Below, in pieces: positions 1-64,000 of a DNA stretch of 64,000 bases. The stretch spans positions 18,213,513 to 18,277,512 of the forward strand of contig CAIIXF020000004.1 in NCBI GenBank assembly GCA_903813345.2. Direction: 5' to 3'. A program made the translations under genes and the position numbers. The notes under the pieces are model-generated. The model was not told the DNA's origin. It ran no database searches and worked only from the letters and a program-made list of their open reading frames with translations. The stretch is from Owenia fusiformis. Its lineage: Eukaryota; Annelida; Polychaeta; Sabellida; Oweniidae. Positions within the stretch are counted from its first letter, which is position 1; each line of letters opens with the position of its first letter.

Positions 1-368
1 TGTTCAGAGATATACTGAATGTCCTTCCCAGGAATTTTCTCAAGTGGGTGCGAAATTTCCATTTTCATAGCACTGTCCAAAACATGCTGATTTTTCAATG
101 TGATTTTACTAAGATTTTTTCTTGCTTACTGTTAAAAGAATGGAGAAGATAAAATCTGAGGTCACAGCTTTGTCATAAATCATGGAATCGAGGTATCTAT
201 GATCCTGATATAATTAAAGTATGCCATTGTAACAGACATAACAACAGTTACTGTTTGTGGAGCAAAATTTACTCTTCATACATACCCCACTATAGACCAG
301 TAAATCACTTGTTCTGGTTATTCTGACATCACATATCATGTTAGAATAATGATGAAAGTGAACTTTAC

Positions 369-649
369 CTGTCTGAGGCACCCTGTGCTCCAGGTTTGCT
401 TGTTGGGGTGTTCTTATTCGGAGTCTTTCCTCTCAGGCGGAACTTGCTTGTTGGAGTTTTAGAAGGGGTCTTTGATGGTCGAGCACTTGTTGGTGTATTT
501 GGGGTCTTTTTATTTGGAGTTAGCTTCATTGTTAGAGGGTTGGCCGACTTTGGTCTACGTGGTGACAGACCCCTTGAATCATTCACTAGAACAAACTGAA
601 CACTTTGAATTGGCTGAAGTGATGCATATTGCTTATTTGCATGTCCGGA
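369..649 (-). CDS. Internal exon of an unrecognised minus-strand gene (basic, S/T-P-rich protein)
   Basis: An open minus-strand frame of about 93 codons ends at a good donor: the sense reads ACAG then GTAAAG, with the exon ending at 369 in phase 2. The encoded peptide is rich in Lys, Pro, Thr and Ser, with many TP and SP dipeptides (for example TPNKKTPNTPTS and SKTPSKTPTSK). That composition is typical of disordered, CDK-phosphorylated nuclear proteins. The acceptor is unresolved: several AGs lie between 580 and 650, and the one after TTTTGAAG near 649 is only a guess. I place it in the same gene as the exon at 2862-3034 because the strand, composition and spacing agree, but the phases of the two do not prove direct joining, so another exon may lie between. 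No family recognised. The rest of the gene runs off the left edge. Confidence 0.45.
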
Positions 650-2861
650 TATCTTCAAAAGGCTACTTGATTAATTGGTTTAGAATTACTGAATTTGACG
701 ACAGACTTTTTTCTTTAAAGCTACAGTTCTTTGTTTGTATGTATCTGAGTATCTATGTACCTGCATCACTTAAGGAAAGAGTTCTCACTCCAGACTCCAG
801 TGCTTTACGTTGCCACCGCATCATTGGACCTTTCTGTATAGGAGCATCCATCCTAACAGAGTCCTGTATGGCACTGTCCAATTGGAAGTGTGACATGGTG
901 GATAGTATGGCCAGTGATTGCTGAAAGATTCAGGAGTATGCCAGTCAACTGACGTTGAAACATGAAGAATTGAGATGGATGATGAATATTAGAATTTTTC
1001 TTTTACGAAGGGCAACAGGGAAAGGATTTTCCATACAAGAATGTTATTAAGTGAGGACGTCACTTGAGTCAATGGTATCATTGGACCACCTCTCTCACCC
1101 ATACAAGCACATCGAAACCATGTTGTGATAGGAGAACACAATCAAGACCCCCTGGACTTTTTGCATGTTCAGTCGTACCACATATTCAACTTTCTACTTC
1201 AAAGAAGAAGTTACAAATCCGCCACTTTATGTGCTAATTTTGCGATTGTACTGACCAGTTGAATTATTTTTGTCAAAATTAAATAAATCTGAAGTTTAAA
1301 TAAACAAGGGAAATCCTCTAATTGGTTGTTACATTAATTTACCATAAACCTGATTGGCTGCCTGGTTCAAGGCGTGTGTTGGTACAGGTGTCGACTTCAT
1401 GGGGATTCCCCTTGATTGCTGCGGAATCAATTGTGTTCAATTCTGACAGACCATAGGTTGTTCTGTTGATTATTTCAATATATCAGCGATACTATACCCA
1501 TTAGTGGTACCAAGGTATATCTAAGGTATGCAATATATTAAATACGCAATATAATGGGACATTACTGATTGTCCGGGAGAGAAACCTATGGTATTATACT
1601 GCATCTTTAAACATGGGATGGTATTTCCCTGATGACCAATTAACAGTTACAATACTACACTCTTAAAACAAACTCAAAACAAACAAACAATTTTGATGAT
1701 GATAATTTCCCAGTGGTCTTTGAATAATTTCTAATGTTGTTATTAAATATAAGGTGTTTGTTTACTTTTTTCGACCTGATAGTGATTTTGAGAAAAGTTG
1801 GGTGGAGTACAATCAGCCAATCAATCCCCTCCCCAACATGACACACAATTCCTACCACTGTATCTACCTAAAGCATTTTGGGTTTCAGAACAATGGTGTG
1901 GCCAAAAGTCATACATTCGTATATAATTAGAAGTCAATGCTTCATGCTTCCATGTTCAGGGGAGGGAAGGGAATGTCTCAGAACAGGCAAGTCCGAAGAA
2001 GAGGGGGGATAACCCCTTTTTCCGGAATCTTTTTTAGAGCATTTATATCCAAAACGTGGCTATCAGAAATGCTTAATGCACCAAAGAGGTCCAAATTTCT
2101 CAGGGGGCGTGCAACTAGCTTGCTGAACTCTGCCCTGGCTACACTATGGGTGCACATTCCATGTGCCTCCGTTGTGATAGTGGCGTAACCCATTCATACG
2201 CAAAAGCGAATTCTTCCGCAATAGATCTAAAATTAGGTTCAAGAAAAATAAAAATTATACTAAATATTAGATTGCGCTTCGTGGTAGGTCTCTAAAGCTA
2301 GCCGTACACCAATGGGACATCAAGGGAGTTATTGAGTAACTATTTTCATGGGACATGAAGGGACAAGTTCGGACATTCCCATGGGACATCCCACGTTGTG
2401 CCCGGGACAACTGTCCAAATCTGTCCGATTTTGTCCATTTATGTCCCAATAAAAGAATGAACATGTTGATTCTTTTCTGGGACATTATTGGACAAATGAG
2501 GAGCATTTCATCACGTGATGATCATATGACCATTTTCTGACAAAATAGCGCTAGACTCTATATTCCAGACATCATCGGATCGGACAAAATGGGACAACAT
2601 GGGACATTGTCCCATGATGTCCGGGGGACAAGAGCGAACAAGTCGGGACAAAACGGACAAAGTCAGACATTGTCCCATTGGTGAACGGCTAGCTTAGAAA
2701 CATCCAAATGGACTCAATCTCAAAACCTGCAAAAAATTAAAAAATAAAGCTGAAAAAACCTAAAGTGAGGTATTCTCTAGAAAAATAATGATTTCAATGT
2801 CAAACTAGCATCACATTGTAAACCTGATGAACCAGCAATATCTACAATACACGTAAGATAC
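650..2861 (-). other. Intronic stretch of the unrecognised minus-strand gene
   Basis: No other convincing exon was found here, although an undetected one is possible because the flanking exon phases do not obviously match. A minus-strand frame at 1978-2193 is open but has no clear acceptor and donor pair. The stretch contains the GGGACA-rich inverted-repeat element at 2291-2698, listed separately. Confidence 0.35.
2291..2698. mobile_element. Inverted-repeat MITE-like element rich in GGGACA
   Basis: The left end reads TCTAAAGCTAGCCGTACACC then AATGGGACA (2291-2319). The right end is its near reverse complement (TGTCCCATTGGTGAACGGCT then AGCTTAGA, 2671-2698). Subterminal DNA on both sides is packed with GGGACA/TGTCCC words, reading GGGACA on the left and both orientations on the right. 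There is no coding capacity and no clear target-site duplication. It is best read as a non-autonomous DNA transposon. Confidence 0.65.
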
Positions 2862-3034
2862 CTACTATCCGTGGAAATCAGTCTAAAACGAGTTTTCGTA
2901 AAGTTTTCAACTTTTAAAGTTGGTGCAGTTTTCCTCTTCGGCGATTTCCGGAATCGATCGTCAATTTCCGTCAAATTTCCCGCCAAATCAAACTTTTTTA
3001 AGTTTATAAAACCTATCCTAGAATTCGGCCCCAT
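2862..3034 (-). CDS. First coding exon of the same unrecognised minus-strand gene
   Basis: An ATG at 3034-3032 (minus strand) opens 57 codons plus two bases and stops at a clean donor, AGTAG then GTATCT, at 2861. The peptide begins MGPNSRIGFINLKKFDLAG and continues with a basic stretch, RKSPKRKTAP, that could act as a nuclear localisation signal. It has no membrane segment or signal peptide. The start lies about 150 bases from the likely first exon of the plus-strand STAG gene, so the two appear divergently transcribed. I do not recognise the family. A competing plus-strand frame (2871-3107) overlaps it but has no sensible splice or protein features. Confidence 0.5.
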
Positions 3035-3190
3035 ACAACTTCCTCAAGGTAAGTACATTGATTCAACCTTTGAAATATGTCGTCGGAATATCCAAGGAGC
3101 ACGATAAAGTAACTTTTCAATTATAGATATCAATAGAACACTTTTTATTTGGTACTTTTAAATGACCTACTTTTCCATGAATTATTCAAG
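3035..3190. promoter_or_regulatory. Putative bidirectional promoter between the minus-strand gene and STAG
   Basis: Only about 150 bases separate the minus-strand ATG at 3034 from the likely STAG first exon. That exon carries an AAGATGGCGACC motif at 3189-3200, matching the YY1-type downstream promoter element common at TATA-less housekeeping genes. No TATA box is evident. Transcription starts were not determined, so the call is inferred from the head-to-head layout. Confidence 0.4.
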
Positions 3191-3223
3191 ATGGCGACCT
3201 CCTTTTAGCAAGCCGCTTTGTTG
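3180..3223 (+). other. Probable non-coding first exon of STAG with a 5-codon uORF
   Basis: The first coding exon of STAG begins directly after an acceptor (TGTTTTAG then ATG), so an upstream 5'UTR exon is needed. The best candidate ends at 3223, where GCTTTGTTG meets a strong GTGAGT donor. It carries ATG GCG ACC TCC TTT TAG at 3191-3208, a tiny upstream reading frame. The transcription start and left boundary are guessed. Confidence 0.4.
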
Positions 3224-5006
3224 GTGAGTGGTGTTTTCCCGATTAATGCAATATGTATATGTGATCGGTCTATATGCAAGAGTTATTTGTGGTCTAGACA
3301 TTATAGTTTTTTTGTTTATGCTTGTGAAAATTACGTTTGCAATGTAAATCGAAAGATATTTTACAGTATTTGTGAGCGATAATAGAAAAATCTTAATTTT
3401 TAGCTTTTGTTTACATTTTTGAATTTTGTATTTTCCACTCAATTGCTAATCCTGTGAACTTATACAGTTTTGTCATGTATTTTTTGATTTTTATTTATTA
3501 TTTTCACTTTTCAACTTTCTAATAAAGCATACACAGCACCATAGGGTACCGTGAGCATATATGGCACAATGCTCGAATGGTACTGTACAGTATCATTCTC
3601 TTGATTTACCAAATTTGCAGTCACAACGCTTCTTTCTATATCTATTCTGTAATGTTGCCTTTACTCACTTGGCATAATTTCATTTTGCTTTTATACCATT
3701 GATACCATTAATTGAAGTATTGTTCTTTGTCATTGCTTTAATGGTCAGTATACCAAGTATAATCAAGAAAAGCTTGTACAATGAACAACGAAATTTGGAA
3801 ACAAGTACTATAGATTTGCTTTCAGACACTGAACCGATTGACCTAGATAATAGCGATGCGTCTTCTTTGGTCAACTGCTCAGTTGTTTGTGGGTTTTCAA
3901 TGTAGCTCTATAATGCAATTTGAAGATGAGTACTTTTATTGCATCTATTATGTTGCAGTTTGTAGTGCAGTAAGATTGGAATGAAAGTGTCGAAAGTTGA
4001 ATGAAACTATTTTTTCCAATATGGCGACGAGTCAACTGATCACGTGACCTTCTCTTCTGGAATATTTTCTCACTTTTCGATCATCGTTTTCATCATGCTA
4101 TGAATCAGTACAATGAAAAAAACATCTGTTATCTTAAGATAGAGATCAATCGTTTCTGATAATCTTTTCTGTACTCCCGTATGGGAATAGTAATGAATAT
4201 ATTGATAGAAAAATAGGTGTGAAAATCCCCATGTCAAACCTATGGCGGAAAACAAGGAAGTATGAATTTGTTCCTCTGCGAACTGCATCATGGGAAATAT
4301 TTTGACCTTATAAGGAAAATCTTTTGCGTCTCCTCTTATGAAGAGGGAACCACAAATACGAGAATTCAATGAGATCCACCACATGTAGCGATGTGTGAAC
4401 AGCTACTGATGGGATGAAAGGGCTTGATCCATATAAAAATAATCTCAAGTTCTAACATTTTTGCTGAACAGAACCTTGGGCTTTTGAAAGCCCATGACAG
4501 AACTCATTTAGAAACAAATGTACAGATTCAGAAAGAGCTCAAAAGAAAGCACAGGTGGTTCACTAGAATTTCTCACAACATGTTAAATAAATGAAAACAA
4601 CAGGCAATTAATGGAAATCATAAATTTAACATTTAACAACCGTTGAAAATCGCCTGTTGCCTGCTTCTAATGAAGCCCCTGAAGCATGAAGAATCTTATT
4701 CTATTCATACATGTTACTGACTTCTTTTTTATTTTAAGTCAGCTCAGAATGACATCAAATTTTCAGTTACAACGTATAGCTGAGCTGAGTTTTTAATTTT
4801 CTCAGCTTTACATCTGAACATGACACAAGATTCTCACAGTCTTATAAGTTCTTCTACATAATGAAGATGCCAGAGGACTGACAGGATTCAGCTCACTTTT
4901 TAATTTCTCAGCTAAACAAGTAACATGACATCAGATTTTCACTGTCTGAAGTGCTAAGTTCTTCTATGTAATGGAGTCTCAGTGAGAGAGTGTGTTGATG
5001 TTTTAG
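3224..5006 (+). other. Putative first intron of STAG
   Basis: No coding exon was seen. The intron holds one member of a ~610-bp sequence pair (3718-4340, second copy at 39713-40332) and, around 4740-4980, two imperfect copies of a ~130-bp segment containing AGCTGAG-like and TTCTTCTA words. The intron ends in GTGTTGATGTTTTAG directly before the STAG start codon. Confidence 0.4.
3718..4340. repeat. Dispersed ~610-bp repeat, copy 1
   Basis: This segment aligns nearly end to end with 39713-40332. Shared landmarks in order are GTCAGTATACCA, GACCTAGATAATAGCGA, TCAGTTGTTTGTGGGTTTTC, AATATGGCGAC near a CACGTGAC E-box, and GCATCATGGGAAATATTTTG ending in GACCTTATAAGGAAAA. The copies differ by many substitutions and small indels. 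Neither keeps a shared long reading frame, so it is treated as a non-coding dispersed repeat or an old segmental copy. Confidence 0.7.
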
Positions 5007-8000
5007 ATGCCAGGAGTGACAAGGCCACGTAGATTATCCAGAGACGCTGCTAGCAAAAGCAACATAGCTGATACAATGGAGTCAATAATCCAGCAACAGG
5101 CAGAGGGAGAGATGGACTCAGAGATGGAACACATCATGGAGCCAACCAGTGAACTTGGAGTGTAAGTTCATATGTTTTCAAGGAGATTTTAATGAACTGT
5201 GACATATTTAATTCATGTTCTACATTGACTTGAATTGAAGATGCATGTGTAATCATATTTCATTTCAAGTGGGCTAGTATGAAGAAGAGAATCAGAATTT
5301 TAAATGTTGCAGACTATTTATCTCATGTGACCTGTGTTCAACCAATCACAGAATGGAAACATAAAAATGAGATAATATTACCAACAAATATGTTACTTCT
5401 TCAGGCCAGAACAAGAGGACAGTGACTTTGAAGAGCCAAAGGCTGCAGGTGCAAAGAGAAAGAGACAGAAGAAAGATGAAACAATGGTGAGTTGTCTTAG
5501 CAACTGTATCAATCTTGGACTTTACCTGATTGTCCATTTTCACAGTGAATTCTTTGATATCACATGATTGATGAAAAATTAATATGCTCATTCATTCACA
5601 GGGCAATTACCTGATCTTGCCCAGTGTGAATAGTTGACCACATCTGGCTAATCTGGTCACAACATTTAAGTTTTGGCATAAAAAGCTTTGAGTGAATAAT
5701 GATTCTAGTACTACTCTTATCAGTTCATTGATGATCAATGCTTTGTTTTAGGTAAAGAAGGCTCGTAAGGTGCCAGAGGCTGGTGGAGGCAGAGGGAGGA
5801 AGAAGAAACAGATAGACCCCAATGCTGAAGATCAGGATGGCAGTCTGTTTGAGGTTGTCAAGTCTGGCAAGACTGCTCTACAGGTAAGTCTAATATGCTT
5901 ACACTTGTGCATATTAAGGCAACTTACTCATTACTAGATCCACTCCTCGTCCTAACTTACTCCAATTCTTGTCTGGTCAGTTGTACACAATAACATTATT
6001 AACCTGTTAAAATATTCTGCAAAATGCTATCTTGTTGTTGATTTCAAGCAGAGTTATAACTGCTTTTTTAAATAGTTGTATACAAGCATTTACTTTTCAA
6101 TGATTTTATCGTGGTTAGATATTGTTACATTGGACAGTGTTGGGCAGTTGGTGCTTGGCATATGTAACAAATGGCAGGTGGTGCCATTAATGCATTGTAT
6201 TTATTTTAGGCTGTGGTAGATGACTGGATAGAGGGCTATAAATCAGATAGGGACACAGCTCTGCTTGAGTTGATCCAGTTCTTCATCCAGTGTTCAGGTT
6301 GCAAGGGCAGAATCACACCACACATGTACGCTAATATGGAGCACGCTGAGATCATCAGGAAAATGACAGAAGAGTTTGATGAGGTAAGTTTCATGAGACA
6401 TGTTTCATGACTGGAAAAAACATCGAAAATTTGAAATGTTGAAGCTCCTGCAAGTTGTTACAGAGGTATATGTTGTAATTTTAGGACAGTGGAGACTACC
6501 CTCTCATCATGACTGGGGCACCTTGGAAGAAGTTCAAGACAAGTTTCTGTGAGTTTGTCCAAGTATTGGTGCGCCAGTGTCAGTACAGCATCATATACGA
6601 CCAGTACATGATGGACAATGTCATATCCCTCCTCACAGGTCTCACTGACTCTCAGGTCCGTGCCTTCAGACATACCAGTACATTGGCAGGTAAGTGAAGC
6701 CAAGGGACATTTTAACAGTTTGCTCCAGTTGGTAGAGATACCTGAAAAAGTTAGCCCAGGTAGTCCGAACCATAAGACAAGAACTAAATTTACCAGTTAA
6801 TTTAGGAACTTAAGATTATGATTCTGTACCAGGCGTAACTTCATGCTCATATTCATTATTTTAACATTATAGCCATGAAGTTGATGACAGCTCTGGTAGA
6901 TGTTGCTCTGAATCTGAGCATAAACCTTGACAACACACAGCGACAGTATGAAGCTGAGAGGCAGAAGAACCAAAGCAAGAGGGCCAGTGAGAGATTGGAA
7001 ATGCTCATGGCAAAAAGACAAGAGGTAAACCAAAGGGTATTCTCTTCACAGTAAAACGTAAAGGAAAATGAGATAGTGAAAGACTAGAAAATGCAAAGGC
7101 CAAAATGTGGATTGAGTACAAAATGAGAAGTCAAAATATATTTTAATGTATTATATGCTTAATACTGAAAACATTTTTCAGTTTTCCAATCATTTTATAT
7201 TGTAAGTAGACTTTTGCACATCCTTGTATGCCTCGTCTCCCGCAATCCAGGTAGAAATGGGCAGATATTATATATCTCTCAAGATAAACACTATATCCAA
7301 AACCTCCCAGTACATAATCCTCATGCATTTACAGTTAGAGGAAAACCAAGAGGAGATCCGCAACATGCTGACATACATCTTCAAGGGAGTATTTGTCCAC
7401 AGGTACAGGGACACCCAGGCAGAGATCAGGAACATCTGCATGTCAGAAATAGGTGTATGGATGAAGAGATATCCAAACATGTTCCTAGATGATAGTTATC
7501 TAAAGTATGTGGGCTGGACCATGTATGATAGGGTAGGTGAAACTTAATTGCTATGTTTTAGTATTAAAAGGAGTTATTTCACAAGTGATATTACACATTT
7601 CATGTGTTTGATGCCCCTGTTTGTATTTTGTAGACTGGAGATGTACGCAGTGGTTGTTTGAAGTGTTTGATGCCCCTGTATGAGGCGGAGGAATTGGCTC
7701 CTAAACTGGAACTCTTTACAAACAGATTCAAGGTACAATTTTAGGAAAAACATATTTCTCTGTACAAATGTTATTGTAAAACATCCTTCAATTCTTCATT
7801 GTTCGTATATGCATGCAAGCTTAGGAATTCTCATATTCTTGGTATAAGGGCTAATTTTGCCTGATTTAATTGTCCAAATGTTTCTTATCAATCTTTAGAT
7901 GGACATCTTGTACTTATGCCTATTGTACATCTCATTTCCAGGCACGTCTTGTAGAGATGACACTTGACAAAGAATATGATGTTGCTGTTGCTGCCGTCAA

Positions 8001-11000
8001 GCTCTCAACTGCCATCTTGAAGTATAATGAACAGGTCCTCACAGACAAAGATTGTGAGAATGTATATGAGTTAGTCTACTCATCACATCGACAGGTAAAT
8101 GCTTAACTAAACTGAATAAACAAATACTATGTCATAATGAAACTATTAATCAAGGTCATAAAAATACACCCTGTCTGCATATTTGTCACGCATAGGCACT
8201 GTTACCCGTTTAGCATTCATTGATCATCTTTCATTAGCATAAAAGCTCAGTTTATATTTCAAAGTATGTGATTGAATAATATAAAATTCTGGTGGTTAAT
8301 ATTTCCTGTATATTTGATATTTCCATAATAAATCTCTCATTCTCAATGCATTGTTTCATGTATATTTCCACTAAACCACCAATGTAATTGGTTTGTGCCT
8401 GAGTATGAAACTGTCCTTAATCATAAGGGTCGAAATATTACTGCTGGGTGATTATCCATTTAACATTACATTTTCTTCTATTGCCAGGTTGCCCAGTCTG
8501 CAGGTGAGTTCCTGAATGTGAAACTATTCCAGAAAGATGAAGAATCCATGAAGAATGTGAAGACAAAGAAAGGCAAGAAGAGGAGTGTCAACACTCCATT
8601 GGTGAGAGATCTTGTACAGTTCTTCATAGAGAGTGAGGTAAGCTAAATATTAACTACATACATACTGTATCCCAGACTGAAGTATGCAAAATAAGACACA
8701 TGAAAATTTATATATAGCAATATTAGACCCTAGCATACTAACATAGAATTAGACTCTCCAACTTGGGATAGGGACTTTTGATTAGGAATTTTGACTTGTA
8801 AAGTAGAAATCAAATGTCTGTTTTTATGTCGTCACTACAAATATAATTGTAGTCTCCAACTTTTTTTGGGATGGTGTTCCGCGTTGACAAATTAGAGTTT
8901 GAGACATTTTGCATGTTTCTTACTTAATGCCTTGTTTTATTTTGGTAAACCTTTATTTACAATTTCAGTAAATATTGATTTTCTGTTAATGAATAATGAA
9001 CCAATCACATGGTACCATTTCATATTTCAGCTTCATGAACATGGTGCTTACCTGGTTGACTCAATGTTTGAGGTGAATGATATGATGAGAGACTGGGAGT
9101 GCATGACTGACTTACTCATAGAGGAACCTGGTAGAGGAGAAGAGGTATGTACCCTTAATGTGTTCATTATCCACAGCAAAGGAGGTGTCTACCCAAGATA
9201 CCTTGTAATTATTAATAGAATATGCACAGTATGGGAATATACTTTAGAATTTCTACACAAGTGAGTTGTCCCAGTTTCATTAACCTCAATTGAATTCCTT
9301 TTTTTCTGACCACCTCTAACATTTACATTTTAGCAAAGTTTAGACTAGTTCATTATAAAATCTGGTTCCTGATAATGTAATATTAATTGCATGTGCCTAG
9401 GTGATGGATGACAGACAGGAGTCTAGTCTTATAGAGCTAATGGTATGTGCTGTCAAACAAGCTGCCACTGGCGAGAGCCCTGTAGGCAGGGGACCAAATA
9501 AAAAGGTATTAACTTTGGTAAAATATTTTTAGTATTGATTTTTTACTTTTAATTTCTTGATTAATTTTAACTTGACGGTGCATGCTCAAAATGATAACAA
9601 ATACAACAATAAAAACTTTTATGTTTAGTTCAAGTGATGCTGGTATCTGCCATTATTACAATGTATTGAAAAGCCATGTTTGCCTCTGTTTCAGTTGTCA
9701 TCAAGGGAGAATCGCCAAGTGATGGAAGACAAAACCAAACTAACAGAGCACTTTATTGTGACACTTCCACAACTCTTAGCTAAGGTATGATTACTGAAGA
9801 AATCTTTAAATATGTTGTTACCTTTGTTCAATACCAGCTGTGATGAAGTCAAACACTGACATCATTCAGAGAGTAATTTCAAGACTGACAGTATTTTGTT
9901 GTGAAAAATGAATTAAACAACTTAACACATCATTCATTTCATTCAGAAACTCTATTCCCCAAATTGAAAGTGACCCTAATAAGACAAAAGATGTATTTCT
10001 TATATTACAGTACAGTGCAGATCCTGAGAAAGTAGCTAACCTGTTGACGATTCCTCAGCACTTTGATCTTGAGATCTACACAACCAGTAGACAGGAGAAA
10101 CACCTTGACACTCTACTAAGGCAGATACAAGACATTATAGAGAAACACACAGATACTGAGGTTGGTTATTGTGCTTAAACTCTCTCTCGTTAATGAAAAG
10201 TGACACAAGAGATCCATGTAAACTGCAGTTGATTTGAAAACAATATTTATATCTGTCATTGATTTATTTGTTTATTTGAGTTAAAATTATCTCACATAGA
10301 CACCATATATGTGTGGTAGGATAATGTAACTTGATATCTGAAGGTAGAAACAGATCCTGGTATTAACCTGACAGGAGGTGGTATCTTTATCCTGGCTAGG
10401 ACCATAGGCAGTTCAAGCCAGCACAGGCCTTTCATTGAGTTAGTAGCACTCTTGTAGACACCTCTCTGGTGTACTGGGTAACATAGCTAGCTCCTTTTGC
10501 CACATGCTGGGATTGATTCCAAGACCTTGGCATTAGCAGTCTAGCATGTTTACCTTACACCACGGAGGCAAAAACAAAGGTCATGTATCGTTGAAATACA
10601 CATTTTTGGTAATTTTAACTTGTAGGTACTTGAGGTGTGTTCCAAATGCCTTGAGGCGTTTTGTCAGGAAGAGTATGCGATTTCTGGCAAGTGTCAGATC
10701 ACACGCAGCACATTGATTGATGCACAGGTTGAGAAGTTCAGAGAAGCTTTCCAAGATTTCTTTGCTGAGGTGAGAATCTTACATTTACTAAAGAGAGTAC
10801 AGTTTCAGAGATATACTCAATTCCTTTTGAGATATCATTTCTTGATATATGTCTGTGAAAAATGATTTGTGCATTTGTTTTGAGATAATACAATGTAATA
10901 AAATAGATGATCACATTGGCCGGTAAAATGTAAACACTAGTAAACACTGTTCAATGCTATGTACCAGTTATGATGATAATGTGATTTATAGTGTTTGGTG

Positions 11001-14000
11001 TCTTTATTGTAGGTGCTTGAATGCGATAATGAATCCTACATGATGTTGAAGGATTGCTAGACTTTGTTACTTTGTGTGATATATTAGAGCATAGTTTGGG
11101 ATATTAGCTGTTTGTTTTCTACCAACATGTTCCTTTATGACTTTTTGGCATTTTTGCTTATATATTTGTATATACGAGTATATTCTCCCCACAGGGGGAA
11201 GAGCCTGATGAGGATGAGGCGTATGCTCTCCATGCAGCACTGAAGCGTGTCTATGCAATGTGGGGCTGCCATGACTTGACCAATTGGAAGCTATGGGACT
11301 CTCTTTTCCATATTGTACGTATGGGCAATGAGCACCCTGAATTGCCAGCTGAGGTAAGTACATATCTAAAAGTAAATGACAACCATAGTATTCATATTTT
11401 TCATTTACATGTATTTAAAAGCATTTATGAACTCCAGTTCTATTCTTCCCATGTAAAGCATGTGTCCATTTTCTCATTTCATTTCAGTGTTTGGAAATTA
11501 TGAATTTGCAATATGAAGAAATAAAGAAATATGAATACATGTCTATGAAATATGAAAAATATGAAAAATCAATGATCTAATTAGGTTGTAATGTGTTTTG
11601 AAACTCGAGCTTTCGAGTTATAAAATACAAACAGTAATGAAATCAAACAAGAATGAACAAAGATCATGTATATATTTGAAATTTAACTAATTGAGCATGA
11701 ATGTGATCTTGCAGTTGATGGTGAAAGCTTTGGCATGTTGTTCCCTGGCAGTTGTATGGAGTCTGCAACAGCTCAATGAGAATGAACCCAGCAAGGTGAG
11801 TACATTAAATGATAACCCTGCAAGATGGGTGCATTATATAGGTGTAATTAAAAGGTGTACTTTGAGTCAGTCTCTCTCTTGATTTATAATTATTTCTTGT
11901 ATATAGTGTATTATTTGGTTGTATTTTAAGAAACTGGAATGTTTCAGAAATGATTGTTGTACTTTGAATGTTTCAGGAGGCAATGTTAGGGGTGACGGAA
12001 CAGGGGCAGTATGCAGTGTTTCAGAAATGATTGATGTTCTTAAATGTTTCAGGAGGCAATGTTAGGGGTGAAGGAACACTTGAAGGAGATGATGAATGCA
12101 TGTATGGAGGCTCTCTTCCACACCCAGGATAGAGTCAATGAGGAGGTAATAGAATATCAACTGTAGAAGCCAAACTTTATCACTAGCATTTTTGATTTAA
12201 GGATTTAAGCCCTTGATTCAGTGCATTGCAGACTGAATCATTCCTAAAAAGGTGTAATTTCAACCTTTGCACGAGATGCGCAGCATCGAGTGTTAAGTAT
12301 CGAAAATAGCACCTGAGTGGATTAAACCAGCCACAATGCATTGAGTCTTGGGCTTAAATTCTTTTCACACATTGCAAAATATTTTCTAAAAAAATCACCT
12401 TAAAGATACAAAATCACCAAAAAAACATTTTCTCAACAAAACTTTTTCAGCGAAACAATTTTAATCTATAGAGTCAACTTGTCACTTTGACAACCATTCA
12501 ATGAATGACCTTGGGTGGTTAGTTGGTTATATAATAAAGTGCAGTTATATGAAATACTGTGCTTGGACTGGCTGTAATCGGACACACCTTCCTTAGCTAT
12601 GCATGAATACATTATTGTTGCAATGATTTCCAATTTGTGGTTGATTTTATGTTATTGTAATGGTTATATCTATATTATTGTCATATTTACAAATTGAAGA
12701 CCTAAGCCGAAGCATTGCTTTTCTGTTTTCCTTCACAATGATCTAATATTATGTATACTATGTTTGTAGGCATTCATCACCATCTGTGATTTGCTAATTG
12801 TGTTCAGCAAGCACATGGGGAACCCACTGTTTGCCCTAATATTATGTATACTATGTTGTTTGTAGGCATTCATCACCATCTGTGATTTGCTGATTGTGTT
12901 CAGTAAGCACATGGGGAACCCATTGTTTGCCCTAATATTATGTATACTATGTTGTTTGTAGGCATTCATCACCATCTGTGATTTGCTGATTGTGTTCAGT
13001 AAGCACATGGGGAACCCACTGTTTGCCCTAATATTATGTCTACTATGTTGTTTGTAGGCATTCATCACCATCTGTGATTTGCTGATTGTGTTCAGCAAGC
13101 ACATGGGGAACCCACTGTTTGCCCTAATATTATGTATACTATGTTGTTTGTAGGCATTCATTACCATCTGTGATTTGCTGATTGTGTTCAGCAAGCACAT
13201 GGGGAACCCACTGTTTGCCCTAATATTATGTATACTATGTTGTTTGTAGGCATTCATTACCATCTGTGACTTGTTGATTGTGTTCAGCAAGCACATGGGG
13301 AACCCACTGTTTGCCCTAATATTATGTATACTATGTTGTTTGTAGGCATTCATCACCATCTGTGACTTGTTGATTGTGTTCAGCAAGCACATGGGGAACC
13401 CACTGTTTGCCCTAATATTATGTATACTATGTTGTTTGTAGGCATTCATCACCATCTGTGATTTGCTGATTGTGTTCAGCAAGCACATGGGGAACCCACT
13501 GTTTGCCCTAATATTATGTATACTATGTTGTTTGTAGGCATTCATTACCATCTGTGATTTGCTGATTGTGTTCAGCAAGCACATGGGGAACCCACTGTTT
13601 GCCCTAATATTATGTATACTATGTTGTTTGTAGGCATTCATCACCATCTGTGATTTGCTGATTGTGTTCAGCAAGCACATGGGGAACCCACTGTTTGCCC
13701 TAATATTATGTATACTATGTTGTTTGTAGGCATTCATTACCATCTGTGACTTGTTGATTGTGTTCAGCAAGCACATGGGGAACCCACTGTTTGCTCCACT
13801 CATCTTTGAACCAGACAAGCACATGCAGGCTAAACTATCTGGCTTTGTCAATGAGAAGGTCTTTATAGATGATGATGATGGTGAGAGGCTCCATTCATTT
13901 CCAAATTACCAATAACTCTTTATGTCTTTACTGCCCTCTGTGCACTGGTTGATTAAGTAATTTATAAGGAACTGTGATAGGACTTAAATCTCCATCTATA

Positions 14001-17000
14001 TAGGATTTACAGAATTCAAAAATGGAGAAGTTAAATGATTTTTATATTAATTCCATTTTAAAGTGCAAACATTCTCTTGTTCAATTTGTTAAAAATAAAT
14101 TTTGAATTAAATAATTTTGATTTGTATGTGAGACTTGAGAAAAAATAAAATAATTACAACCTACTATTAGAAGAAAGTTAAATGAATGATTCATTTCTTT
14201 TATTTCAGACGAGACTGATGAGAACATTAAGATTGAAGAGCTCCATAAACGTCGTAACTTCCTTGCCTCATTCTGCAAATTGGTCATCTACAACGTGATC
14301 AGCATCAAGGCTGCCACAGACATGTTCAAACAATACATGAAGGTATGCTCTTCGAATGTCAGCACTTGTACTTCCTTTTTATTACTTCAGTTTATGTATC
14401 TTTGTTGAAGAAAATTAAATAAATGTAATGCTTCAGTCACATTTTATATATGGCAACTATATGGCGGCCATAGCTTCCAAAAGAAAAATATGCAGCATAA
14501 AGTACAGGATAAGCAGTACAATGTACAGTAGATTTTGTATATCGATTTTGTGAAGCCATACTCCCGTCGTGAGCAAATGTGACTGAGGCTTAACTAGTGA
14601 ACTGCAACTTGTGTGTACATTCCAAGATTGGTAAGTAACCATGTTATTTGTATTGCAGTACTATATACAATTATCATTCTGATTGCAGTACTACAATGAT
14701 TATGGTGACATCATCAAGGCAACATTAAGCAAATCCAGAGAAATCAACAAAGTGGCTACAGCTAAAACTATGGCCAAGGGTCTCACAAATGTAAGTTCAC
14801 AGTCTTCCATAATGACTTTCTCTATCTAATCAACTGCTTATCCCAGAGCATTTACAATGTACAGCAGGTACAGTATATATGGTTCATAGAATATATTTTT
14901 CTCATGCATACAGGTTTTTATCTACTTTCGTGCGAAAACAAAATGACTTTATCTATAATTACGAAAAACAAAATTAGTTATTTGGATGTCTAATTAACTA
15001 TTCTAAGCCCACAATTCCTTGCTTGATGATTGTATGTAATGATCAATATTTCATCAATGTTTTCTCAATCCAGGACTATTCTCTGAAATAGGTATGATGT
15101 ATATCTTTAAAAAAAGACGATTTATATAAGGATTCCAGAATAACCCATGAATATGTTTCAGCTAAGGTACAGTGTTTGGTTTAATGTATCTTAAATTTCA
15201 AAATTGCTTGTTTATATTGTGCTAGGCATTCAGTGAAGTGAAACTAGAACAGAACAATGTGGATAGATCTTCAGAGGGCTTTATACAGATCAAAGAGTTG
15301 GCCAGAAGGTTTGCATTGTCATTTGGATTAGACCAGATTAAGAACAGAGAAGCCGTGGCTGCAATGCACAAGTAAGTCACCCATGGTCATCAATCAAGCA
15401 GTTCTATTTTACTTACATAAAGTGTGAACACTGAATACTGTACATCTAACCATGTGTCACCTTTATTTGGACAATTCATCACCTGGCAAGTGATTTTTAT
15501 TGAGAAAATCACCCTTAAATTGAATATTTTGATTTTAAAGTATAAAATTACAAACATTAATTTGGTAATACATGTGTTAACTGTCAGTAGAGTGGCTTTT
15601 TCTAACAAGAATCTCATGAAATGTTTTATGAATGACCATTACCATATATAGACAAACTCTATCTCTTGATATTTTTCTGTATAACTTGCTAGTAGGCCAG
15701 ATTTCATTGTCAGTTACATGACTACTACATTCTACACTTGCAGGGAGGGTATCCTGTTTGCTTTGAACCCTATGGAGAATCCTGATGACCCTAACGGAGC
15801 TCCACCTAATGTTGCATTCCTAGAGATCCTCACAGAGTTCTGTAGCAGACTCATGAAACAGGACAAGAAGACAGTGTAAGTGAAACATCTTAAATCCAGA
15901 CCCTTAGTTTACTTAATTTGCCAAAAATACTGGAAATTACTGACTTTGGCCATCTTACATCCAGTATAATTTGTTACCATTTTCTTATTGTATTCTACAT
16001 GCCACTACATTAGATTATATTATATTATGTCACTTGCTTATTTTGACTTCTAGTGTGACATACCTTGACAAGCATCTCTCACATGGTATCCCAGCATCTA
16101 GGTCAGATGACTGGCTGCCACTGCTCACATACAGGAACAGCCTGGTACAGGGAGAGGAAGAGGAGACAGTCATACCTCCAGGACCTGGCGCCCTCTATAA
16201 GAACAAAGTGGGCAGACCTAAGGGTGGAAGGCACAAGAAGAGAGGAGCAGCTGTACCAGAGGGTGAGTCTTTCATACAAACATTCCCTTTAACATACTTC
16301 CCTGTTTATTATAGATTAACGTCCATTGTAAAGTAGTTGAGTAGGGCTAGCTTTGTACCTGCTAACTCACCATTCTATGGATAGATATTTTTCACTTAGC
16401 TGAGAAAATTATGTTTCATAGCAGTACAATATTATCATCTTTGGCTCTTTTGCCTCACCTATTCAAACTTTATTTAATAAGACTTTGTGTATATTTGCAG
16501 CCAGTGGATTCCAGACACCTGCAGGTCGAATGGGAGGCCCCCAGACCTCAACAGCCATTAAGAGGCCTAGGCATGATGAGGAGTCCGTAGGATCAGATAA
16601 TCTATCAGAACAAGGCTCAGAAAGAGACTTCCAAGACTCGTAAGTAGCTTCATGAGGAAAGTTTATTCATATACGAATTCACTCAGACTTTGTTTTCAGA
16701 ATATTATTCATTGAATCATTGGCATGGTATTTCAGGTAATTTATGAAAAGTTTTTCCAAAATATTTCTTGGGATTACTAAAAGAATTGTTATTAGACAGT
16801 TTTGTAGTCGATATACTTTTGTTCCAGGACTATGAATATATCTCATATATCGCAAGCCTCTTGGTTGGCCCAGAAACAACAGGAATCTCTCAGACAACAA
16901 CAACAACAACAGAGCTATGGAAGAGTCACACGTGGCAGGTAAGAACAACAGGCACTTTTTAGTTTATTTGCAAAACATCTCAACACTTGATCCAGAGATA

Positions 17001-18677
17001 GCTTGTATTTGCAAGTGCAACTAACACATGTCGACTACCAGATTAACCTACTTTTTCATGACCAACTCATTTAAATATGAATGGAATAGTGGCAGGTACT
17101 ATTCATATTTAAATGAGTTTCCAGTAAAATAGCAGGTTAATCCGGTGGTCGACAGGCGTTAGTTGCATTTGCAAATACAAGCTAATTTACATTCAGTTTT
17201 TACCATTAAATGGCCAGGAATAAGTTAATGTGGAGTTAGTTAGTTGCATTATTGTATTCACTTCCTTTGTTGATTCCTGTTTTTCTTAATTATAAATACA
17301 TCTGTGTTATATTAATTTTTGCTGCCTAGTGGAGAATTTGTTCAACCCTTGATTCCACATCAGTACAGGTAAGATGACTGTTGTAATATGAATGATGATG
17401 TTGTTTTATGTACACATACATGTCTTATGTTGTAATATCTTATGCTTATATATGTCTATATGTCAGTGTTGTTATATGTACACACTACACAACTTTTTCA
17501 ATAATAAGTGTTGTAATGCCAATGCTTTATTGTATACCTATACAGGTAAATGTTGTATTATGAACGAGGATTGAAGTTACCAATGTGATTATTCTAAAAC
17601 TAAAAGTTTTTATCAAGCCTGAGATTTCATCAGTATATTGTTTGATGGATTTGATCAATATACAGGATTTCAAAAGAAATTAATTTGTTGTTTATATTCA
17701 TGCTTGAGTGAAGAAGACTACCTGGTCCTGGGGCAATTATTTCATCCAGAAATGTTAAATCAATCAAAATTAAAAAGTTCATTTATTGGGATCAAAAAGA
17801 GGTATATTTAAAAAAATGATATTAACCCCTCATGAGAACAACTTATTGTACTGTTATACATCTGTATGTGTATCCGTAGGCGTATGTGTGAATGCGTGAA
17901 TACAAGAACTATAGGAAGTATCACAACCTCTGTGTTCACCTTTAAAAATTAAATGGTTTAGTTGTTCAAAATGTGCTGTTAATACTGTCTAGGGATGAGG
18001 TCCCACTGTGGTTATCTCTTATTGGCTCACATTATATTTACAGACCCCCTGCTCCACCAGGCCAGATGTCTATGATGTCACCTGGCAGTAATGTTAGTAT
18101 AGGATCATTTGAGAGTCCACAGTCTATACCCCCACAGAGACCCCGCTTTGATGAACCATCGTCACACATTGTCTCAGTAAGTAAATATGTTCAACACTGT
18201 CATTATATTTTACTTGTAATGTGAAAACATGTCGTCCCATTTTACTTGTAAATGTGAAAACCTGACAACCTATTTTACTTGTAAATGTGAAAACATGTAA
18301 AATTTGTGGAATTTTACTTGCAAATAAGTGGTATTATTCCTAGCAGCTTCAAACTGACCCATTCTGCAAGTCATCTGAGTACTTCAAGAGCCTTTCAGAA
18401 ATATTTTAAAAAATATATCAAGATTTATCTTTTTTGGTGTAGAATTATTTCTCCAATCATGGACAAATATATGAACACCTTCTGCCCAAATAAATGACTG
18501 CCAATATGCATAAATTGGACTTTTATCTCACCATGCATTGCCTTGGTATCTATATATCATCAGTCCACAATTTCAAGAATTGTTTACAGAAATAAACTAT
18601 TGTTTATATGAGTACAAATTGTTGAATATAATTCTAATTTTGCATTTCAGTCGGAGGTAGATATGCAACACTTTTGA
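5007..18677 (+). CDS. STAG: STAG/SA cohesin subunit (stromal antigen, Scc3 orthologue), complete
   Basis: Encodes the HEAT-repeat cohesin subunit that binds RAD21/SCC1 and helps load and hold the ring on chromatin. Coding exons: 5007-5161, 5405-5486, 5752-5883, 6210-6383, 6485-6689, 6873-7024, 7335-7532, 7634-7732, 7942-8094, 8488-8637, 9031-9144, 9401-9505, 9695-9784, 10011-10160, 10626-10769, 11195-11353, 11715-11795, 12053-12145, 13730-13880, 14209-14342, 14689-14790, 15226-15371, 15744-15875, 16054-16262, 16501-16639, 16828-16938, 17330-17368, 18044-18176, 18651-18677. All joints are GT-AG and in phase, giving 1252 residues, as in human STAG1/2. A basic/acidic N-terminus (to ~125) precedes the STAG domain (~180-300). 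The conserved SCD follows (~301-400; [34 protein letters not shown]). Later signatures include [34 protein letters not shown] and [16 protein letters not shown]. The tail is diverged, with a short poly-Gln. Start chosen as the first ATG after the acceptor. Confidence 0.96.
11941..12072 (+). repeat. 78-bp tandem duplication spanning the acceptor of STAG exon 18
   Basis: The segment GTTTCAGAAATGATTG to AATGTTTCAG plus the exon start GAGGCAATGTTAGGGGTGA occurs twice, at 11941 and 12019. The upstream acceptor (exon would start at 11977) leads after 17 codons to TGA, so only the downstream acceptor at 12053 gives the conserved protein. The upstream copy is a decoy. Confidence 0.8.
12206..12358. 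repeat. Small fold-back element in STAG intron 18
   Basis: The left arm TTTAAGCCCTTGATTCAGTG then CATTGCAGACTG is an imperfect reverse complement of the right arm, which ends near 12358 in CAATGCATTGAGTCTTGGGC then TTAAA. No coding capacity; probably a small MITE. Confidence 0.5.
12742..13794 (+). repeat. 11-copy, 96-bp tandem array of a splice acceptor plus the start of STAG exon 19
   Basis: Exon-like starts occur every 96 bases at 12770, 12866, 12962, 13058, 13154, 13250, 13346, 13442, 13538, 13634 and 13730. Each unit carries about 30 bases of intron end (CTAATATTATGTATACTATG then TTGTTTGTAG) and the first 65-66 bases of exon 19, encoding [20 protein letters not shown]. Only the last copy, at 13730, continues into the exon body ([10 protein letters not shown] and on). 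In all others the exon frame runs into the TAG of the next acceptor after 31 codons. Copies differ at a few third-position-like sites (ATCACC/ATTACC, GATTTGCTG/GACTTGTTG, CAGTAAG/CAGCAAG), and the first has a 3-base shorter intron part. Confidence 0.95.
16999..17184. mobile_element. Fold-back MITE-like element in STAG intron
   Basis: The ends TAGCTTGTATTTGCAAGTGC and GCATTTGCAAATACAAGCTA are inverted, and complementarity continues inward (AACTAAC, GTCGAC, AGATTAACCT, ACTCATTTAAATATGAAT) to a loop near 17085-17100. The whole 186 bases could fold into one long hairpin. A TA dinucleotide at each tip would suit a Tc1/mariner-type origin, but this is only suggestive. Confidence 0.7.
18205..18302. 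repeat. Short tandem repeat in STAG intron 28
   Basis: Three imperfect copies of a ~36-base unit, TTTTACTTGTAAATGTGAAA followed by ACATG or ACCTG, lie just downstream of exon 28. No function inferred. Confidence 0.6.
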
Positions 18678-19210
18678 GAGAAAATAAAAGAGGACTATAA
18701 AAGAAAAAATAGAGGACAATGAGAGGAATAATAGAGGATTATGAGAGAGAAGTGAGGAAATCTATTTGACGTCAATATAACATGCTCATGACTCAGATGT
18801 TTCAGAGCCCTGGAATTTGGAATAAACTAATAGGGAAATAAGTAACATTGACTTTGAACAAAGGCATCAGTAAATTATGTTGTATTATCATTTATAGATT
18901 TTATATTGTACACCTCATTGTGAATATACATTATTTTAGTGATATTTCAATGTACAGTACATTTCATTGTTTACAGTATGTTCAACGTTGTGAATGCCCA
19001 TTGTCACTTCTTTGGAGATATATCATTATCAGACGAATTACTGACCATGAACATCTTCATCATAGTGTTGTAGACTCTTTATAAAAACTGGAAGTGGTTG
19101 CCTAATATGTCAAATTATGATACATCAGAGGACAAAGAAGTTGATGTGAATATAGTTACATGTACTGATGTAGCATGAAATTAAAACAATCAATAAACAA
19201 AAAGAAATTG
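18678..19210 (+). other. 3'UTR and polyadenylation signals of STAG
   Basis: After the TGA at 18675-18677 the sequence is AT-rich and non-coding. AATAAA hexamers lie at 18821-18826 and 19192-19197; the second, in an A-rich context, is the more likely main site. The cleavage position is not determinable here. Confidence 0.5.
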
Positions 19211-19947
19211 TAAATTACTTGTGCAATTTTGCTTTTATTTGATATAAAGTTGAAATTACATTGTAAGTTTTGGAACACATCATAGAATGTAGTAAACTGG
19301 TAAGACTGCAATCCATAAGGCTTACTGATATTTTAATGTTGTTTCACATATAGTGAAGTGTACAAAATACATATTAAAATAAATGTATTTATTTCAAACT
19401 GGAATTCAAGTTATGTTTTATGTCAAGGTATACATGAGCATATCTGACAAGACTGACAGCCATCAAATCTAAATGGCCATCATTTTATATTACACACGAT
19501 CACCTACATGAATTACATATGATGAATCAATGAATTTCTTTGACATTTAATGATATTACATTATTATAGATACACTGTAAATATAGTATTCTCAAAGCGT
19601 GAGAGGCTCCACAGCTTTGTCTTAGACATTCTGTAATACCGCTCCTGCTTTTAGTGTTACGGTGAATGTACGGTAGGCCTATATATTTTCTACATTTTTT
19701 TATGTCGCTGCCAAAAGTGGTGACATAGTTATGGTCTTCAACTTTTTTTGTGATGGTGGTTGGCATTAAGAGTTTGGTGTCTGTAACAAATGGTAGGTGG
19801 TGACATTTTGCATGTTTAACCTGTAAACCTTGTACTATAAATGTGGCAAGTAATATTTATAATTCTGAAGACTATACATTTCAATTAAATCATAAATAAC
19901 TGAACAACATGATGAGACATTATATAATCTTTTTGAGAAACTACATT
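19211..19947. other. Intergenic DNA after STAG with a degenerate TGTCACCACC-family fragment
   Basis: No gene was seen. At 19705-19823 the words GTCGCTGCCAAAAGTGGTGA, CATAGTTATGGTC, and GTAGGTGGTGACATTTTGCA match both ends of the element at 41090-42525, with its middle missing. A similar shrunken copy lies in a STAG intron at about 8827-8935. Confidence 0.45.
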
Positions 19948-22693
19948 TAACTAGATTTGTGAAATTGAACAAGTTCAATTTAAGACTCCAGATTTATTTG
20001 ACCTAGATAGATCAGTAAAGAGCTGAGTAAGTAACTGAGTAATTAGCTGAGTAAGTACCTTAGTAGTAGTTGAGTAAGTAGCTGAGTAAGTAACTGAGTA
20101 AAAAGCTGAGTAGGTAGCTGAGTAAGTAGCTGAGTAAGTACCTGAGTTAGTAGCTGAGTAAGTTGCTAAGGAAGTAATAACTAATTAAGTAAATGAGTAA
20201 GTAGTCAAATAAGTAGCTGAGTAGGTAGAGAGGTAAAGTAGGGTATGCAGGAATTTTTGAAATCCAGATCCAGATTCCTGAGGAAATTCTACCCCTAATT
20301 CATAACTCATACTTTAAAATTGGAAAACTTTTTATTTTGACCTACATTTCGGACACCATATCTCAAAAGTGGGTCAAAAAACTTATTGACGGCAAAATGT
20401 TAACATTATTAGCACACTCTTTGCTACAAGTTTACAAAATTTCGGAGAATATCATTGAAGTGTAGTGTCAGAATCGCAAAATAAAAAAAACTATGAATTT
20501 GACCTAGATTTTGAACTAGGTATTTTGGTGTCCAAACTTTGAAGGAAAGTAGCTTTTGAGGTCCCCTTCTTCTATGGGCTTTCATTATGTTTAGCTGTAC
20601 TCATTCTATATCTCGTATTTTTATACTTCAAAAAATTATTCGGTCCCATTGATTTAACATTGGGCACCAAATTTAGCGATTTTTGAGATTTCAAAACGCC
20701 ATAACTTCCGAACAGGAGGTCGAATCAAAATTTGATTTACAGATTCGGATTCCTGATAAAATTCTACCCCTTATTCATAACTCATACGTTACATTTGAAG
20801 ATTTTTTTATTTTGACCTACTTTTGGGACACCATATCTCAAAAGTGGGTCAAAATACTTTTTGACGGCAAAAGGCTAACACTATTAGCACACTCTTGGCT
20901 ACATGTATACAAAATTTTAAAGCAAATCATTTAAATATAGTGTCAGAATCGCAAAAATAAGGGAAAACTATAAATTTGACCTAGATTTTGACCTAGGCAT
21001 TTTGGTGTCCAAATTTTGGAGCTAAGTAGTCTTCGAGGTCCCCTTCTTTAATAGGCTTTCATTATATTAAGCTGTACTCAGTCTATATCTCGTATTTTAC
21101 ACTTCAAAAAATCTTTTTTTCCCATTGACATGACATGGGGCAGCAAATTCAGCGATTTTTGAGCTTTCAAAACACCATAACTTCCGAACAGGAGGTCGAA
21201 TCAAAATTTGATTTACAGATTCGGATTCCTGATAAAATTCTACCCCTTATTCATAACTCATACGTTACATTTGAAGATTTTTTTATTTTGACCTACTTTT
21301 GGGACACCATATCTCAAAAGTGGGTCAAAATACTTTTTGACGGCAAAAGGCTAACACTATTAGCACACTCTTGGCTACATGTATACACAATTTCGAAGAA
21401 TATAATTAAAGTGTAGTGTCAGAATCGCAAAAATAAGGAAAAGCTTTGAATTTGACCTAGATTTTGACCTAGGCATTTTGTTGTCCAAATTTTCAAGATT
21501 AGAAGGTTTTGAGGTCCCCTTCTTTTATGGGCTTCCATTATGTTTAGCTGTACTTAGTCTATATCTCGTATTTTACACTTCAAAAAAATATTTTTTCCCA
21601 TTGACATAACATGGGGCACCAAATTTAGCGATTTTTGAGCTTTCAAAACGCCATAACTTCCGAACCGGAAGTCGGATCGAAATTTGGTTTGCAGATTTGG
21701 ATTCCAGAGAAAATTCTATCCTTAATTCATAGCTCATACGTTAAATTTGGAAATTTTTTATTTTGACCTACTTTTCGGACACGCCATAACTTCCAAACCG
21801 GAAGTCGGATCGAAATTTGGTTTGCAGATTCGGATTCCTGAGAAAATTCTATACTTAAATCATAACTCAAACGTCAAATTTTGAGACTTTTTTATTTTGA
21901 CCTACTTTTCGGACACCATATCTCAAAAATGGGGCAAAATACTTTTTGACGGCAAAAGGCTTACACTATTAGCAGACTCTTAGCTACATGTATACAAAAT
22001 TTCGAAGAATATAATAAATCTGTTGTGTCAGAATCGCAAAAATAAGGAAAAACTTTGAATTTGACCTAGATTTTGACCTAGGCATTTTGGTGTCCAAATT
22101 TTGAAGCTAGATGGCTTATGAGGTCCCCTTCTTTTAAAAGCTTTCATTATATTTAGCTGAACTCAGTCTATATTTCGTATTTTTTACTTCAAAAAAATCT
22201 TTTTTCCCATTGACTTAACATGGGCACCAAATTTAGCGATTTTTGAGCTTTCAAAACGCCATAACTTCCGAACGGGAAGTCGGATCAAAATTTGGTTTGC
22301 AGATTCGGATTCCTGAGAAAATTCTACCTTTATTTCATAGCTCATATGTTAAATTTGGAGAACTTTTTGGTTTTGACCTACTTTCAGGACGCCATATCTC
22401 AAAATCGCTAAGAGCAATCAAAAAACGGATGGCACACTCTCGATTTGTTTTTTTCTAAGCTACATGTAGAAACTAAGATGAAGTAGTTCCGACAAACAAC
22501 AACGAAGATAATTGACAGAATGTTGATTTGACCTTGATTTGACCTAGTTCTTGACCCTTGACCTAGATAAAAATTTGACCTAATTTCCCATCATCCCAGG
22601 TACTGCCCCTAGTTGATCATGTAAGCAGCTTAAAGTAAATTCTTTTAGTTGGTGAGAAATCTGGGAAGGAGGAAGATTCTGAAAGAATAATAA
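19948..22693. repeat. ~2.75-kb tandem repeat unit, left copy
   Basis: Starts with TAACTAGATTTGTGAAATTG, followed by a simple-repeat zone of GAGTAAGTAGCT-like words (to ~20235). It then has ~475-bp subrepeats, each opening with CATAACTTCCGAAC and running through GACCTACTTTTCGGACACC and a GACCTAGATTTTGACCTAGG box. Subrepeat starts lie near 20697, 21175, 21650, 21785 (a 135-bp partial) and 22258. A gap of ~110 bases near 20250 is present relative to the right copy. The short frames inside are not conserved as protein and are not called as genes. Confidence 0.9.
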
Positions 22694-25535
22694 TAACTAG
22701 ATTTGTGAAATTGAACAAGTTCAATTTAAGACTCCAGATTTATTTGACCTAGATAGATCAGTAAAGAGCTGAGTAAGTAACTGAGTAATTAGCTGAGTAA
22801 GTACCTTAGTAGTAGTTGAGTAAGTAGCTGAGTAAGTAACTGAGTAAAAAGCTGAGTAGGTAGCTGAGTAAGTAGCTGAGTAAGTACCTGAGTTAGTAGC
22901 TGAGTAAGTTGCTAAGGAAGTAATAACTAATTAAGTAATTGAGTAAGTAGTCAAATAAGTAGCTGAGTAGGTAGAGAGGTAAAGTAGGGTATGCAGGAAT
23001 TTTTGAAAGTATATTTGATCAATCTGCATCGTGAATACTGGCAAGTGTGAATTTCAAACTTCAAAATGGTGTAGAATCTAAACCGGGGGTCAGATTGCAA
23101 TTTTAATTTCAGATCCAGATTCCTTAGGAAATTCTACCCCTAATTCATAACTCATACTTTAAAATTGGAGAACTTTTTATTTTGACCTACATTTCGGACA
23201 CCATATCTCAAAAGTGGGTCAAAAAACTTATTGACGGCAAAATGTTAACATTATTAGCACACTCTTTGCTACAAGTTTACAAAATTTCGGAGAATATCAT
23301 TGAAGTGTAGTGTCAGAATCGCAAAATAAAAAAAACTATGAATTTGACCTAGATTTTGAACTAGGTATTTTGGTGTCCAAACTTTGAAGGAAAGTAGCTT
23401 TTGAGGTCCCCTTCTTCTATGGGCTTTCATTATGTTTAGCTGTACTCATTCTATATCTCGTATTTTTATACTTCAAAAAATTATTCGGTCCCATTGATTT
23501 AACATGGGGCACCAAATTTAGCGATTTTTGAGATTACAAAACGCCATAACTTCAAAACAAGTAGTCGGATCGAAATTTGGTTTGCAGATCTAGATTTCTG
23601 AGAAAATTCTACCCTTAATTCATAACTCATACGTTAAATTTGGAAAACTTTTAACTTTGGCCTATTTTTCGGACACCATATCTCAAAAGTGGGTCAAAAT
23701 ACTTTCTGACGGCAAAACGCTAACACTATTAGCATACTCTTTGCTACCTGTATACAAAATTTTAAAGCATATCATTTAAATATAGTGTCAGAATCACAAA
23801 AATAAGGGAAAACTATAAATTTGACCTAGATTTTGACCTAGGCATTTTGGTGTCCAAATTTTGGAGCTAAGTAGCCTTCGAGGTCCCCTTCTTTAATAGG
23901 CTTTCATTATATTAAGCTGTACTCAGTCTATATCTCGTATTTTACACTTCAAAAAAATCTTTTTTCCCATTGACATAACATGGGGCAGCAAATTTAGCGA
24001 TTTTTGAGCTTTCAAAACACCATAACTTCCGAACAGGAGGTCGAATCAAAATTTGATTTGCAGATTCGGATTCCTGATAAAATTCTACCCCTTATTCATA
24101 ACTCATACGTTACATTTGAAGATTTTTTTATTTTGACCTACTTTTGGGACACCATATCTCAAAAGTGGGTCAAAATACTTTTTGACGGCAAAAGGCTAAC
24201 ACTATTAGCACACTCTTGGCTACAAGTATACACAATTTCGAAGAATATAATTAAAGTGTAGTGTCAGAATCGCAAAAATAAGGAAAAGCTTTGAATTTGA
24301 CCTAGATTTTGACCTAGGCATTTTGTTGTCCAAATTTTCAAAATTAGAAGGTTTTGAGGTCCCCTTCTTTTATGGGCTTCCATTATGTTTAGCGGTACTT
24401 AGTCTATATCTCGTATTTTACACTTCAAAAAAATATTTTTTCCCATTTACATAACATGGGGCACCAAATTTAGCGATATTTGAGCTTTTAAAACGCCATA
24501 ACTTCCGAACCGGAAGTCGGATCGAAATTTGGTTTGCAGATTTGGATTCCAGAGAAAATTTTATCCTTAATTCATAGCTCATACGTTAAATTTGGAAACT
24601 TTTTATTTTGACCTACTTTTCGGACACGCCATAACTTCCAAACCGGAAGTCGGATTGAAATTTGGTTTGCAGATTCGGATTCCTGAGAAAATTCTATACT
24701 TAATTCATAACTCAAACGTCAAATTTTGAGACTTTTTTATTTTGACCTACTTTTCGGACACCATATCTCAAAAATGGGGCAAAATACTTTCTGACGGCAA
24801 AAGGCTAACACTATTAGCAGACTCTTAGCTACATGTATACAAAATTTCGAAGAATATAATTAATCTGTTGTGTCAGAATCGCAAAAATAAGGAAAAACTT
24901 TGAATTTGACCTAGATTTTGACCTAGGCATTTTGGTGTCCAAATTTTGAAGCTAGATGGCTTATGAGGTCCCCTTCTTTTAAAAGCTTTCATTATATTTA
25001 GCTGAACTCAGTCTATATTTCGTATTTTTCACTTCAAAAAAATCTTTTTTCCCATTGACTTAACATGGGCACCAAATTTAGCGATTTTTGAGCTTTCAAA
25101 ACCCCATAACTTCCGAACAGGAAGTCGGATCAAAATTTGGTTTGCAGATTCGGATTCCTGAGAAAATTCTACCCTTATTTCATAGCTCATATGTTAAATT
25201 TGGAGAACTTTTTGGTTTTGACCTACTTTCAGGACGCCATATCTCAAAATCGCTAAGAGTAATCAAAAAACGGATGGCACACTCTCGATTTGTTTTTTTC
25301 TAAGCTACATGTTGAAAGTAAGATGAAGTAGTTACGACAAACAACAACGAAGATAATTGACAGAATGTTGATTTGACCTTGATTTGACCTAGTTCTTGAC
25401 CCTTGACCTAGATAAAAATTTGACCTAATTTCCCATCATCCCAGGAACTGCCCCTAGTTGATCATGTAAGCAGCTTAAAGTAAATTCTTTTAGTTGGTGA
25501 GAAATCTGGGAAGGAGGAAGATTCTGAAAGAATAA
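22694..25535. repeat. ~2.75-kb tandem repeat unit, right copy
   Basis: A near-identical direct repeat of 19948-22693 with the same order: the GAGTAAGTAGCT zone, subrepeats near 23540, 24020, 24495, 24630 and 25102, and the tail TAATTTCCCATCATCCCAGG to GGAGGAAGATTCTGAAAGAA. It retains the ~110 bases lost from the left copy (near 23010-23120). It is followed directly by an (AAT)n run. Confidence 0.9.
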
Positions 25536-25675
25536 TAATAATAATAATAATAATAAAGAAAACTGACGAAAGCAATAGACTCCAGATTTTCATCTGGAGT
25601 CTAATAATAATAATAATAAAGAAAACTGACGAAAGCAATAGACTCCAGATTTTCATCTGGAGTCTAATAATTGTT
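25530..25675. repeat. Two direct copies of a hairpin sequence with AAT microsatellite
   Basis: (AAT)n is followed by AAGAAAACTGACGAAAGCAA then the perfect hairpin AGACTCCAGAT-TTTC-ATCTGGAGTCT (25577-25602), then AATAATAATAA. The whole is repeated 63 bases on (hairpin 25640-25665). The same AGACTCCAGAT word lies near the left end of each 2.75-kb unit. Confidence 0.75.
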
Positions 25676-27057
25676 AATATTCCTGAGGAAATACACCAGA
25701 ATTCACGAATGAACCTCTGCAAGTTGTCAGCCCTGTAATACAACATTATCTTTCTTAAATGTCCAATATATATGCTAATTACATAATAAATATGCTCTAA
25801 GTAAATATACAAAACGGTTCTACAAATACATTACACTGTTACCCTTTCCAATATTTTAATTTTGGTTCTTTAAAAGAGAACTTCATCCTACTCTGACTTT
25901 AGGATAATCAAGCCATAACCAATCAGAATGCTGAAAATGTAGTCAATAAAACTATAATACAATATGTGATTGGAATTATGTGAACCTTGTGTGAACCTTG
26001 TGCACAAAGCATATAAATCATGGGACATATATACTGATTTAAATCAACTCATGATTTTGTATTTCAAATATGAGAGAATGAGCCTCTCTTATTACTTTAT
26101 TAACATAACATAAATTATTGAATATGTAGAACAATTTAGATAATGTAGTATATAATAATAGAGAAAATGCTGTATATAATATGATACCTGCATCTCTCTT
26201 TTCCTTATTCTTTCTTCAAATTTCTATTTTGCAATTCATATATTCAACAAGATAAATGTTAAGTACATATAATAAATAAGCCATTTTTATAGATATTGTA
26301 GTAAAAAGCTCTATACATCCAGAAGGATGTCCAGCACATGAATTAGTTATAAATTAAATGTAAAAAAATTACTGCTTAAAAAAGATTTGAATTGAAATAT
26401 CAATCCCCTAAGCATAATACTGCAAAACACATTTGTATGTATGTTTATTGTTAAATGCTACTGGACACAAAATGCAGAATCAATTTCCTCTAGTCTAATT
26501 TAAGCATCTGTGTATTCCTTCAATGCATCAAGCTTGTGTCAAACATTCTCATGCAAGATCATTGTAATTGTCATTAATCTTTGATCACAGGCTCAAGATA
26601 TATCAAATCAATTAATATTCTAAATCCAAATTATTACATTGTTTGACCTGGTGACATTCCATATAATACATGAGCGTCCCTTTTTGAGTCAAAGTTTTGT
26701 TTGTGTAACTTTTCCCTGGGATTTCATTCAAAGTGCTGAAGAAGAGAAGGCTTCAAGAGCAAGCTATGATGATCGAGACTCTTTTTAGTTTTTTTAGATG
26801 TACATGTAATCGCACCCCTTGAAAAATATCTGGGGTCAAGGCCCCTGTAATATCGAGGTAAAAATATGCCAACCAAAATCAGCTTTTGCCACTGAACTAT
26901 AAGAGGTATTTGCCATGGAGTGTCCCCTTTATGCAGTTTATATGAGGCAGGGGCTTCGACTCCTCCCTGAATACAGAGGCCTTAATTAATGTTTCCTTAT
27001 CGTATCACACACCGAATGCTGGTGGGTGAAACACAACTGCAGTAATGATTTAGTAGT
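25676..27057. other. Intergenic/3'UTR region downstream of DHRS12
   Basis: AT-rich with no open frame worth calling. The part next to 27057 is expected to be the 3'UTR of the minus-strand DHRS12 gene. The polyadenylation site was not identified with confidence, although several minus-strand AATAAA matches (plus-strand TTTATT) lie between 26090 and 26450. Confidence 0.4.
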
Positions 27058-30000
27058 CTATACCTTGAATTGATCATAAAAATCACTCAGTTTTTGCATG
27101 AATTTTGTCTCTACTTGTGGAGTGTATTTTGTCCAAGCCAGTGGTAGATGTGTTGACACAGCCTTGCGATCTGGAAATAAAACGTAACAATATATTTTCA
27201 AAAATTGGTACTAGATTTCTAAATTAGAACTTATTGAATACACAATCTTTTATATTGAGGTGTTGGACACAGCTTTTAGAGTATGGAATTCAAGTCTACT
27301 GAACTTCTGTTTTTTCTCTTATCGCTTTATCACAACAAATTGTAAGCAAATCCCCATCTACATCATTTGGTTGATTATTTACATGCACTTGTTGTACAGG
27401 GTGTCCCTAAACGTCTATTTACACTAATGCACTTGTTGTGCAGGGTGTCCCTAAACGTCTCTTTACACTTTAAAGACTTTGTATTAGAATTGTAAAGAAA
27501 CTTCATGGGCATTCTGTGTTTTTCTTATTATTGGTAATAATGCCGTTTCAAGGGAATATTCAGAAATGGCTAAAGAAGGATTTGGGAAGGTGTATAAAGA
27601 GTGGTTGATAAGGCACCAACAGATAATGGACAATCAGGGGAATTACTTTGAGGAGTAATTTAGCTATAAATGTGTATGAATGTGTCAAAAAGCTAATTCC
27701 AATACAATTTAAATACTGCTATTACAGTCGAAAAGGTGTGTAAAATTAACAAAATGTGACGTAAATCATCATACTCCGACAACTCCGGGTCTGTGGCGAC
27801 ATGTTAATCATTTGAGAATAAAATCAAAAATATAACAGCTACAAGGCTGAAATTGATGTCAATCATTCCTCAATGTTTGCCTATTAAGTGCTCCAAAGAC
27901 AAAAAAACTATCCATGCCTTATATCTCCCTCAAAAAATTATCATGACATCTGGGACACCCTGTACAAGGTTTGTCCAAAAAGTCTACATTTTACTCTAAT
28001 TTGTGGCAGATAAAATCATTCAAGAATATTTTCTGAATATGCCCTACCTTGGTAGAATAGTCCGCTCTTGTTCTGAAGGGCAGCGTCTGATATTGCAAGC
28101 CATACTATTGTATCAGCACCTTGTTGGGGGGTCCTAAGGCTCCACCTATGCTCCTTATAGAAATCTTAAAGGTAACCGGTACACTAAGTAGGGATAAATT
28201 ATCATTAACATACACAGCCAATCTCTAACAGTACCCTATGGTATAGTTTTGGCTACAATACTGTACAGCACTGTAAAATATGGTACCATACATACAGTAC
28301 CATAGACTCAAACAGTACCATGAACACTGTACTGAACACCTTACATGAATGGTACTGGTACAATACTCTCAATGTACTGTATGGAAATGATTTCAGAGTG
28401 CGAATCGGGGTGTATGGGAATAATGAGCACAGAAAATGAGCTGTATTCAACATTCTTAATTTCAACATTCTTAATTTCAAGTAGACTGTAAAATACAATG
28501 GACAGCCGCAATAATATGCTCTTTGGTTCAAAATACGAGCAGACACCTACTTTTCATCAAGCTTACCTGGCATAGATGTTTGAACTGCAGGAGTGTCAGC
28601 CCATCCTGGGTGCATGCAGGAAAAATGTACACTAGTATAGAGTTTTGCATAGTTTTCTGTCATGACAACTTGCTGCCTCTAGAAACATAGAAACAATGCT
28701 GATTTTAACATTACATACCAAACATAGTTGACCAATTCAAGAGTATGTGTAACTATTAAGGGAAAGCATAACTCTTATACAATGTTTATTTGGACAGAAA
28801 TCTTTTCTTCTTTTCTTGTTTACACAATACACACAGAACTGGAATGTGTGAGATTTATATTCATTTCAAACAAAAAATTTTTTCATTTACAACATTTTTT
28901 AATCTTAAACTTCAACTTTTCAAATTAAATGGCAACCAGAACAATGGCAACGCCAAAGCGTAGCGAATCCCATCGAACAGAAATGGCTGGCATTTTTACA
29001 AACGAAATATATAGCAAACATCATAAAACAACACACCAGAAAGGCCACCATTTTCAAAATGGTTGCTCACTAGCCAAGTTGTCATCAGAAGAAATAATAT
29101 GCTTTTAAGTAGCCACCTATAAAATCTTTGAAAAATCGCATACATGTACTTGTAAAATAACACACATAAAAATGGTGGCCATTTTTCAAAATGGCTGACT
29201 TAACTCCCCAAAGTTTTATTAGACAATGTGCCATGCTTAAAGTATTCACATATCAAATATGAACAAAATTGCTCCACTACTTTTCGAGTTATAGTAAAAA
29301 ATGTAAAAATGACAGCCATTTTTATAAAATGGCTGCCTACTATCTGAAGTGTCATGAGACAGTGTGCAAGGCTCATGAGTATTCACATATCAAATATGAC
29401 CAAATCGCTTCACTACTTTTCAAGTTATAGTAAAAACATAAAAATGGTGACCATTTTTCAAAATGGCCACCTACTACCCAAAGTGTCATTAGACAGTGTG
29501 CCATGCTTATAGTATTCACATATGAAATATGAAACATACCAAATATGAACAAAATCGCTTCACTACTTTTCGAGTTATAGTAAAATACGTTAAAATGGCG
29601 GCCATTTTTCCGCATTCTACCAAAAGTGTCATAGGACGGTGTGCCATGCTTATAGTATTCACATACCAAATATGAACAAAATCGCTCCACTACTTTTCGA
29701 GTTATAGTAATATACGTTAAAATGGCGGCCATTTTGAAAAATGGCCGCCTTCTACCAAAAGTGTCTTTAGGCAGTGTGCAATGATTTTTTACATTTAAAA
29801 CATATTGCTATTACAGTTTTACATATTGCACCTAAATTACTGTAACATATTGCATATTAACATATTGCTATTACAGTTTTACATATTGCACCTAAATTAC
29901 TGTAAAATCGGCACTAAAATGGCCGCCATTTTGAATTGAGCGGCCATTTTGAAAATCGGCTTTCGAGCAGAACTTCTACCCCCATAGGATATATGTGTAC

Positions 30001-33000
30001 AAAATATGAACAAAATCAGGCTAACGGTATTTGAGTTATCGCCCGGACGGACGGACAGACGTACGTACGGACGGACGGACGGAGGCGTTCCCTATATCCC
30101 TCCGAACTTCGTTCGATGGGATAAAAACAGAATTAACAAGTCATTAACATGACAAAATGTCACCATCACCACCAAGTTGCTCACAATATTATAAGTTCAA
30201 TCTTAAGTCAGATTTGAATGTCTGAGAACTCTGTAGATGATTTTGAAAAAAAGGTCAATTTGAAACAAGTTTTTTGACCCTGAAAAGTTCATTGAAGTTG
30301 AAATCTCAAATCTAAAGTCAGATATGAATTTTTGAGAACTTTAAGATGATTTTGAAAAAAAAATTAACAATATGTCACCACTTTTTGGTGATGACATAAA
30401 AATGATAGAAGCAATCATTTCAAAAGGCTTGTATGTTTCCCCACAATCAAAGTACATGAACATGAATATTATTTGAAGAAAGAATTGAGATTATATCTCT
30501 TTGAATGAAAGTGAAGAAATGTCCAAATTGAATTGATCTTTATAAAACTTCAAAGAATACTGTCATCTCTAGTCTCTGCTGCACCTTTATGGCACATGAA
30601 TATTTGAACGGTTTCAGTTTGGTTTTGCAAAGTAATGTACCTTGTTTTTTGCATATGACTGTGTACCATCAAAAAATGGTGCACGTTTTTCCATTTGTAA
30701 GTCATCAGGGTCAAGTCCTTCCACATACATCCCCCCTGAGGATACTGTGATCTGAAGACATAGAATATCAGCAATTGAAGTAAAGGGTTATATATTTCTT
30801 GATAGCACAGAAGTGACTTCATAGAATAATGTAGTTGGTGGTATGAGACACAGCATTATATTTAACTCACTTAGTGTCCACAGTACTGGCAAATATTATT
30901 GATTAAAAAATCAAATCAAAGGAGATTTAATGGCATTTGGCATTCACACCCATCCAGAGATCTGGAGACGGTTAAACTCAGCCCATTATTCATATATCGC
31001 AAATAATTTTAATTTTCTTTTCAAAACAATAATCAAAAAGACACATTAATACAACAGGATACAGTTCACACGCCAAGATTTTTTATCATCAGGATTATAC
31101 TACTTATATACTTGTATCTGATGTGTTTTGCTCAACATATCTCAATATTCCACCCTTTGGCAGAGTGCAGACAAATTCTCAATGGGTTAGCATATAATTT
31201 CAACAGGGAGATGCTGGAGAGATCACTCATTTAACCAAAGACAGTAAATCAAAACATTGTACCACTCTTGGCTGCTGACTCTGTTGTAATAAAGGCATCA
31301 ATGAGGTGGTTAGTACATGTGTACCCAGTACATTGGTTGCAAAATTCTTCTCAAGGCCATCCTCAGTAAGTTCACGTTGGTTCACCATACAACCAGCATT
31401 GTTGATCTAAAATAAGACCAGAACACTAGACATATACAAAACAAAAACTTTCCACAGAATTTCCTCCTCAGAAATCAGCCAGTACACTTTAAACATTTCG
31501 TTTTTAATGAATTCCAGTTAGAAGGTTCAAAGCCAACTTTACTACAGCATGATCCTGATATTTTGATCAATTCTAACACTTACTAAGACATCTAGCTTCT
31601 CTCCTGACTCAAGGAATGTTTGAGCAAATCTTTGAATGCTTCTGGGTAGAGACATGTCCAGTTGATGGAATATCACTTCCTGAAAGAAAATATAAGGCCT
31701 GAGGTCAGCTGGCAATGTATAATATAATATGTAATATGTGTTTAAGTATATGAAATAACTAACAGTATATGTTATATTCATATATACATGTAATTCATGT
31801 ATATCATGTTAAAACATTTGATTGATTTTGTATTATAATATAAATTGAATATTGGTGAGAACCTGCCTAGTTCACCCACCTTGGAACCTGACTCAGTTAT
31901 AACATCTTGTTGAGCAGCCCTCCCTCTCTCCTCACTGCGACAAACCATGTGAACTTTACCCCCTAAAATAAACAAATTATACATGTATGCAATAATAGCT
32001 CCTCAGACTATATTGTATATATTGTATATACATTTATACCACTTTAAGTCCAATTACAGTTGTATAACATGGGTCTATAACAACGATATACAGTTGAGAG
32101 TGGTATATCGTCATCGTATACAACTCCTCTGTATACACTCCAGCGTATACCACTGTAGAAGTGCATTCTGGGAACTAATGAATAAAAAAATCATGAAAAT
32201 TTTCATGATTTTCTAGAATCAAGTGACGTCATAAATAGTTCTGGCATGATTTGCTAGAATCAAGCCACGTCATAAATGGTTCGAGATCAACATCAGCATT
32301 ATTGAGTTGGCTAGATGGGATATTTTTATGGTTTTTAATTATTATGACTGTGTTCGAATCAACTGTAATTGAACTTAGAGTGGCATAATAAGATTATATA
32401 ATGGTTCATTCTGTATATCGTGCATTTTATACTCTCATGAGAATATAATATATTCACTCGTTCGCTACGCTCACTTGTGAATATATTATATACTCACTCG
32501 AGTATAAACACGATATACAGAAAGAACCATTATATAACCTCATAGTACATTATGGCCTAGCTAAACAAACCATCAACTCGTATGTGTGCGCTGCATCAGT
32601 TCACATAAAAGAACACAGGGCTCCTTTGATAAGGGATTTCTGGATCTGTCTGTCTAGCATTATTTGGAATAGAAGTAGCCTATAACATTATGGAACTATC
32701 TTGTGTACCCAAGATCCAAATAAATAAATCATCCATACATATAGACAGATTAGTAAATAACATGTACCTTTCTTGGCAATCTCCACTGCTGCTGCTTTAC
32801 CAATACCAGAGTTACTCCCAGTGATCATAAAACTTTTATTCTTAATGTCCACCTTCTCCAGGTCATTAGGGTTGAAGTTTTTACTTGCTGCTGCATAGCC
32901 ATCTCTGAAAAGGAATACTGCACTATAACCAGACAATAATATAGACACTCTCCTATTTTGAAATTACAAGGTAATTATATTAAAATGGTACATGTATTGA

Positions 33001-33561
33001 TTTTATTTCTCAGGTCATATACACGCGGTCCTAACTTCGACCATTAAAATTTGAATTTTTGACCTACCGGATGTTTGAAAATCAAGGATTGCGACTCTCA
33101 TACTGCACCGTTTTTCTTCAAACTTATACCATTAAAAGCAGAACAAAATTGCCTTTCTGTCGGTGCATTACTTAATTGTAAAGAGTCCCTCGTTCTAGCA
33201 GCGCCTTAGAAGGCCTTCTTACAGCTGGGGACCAAAATGCCGCTGGAAGTAGGGACTCTGTTTAAGAGAATAATGTACCATCAGAAAGGGATTTTTGTTA
33301 TGCTTTGAATGGAACAAGTTTGAAGAAAAACGGTGCAGTATGAGACTCGTAATCCTTGATTTTCAAACAGCTGGTAGGTCAAAAATTCAAAATAACGGTT
33401 GAAGTTAGAACTGCGTGATATAGGCCTAATCTCAATTTAATGAAAAAAGGAAACATTTTTTCAAAACGTTCTGTAGGATAAGGAATAAAAACTTACTTAG
33501 TAAATTCCTTTTTGGCCTTAAGATACCAGACAACATTTCTGTATAATGTTCCAGCTTGCAT
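27058..33561 (-). CDS. DHRS12: DHRS12-type short-chain dehydrogenase/reductase, complete
   Basis: NAD(P)-dependent oxidoreductase of the classical SDR fold; the physiological substrate of the DHRS12 family is uncertain. Nine minus-strand coding exons: 33561-33497, 32904-32768, 31962-31880, 31679-31584, 31406-31263, 30751-30641, 28678-28567, 28164-28048, 27170-27058. All are GT-AG and join in phase to 325 residues (human protein about 317). Motifs: cofactor loop TGSNSGIG at residues 50-57, INNAG at 128-132, ITVSSGG at 176-182 with the catalytic Ser, and Tyr208-x-x-x-Lys212 in SYAKNK. Family signatures include LYRNVVWYLK at the N-terminus, CMVNQRELTEDGLEKNFATN, CMHPGWADTP and DRKAVSTHLPLAW near the end. 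The active-site residues are intact. The start is the first in-frame Met matching the family N-terminus; an out-of-frame ATG lies 14 bases upstream. Confidence 0.95.
27392..27967. mobile_element. DNA-transposon-like element in DHRS12 intron 8
   Basis: The ends TTGTACAGGGTGTCCC (27392-27407) and GGGACACCCTGTACAA (27952-27967) are perfect 16-bp inverted repeats. The left 42 bases, GCACTTGTTGTACAGGGTGT plus CCCTAAACGTCT, are duplicated in tandem immediately downstream. No transposase frame remains, so the element is non-autonomous. Target-site duplication is not evident. Confidence 0.75.
28968..30122. repeat. Tandem repeat block built on paired ATGGCGGCC/GGCCATTTT hairpins
   Basis: Between about 29035 and 29770 a ~120-140-bp unit recurs five to six times. 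It contains TATTCACATATCAAATATGA, ACAAAATCGCTCCACTACTT, TTCGAGTTATAGTA, then a hairpin of AAAATGGCGGCCATTTTT with AAAATGGCCGCC, then AGTGTCATTAGACAGTGTGC. A 29880-30120 tail has GGACGGACGGAC runs. ATCCCATCGAAC at 28968-28979 and GTTCGATGGGAT at 30111-30122 are perfect inverted 12-mers bounding the block. A minus-strand frame at 29373-29732 is just a translation of the repeat. Confidence 0.7.
30135..30397 (-). mobile_element. TGTCACCACC-family element, short reverse-oriented copy in DHRS12 intron
   Basis: Reverse-complement relative of the element at 41090-42525. Its right end here, ATATGTCACCACTTTTTGGT then GATGACATA, is the reverse of the family's left hairpin end. Its left end, AACATGACAAAATGTCACCA, is the reverse of the other end. 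The inside carries only one to two copies of the minisatellite (TCTGAGAACTCTGTAGATGA, TTTTGAAAAAAAGG), against about nine in the long copy. Confidence 0.65.
32393..32538. repeat. 146-bp fold-back sequence in DHRS12 intron 2
   Basis: ATTATATAATGGTTCATTCT then GTATATCGTG on the left is mirrored by CACGATATACAG then AAAGAACCATTATATAA on the right. The inner arms TATACTCTCATGAGAATATA and TATATTCACTCG pair with CTTGTGAATATATTATATAC and TCACTCGAGTATAA around a short loop, TTCGCTACG. Confidence 0.7.
33018..33422. mobile_element. Near-complete palindromic (fold-back) element in DHRS12 intron 1
   Basis: Two arms of about 185 bp are inverted copies at roughly 85-90% identity by eye, with a loop of only ~35 bases (33205-33238). 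Matching landmarks: TAACTTCGACC/GGTTGAAGTTA at the tips, TTTTTGACCTACC/GGTAGGTCAAAAA, TTTGAAAATCAAGGATT and its inverse, ATACTGCACCGTTTTTCTTC and its inverse, then AGAGTCCCT/AGGGACTCT near the centre. No coding capacity and no clear target-site duplication. Confidence 0.75.
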
Positions 33562-34417
33562 GATTCTTCCACCATGTACCCTCCTTGTTAGCCTGCCTGG
33601 AATACATAATTCAGCATGGAATCAAATTATTTAGAAAGTCATGTTTTTGCCACAATGAGGCTCATATAATTTTTAGCTTTAATATCGATGTCCCATGCCT
33701 GCCCTGAACTGTGGTGAGGAACTCTGCAGGTTCAGCTAATTGTATTTCAAAATTATAATCATCAATTCTTGGCACTTGACAAATACAGTTCATTATGTAC
33801 CTAATAGGTTCGCTTGAGGTAAATTGATCAGGTAAACCGGATGTAACCTTACTGGGTATGTTGCAATGTACTCAGAAATAATCCCCGGAGTTGATGGAGG
33901 ACATTTTGAAATACTGGTTGATTTAAAGATTGTAGTGTATACCTCTGCAATATGAGACACCCATGACTATTTTGGCTTTGAGAGAGCATTCAGGCTGGTG
34001 TTTAGAATCAATTGAGGAAAGAAATGTGTGCATAGCTAGCGATGATATTTTTTGGCTTTTTGAAATATAATGTGTGATATAATGTGTGATTTACTGTATG
34101 TGCGCAAGACATCTACATCAATAATCTGCAAAAGGCTAATAAGCCCATTTAAAGCAGACAAGCTCAGATACATAGTTTAACAGTGATAAAATTTGAATAG
34201 AATAAAATTTAAACCTTAACATTTAAAAGATAGATTTATGGTTTACAACTCATTTTAAAATCGAAAGGAAACTCCCTGGTTGGCCCATGTACCCCCCCCC
34301 CCCCCCAGGAAGTCCCTTTATGTTGAAATACCCTGGGACGACTGTCAGGCTACCGCATTGACATAAGACCATAATGTATAGATGGTCTTGGTACTAGATA
34401 GAATAACGGGGTGGGGT
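33562..34417. other. Upstream region of DHRS12
   Basis: Probably holds the DHRS12 promoter and any 5'UTR exon: an AG acceptor-like ATTCCAG lies near 33600, about 40 bases upstream of the start codon, so an upstream non-coding exon is possible. A 15-16-base poly-C run lies near 34291-34306. No other gene seen. Confidence 0.35.
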
Positions 34418-34961
34418 TATCCCGTTCCCGGACTATGGTCCTGTGAACATCTCAATCTTTTGCCTGTGCGATTACAACATGGGAGAATTTTTTACTGATC
34501 TTACACTTCAGATACCTACTTCAATAGATTCCTTGGTAATTTAGCATTCTTTTCGTGTAGTTGAATCCACAATTGTCTGGGTTTATCGGCAGAACGAAGA
34601 CATTTTCGTTTTTGATCGCAATATTTGTGTGTAACATTTAACCTTTTTCAACCGTCAAATTCCTCCATATTGGTACTTCCGGGCTACATCCGGGACAGCC
34701 AAACGGGGGATTCCCCGTTTAAATCCAACCGCCATTTTGAAAAGTGATGGAATCTCTCTCGATGAAAAAGAGAAAATGTTCTCGTTCTGCCGATATACCC
34801 AGACAATCGGCGGTTCCAATATATTAGAAGTTACATCTTGAGTTCTATAATGCATTGAGGTAGGTATCTTAAGTGTAAGGGGCGTAGATAATTCTCCCAA
34901 GTTGTAATCGTACAGGCAAATGAATGCGATCAGTGCAGGACTATAGTCCGGGAACGGGATA
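34418..34961. mobile_element. Long-TIR fold-back element with 10-bp flanking repeat (Mutator-like MITE candidate)
   Basis: Arms of about 200 bp are inverted: TATCCCGTTCCCGGACTATG at the left tip against CATAGTCCGGGAACGGGATA-type sequence at the right tip (34937-34961). Further inside are TACAACATGGGAGAATT against AATTCTCCCAAGTTGTA, AGATACCTACTTCAATAG against CATTGAGGTAGGTATCT, and TTATCGGCAGAACGA against TCGTTCTGCCGATA. The element is bounded by GGGGTGGGGT (34408-34417) and AGGGTGGGGT (34962-34971), 9 of 10 identical. Long inverted repeats with a 9-11-bp duplication are what Mutator-like elements leave. No transposase inside; a minus-strand frame at 34655-34900 falls across the arm and loop and is not protein-like. 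Confidence 0.65.
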
Positions 34962-35151
34962 AGGGTGGGGTAGACTACTGTATATATTCCTTGTTCGATA
35001 CTATGGGTGGGGGTTACTCAAATTTATTAAACATTTTAAAAATCGCCAGATAAATAAATCATGAATTAAAATGGAACTGGCTGAGCTCCTTGATGAGATA
35101 TTGCATGATTTCATCAGGATTTGGCACCATGACATAGGCCCAGCTGTAAGA

Positions 35152-35220
35152 GTAAGCTGAATCTATTTATTTTAGATTCAGCTTACCCATGGGCTTTCAA
35201 TTAGAGTTGAAAACCCATGG
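35152..35220. repeat. Two adjacent hairpins
   Basis: GTAAGCTGAATCTA (35152-35165) and TAGATTCAGCTTAC (35173-35186) are perfect 14-bp inverted repeats with a 7-base loop. Next to it, CCATGGGCTTTCAA (35187-35200) pairs imperfectly with TTGAAAACCCATGG (35207-35220). The two could form a double stem-loop. Too AT-rich and isolated to call an RNA gene. Confidence 0.55.
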
Positions 35221-35739
35221 CTTACCATAGGCATTCAATAGAAGCCCATTAGTTTACTAATATTTTACCTGGGTATGCTATGTAATAGATCTAAAGCTTT
35301 ACAAATTACACCATCACATTCACAAGTCATCGTGACATGTCAAAAAAATTATAAAACATAGGTTAGATCATGGACGTATATCAGATCGGGTATATTTTCA
35401 ACCCAGGACTAGGTTTTACCAATATGACAGTTGATTGTTTTCAATGACAATGTAGCCCTTATATTATAGACATTGAAGTCATTATGAAATTATGATTTAA
35501 TACCTTTTAAACCTTTGAAACTTAGATAATCAATCTGTAATCTCACCCAATTATATGTTTTGCCAAGTACGTCATCACTTTTCACTTACACATAAATTGA
35601 TGACGTAAACACATATTGGAACTAAAAAGTAAAAAATGCAAAAGTGCTGTGACTTTATCCCCGAATTTTGAGCAAAGCCGGACTCATCCAAGCTACTACT
35701 CGTGTCCCAAAGAAGGGCGATTCCACAAAGTATTTAAAA

Positions 35740-38700
35740 ATGGTAAGTCGCTGTTGTTATTGTCGTTATTATTGCACAAAATATGATAAAATTTAACAAA
35801 TATTTCTGAAAAATGTGAAATAAAAATGGTGGCCTGCTTCTCCCGGAAGTGTAAGCAAAGTTTGAATTATAAACACCCTTGTGAATCAAGCGTCTTACTC
35901 TACCGAGCTGACAGAAGTCAGGTCTGAGTAGTTCCATTGGAATTGCAAAGAAGAGAATCAATTCAGGCCGATTTATGACTCAACTGAATGCTTATGTCAT
36001 GATTCAAGGAGGATTGGAAGCCAGAGTTCCAACTTGATATTCTTTAATCTCCCAAGTAATGCGATATTGCCGAACATGGCTGAATATTTCTCCAGCTGCA
36101 AGGAGAATTAACGATATTATCCAACAAAGCTGGCGTCATTATTGTCAATATTTACATTGCTATAAATTCACAATCAACATTCGAAATATTTAAACTAATG
36201 ACCATTAAGCCACTAATTATCTTGATCGGTTCTTGTGTGTTTTTAAATTTTTGCTTGGTAATTAGACCAAAACTTGTGGTTCAAATTTTGAACCTCCTTG
36301 GTCGCCACAAAATTCAAAATCAAACATTCGCCATTTTTCACTTCTGACATCTATTGATCACCACACATGGGCCACCAATAAATGTCAGGTGTTGATACAG
36401 GTTCATGTGTGAACGATCACCAATCAATAGGGACATGTACATAATATTTTTTGTCTTTGTGTTAAATTGTTTTCCTAATGTTGCGTCAGTCACTCCTATT
36501 AGATGTAGAAAAACTCTCTACCTTGCAAGGTGTACCCATATGGTTCCTTAGCTAACTTTTGAGCCAGCTGTCTTCAGTAACAAGCCCTTATGTCACATTG
36601 TTCTGATGTGTCACCCAAATCTTATCATATACACTGATAAGAGTACTTCACTAACTTGCCAGTGTGCCACACCCATCCATAGGTTGCTTAGATGTACCTA
36701 AGCTCAAGTCAAGCTTCTAAAATGGTCCAAATCTTGAATTGGCCTTTTTGGGTTTTTCTCAGAGCTACTTACCTTAACCTGAATAATTCTCTTACCACTT
36801 TTTTTTAAACAATAGGTTTATTTCATTGATATATTTTTAATGGCATAGCTAATACACAATCATGCGGCAAATCGCCTTTTGACATTTAATTGTATGTCCG
36901 CTTTCAATAACAATGTTACACTTAAAATAAGAAAAATTTAAAAAAATAAAACACACCCACTTACCACTATATCTCGTAATATTAATTACTTTATTTCCAG
37001 ATGCAATTTATGCTTTTATTCAGCCGACAAGGCAAGCTTAGGTTACAAAAATGGTATGAGGCACACCCAGATAAAGTAAAGAAGAAGATAACTCGAGAAC
37101 TAATCACAACGATTCTCTCTAGGAAGCCAAAGATGTGCAGTTTTATTGAATGGAAAGATATGAAAATTGTTTATAAGAGGTGAACAATTTTTTTGATATA
37201 TCTGTAAAGCTAAAACCCAGTTTTGCATGTTAGTCTAACATCTGGTCAATTAATCTGACTTCTGAGTTCAATGTATCTGATTTTACAATCAATCATCATC
37301 TCAAAGCTCAACCAAGTTACATGGTCCACATCTTGATAGCTTTGGATAATTGGAATTGCATTTGAAAAGACTGCAATATAAACCATGATTGCGTTTAAAC
37401 TTTCCGTGGGCTTTTAAAACTAGTCAACATACATTAGAGTCTTACTCAATATATTTGTTATATTACCATGTATGAAAATACTTATTTATCTTACTTTAAT
37501 ATACTTTTTTATATTGCAGATATGCCAGTCTCTATTTCTGTTGTTGCGTTGAAAGGGATGATAATGAACTATTGACATTAGAAATAATCCATAGATATGT
37601 GGAATTATTAGATAAATACTTTGGCAGTGTAAGTTGCATTTCTTTGATTTTATTCCTTATTTGTAGTTGTTTCAAATCTGTAACATTTTGCGTCAAAATT
37701 GCACATTTGAAGAATTTCTGGCATAGGGAAAAGGGTTGTAACATCGACGTGTTGGGTAATATCCACACAAGAAATGGGGTAACTTCAACACCTTCTTGTT
37801 AGAAATTAAAATTTCCATTTTCCTCATGTTTGATTCGAAGAATATAAAAACTTGTGAGATCTCCATCCATACGAGAAAAAAAATGGCTTCCACTAAGATC
37901 AGAAATAAAAGCAAATAAACAACAATGTTTTAAACTTACCCCATGTGTTGACGTTGCTCCAAAATGAAATGTCAACGGCCCGTTCACCCTACATCATCAG
38001 AAGAGCTCCTTAAGTTAAGAGTTCTAAAGTATGCTCTTATTATAATTATTATATCAATAGCTAGAAATTAACTTAAGGAATATTTCATTCATATGCATCT
38101 CAGCTAGATATGTTTAATTTCAATATTTCACTTGTAGGTATGTGAGCTAGATATCATATTTAACTTTGAGAAGGCCTACTTCATGCTTGATGAGCTCCTG
38201 TTAGGGGGAGAAGTCCAAGAAACAAGCAAGAAGAATGTTCTTAAGGCAATTGCAGCACAGGATCTCTTACAAGAGGTGAGTATATCTGGTAATATATATC
38301 TACTGTTGCCATGTTGGCTCATGGTGGTCATGTTGATCTCAAAGGTTTCTTTAAACTGGATAACATATGTGTGCAGAAAACACAATGCCATTCCATAACG
38401 CACTGGAATATGATGTATTATTACTACATTGTATCTGTTTAAAGCATGACCAAATTGCAATTAATTCATAATATTTGCCATCTTTCTTGTTCTTTCCTCA
38501 GTGTAACAGGGACAGGGTGGTCCAAAAATTCTGGATTGAGTCTGGTGTAATAACCAACTTTCAAAAAGGGGAAAGTCTTTGGTAATATTTTCTGATTTGA
38601 AGATATCAGCATCTCTTGTTCCACTTGTGTCAGTTACTTAAATTTACAATTCAAGAGAATATCAATACATATTTATTTACCTGAAACGTTCAGTGAAGAA

Positions 38701-41700
38701 AATATATACATTTGCATCATCAACATATAATGTGCCAAATTAAAACAAGTGAAAACTGAATCCCAAATTCTCACCTCCTCAGTAGAAAAATCATTATAAC
38801 CTATAATTATAAGAATTTTTAAGGTTATGAAAACCAATTGTATTGTATGTATAAGTGGAATTCTTCTTTGGAAAAGGATCATACTTAAAAGGAAAAACTT
38901 CATTAAACATGTTAAACCACCTATGTTCCCAGTCCTCATTTCATCCAAACAGCAGTACCTCAAATAATGCTAATGCACTCCCAATTTTTCATCAGTTTTT
39001 CATTTTCAGATCATTACACTGAATCAAATGATTTAACATTGTTTTCTCACTAACATTTCATTAGTAAAACCTGTATGTGCAAAGTGATGAATTCTTGGTT
39101 GTCATAACAACTAATGATTGCTTGCTTTCCTTTTATTTCTCCTTTATAATTCAACTTGTTGGTTGCAAAATATGGCTAGTTATCAGTTATGTTGACTGTG
39201 ACACATTTTGTAACTGACAGGACTCTTTATAGTAATTCTTTATTTCTCTAAACTAATGCCACAAATTCTCTTACATTTCCCACCCTTAAACAAAGTTAAG
39301 ATCTTTATGAGGGGTATTCTATCACATGGAGTCATCGATGAATATTTGCATGTGTACATATGTTAAACCTCTGCTAGAATACATATTGTTTCATTCAGTC
39401 CATGCATGTGCACAGATCCATGTTAAGCGCATGTTAAATATTTTGATTTGTTCATGTATATCATTCCTTGCATGGTACGAGGGGTAATTCAAAAGTTATG
39501 ATCAGAATTCTCCATTTCGCTGTTCGCTCTTTGAATCAGAACGTTCGCATATATGGTGCATATATGTACTCAAAAAGGACAAAATTTGATTGGTCAATAT
39601 TTTTCAACGATGCATTTCGTGTAGCTATTTGTGAGACCCGAAAGTTCTAAATCAAATTAATTACGCAATTTTGTTTTTACACCCGCAAGCTAAATAAAAA
39701 AATGACACCATCGGAATTCTTCTTCTTTGTCATTGAATTAATAGTCAGTATACCAGATTTAATCAATAAAAGATTATACAATTAACAACAAAATTCGGAA
39801 ACGAGTATGTAAGATTTGCTTTCAAACCACTAAACTTGACCTAGATAATAGCGACGTGTCTTCTTTGGTCAAATGCTCAGTTGTTTGTGGGTTTTCAACG
39901 TAACTCTATAATGTAATATGAAGATGAGTACTTTTATTCAGTTGTTGCATCGATGTTACAGTTTGTAGTGCGGTAATATTGGCATGAACGTGTTGAAAGT
40001 CGAATGGAATTGCTTTTTCCAATATGGCGACTAGTCACGTGACTTCTTCTCTTCCGGAATATACTCCCATTTTCAATCATTGTTTTCACCCCGTTAGGAG
40101 CCAATAAAATGAAAAAAAATATATGTTATATAAAGATTATTAAAAGACTAATTGTTTCTGATAGTTTGTTTTCTCCGATCGCATGGAGATTCGATCGAAA
40201 ATATCGCTTGAAAAATGGGTATGAAAATCCCCATGTTAAACCAACGGGGAAAAACAAGGTAGAAAAATTTTGTTCCCCCGCGAACTGCATCATGGGAAAT
40301 ATTTTGACCTTATAAGGAAAAACTTTCGCGCCATCTTTATTAGAGATTCAATACTACCGAATCCGCGATTTTAAGAATTGTATAGGCAAACTCAACTTAG
40401 TTTATATATAAAATTATGCACGTTGACTATAATGTGACATATATCTTACACGAGGATCCATGGGCTGATTGAATTATTTATGCAACATGGATTGATGGCC
40501 ATTTTACTCAGTTCAGCAATCTTAGTACTATATATGCATGTCTTTCAATGATTTGGAGCTTTTACAATTGGCAAAACTTACTTAACTAGTAGAAACTTAA
40601 AATCCTCATCTATTTACTTATCACAAGGTTTCGATATCATATAACACATACTTTTCTAACTCTTTAAGCCTGTTTTACACAATGTATTGCTTCTTAATTC
40701 AAGAATCTAAATGTTCTTGGTTTAACAGATAAGATATTACTTGATTACGTGAAAATATGTATGAATGAAATTAATGGATCAAAGTATCAAAGAAACACAG
40801 AACAATAATGTTAAAACTGCATGGGAATGGGGATTGTTAAAGGAAATGTTGTAGCGTATTTTTTGAGTTTTAATTCAAAATTCTGATGTTCAATTTTTAG
40901 GAGGAAAAAGATTTGTATCTTCAGAATGATATCTTAAGTTTGTTAGCGCCACCATGGTAACCCTGTGTTGCCATGGTAACAGCAAGCTTGGGTAAGCCTT
41001 ACTCATCAATAACCTTAACATAATAACCCCTGGGTGCATTTCTAAGATTTTTATGCTGTACATTGGTTTTATGGTTTAATGATTATTATTATGTCACCAC
41101 CAAAAGTGGTGACATATTGTTATGGTCTCCGTTTTTTTGCGACGGCGGTTGGTGGTTGGCGTCCGGCGTCTGGCGTCCGGCGTCTGGCGTCCGGCGTCCG
41201 GCGTCTGTAACAATTTCTTACAACTTCCTATAACTTAACAAATACTGTTTAGACTGACTTCAATTTTTTTCTAAATCATCTACATGTTCTCAGAAGTTCA
41301 AATATGACTTTAGATTTGACATTTGACCTTCAATGACCTTCTCAAGGTCAAAAAAGGTCAAAAAGGTCTGTTTTCAACTTGTTTCAAATTGACTAATTTT
41401 TTTTTTCAAAATCATCTACGTGTTCTCAGAAATTCAAATCTGACTTAAGATTTTACTTAAGATTTGACATTTGACCTTCAATGACCTTCTCAAGGTCAAA
41501 AAAGGTCAAAAAGGTCTGTTTTCAACTTGTTTCAAATTGACTAAATTTTTTTTCAAAATCATCTACGTGTTCTCAGAAATTCAAATCTGACTTAAGATTT
41601 TACTTAAGATTTGACATTTGACCTTCAATGACCTTCTCAATGTCAAAAAAGGTCAAAAAGGTCTATTTTCAACTTGCTTCAAATTGAATAAATTTTTTTT

Positions 41701-44414
41701 TCAAAATCATCTATGTGTTCTCAGAAATTCAAATCTGACTTTAGATTTGACTTAAGATTTGACATTTGACCTTCAATGACCTTCTCAAAGTCAAAAAAGG
41801 TCAAAAAGGTCTTTTTTCAACTTGCTTCAAATTGACTAAATTTTTTTTTCAAAATCATCTACATGTTCTCAGAAATTCAAATCTGACTTTAGATTTGACA
41901 TTTGACCTTCAATGACCTTCTCAATGTCAAAAAAGGTCAAAAAGGTATTTTTTCATCTTGCTTCAAATTGACTAAATTTTTTTTTCAAAATCATCTACAT
42001 GTTCTCAGAAATTCAAATATGACTTTAGATTTGACTTTAGATTTGACATTTGACCTTCAATGACCTTCTCAAGGTCAAAAAAGGTCAAAAAGGTCTTTTT
42101 TCAACTTGCTTCAAATTGACTTATTTTTTTTTTCAAAATCATCTACATGTTCTCAGAAATTCAAATCTGACTTTAGATTTGACATTTGACCTTAAATGAC
42201 CTTCTCAAGGTCAAAAAAGGTATGTTTTCAATTTGCTTCAAATTGACCTAATTTTTTTTTCAAAATCATCTACATCTTTTCAGAAGTTCAAATTTGACTT
42301 TACAAGTTCTCAGAAGTTCAAATCTGACTTTAGATTTGACCTTTGAGCTTCAATGACCTTCTCAAGGTCAAAAAGGTCTTTTTTCAACTTGCTTCAAATT
42401 GACTAATTTTTTTTTCAAAATCATCTACATGTTCTCAGAAGTTCTTCTTAAGGTCAAAAGGTATTTTCCAACTTGCTTTAAATTGACCAAATTGTTTTAG
42501 GTGGTGACATTTTGTCATGTTAATGCCTTGTTTTAATTGATTTGAAGGCCAAGAATTTGATTTTTTGGAAATGGACCCAAAGCTAATAGAGAGCCTTTGA
42601 GGCTTTTCTTAGTTAACTGATTGCAAGCTTTTAGTTATAATTGCACACATTGGACACCTTGTATGTCGCGATATATACAAATAGATTAGCATATTGACTG
42701 GAAATGTGTAAGTTCATGTATTATTCGAACTAATTAGCATCAGTTTCTTCCTCCTAAAAATAACATTATTTCCACTAATTTAAGGCGAAATTCACAAGCA
42801 AGATATATTTGGCAAATTACAGTACATTGTTGCAGTCTTATTAATATTCAGCAGAAAATAATCATAGAATAGGGATATATTAATTAAGCTTGATTATAAT
42901 TAATTAACCCCCCTTACCTACTTTGAATTTATAAACAGCAGAAAACAATGCCAACATACATGCACTATTTCCTATGCAGTCTTGTTGTCTCATATACATT
43001 GATAACTCATTAGACAATTTTATGCCTGGAATCATTACACTTAATTGTGTTTCATCACAATGTTTATGTGAATGCTAAACATCAAACACATTCTAATCAA
43101 CAACACTGGCTTTTGCACTTTCTCTCTCTCTCTTGACTTTCTCATTACATTTTAATAGCTTGTAGTTGCTTGTGGAGAATAACGCAAATGGTGATAACAA
43201 GGAAATATAACTGCCTAGATTTTCCCAACACCTCATTTGTGGTTGAGGCAAGGAAGATGAGAAGTTATTCTAGTAATTAAAGGAGCTGAATGTTTGAAAG
43301 AAACAACACATCAGCTTATTTTCATTTTCTTGCTGAGTTGCATATTTCCAACCATGACATTTGCGATGATTATTTTGAAAATGTTTCATTTGTTAAGACA
43401 TGTTGATTCAGTGTCATCTTTCAAGTGAACAGCTTGCTAAATAGGTGTCATCTATTATGACATGCTAAATAGGTGTCATCTATTATGACATGCTAAATAG
43501 GTGTCATCTATTATGACATGCTAAATAAGTGTCATCTATTATAACTTGTTGAATAGGTGTCATCTATTATGACATGCTAAATAGGTGTCATCTATTATGA
43601 CATGCTAAATAGGTGTCATCTATTATGACATGCTAAATAGGTGTCATCTGTTATGACATGCTAAATAGGTGTCATCTATAATAACTTGTTGAATAGGTGT
43701 CATCTATTATGACTTGTTGAATAGGTGTCATCTATTATGACATGGTAAATAGGTGTCATCTATTATAACTTGTTGAATAGGTGTCATCTATTATGACTTG
43801 TTGAATAGGTGTCATATATTATTAATATTTTTGATCAAATCTTCAACAAAAACCTCCCAAAATATCAGCTTCTTATACAGACCAATAACAGATATCTTCC
43901 AAATTCACATAACATTGTGACTCGATCAACAGACTTTCTATATCATCTGGCTTTGGCCATGTTTAACATGGTATGTTATCCTCTGCTTGCTGCTTCACTT
44001 TGCACATACGGTACAATGTTTTGAAAATGATTTCATTCAGCTGAGATTAATTATGAGGAATGGGTTTGAATGAAATACATGTACATGGCTTATGAAAGGA
44101 CAACATTTGCATATCATTATAGTTTTGTAAATTCAACTAATATAAATAATTAAATATATTTTTCAAATTTCTACTAATTCCATCTTAAAATTGTGAATGA
44201 TATGCAGGTCTCATTTGTCAAATGTTTTGTGGGTCATGATTTAGGATTTTCCACATATATTACAATTGAATTTTGTGGTCTAAAAAGTAGATTCTCAGTA
44301 TTAGATAATGCGGGTAATGTTATAATATATACTGAACTGTGAAATAATAATTGGAATCCAATTTTTCAGGATGAAGCTATTGAAACAGCTCTAAAAGAAT
44401 ATGGCTTAACATAA
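35740..44414 (+). CDS. AP1S: AP-1 complex sigma subunit (sigma-1 adaptin), isoform ending in exon 5a
   Basis: Small subunit of the AP-1 heterotetramer that sorts cargo between trans-Golgi and endosomes with clathrin. Exons: ATG-only exon ending at 35742, 37001-37179, 37520-37628, 38138-38275, 44370-44414. Phases join exactly to 157 residues. The peptide opens [20 protein letters not shown] and contains [67 protein letters not shown] and [19 protein letters not shown], so identity with the AP1S1/2/3 family is unmistakable. Exon 1 ends ATG then GTAAGT, and exon 2 also begins ATG, giving Met-Met as in human AP1S1; translation could start at either. Final residues in this isoform are [14 protein letters not shown]. 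Two further terminal exons lie downstream. AATAAA at 45035-45040 could end this isoform. Confidence 0.95.
39713..40332. repeat. Dispersed ~610-bp repeat, copy 2 (AP1S last intron)
   Basis: Partner of 3718-4340, in the same orientation. It keeps GACCTAGATAATAGCGA, CTCAGTTGTTTGTGGGTTTT, CAATATGGCGACTAGTCACG then TGAC, and the terminal GCATCATGGGAAATATTTTG then ACCTTATAAGGAAAA. An open plus-strand frame at 40109-40315 is not shared with the other copy. Confidence 0.7.
41090..42525 (+). mobile_element. TGTCACCACC-family element carrying a ~130-155-bp minisatellite
   Basis: The left end is a hairpin, ATGTCACCACCAAAAGTGGT then GACAT. Then comes TTGTTATGGTCTCCGTTTTT and a run of CGTCYGGCGT decamers (41160-41208). 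The body has about nine tandem units built of TTTTCAAAATCATCTACATG, TTCTCAGAAATTCAAATCTG, ACATTTGACCTTCAATGACC and TTCTCAAGGTCAAAAAAGGT. The right end is GGTGGTGACATTTTGTCATG then TTAATGCC. No protein-coding frame. Related copies are at 30135-30397, 19705-19823 and about 8827-8935. Confidence 0.75.
43436..43816. repeat. 28-bp tandem repeat (about 13-14 copies)
   Basis: The unit AGGTGTCATCTATTATGACA then TGCTAAAT repeats with a 28-base period. Two unit types alternate irregularly: one with GACATGCTAAAT and one with AACTTGTTGAAT or GACTTGTTGAAT, consistent with expansion of higher-order pairs. It lies in the last intron of AP1S, about 550 bases before exon 5a. Confidence 0.9.
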
Positions 44415-47400
44415 TCAATGCTGGATTGTGTGCAATATTTAAAAATAATATATACACAACTTCATCATGACATACATTTGACAGAGATAACACAATCATT
44501 TGGTTTGATTTGTTATGTATACCTTTCAGCAGTTCATAATTGTTCCATATTTGGTAATATAGACACTGCTATACTATGTTCCACTCACAATATTGTTCAT
44601 TATAGTTTTAATTGAAAAAGTCTCAACAAATTTGAAGAGATTGTGCAATATCCCAAATCATTCATTGAGTTATTTACTGTCAAGGGTATGGTGTGGACCT
44701 CAACTTGTGTTGAACTACATATGTATGATGTCAGTTAGTTGGATCTGTATATTTAATAGTACATGCATGTACTGTTAGTGCTTCAGGGGCACTGCATTGG
44801 ATCTTGAATGAAGGTCCAAACTGAAATTAAAATAATTGCATCACCAGATACATGATGTAGTTGAAAATATTAAGTGCTTTAGCAATTCCTTTAAAATCTA
44901 ATGACATGCCCATTCTATTTATTACATGTAATATTTAAAGGAACATAGGATGACTTTATTCACATGTTTAAAAAAGCTAACATTAAAATCGATGCACCAT
45001 TCAAGATTATTTCAACATCCAAGACAGTCAAGCAAATAAATCCTCCATAATATCTCTGAATGCCAATAGTTTTATTTCTTTTCCAAATTAGATAAAAGAG
45101 GCATTGATTATTCATTTATAAATGTTTCTGAAAATCTCTAAATGATTCTATGTTCCTTGAAATAACCATGATTTACAATAATTCATGGTTGACATTTCAA
45201 ACTCTAAATTTCCTAAACTTCAAAATGAGTCCTTTATTCCACATACTGGTATTCAATTTAATAATCAGTTGTCAAATTGTAATTGTATAAAACAAACTGC
45301 TGGTAGAAATGAAACGAGGCATAAATTCAACATCATGTAATCTCAGCCAATTCTTGCTCAATCATTCAAAGGCCTTCAACATTATATCAGTTTATCAGTT
45401 GATATGTTATTATCTTGCGCTTGTATACAGTCAAGAATAAAGGCCATTAATTATTTCCAGGTGTGAAAATGATAATCAAGATTTTATTTGTTTATAAAAC
45501 TATTTTTGCTGTTGTTTATTTGATGTGGTTATTAATGGTGCTGTATATAATTGTGTTCAGTTATGTGATTAAACCTGTAACTAAGATGTTACCAAAATTC
45601 ATATGTGCATACAATGCCCTATATGGTCATACTTTATATAATTATGCATATCTGGAAAATATGAATAAATGCTGTTTTCTCATATGCAATTTATAGTTAC
45701 ACTTTGAACTACCAATGATCACCTCTTACATTACATGTATCATACTTTGCTTTAAAGGTATGATCACATTGGCATTTTATACACATTCACTGCCATTTAC
45801 AAGAGAATGCTCCCTATTTAATATGTTTTATTACTATTCGTAGGAGGAGACTCCCCAGGGATTTTTCGAAGACCATGGTCTTGGCTAGTCAATGAAAGAA
45901 ACAGACAGTTTTACATTAGTAACAGAGGCTTTGTCATCAAATATAAAGTTACACATCAGAATTCCAAATATGGTCATATATTGTGAGAATCAACGATGTT
46001 ATGCCAACACAGCTAATAAAGGGAATGCCTGGGTTAAAGGAAATGATATTTTAGTAGAGATATTCTCCGGTGATCTCCCAATGCTATAATGACTCTAGAA
46101 AGGGGATTATATTGAATAACAGTGAAAATGCCAAATATATGTCAAAAGCGTTTAGTATTATTGTTTGTGGACACTCTGTAGTTTGTATGTTTTATATTAG
46201 AATGATGCAGCCTTTCGTTTAGAACTTACAGTATTTCTGGCATCTTGTTTCATTTTATCTCAACTTATTTTGCCAAATATATTAACTAAGGCATGATACA
46301 ACTGACTGCGAATATGTGGATATTATTCATATATACTGTATATAAAGGACTATAGATAATCATGGCATTAGATTAGAATGGTTTAAATACAGATCTACAG
46401 TATTCTGTCATTCTCTCTTTCTTTGTCAAGCAATTTATATAAACCAGAGAATATATTAGTAACTATGTTATAATGCAAGCTCTTCCAATAAAATTGTTCA
46501 ATTTTGTTATCCACTAATTTAGTGTCACGTTATGAAGAAATCCAATATATTCATGTAGTATTCAATCCAAAAATGTAATATGATTTCATGTTGTATGATA
46601 TACTACCAGCGTCCTAAAATGTGTTTGGAGTGTTAATTCACAATGTATATAATTTATTGTGATTGCTATAAACTGTAATTATAATAGAGAGCATGGCCAT
46701 CATCAGATTTTGGTTGTCCTTATAAGAGTGTGGGGTATATCTAGTATTTAAAGGCATGTAAATGTCAGTCGTATCCTTGTCCCATGTCATATCAAGACTA
46801 TATTCCAAGCTTAATTATTGACTTCATAATGTCCTGGGGGAAATTTAGTGAATTTGTTTTTTGCATGCTTTTATTTTTTTATTCATTTAATATGAGTGTT
46901 TTATTTGTAACCTGGACAACAGTGTGGTAATAATATGACTGTTCATATTCTGTTGTCCTGGTTACTCTTGTATATTGTAGATGGCTTTTACTTATGCTTT
47001 TTATCTTCCGAAAACCATTGTCATTTCTGATTTCTTCGAGCTAAATGTATTCACATTTAATGTGATCACATAAACCAAGTGTTGGGAGATACATGTTTCA
47101 CTGTACCTATGTTCTAGTACCTTTTGACAAAAAAATCTTGTGCTAATATGGTTATTTATTCAGTCAGTGTACTTTACCTTGATATGGGAAAATTTGAGTA
47201 CAGTATGTTGAAAATGACAATGATTTTAAACCTGTCATCGTTCAAATATGGGGTTACAGAATTATTAAAGATGTTTTCATGGATTAACTGATTCTATTAC
47301 AGATATATCTAAATTCATTGTCAAAAATGTTCTCTTCTCAATAATGAATTCTACTGAGATTTTGGGGCATTTGTTTTTTGGTGTTGTGTTACTGAGTGCT

Positions 47401-48910
47401 TTGAGGTTGCATGCAAAGTGAACTGTAACATTTACTTAAATACATTTTCCGAACATATCATCAATACTTTCAATATTTAATTATGTAAGGAAAATGAATT
47501 AAGATAAGAATTATCATGACAAATTGATTTTCCCTATATCCCATATAATAATTTTGCTCAAAATATTTTAATCTCCTTCTACTTCACTATATGATGATCA
47601 ACTTAACTTACTTACATTGTTGGAATTTACTCTTGAATTCCAAGTGATACACACGTTATTGTCAGAGATATCTAATAACATGGCTTTAACTTTGACGAAT
47701 TTTATTCAATTTATACAATTTAAAATGGATGCTCTGGTTTTCAAGAGGTTAAATTCAGGATCTTATTACCTCTATTTTCAGTTGTCATGAAGCATGTGCA
47801 ATGGATTTGGATAATCATTTTTGAAGGAACATTTTTTAATTGACACATATACAAACTTAAAACAAGTCTAAGAGAGAGAAAAGCTATTTTAAAATGACAT
47901 AATTTCTGTAACACATCGCTTGTTGTTTAATAAGAATAATTAGTTTTATAGATAGCATAACACAGCATCCTATATGAATTCAGCTTTACATTAGATTTTT
48001 TCACTTTTGTAAAAGTAGTAGCTTATCAATGATATTGCACATGTTGTCGTATTGATACAAGGGCGTTACAATACCCGGGAATTTATCGGTTCGTCCAGTA
48101 CTTGTTTGTGATAGCGCCCTCTGTAGGTCACTGTGCTTATAGCCTACAGTAATACTAATTATATTGGATAATCACATTTATGCGTGCGCGCGCAGCTCAT
48201 CCAATGAACGAAACGCCACTTCCCGCTGAAATCACCGGGTATTGATCTTTCCCTTGATTGATATAGAATATGTTCTGGTAACTTCACAAAACTTCAACAT
48301 ATTTGAAGTTTTGTCTACAGCCCCAGAAAGCAGGCTCGATTAGTATGGAGTCTGTACTTAAATGGAGTTGATTGTTGCTTTTCTTGGGTATGTGCATTGG
48401 ACTGAGTAATTTCACATACATGTTAATGATAAATTACCAGAACATTTTCTCAAGTTGTTGTTTCTTGTTGTTTAATGGTAGCCATGGTGATGTAATCTTC
48501 TAGAACATTTTAGATTGTCATTTTCTACATTTTATTCCATCTCTTTCTGTCTAACATTCTGACTACATATGTTACTTCTAAAGAATATGGCCACCGTGTT
48601 ATTTTCTGGGCTGTTGGAAGGTGTTCAGGAATGCAGTGAGTCAGTTAAAATACCTCTGAATATTTGCAAAATAATTTGTTAGATAGATTTTGGAAAGAAT
48701 AGCATTATTGCCTAATTTGATTCAAAACTGACTTTGGCTCAGATTCTTGCAATACTCCTGATGTAAGTCAAAATGATGTCTGTAAATAGATCATTACAAA
48801 GTACACCACCTTGTTGAGCACCTTCTGACAGCTGAGAGTATGTTGTTTCCTGCATGATTGTCCTTCCATCATGAGTGTAGTGTTGCTTAATTTTCTATCT
48901 TTCCCTCCAG
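44415..48910 (+). other. AP1S 3' region between alternative terminal exons
   Basis: AT-rich non-coding DNA apart from exon 5b at 45844-45888. Candidate polyadenylation hexamers lie at 45035-45040, 45436-45441 and 46487-46492. A short element near 48070-48244 has weak inverted ends, CAATACCCGGGAATTTA and TGAAATCACCGGGTATTG. Open frames here (for example 45463-45696) look like chance. Confidence 0.4.
45844..45888 (+). CDS. AP1S: Alternative terminal exon 5b of AP1S
   Basis: After a good acceptor (TTATTACTATTCGTAG) the frame reads EETPQGFFEDHGLG and stops at TAG. It is in phase 0, exactly as needed after exon 4, which ends in DLLQE. The product would end like the sigma-1 family C-terminus (acidic start, Pro, a hydrophobic pair, then acidic-x-Gly-Leu). 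AATAAA at 46487-46492 gives a plausible own 3' end. Confidence 0.75.
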   Translation, partial: EETPQGFFEDHGLG

Positions 48911-48961
48911 GAATCCGAAGAACCAAAAACTCTACTGGAAGAAATGGGCATTTACACTTGA
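48911..48961 (+). CDS. AP1S: Alternative terminal exon 5c of AP1S
   Basis: Follows the pyrimidine-rich acceptor TATCTTTCCCTCCAG and reads ESEEPKTLLEEMGIYT then TGA, in phase 0. It is the copy closest to vertebrate sigma-1 ends, where I recall a C-terminus of the type DESPRSVLEEMGL. AATAAA at 50093-50098 could terminate it. Confidence 0.75.
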   Translation, partial: ESEEPKTLLEEMGIYT

Positions 48962-51900
48962 TCCAATTTCCCATAATGCAATTCAAAAAGCAGACGTACA
49001 TTTGGTCCATTTTCCCAGAATGCAATTCTAAAGCAGACATTCGCTTCATATGTTAAAGAAATTAAAAAAATATGTTCAAATTATGGAGCTATTTGATTGG
49101 TTGTGGACTACCTGTGATGCTATTATCTGATCAAAATGGATACTATGTATTAAAATTACAAACTAGTAGACTGTCAATTTTATTCAAGATTAAACAGATT
49201 TAATAACATTCCTATAAAAACAATGATATCTGACTCAATAAGGCTTTGTACATGTTGTTCTACTTTAAGCATGTATGTCGTATCTTAAACTACTAGAGAC
49301 TTGAAAATATGTACTTGTCACATCTGCCTAATGTCATGATATGTATGACTGTATTCGAATGCTAGGTCTCTCTATTGGGAATCAACTGTCATGTTAGTAA
49401 TGCTAACAAATCATACATATGGGGAAGAATCAACAGTGGACAGGAGAATGTAAGGAACGCTTAAACTTTGAATTCTCCTGATATCTGATAGATTAGCATG
49501 ATTATAATGACAATTATTTTCCCAGATTAAAATGTAACTTTACATTATATGCAGTAAATAATGAATATAATTAATTTCATGAAAAGGTTTACCATGTAAA
49601 ATGTGATGGTTTTGTTGTGCATTTCCACAAAATATGAGAAAAATGTAAGAGATGACCTTGACAGACAATTATATCAATTAATCTATTACCAGTTATATAT
49701 ATGTTCAGCTGACTATGCTTCATTCTTCCAATTTGTTTAGAAACACTGAGACATGCTTCAATACATTTCTTAATCTTTAAAGCTCATGCTATTTCTCTTC
49801 ATTATATATTGTGTTGAAAAGCATGACAGACTATATATCTTTATGCGATAAGTATTTTGTGAAACAGCTTATAATATTTGTGTAAACTACCTATTAGCTT
49901 GATCACTGCCATAAATACAGCCCATAATCTACATGGTGAAGCTTTTGCTACCAAATAGAAGATAAGGATTATCCCATATTTGTTTCCCATAGTTACAATG
50001 ACATTTTCATTGGCTCCCTTTCATTGTTTAAATTGAATTAATGAGAACCTTTACAAATCGGGGCGCTATGTGCTTACTTTTCATTTATTTTGAATAAAAA
50101 ATTTGCAGTAAAACATGTGTTAGTGAACACTTCTCTCTCGTGAATACCTGTGTTTAGTGAACACCACTTCAAAACATATTTTACATTGACTTATGTATAA
50201 AATCCCCTCTGTAGTGAACACCTAACTACAAAGAACAATTTTTTGTGGCTCCATAGGTGTTCACTTTATACAGGTTTTACTGTACGATGAATGTTGGACT
50301 GTACAATAAACCTAGTACCTAGTTAAGTTATAGAGAGCTGACCGGCTTGCTTATTTACTGCAATAATTTCCTTGTTTACTGCATAGAAGTTTTACATTTG
50401 TCATGGCAACCAAAGGTCATGTGATTATTTTAACCAATAGCATTCAATGAATTTGATGACTGTTTGATATCTATCAGTATCAGTGTGGCTATTGATGCTG
50501 GAGGTTGAACTTCAAATGTAAAAGTTCTAGTTTTAATACGAGTGTATAGATGTCACTAGTCATAAACTTATTGAACAAAACAGATGAACCTTTGAATTCC
50601 ATGGTCTTCAGATAGCTGTATTATATTCTTGTATTATTATGATGAAAGTCAGCTGGCCATGCTTATCTATGCCTAAATATTGACTTATTAACAATGTTTT
50701 AGTTCTTTCAAAATCTGTTAATACTTATAAGGTACTCAACTTCTAATTCTCACATCAAAAAACAATGTTATAAAGAGCAGTTACCTCATTGATCTTGGGA
50801 CTTTTTATTATCTTGCTTTCTTGGTTAAAAATTTGATATATTTGCATTAATATAGAAAAATCCCATAATGGTTCATTCATAAAGACAGTATGTTGTAGGT
50901 TACTATGAATTTCTTTTTGTGGGGGGGGGTAAGTACATTACTGACATTAGTAAGGTAATTGAGGTTGAGTACCCAAAGTGAGACATCAAGAGAGTGTTTG
51001 TTATTAATGCATGGATCAGGTACTCTTAACACTAAGATGTCCACTCTCTCAAGTTTCCATATCAAATGCACCTGTTTCTTTCTTTACATGGAAAGGCATG
51101 ACCTACAGTACAGTCAGTCAGACTGACAGACACTATAATTGTTCATGCATGGGTATAAGTGATATGTTCTTGTGGAAATTAAATGTTACGTTTAACACAT
51201 CGGGAGTGGCTGGAATAAGGCTGTATAGAAAGTAAGCACATCACATAGATATTACACATTCATATCAATGGATATGCTTACCATATGTAATTATAATACT
51301 AGTTCTAACAATCCACCTTGAATAATTTGACTTAGCTAAGATGCAGTAAGACTTCTCTACTTTGTAACTGCCATTCATGTACTATTTGAATGTATTTGCA
51401 AGTTTATGGGGACATAAATTTCTTTCAGGAACATATCTCTTTTCAGGCACGTCCTATCCTAGCAAGACCATGGTTTTCAAACTCTCTGTTGTCTCATATA
51501 ATAAATACGTCATGTAAAACACATTAAATACTCTGAAATTCTCATTTGTATGAAATATAAAACATGTTATATTCTTTGTAAATGTCATATTGTTCATGCA
51601 TATTTCATGGCTCTCTTAATACAGACTGCCACTTGTAGGCATGAATTAAGCTGGGACAGAATGACATCATAATTATCATGTTCTCTTTGTTAATTATATA
51701 TATCATGTTCAACAAATTGAAATGTGCAAATATTTGTATATGCCAGTAGAATATCTGTTTCTCAAATTGAAATAAGCAGTAAGGTCTCAATTGCTTTAAT
51801 TTGATGACTGTTTTAATTTGGTGGATTGATAAAAACCACAAAATTAAGTCTCCAATCATTTTTAAAATCCCTGGAAATCCCTGGTAATTTTTGTCTTGTG

Positions 51901-52795
51901 ACTTTACCAAAGACATTTTGGTAGTTTATCGTTTATATTTATATAGTTTATCGTGTATGATAAAACTTCTGAATAAACCGATGCAAATCTGGAACAATAT
52001 GGATAAAATTTTAATTTTAAACTTTTTCCAAATATCTGCAGAGTCACTCCTGGTTCAGATTTGATAAAATTGCATTATCAGTGGTAAGCTGTGAAGTGAG
52101 TTATGCAATTGGTGATGATCAGTATGGTAATTGATATTTCCATCTTTGCACTACGTAAATCTCCAATATCTGCATTTTACTGATCCATTAAAAATTTGCC
52201 CTCTACTAAATTAAATAGCACCAAATTAAAGCAATTTACAGTAACTCACAGTCCTGATATATGCCATCTATGATGAGGTGAACCTCTACAATTTACTAAG
52301 ACCAAATCTCCATGAATTGATGTTGTCACAGGACTATGGGTTAAACATGGGAAACCGCTTTGATGTTAAATTATTTAGCAATCAATTTATCCAGTTATAA
52401 TCCAAGCTGTTATGAAATATGTGCTGTTGTTGTACTTCTCACAAAGATCAGCATTCCAATTGTGAAATGAGTTCATTGTCTTGCATCAAGCCCCCTCCCC
52501 CCCTCCATGTGTCCTCATTTGACAGGTGAGAGGGAGACATGTGACTTGATGCTAGAATAATGTGTTCCTTAGTGCACAAAGTAAAAATTAATATGGTAAA
52601 TTGTAACTAATAATACAGCTTTTATTAATAAATATGTAAAATTTACTCAGTATGTGAGAAAACATAAATGTGTCATATTTGTGGTGTAGATATGTAGGTG
52701 AAATTGAATAAAACAAAGGATGTAAATAAAATCAAAAGTCTTTGTTATTTAGAACTCTGATGTAGGAACTGTGTTATGGAATATATCTCATTTTA
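48962..52795. other. AP1S distal 3' region and intergenic DNA
   Basis: No gene seen. AT-rich, with a short poly-G run near 50920 and the MITE-like element at 50107-50282, listed separately. Several AATAAA hexamers on the plus strand (for example 50093-50098) could serve AP1S exon 5c. Confidence 0.35.
50107..50282. mobile_element. MITE-like element with CAGTAAAAC ends
   Basis: CAGTAAAACATGTGTTAGTG then AACAC at the left is inverted relative to GTGTTCACTTTATACAGGTT then TTACTG at the right. Internal GTGAACACC words repeat in both orientations. The CAGT tip resembles pogo/Tigger-type termini, but no target duplication was confirmed. A related fragment beginning CAGTAAACCTGTC lies at about 55806. 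Confidence 0.6.
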
Positions 52796-53763
52796 CAGGG
52801 TGTCAAATAAACACGTTCTCCCCTCTTTAATTTAATTTTAGATTTAACATCCACATAATGTTGCATAACTTTTTTGTCTGTATGATATCTGAATTGTTCT
52901 TTGGCATACCAAACTAGGCTTCATGGAGCAACTCCACAAGAAAGGAGCATGAAGGTTATCGCAAACAATTTCAAACGATTCTAACTTGAATTATGAATAT
53001 TTTCTGATCATGAACATGGGTGTATCTTTTAGATCCATTCATTATCTTCAAGAAAAGTATATATAATGATAATTTAGTTAATCAGACCTAAGTGATATTG
53101 AAGGGGCAATGGACCAATCAACATACTTTTTCAAAACTGTTGACCTAATTCTCACCAAAAATGCAACCTATTATTATATTGTTGAATGCATAATTAGAAT
53201 GTGCTTTGAGACATGTTCGATTTCCTAAAAGGAAAATTTGATTGCTCCAGGGACTTTAAAGATATTCTATTTGGATGACCAAAATAAACTGAAACCAATG
53301 GATAGCATGAGATTTTTCAATGGAGAAATAACATGGGGAACACTTATCTTAATGCAATTAAGTTTTTCTTTCAAGAACTATTTGATACATCAAAATAAAG
53401 AATAGTAATGCATTAAACATTGTAAAAAATGATTGCACTTTTGGTGAAAATGGGGTCAACCTCTTCAAAATGGGGTCAAAAAGTGTGTTGATGGGTTAAT
53501 TGCTAGTTAAATATCTCCGAGTTTGTTTGAATTTATTATTACTGTGCATAATTTTCTTTGAGATAATGAATTGATCTAAAAGATAAACTTGTCGTCATTG
53601 TCAGAAAAATAGTCATAATCCAAGATATAACCTTCTGAAATTGTTTGCGATAACCCACGTGCTCCTTTCAGATGGTAAGCTCAACTAGATGCACTTTTAA
53701 GCTCAAAAGTTCATACTTTTGAAATGAAATCAAGAAGGGGGCATATTTGTTTGAAACCCTGTA
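52796..53763. mobile_element. ~970-bp non-autonomous DNA transposon with TACAGGGT ends
   Basis: The left tip TACAGGGTGTCAAATAAAC and the right tip GTTTGAAACCCTGTA are inverted. A second inverted pair lies further in: GTTATCGCAAACAATTTCAA at about 52957-52976, against TTCTGAAATTGTTTGCGATA then AC at about 53632-53653, each next to a GGAGCA/TGCTCC word. No transposase frame. The tip motif TACAGGGTGTC is shared with the element at 27392-27967. Confidence 0.6.
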
Positions 53764-55018
53764 GTAATGGCAAGAAGTAGGTTTAGCTAAATGTAAGTCA
53801 TTTATTTACAAGTAACAATTTGAGTTACCACTGCTATCCCCTGAACTAAGTTCATGTTAGGATATAAAGAAACTTATCCAAAACTGTTTTCTGGTGTGTC
53901 ATGCAGAAATATGTGGACCATATTTGAATTATGGCCATTAGGACCTACCTGTGAACGTTTTTAAAATGGCTGCTCAATATAGAGGAGTTGCTATATATAT
54001 GGATAAAAGGTGGCAGTAGTAGTTTTGGTTGGACTGGAATATAGTGTACCATTCCATTATGCGTGAGCTCTTGTAAGCACCCACTTCACAAAGAACACAT
54101 TTTATGAAAAATTCAAAGTAAACTATGTCTGTGTGTGAACGTTATGAGTGATGGTCTTTTTCGTCATTCCCAATAAAATTTGCCATTTTACAAAGTTTTA
54201 CAGGCTAATTTATCAGTAATGCAAAAAACTTTTTCTAAAACAATGGCTTGTAACATTTTGGACACCCAGTGAGTCGAAGGTGAAGGTCATAAGTCGAACG
54301 GTTCTTTATAACATTATTCCGATTCGCAAAAATAATAATTACGTAGCTGCTTGCACAAAAAAAACATTCCCGCGTGCGTAATAAAATCTGTTGGTAAATT
54401 ATCTTTATCCGATTTACTAAGCTATAATTATTGTTGCCGGGATACATTATAAGGCACTGATAAACACAACCAAAAGATAAATAATTGATACGTACTCGGC
54501 ATCGTATATTCATTGAAAAACTTATTACTGAAATGGACATCAAAATGCAATTAACGAACTCATCTGGAACAAAAGAGGACTTAATTAGAAATATTGAAAA
54601 TTAATTTTCACAATAACCACGGTCTATCACGCACCCTTTGGATTCTACCATTGGGAAGCTAGAGTTAAAGTTTAATTCGATAACAACTTGAACTACTGGT
54701 TGACATGATGATCTGACTTGATAAAACTGAATTATAGAGGCACGAGAATAGGCCACTCAACTTCGTGAACGCAAGTAGCCACGAAAATAGGCCATTTGAC
54801 TTCGTGAACGCTTAGCCATGCGAATAGGCTACTTGACATCGTGAACGCAGGTGGCACAAGTCGCTTTTTATGGACAGACATTACGCAAAATGACATTGTA
54901 GGATTATTAATTAGACTGAACTTCATATACTTTGTTTCGAACATGTCGAAGATGTAGTCAGTAGTCTCGTTGTGATAGTTGTACCTGAGAAATCTGCGAC
55001 AAAGGAATATATTGAACG
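53764..55018 (+). other. Upstream region of the PAN-GH18 gene
   Basis: No coding exon seen. At 54740-54850 a ~37-39-bp unit, AATAGGCCACTCAACTTCGT then GAACGC, occurs three times, about 170-280 bases before the start codon. Its role, if any, in regulation is unknown. No TATA box identified. Confidence 0.4.
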
Positions 55019-58000
55019 ATGTCCTCGTGGGATTTAACCCTATTCATGGTTTTTATCAGCTCCTTTTGGCAAGGTATGTATTGTTGGTGCCGTTACTTGG
55101 GAATCTGAACAAAATTAGCATACAGTAGGAGAATCATCATTGACACCTGAAACTAATGGCAAAAACAATGATCGAGTTATTTATATTTAATATTTCAATC
55201 AATTGATTAATTTGACGATACAAAATACGCAGTAAATACGCCATAAATGTTTTGAAATACCTTCGAATAACCAATTATATTAAGACACCGATATGGAGAA
55301 AACGCATAGTTTATGTTTTCTAAACGATTTCCAACCTATAAATTACAAACTTTAGATAAGCAGCTAGCTCTCGGATAAAAGGAACAATGGAAAACATTCA
55401 TCTTACTATACAAGCGTCTGTTGCAGTAATTGTTAAACGTAACTCGAACACTAAGTCTAACAATGAATCAAAAGTAAAATAACCTACATAGGCAAAAGTT
55501 AATGTAGTTAAGAAATTGATCAAATATTGAATGATAAGAAGTTTGTTTAAAATGGCGTAATTTTTTTTAGTTTTTGGGCCCCACATTTTGTAGGCCCTTG
55601 TGGGCATAATTTGGTCTTTTTAGGCCTTTTATGGGCAATTTATCAAACAAGGGACTTTAATTTTTCAAAATTTGTGCCCAATTTTGGTTTTGGGTCGGGA
55701 ATTTTTTTCCAGACTAAAAATTTGCCCTCCCCCTTGTTATTAAGTTTTTGGCTCCGCCACTGACTTCAAGTTGTATGCTTAATAAAACAGATTCTTTATA
55801 ATAATACAGTAAACCTGTCAAATCCGAACGTCACTCGAACCAGCCAAAAGTTATCGGATTAACATGGGTGTTCGCATTTCTTTTTTATATGAGAGAACAC
55901 ATTTATTTGGAACTGAGAAAAAGTGTTTTGATTTTAGAAATATCGGTTATCATATCCATGTCTGAAGGTCTCCACTGTTTGAGTTTCAACTTGCTACAGG
56001 GCGTTTTACAAGTTATTGCTGCATTGCCATGGGAACAGATATTGGGAACAATCTGTTCAAACTTATGAAATCTCATGCGGATCAGTTTTCTATCATCCAT
56101 TATCAAAGTATGAGGCAATGTACATATTCTTAACAAAATATATTTTTGAACTTGCAGCACATTCAATTTCTTTTGCAATATCGAGTTGACCTACAGTATT
56201 CCTTATAATCTCAAATATACTATAATATCTCCCAAAAAATCCATGATATGTTATAAATTGGTGAAATGCTACTCTTCAGGGTCTTGATAGATTGTTGCTT
56301 TAGAGAAATAATCTAAACAATGTCAAAGTCAATAAATTCATATTTTTGCAATAATATTGACATACATTTGCATTAATAATCAAAATTATGAACATAGCAA
56401 CAGACGAAGAATAGAAAATTGACTTGTTTTGTATATTCTAGGTCACGATTCTAAATATCTGATCATTTTGTCTTGATCATCTTGGCACGTTATACCGATA
56501 CTTGTTACTTCAAAGTGCAGCGCAATGCCACGGTTGATGTTCGAATTTATGATATTATTTACGTCCATTAAAGTTTTCTGCTTAATAATTATGTAAGTCT
56601 CTAGTTCAGGGTTCGACCAACCTCCGCGTAAATCATTTCGTAATGTTGCACATCAAAAGCGAACATTCCCATATTCAATTATCTTGCCTTGTTGGCTTGT
56701 TATTAAGAAAACAAATGCGATAGATACAGGGCAAGATAGCGATAAAATATTAAAGTAACAAAGCAGGAAAAAATTACTAATGATAACAAAGAAGGTTAAA
56801 CGGTTATTACATCTATCTTATCTCATTCAATTTGTAATGTATGAATGATACGTTGAATGTTTTTTTTTAGTTTCACCCGATCACGCGTTTCTTTATGGAA
56901 ATCACTTTATTATCTATGATTGCTTCTTTTTATTTGATTCCCCTTTTCAACGTATTTTTTAAGTATTATCTCATCTGATAGAAAATGAGTGAGAAACAGA
57001 ACTTTGGTGGAAAGAGAGGAAGTACATGAAAATTCAAGAAGAATCACATTTATTGATGTACATGAGTTGCAATTCCATGCTCTGAAGATAACATAATTCT
57101 GTAAAATTGAGGATTTTGCGTATTTCAACAAGAATAATTTTAAACTACAAAAATAAATATTCCGTTGACAGTTCCTTCCGTGAGTAGATAACATCGACTG
57201 AATAAAATGGTTGACGTTCGAAATGTTTTTGTTTCAGGAGTACTCTCCAGTAACATAGTTTACATGTCTCAGTTATATGTCCATGTCGGGGCCAAGTTAC
57301 CAATCTCCAATGCCGTTCTTGGCACCCACTATGCTCAAAGTCCCTCAGAATGCGGGATGCGTTGCTTGCATGATGAAGACTGTTTATCATTCGCGCACAA
57401 TAACATTGACAAGGAGTGTAGAATGTATGGAGAGTATAAGGATGTGAGCAACGTGCCAGCCAATGAATGGACTTATTTTGCACGGAAACAACTGATTGCA
57501 AAAACGGGTAGGAATTCCACTTGGTAGTTTTGGTTAAATTCATTTGTTAATGTTTTTGTCAAATCATGTAGGCTATGTTTCAAGCATTTTAAAATATCAG
57601 CATATTTACTATGGCGATGTTTACAATCAAACCCTCTGATATCATTAACAGCCCTTAGCCCATTGTGTGCTAATTTCATGTATTTCATGTATTTTGCAAA
57701 TGAACAATAACTGTTCCTTTATTCAATCGCACAGTCACCTCATTTTAATTATACACACATGCAATCATCGTTGCATCCATTAGCGTGAGCATATGTAAAT
57801 TATAGCATGTAAATTATTAAAATTCTATTTATTCCATGATAACATGTTTCCCTGGGAAATTAACAGGGAATAGATTATTATTCAACAAACCCCGTACCAG
57901 ATCCCGTATCAGCCAAAATCCCATATCAGATCCCGTATCAGCCAAAATCCCATATCAGATCCCGTATCAGCCAAAATCCCGCACCAGATCCCGCCTCCTC

Positions 58001-61000
58001 CGTATAGAGCATATCAGAAAATATTTTCAGAACTTAAAAATAAATGAGTTTCAAAAAATATAAGATGGAATTGATAGGTTATTGATGGCCGTGATGGAAT
58101 ATGAATTTTTCATTGAAAATATAAGATATTGACCTCGGAAAATATCACATTAACACTCGGGCTATCGCCCTCGGTCAATATGATATTTTCCTTGACCATG
58201 CACGTATTCTCATACAGTCAAGTGCGTTATACGTTTATATTCAATACTATGAAATTCATCGATGGATCACTCTTCTCTTCAGATTCTGGGCCAAGGGAGT
58301 TCGTTAGAATGTGCTATTTCACCAACTGGGCCCAATACAGCTCACCACCTTTCACAAAGGACGATATTGATGCCATCGACCCCTTCATGTGCTCACATAT
58401 TATATACGCCTTCGCTAACCTGAAGGACAATGAACTGTTGGAGTACGAATGGAACGACCAAGAATCGTACGTTTGATGAATCAGTCATTCAATACCTATT
58501 CAAAATGTTTTTAAGTTGGTAACATAGTTGAACATTTACTACCTCAAATTTAAAACAGAAAAAACTATCGAGAAACTGGAAAAGTGATAACTTCAGTTAT
58601 GCATGATTTCCGAAATAATATTTTACCTTCAACCAAATTCATTTCTAAGTGATTACTGTTATGTCACAGACGCCAAACAGTCGCCTTGAAGTGAATAGTA
58701 CAAATCTAGGGTTGTTTTTCCAACAATCACTCGTCAGAATATCAAAAATAGGACCACTGTCACGATCCTCTTCACATTTAACACGCACTTTGAACAAAAA
58801 CCATATAAATGTTTTACTCTAAATAGAACAACTACACGGGTGATCAAAGGCAAGAGAAGTCATGCACATGGAGACAAATTGCATGCCTCCAAATGTCGAT
58901 AGTAATAAAAAACGAAGTTTACTTTAGAATTGTTAAATTCTTAAGGTCCCTCCATGAAAGCAATGTCGACTTTCCTTTTGATTTCATCTGTGTCTCTCCA
59001 CATTATAAACTGTTCATTTGCTTGCCTTTCTATTTAACTTTTCGAAAATTAAAACTCTCATTTTATGAAATGATCATTAAACATTTAACGTTATTAACGC
59101 CACAACTATATTATGGACACGGTTGCTTATCACCGTACCTCGCATCAGTTTGGTTTTTCTTTTCAGATACTCTAAGATTAATGCTCTGAAGTCAAGCAAC
59201 GCTAAATTGAAGACACTTTTATCTGTGGGCGGAGCGAGTAATGGCGAAGCGCCCTTAAATAGCACGCTCTCGTCAGAAGAAAATATGAGACATTTTGTCA
59301 ATCAGTCCATTGCCTTCATAATAGAAAACGGATTTGATGGAATAAATTTAGAGTTTAGTGGAAAACGCAACAAAGAGAAGTTCGCAGATTTGGTCACGGT
59401 AAGAATCCAATTTGGTGAAGACAATGACAATTGACTAGATGCGAATAGAAACAATCTTGATTTGCGTCATTAAATATTCAAAATCCAGTCAAAGTGATGT
59501 CATATTTGAAATCTACATGTAAAACTACGTCTAGAAATATGGTTTCGAAAATTGTTTATCAACTTTGAAAATTTAATTTTTTTTGAAAATGTGACTTCTA
59601 GCTCGGGTTGATTCCTCATAGACCCCATGTTACAAAATCACAAAAAGTTAAATATCTTTTCTTGTATTGGACATATAACATTTTCTTTTACTGGACATAT
59701 TTTAATTTGCATAACTTTTAGATACATAAGGGTAATATAAAAATTGAACCACTAAAACAGATGTTATTTAAGTTAAAGGGAACTTTCTACTATACCCGCC
59801 ATGTTATCTGACCCGAACGAGCCACCTGGTGGCGAAACTGGTAACTACCTACTCGCATCTGCGTTATTAACAATGAGATTATATATGTATGTGTAGTCTA
59901 TTTCCCTTGTGATGGTCGGGACATGGTCAAAACCCAGGAATTATATGATGAACTAGAGCAAAATGTAGCATCTATTAATGATGGTTATAACATCCTTATA
60001 ATGGGTGACTTTAATGGTAAGATTCCTGGTTTTAGAAATGACGGACATCATAGCCCAAATGGTGACCTGTTAAAACTATTTAGTGAAGTGTCAGACTTAT
60101 CTATTCTTAACTGCTCAGATAACTGTGAAGGTACAATTACTTGGACACGCAATGAACAACTATCTACGATCGATTATGTTTTAGCCAATGACCATTTTCA
60201 GCAATCCCACTTTGTAAATATGATTATTGATGAACATAAAGAACTCTCAGTTGGTAGTGATCACAATATCATAACTATAAATAGTAAGTTTGTCCCTGTT
60301 TACAAACCTGACTCAGAGGCCCCTTCTTCAAATGATAATATTGCCTATACCAAATGGAATTTTAATGACCAAACTGACTGGGGGATGTTTAAGTCAGAAT
60401 TGAGTTCTGAATATAAAAATTGGTCAATTGATGGGTTAAATGTTGAAGAGATTTGGAACTGTTTTAAGGTTAAAGTAATAAATGTTGGTAACAAAAGCAA
60501 TTGGTATGAAGAAAGTTTCTAAAAATAGCAGAGATTTTTGGGATTCTGAATTGAAGCAATTGATTAAAAATAGGAAAGAGGCCAGCCGTTTTCATAGAAT
60601 TTGGCAAAAGTCAAAATCAGCGGACCCAACTGTTATTAAGGAACTTTGGGAGATTTATCAAGATCTTAAACATCAAGTTGCAACAAAAATTAAAGAAAAC
60701 CATATAAAGAATCACATTAGAATAATTACCAACAACGCCCGTAATAAGTCGAAATCTTCAAAAAGTTATTGGAAAGCGCTGAAAAAATACAAAGAGCAAT
60801 TTCCCCATTAGAATGAAAGACCCAAATGACCCCAACCATATTATATGTGACCCAAAAGAAGTTAACGAAACACTTAAAGAATATTGGAAAAATGTTGGTC
60901 CTAAAAGTAAAAACCCTGAAACCCTCCCAAATCAAGCTTCAGACACCTTCAATAATATTGAGCTTGATAACATTGTAAGTGATAGAGCACTCAGTCATAT

Positions 61001-63752
61001 TACTTTTGATCTAGCACGTTTATCAAAACATATATCTGGTCTTTCAAATTGAAAGGCAGTCGGTATAGATCAAATTCCCAATGAATTCTTGAAAAATGGT
61101 AAAGAAGTTCTATCGCAGCCTATTTTAGATCTTTTCAATGCTATCAGAATGTTTGAAAAAATTCCATTTGATTGGCAACAAGGTATTGTCAAACCCCTCC
61201 ATAAGGAAGGTGATCCAGAAGTTTTCAATAATTATCGTGGAATAACGATTACATTCAATATGTATAAATTATTCTCGAGTCTGTTGGAAAACCAGATAAT
61301 GGACTTTCTTCGTGAAAACAATCTTTTAGGTGACCTTCAAGGCGCATTTCAAAAAGGCAAAAGATTAGAAAATCATATCTTTTCCCTTAAAGGACTATGT
61401 AGCCTTCGTAAAGATAAGAAACTCAAATCCTATTTAGCTTTTATTGACATTTCTAAGGCATTTGACGTTTTAGATCGTGATTTGCTATTTCTAAAACTTT
61501 GGGAAAAGGGAATCCAAGGTAAAACTTGGAGGATTTTGAAATCACTATACTCTAACACTTCAAACAAGGTCATCTTTGGACAATATGAAACTGACTGGTT
61601 TGACTCCTCATCTGGAGTGAAGCAAGGTTGTATTCTATCCCCGACCCTTTTTTCCATAGTAATGACAGACCTTGAAGACAGTTTAAGAATGTCCAGTTTT
61701 GGTCTGCCCTTTGAAGATAAAAAAATCCCCTGTCTTCTTTATGCCGATGACATTGTGTTAATGGGTCAATCTGAGAAAGAACTCCAGTCAATGTTAACAA
61801 TCACTAATAATTTTGGACTTAAGTGGGGATTTCAGTTCAGTGACAAAAAGTCTAAGATAATGATAATAGGGAAAAGACTTGATTCGGAAAAGGTATGGTC
61901 ATTAGGGAATTTGAGACTGCCAGAGGTAAATGAGTACAAATATCTTGGAGTAATGTTCAATAGTTGTCTCAAAGAAACTGCACATCTGAAATATTTATAT
62001 GAAAAGGCCAGGAAAATGAAAAATTATTTAAGTTCTACTTTAACCAAACATTGTAATGTCAAGCGCATTGAATTTGGAAGTACGATTTACAACTCTATGA
62101 TGGCACCTGCTATCCTGCATGGATGCCCGACCTGGGTACTCCCAAAGTCAAGCCTTGCCAAAATTACCTCATTTCAATATGGTGCCGCCCAAGCCATTTT
62201 TCAAATTAAAAGTAAACCCGCCAGTGAATCTATATTTGGGGATTTAGGCTGGAAACCGATAGCAGAGGTGATTGAAAAAAGACAAATTGACTATTTGAAC
62301 TACCTAAATTTTAATGTACCAACTACATCCCTCCCTCATAAAATCCTATAGAATTTGCTAAAATTATTAAAAGTCGGCAAAGAATCATATTGGAAATTTG
62401 CATCAAATGCACGGAATATTTTAAGAGATAAAGGTTTAGATGATGTCATTTTTCGGAATGACAGCGAATGGTACCCCTCATTTTTAACTATATCTCAATC
62501 CCAAAGCATTTATAATTTCCACACTAGGGTAGCTGAACACCCCTCCCTTGAAATATATAAGGAGGTTAAAACCCATAACCGCACCGAAAGGTACCTTAAG
62601 AATGACCTTGATTTTTATGGATCTAAAATGAAATTTCTCGCAAGATCGAATAATTTCTGCCTTGAGACAAATTATGAAAAGTGGGGCAAAAGTGACGGTA
62701 TATGTATAATGTGTAATCTTAATTTGAGAGATACTCTATCACACAGATTAATGATGTGTCCCCATTTTGCCAAAGCCAGGTCCGACTTTTACAACGATGT
62801 AGAGAAATATGTTTCTCCCATTTTAAGTAGCAGTTTATTGTCTTCGAACATTCATGATAGGTTAATTACACTACTTGGTGATAAGGTTTTTATGGAATGG
62901 GGGCATGACATTTTTTATATGTTTGATAAATATGTGAAGATGTTTTAGCAACACTTTTACTGTACACGTATAGTGAAGAACCCCATTTTAAAATTTTAAT
63001 ACGAGTGGATTTTATTCATTTCATTACGATCACTAACAGTAATATGTTTTGTTCGATGTAAAACTCAAAAATCGCGTGCACTTGCAGATGTTACGAGAAG
63101 GCGTTGATAAAGTTTCCGCCACGCACCCGATGGAGATTGCAATGTTCGGGCCTACTGCACAAGATTTCATTGATGGATCCTTTGCCGTGGCACGTCTGTC
63201 CCAGTGAGTATAATCTCTGTGGCGAAATGAGTTGAATAAACTCATCCATTTTGATAACACTGGCTGAATTAATTGAGTCATGGAAAGTCGACTCTTCTTT
63301 CACCATGACTAAACCAAAAAAGAGTGAATCTTTATTGCCATGGTTACATCAAAACGGTCACCTTATTAGTTATGTTTGTAGCACGTATATCAGTACAAAC
63401 CAGGGCAATATACACTAGGGGACAATGTTAGATTACATTGTACCGAATGTTTTGCCATTTCGTGATAAAAAATGACCCATCATTGTAATTAAGATAAAGC
63501 GTATGTATTTGAGATTAGGTTGACATCACAACCACGGCTAGAATCGCAGCTTTCAAAATAAAATGTTTTATTAAGATACAAGTAGTGGAGCTAACAGGTA
63601 AAACTCAACAAACCCATTGATTCCCTTTCAGAGAGCTAGATTTCGTCATACTCGGTACATTCTATTTCCAAGGTGACCCCAACACGCTAGCTCTTCATAC
63701 TGCCTTGTACCCCAAACGACCGGACTCCGGGGAGTGGTCAACCTCAAACACG
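55019..63752 (+). CDS. Secreted PAN/Apple-GH18 chitinase-like protein, catalytically degenerate (3' end outside window)
   Basis: Exons: 55019-55073, 57238-57507, 58283-58466, 59167-59398, 63088-63203, 63632-63752, joining in phase to 326 residues before the window ends. Exon 1 encodes a signal peptide (LTLFMVFISSFW). Exon 2 is a PAN/Apple-type domain with Cys57, Cys61, Cys67 and Cys79 in SECGMRCLHDEDCLSF. Exon 3 opens a glycoside hydrolase 18 fold (MCYFTNWAQY, SHIIYAFANL). Exon 4 has the conserved TLLSVGGAS, but where active chitinases have DGxDxDxE it reads D227-G-I-N230-L-E232-F-S234, so the catalytic Glu is Ser. The later YD motif position reads ILGTFYFQG. The protein is therefore probably a chitin- or glycan-binding lectin, not an enzyme. 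The last donor in the window is GCAAGT, a GC-type site. A LINE sits in intron 4. Confidence 0.88.
55074..57237 (+). other. Intron 1 of the PAN-GH18 gene
   Basis: AT-rich, no exon seen. A fragment beginning CAGTAAACCTGTCAAATCCG at about 55806 resembles the tip of the MITE at 50107-50282. Open frames on both strands here show no family features. Confidence 0.4.
57893..57998. repeat. 30-bp tandem repeat in PAN-GH18 intron 2
   Basis: About three and a half copies of CAGATCCCGTATCAGCCAAA then ATCCCATAT. Because the unit is 30 bases it is translated as a repeating peptide in one frame, but there is no splice or start context, so no protein is called. Confidence 0.8.
58100..58190. repeat. Short fold-back with CTCGGGCTATCGCCCTCGG core
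   Basis: CGGAAAATATCACATT and AATATGATATTTTCC flank the core, forming an imperfect hairpin in PAN-GH18 intron 2 upstream of exon 3. Likely a fragment of a fold-back repeat. Confidence 0.45.
59885..62990 (+). mobile_element. Non-LTR retrotransposon (CR1/Rex1-like LINE), 5'-truncated and mutated
   Basis: In order: the C-terminal part of an apurinic-type endonuclease (YFPCDG, ILIMGDFNGK, SIDYVLAND-like TIDYVLAND, GSDHNII; 59893-60520), a linker, then reverse transcriptase with YRGITI, AFIDISKAFDVLDRDLL, GVKQGCILSPTLF and the active site LLYADDIVLM (RT frame 60813-62351). It ends in a C-terminal zinc-knuckle-like CIMCNLNLRDTLSHRLMMC (62355-62948). The element is dead: frameshifts near 60500 and at the CCCC run near 60804, in-frame TGA at 61050-61052 and TAG at 62349-62351, and the 5' part including the endonuclease start is missing. 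It lies in sense orientation in intron 4 of the PAN-GH18 gene. The exact 3' end and target-site duplication were not resolved. Confidence 0.9.
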
Positions 63753-64000
63753 GCAAGTTTCCAACTGATCAATTGTGAACGTCTTCTCATAAAATATTCT
63801 GATTTAATCTTTTTCAACAGCTTCTATGAATAGTTTAAGTAAGATTATCATACTAACTAGAATATATAAAATGTACAAAAAACTGAAGTCAATTACCAGG
63901 CAATTGGTTCTAGGCATGGGCAGTGGACAGTTGGATGGAAAGGGGTATGCCTAAGGATAAGATAGTGATTATAGTAGCGACGACTGCGGTGAAGTACACG

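Follow-up and report, generated by a model that had tools for sequence, protein, structure and literature searches.

The STAG gene and other repeats of the window

The window analysed here, the whole stretch of 64,000 nucleotides of DNA, has a G+C content of 34.4% and carries on its plus strand a predicted STAG gene (cohesin subunit SA/SCC3), with a coding region from 5007 to 18677 that comprises 29 exons and 1252 aa. Exon borders were read by eye and then checked by splice dinucleotides and by translation, which gave no internal stop across the 1252 aa. In the PDB, human SA-1 (1272 bits) and SA-2 (1252 bits) matched a 1043-aa part of the protein almost end to end, and the whole protein contained the Pfam domains STAG, SCD and HEAT_SCC3-SA (PF08514, PF21581 and PF24571), which bears out the name given to the gene in an earlier note on this DNA. 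Exon 18 (12053–12145, plus strand) is followed by a donor GT at 12146, and exon 19 proper (13730–13880, plus strand, 151 nt) by a donor GT at 13881. The intron between them (intron 18, 12146–13729) is the longest of the model at 1584 nt, and the intron downstream of exon 19 measures 328 nt. The donor at 12146, the acceptor at 13730 and the numbering of exon 19 in the same note are consistent with the open 29-exon model.

Rfam gave no match within the window. Beyond the gene, two stretches that resemble each other lie about 2.8 kb from one another (20014–25249), each with an array of a 12-bp unit (17.2 copies, consensus AGCTGAGTAAGT) and with one repeat of 476 bp and one of 133 bp, and tandem arrays were found at 41246–42498 (unit of about 148 bp, rich in TGACCTT/AAGGTCA) and at 43375–43822 (28-bp unit, 13.9 copies). 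The region from 59845 to 62948 is likely a non-LTR retroelement, with ORFs for an endonuclease (PF14529) and a reverse transcriptase (PF00078) and a third ORF that had no Pfam match.

Duplicated acceptors at exons 19 and 18

Upstream of the body of exon 19 lies an array of 11 copies (12743–13794, plus strand), the unit of which consists of the 3′ end of the intron (30 nt) followed by the front of exon 19 (66 nt). Tandem Repeats Finder gave a period of 96, 11.0 copies and 97% matches, and direct reading placed the first exon bases every 96 nt from 12770 to 13730. Copies 2–11 are 96 nt long; copy 1, a detail that had previously been left unmentioned, has 93 nt, with 27 instead of 30 nt of intron. 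The repeated segment holds CTAAT, which by its consensus we take to be a candidate branch site, then a T-containing tract and AG, and after these the exon 19 front; its copies follow one another head to tail on the upstream side of the exon. In copies 1–10 the exon part measures 66 nt; the last copy has T for C at nt 66 and continues into the exon 19 body, which in the gene model is joined by this copy only, exon 19 proper being the last array copy plus the exon body. The front of exon 19 is repeated in its own upstream intron beyond chance: 40 nt at the exon start scored 75 against the last 400 nt of that intron, whereas the 28 other upstream stretches gave no more than 25 and 60 shuffles no more than 22. 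When three 96-nt stretches of the unit were folded as RNA, none was notably more stable than its shuffles (z of −0.92, −0.46 and −0.68).

Head-to-tail repeats of minisatellite size that span an exon–intron boundary, a single authentic copy on the exon body with the others intronic, and splice signals retained in the repeats are all found here. By this anatomy, as far as it can be read from the sequence, the array would belong to the family of 'mirages', the minisatellite-like duplications of intron–exon boundaries that excerpts of PMC3087553 describe for the amphioxus globin genes BflGb6 and BflGb9.

The first ten copies provide ten decoy acceptors (12770–13699, plus strand), with first exon bases at 12770, 12866, 12962, 13058, 13154, 13250, 13346, 13442, 13538 and 13634. 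AG is retained in 11 of 11 copies. With a weight matrix built from the acceptors of the STAG model minus those of exons 1, 18 and 19, nine decoys scored 6.87–7.09 and that of copy 1 scored 11.04, compared with 7.09 for the true site; the median of the 28 model acceptors, each left out in turn, was 6.96. The decoy acceptors are not decayed, since they score like the true site or higher, and score alone is no mark of a real site, since 8 of 359 other intronic AG sites also scored at least as high as the true exon 19 acceptor. Each decoy has an in-frame TAG at the acceptor of the next copy. Translation of the ten decoys joined to exon 18 gave 22 normal codons, nine intron codons and the TAG, with the stop at codon 844 in 10 of 10 cases, a premature stop of the kind that marks a poison exon; the tails were alike except for an I to L change for acceptor 3, which lies in the intron part of copy 4. 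The 96-bp unit present 11 times, its single junction with the exon body, the ten nearly identical upstream acceptors and the insertion of 31 codons and a TAG had all been put forward in the earlier note, and they hold by repeat detection and direct reading, by the gene model, by the matrix scores and by translation, respectively.

Exons made via the decoys would measure 247–1111 nt, compared with the normal 151 nt. The best donor-like sites within the array (TCAGTAAGC, copies 2 and 3) scored 1.43, compared with 2.81–12.85 for the 28 model donors; these weak GTAAGC sites (12903–12904 in copy 2, likewise 12999 in copy 3, plus strand) come from a silent AGC>AGT change. Splicing of the units as mini-exons was rejected on these donor scores, and the 30 nt between units are too short for an intron.

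A two-copy duplication of an acceptor and exon front was also found at the neighbouring exon 18 (11940–12078, plus strand; copies at 11940–12002 and 12017–12078). Its copies are 92% identical over 63 aligned positions and both carry TTTCAG and the front of exon 18, and three Markov shuffles produced no local repeat at the threshold of this duplication. The decoy at this exon (first base 11977) has an acceptor score of 7.61, equal to that of the true site, leads to a stop at codon 799 and carries a nonsynonymous change (K to T). Compared with their own upstream introns, the acceptor windows of exons 18 and 19 scored 68 and 80, and at most 21 and 25, respectively, in 28 other introns. There are thus two clear boundary duplications in STAG, at exons 18 and 19.

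Over all exons, the comparison of the exon front with its own upstream intron gave p = 5e-5 (0.0004 without exon 19), and the control comparison of the exon end with its own downstream intron gave p = 0.02 both with and without exon 19. For the acceptor window, p was 0.00015 for all exons, 0.003 without exon 19, 0.09 without exons 18 and 19 and 0.095 without exons 8, 18 and 19; the donor window gave 0.009, 0.008, 0.017 and 0.029 for the same four sets, and two mixed controls gave 0.36–0.77. Since the acceptor value without exons 18 and 19 (0.09) stands against 0.017 for donors, acceptors are not distinct from donors elsewhere in the gene, and a gene-wide habit of acceptor copying, which without these two exons did no better than the donor control, is not claimed. 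Small excesses over every other intron were seen at exons 5, 8, 10 and 27 for the exon front and at exons 1, 21 and 27 for the acceptor window. In a placement test that counted the array as one locus, dropped the repeat at 2582–2678 as lying outside and scored the loci at exons 1 and 8 as misses, two of the six local duplications of the gene region fell on exon fronts, a borderline result (P = 0.042).

Other local duplications were observed in and beside the gene. Immediately upstream of the STAG start codon, an imperfect tandem duplication of about 107 bp (4783–4976, 76%) shows CTCAG acceptor-like ends and an imperfect additional copy of the AGATGCC start region. At 7598–7682, a 26-nt copy (88%) of an internal piece of exon 8 lies in the intron, 59 nt upstream. 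At 14649–14700, ATTGCAGTACTA stands at the acceptor of exon 21, and its second occurrence, about 30 nt upstream, coincides with an acceptor-like site that has a matrix score of 9.91.

If a set share of transcripts were spliced to the decoys, stopped at codon 844 and degraded, copy number would set the level of STAG. This decoy-acceptor rheostat, raised in the earlier note, can draw on ten acceptors that score like the true site or higher, on the identical stop that follows from all of them, on the second decoy at exon 18 with its own early stop, and on the tendency of 3′ splice sites, according to excerpts of PMC9225289, to favour the upstream one. The array features behind the proposal stand, but the regulation would be conjecture. 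Amphioxus mirages of the same anatomy reportedly do not interfere with regular splicing (PMC3087553 and PMC3902484, both as excerpted), which speaks against it, and we consider such a device improbable.

Silent variation among the copies

Between the 11 copies, the exon part varies at seven of its 66 positions (9, 21, 25, 27, 39, 58 and 66). All seven variable sites are synonymous in the STAG frame, every copy encoding one and the same 22-aa peptide, compared with 3, 0, 5, 1 and 2 of the seven in the other five frames. The chance of obtaining 7 of 7 synonymous sites was 2e-5 to 8e-4 with transition weights of 1, 2, 4 and 100, and 5e-4 to 6e-3 when the variants were cautiously counted as five independent events, positions 21 and 25 always co-varying and position 66 sitting at the junction. 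The intron parts showed one substitution (copy 4) in addition to the 3-nt difference of copy 1. A minus-strand ORF of 390 aa (12733–13905), open through the whole array, was rejected as a gene; it exists because the 96-nt unit has no stop in that frame, in which five of the seven variants are silent.

Variants at positions 9 and 21/25 were present in all four combinations, a pattern that suggests exchange, or repeated mutation, inside the array units. Private variants in copies 1 and 11, and also in copies 2 and 4, show that some change came after copying. The same differences bear on whether the array was produced by the assembly, that is, whether there are fewer real copies and either the reads of two haplotypes or a short array were joined or over-extended. 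Copies 4-5-6 and 8/10-9-11 have a similar order of variant types, as such a product might, and the draft assembly of the BflGb6 mirage is described as aberrant in excerpts of PMC3087553. However, nine distinct sequences are present among the 11 copies, and a 3-nt difference of its own sets copy 1 apart, which makes an assembly product unlikely, and a multi-copy array would still be likely even if the copy number were wrong.

We simulated arrays in which coding selection acted on the last copy only and copies turned over by unequal exchange, using a crude single-lineage model with autocorrelated samples. Three exchange rates yielded 822, 305 and 20 sampled arrays with exactly seven variable exon sites; in none of these 1147 were all seven silent, and 5 of 5804 arrays with 5–9 variable exon sites were without a nonsynonymous one. 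A 'polar' variant of the simulation yielded mean numbers of variable sites of 86–214, far above that of the array, and was uninformative. Within this model, the results suggest that the copies acquired their silent differences when the sequences still functioned as exons, for example as alleles of a polymorphic population that were later taken up by a recent amplification. As neutral turnover failed to generate the silent-only pattern, the copies probably derive from functional alleles and were made recently.

The same pattern could arise if the decoy exon fronts were themselves under coding selection, for instance if a truncated 843-aa STAG were made and used. The restriction of the 7 of 7 silent variants to the STAG frame, the failure of the neutral-decoy model and the nearly identical tail from all ten decoys would agree with this. 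However, ten redundant copies could hardly each be maintained by selection, the tail variant in copy 4 replaces I with L, the decoy at exon 18 has a K to T change, and a stop upstream of later exon junctions should lead to decay. We think that selection on the decoys is less likely than a recent amplification of functional alleles, and used decoy products seem to us very unlikely indeed. Silent-only differences in decoy exons are likewise nothing that a dosage device would need, and a copy-number-tuned rheostat of cohesin dose with a small version at exon 18, which in its strongest form would have its decoy fronts kept coding by selection, is highly doubtful.

Probable tolerance of the array and comparison with known boundary repeats

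We regard the STAG array as a likely mirage, a minisatellite placed across an intron–exon border, which would be tolerated and for which no regulatory role need be assumed. Its copies would exchange with one another, and unequal exchange would recently have enlarged the array and brought functional alleles into it, which we propose as the reason why the exon parts differ only silently. A neutral minisatellite, offered in the earlier note beside the rheostat, comes nearest to this explanation, and the anatomy and the poison outcome described there were confirmed; yet 'neutral' alone is incomplete, because the exon parts differ only silently.

Under the mirage reading, the spliceosome would, by exon definition, mostly recognize the last acceptor and the donor of exon 19 as a pair across the 151-nt exon. 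According to excerpts of PMC9225289, splice sites in competition are usually paired across the exon when the introns on either side are long (over 250 nt), and with introns of 1584 and 328 nt around exon 19 such pairing would favour the last acceptor. For 3′ splice sites, the same excerpts hold that exon definition merely lessens a general upstream preference, so that some leakage into the decoys is to be expected. The decoys speak against use of the last acceptor in that they are no weaker than the true site, copy 1 being higher (11.04 vs 7.09); we infer this use from the gene model. Mis-splicing into decoys would lead to the common early stop and from there to nonsense-mediated decay, and the array would cost little. 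Nonsense-mediated decay is an established pathway for clearing such transcripts. On balance, the array appears to be tolerated rather than used.

Boundary minisatellites are known from amphioxus, and what is new here is a large mirage-type array in a cohesin gene. In experiments of the 1980s, duplicate splice sites were reportedly set in competition, and the STAG array would be a natural counterpart of these, located in a gene whose mis-splicing should be costly. It raises testable questions on the protection of a true acceptor by exon definition against identical upstream competitors and on the turnover of such arrays, and from its silent-only variation the amplification could be dated against allelic polymorphism. 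The G+C content of Branchiostoma is about 41%, and the 34.4% of the window is lower. Should the host be an animal other than an amphioxus, boundary minisatellites of this type would have a wider distribution than that reported in the excerpted amphioxus papers, the published cases in these excerpts being all in cephalochordates (PMC3087553 and PMC3902484). No description of an array of this kind in STAG turned up in a literature search, a weak result as the gene name was not a search term; nor was any mirage beyond the cases cited here recognized among the papers listed. A 285-aa piece of STAG and the DNA pattern of the unit, run against viral contigs rather than animal genomes, gave one pattern-matching stretch and no confirmed one, and a 160-aa piece had no match among plasmids, which, not being animal genomes, carry little weight.

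A minisatellite also provides multiple splice donor sites in the interferon-inducible gene 6-16/IFI6 (G1P3). Both IFI6 and STAG multiply a splice site, donors rather than acceptors and with a short unit in IFI6. In human segmental-duplication genes, as in STAG, minisatellites have expanded at exon–intron boundaries and can carry splice sites, but those variable internal tandem repeats are linked with novel introns as well as with repeat-retaining alternative transcripts, whereas the STAG array implies no new intron (PMC2812944, as excerpted). The potato RdRp gene likewise has a tandem genomic duplication tied to gene structure; there a new intron arose, while in STAG decoy acceptors lie inside an existing intron (excerpts of PMC4974935).

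The BflGb6 mirage resembles the STAG array in combining the intron 3′ end with the exon front, in having splice signals in many of its repeats and in joining one authentic copy to the exon, and its homogenization inside the cluster may have a counterpart in the exchange, or repeated mutation, suggested by the STAG variant combinations (PMC3087553, in the available sections). The same sections state that the splice signals of mirage repeats could serve as cryptic sites, and propose mirages as a source of new introns, citing Adh3 and other loci. Excerpts of PMC3902484 add PGBD5, whose copy number differs between assemblies, Adh and troponin C, and the amphioxus huntingtin paper, in its excerpted text, touches on tandem repeats only in passing. 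The characters of the class, as excerpted, include copy-number polymorphism, somatic instability and a cluster-wide concerted evolution that leaves boundary copies apart. The 11 copies in STAG compare, by the figures in these excerpts, with 6 and 3 in BflGb6 and up to 7 in one assembly in PGBD5, and the 96-bp unit of STAG compares with 150–160 bp in BflGb6, 10–72 bp in Adh3 and 60 and 108 bp in PGBD5. Compared with the amphioxus mirages as described there, the STAG array is distinguished by its position in a cohesin gene, by exon parts that differ only silently and by a two-copy version at the neighbouring exon.
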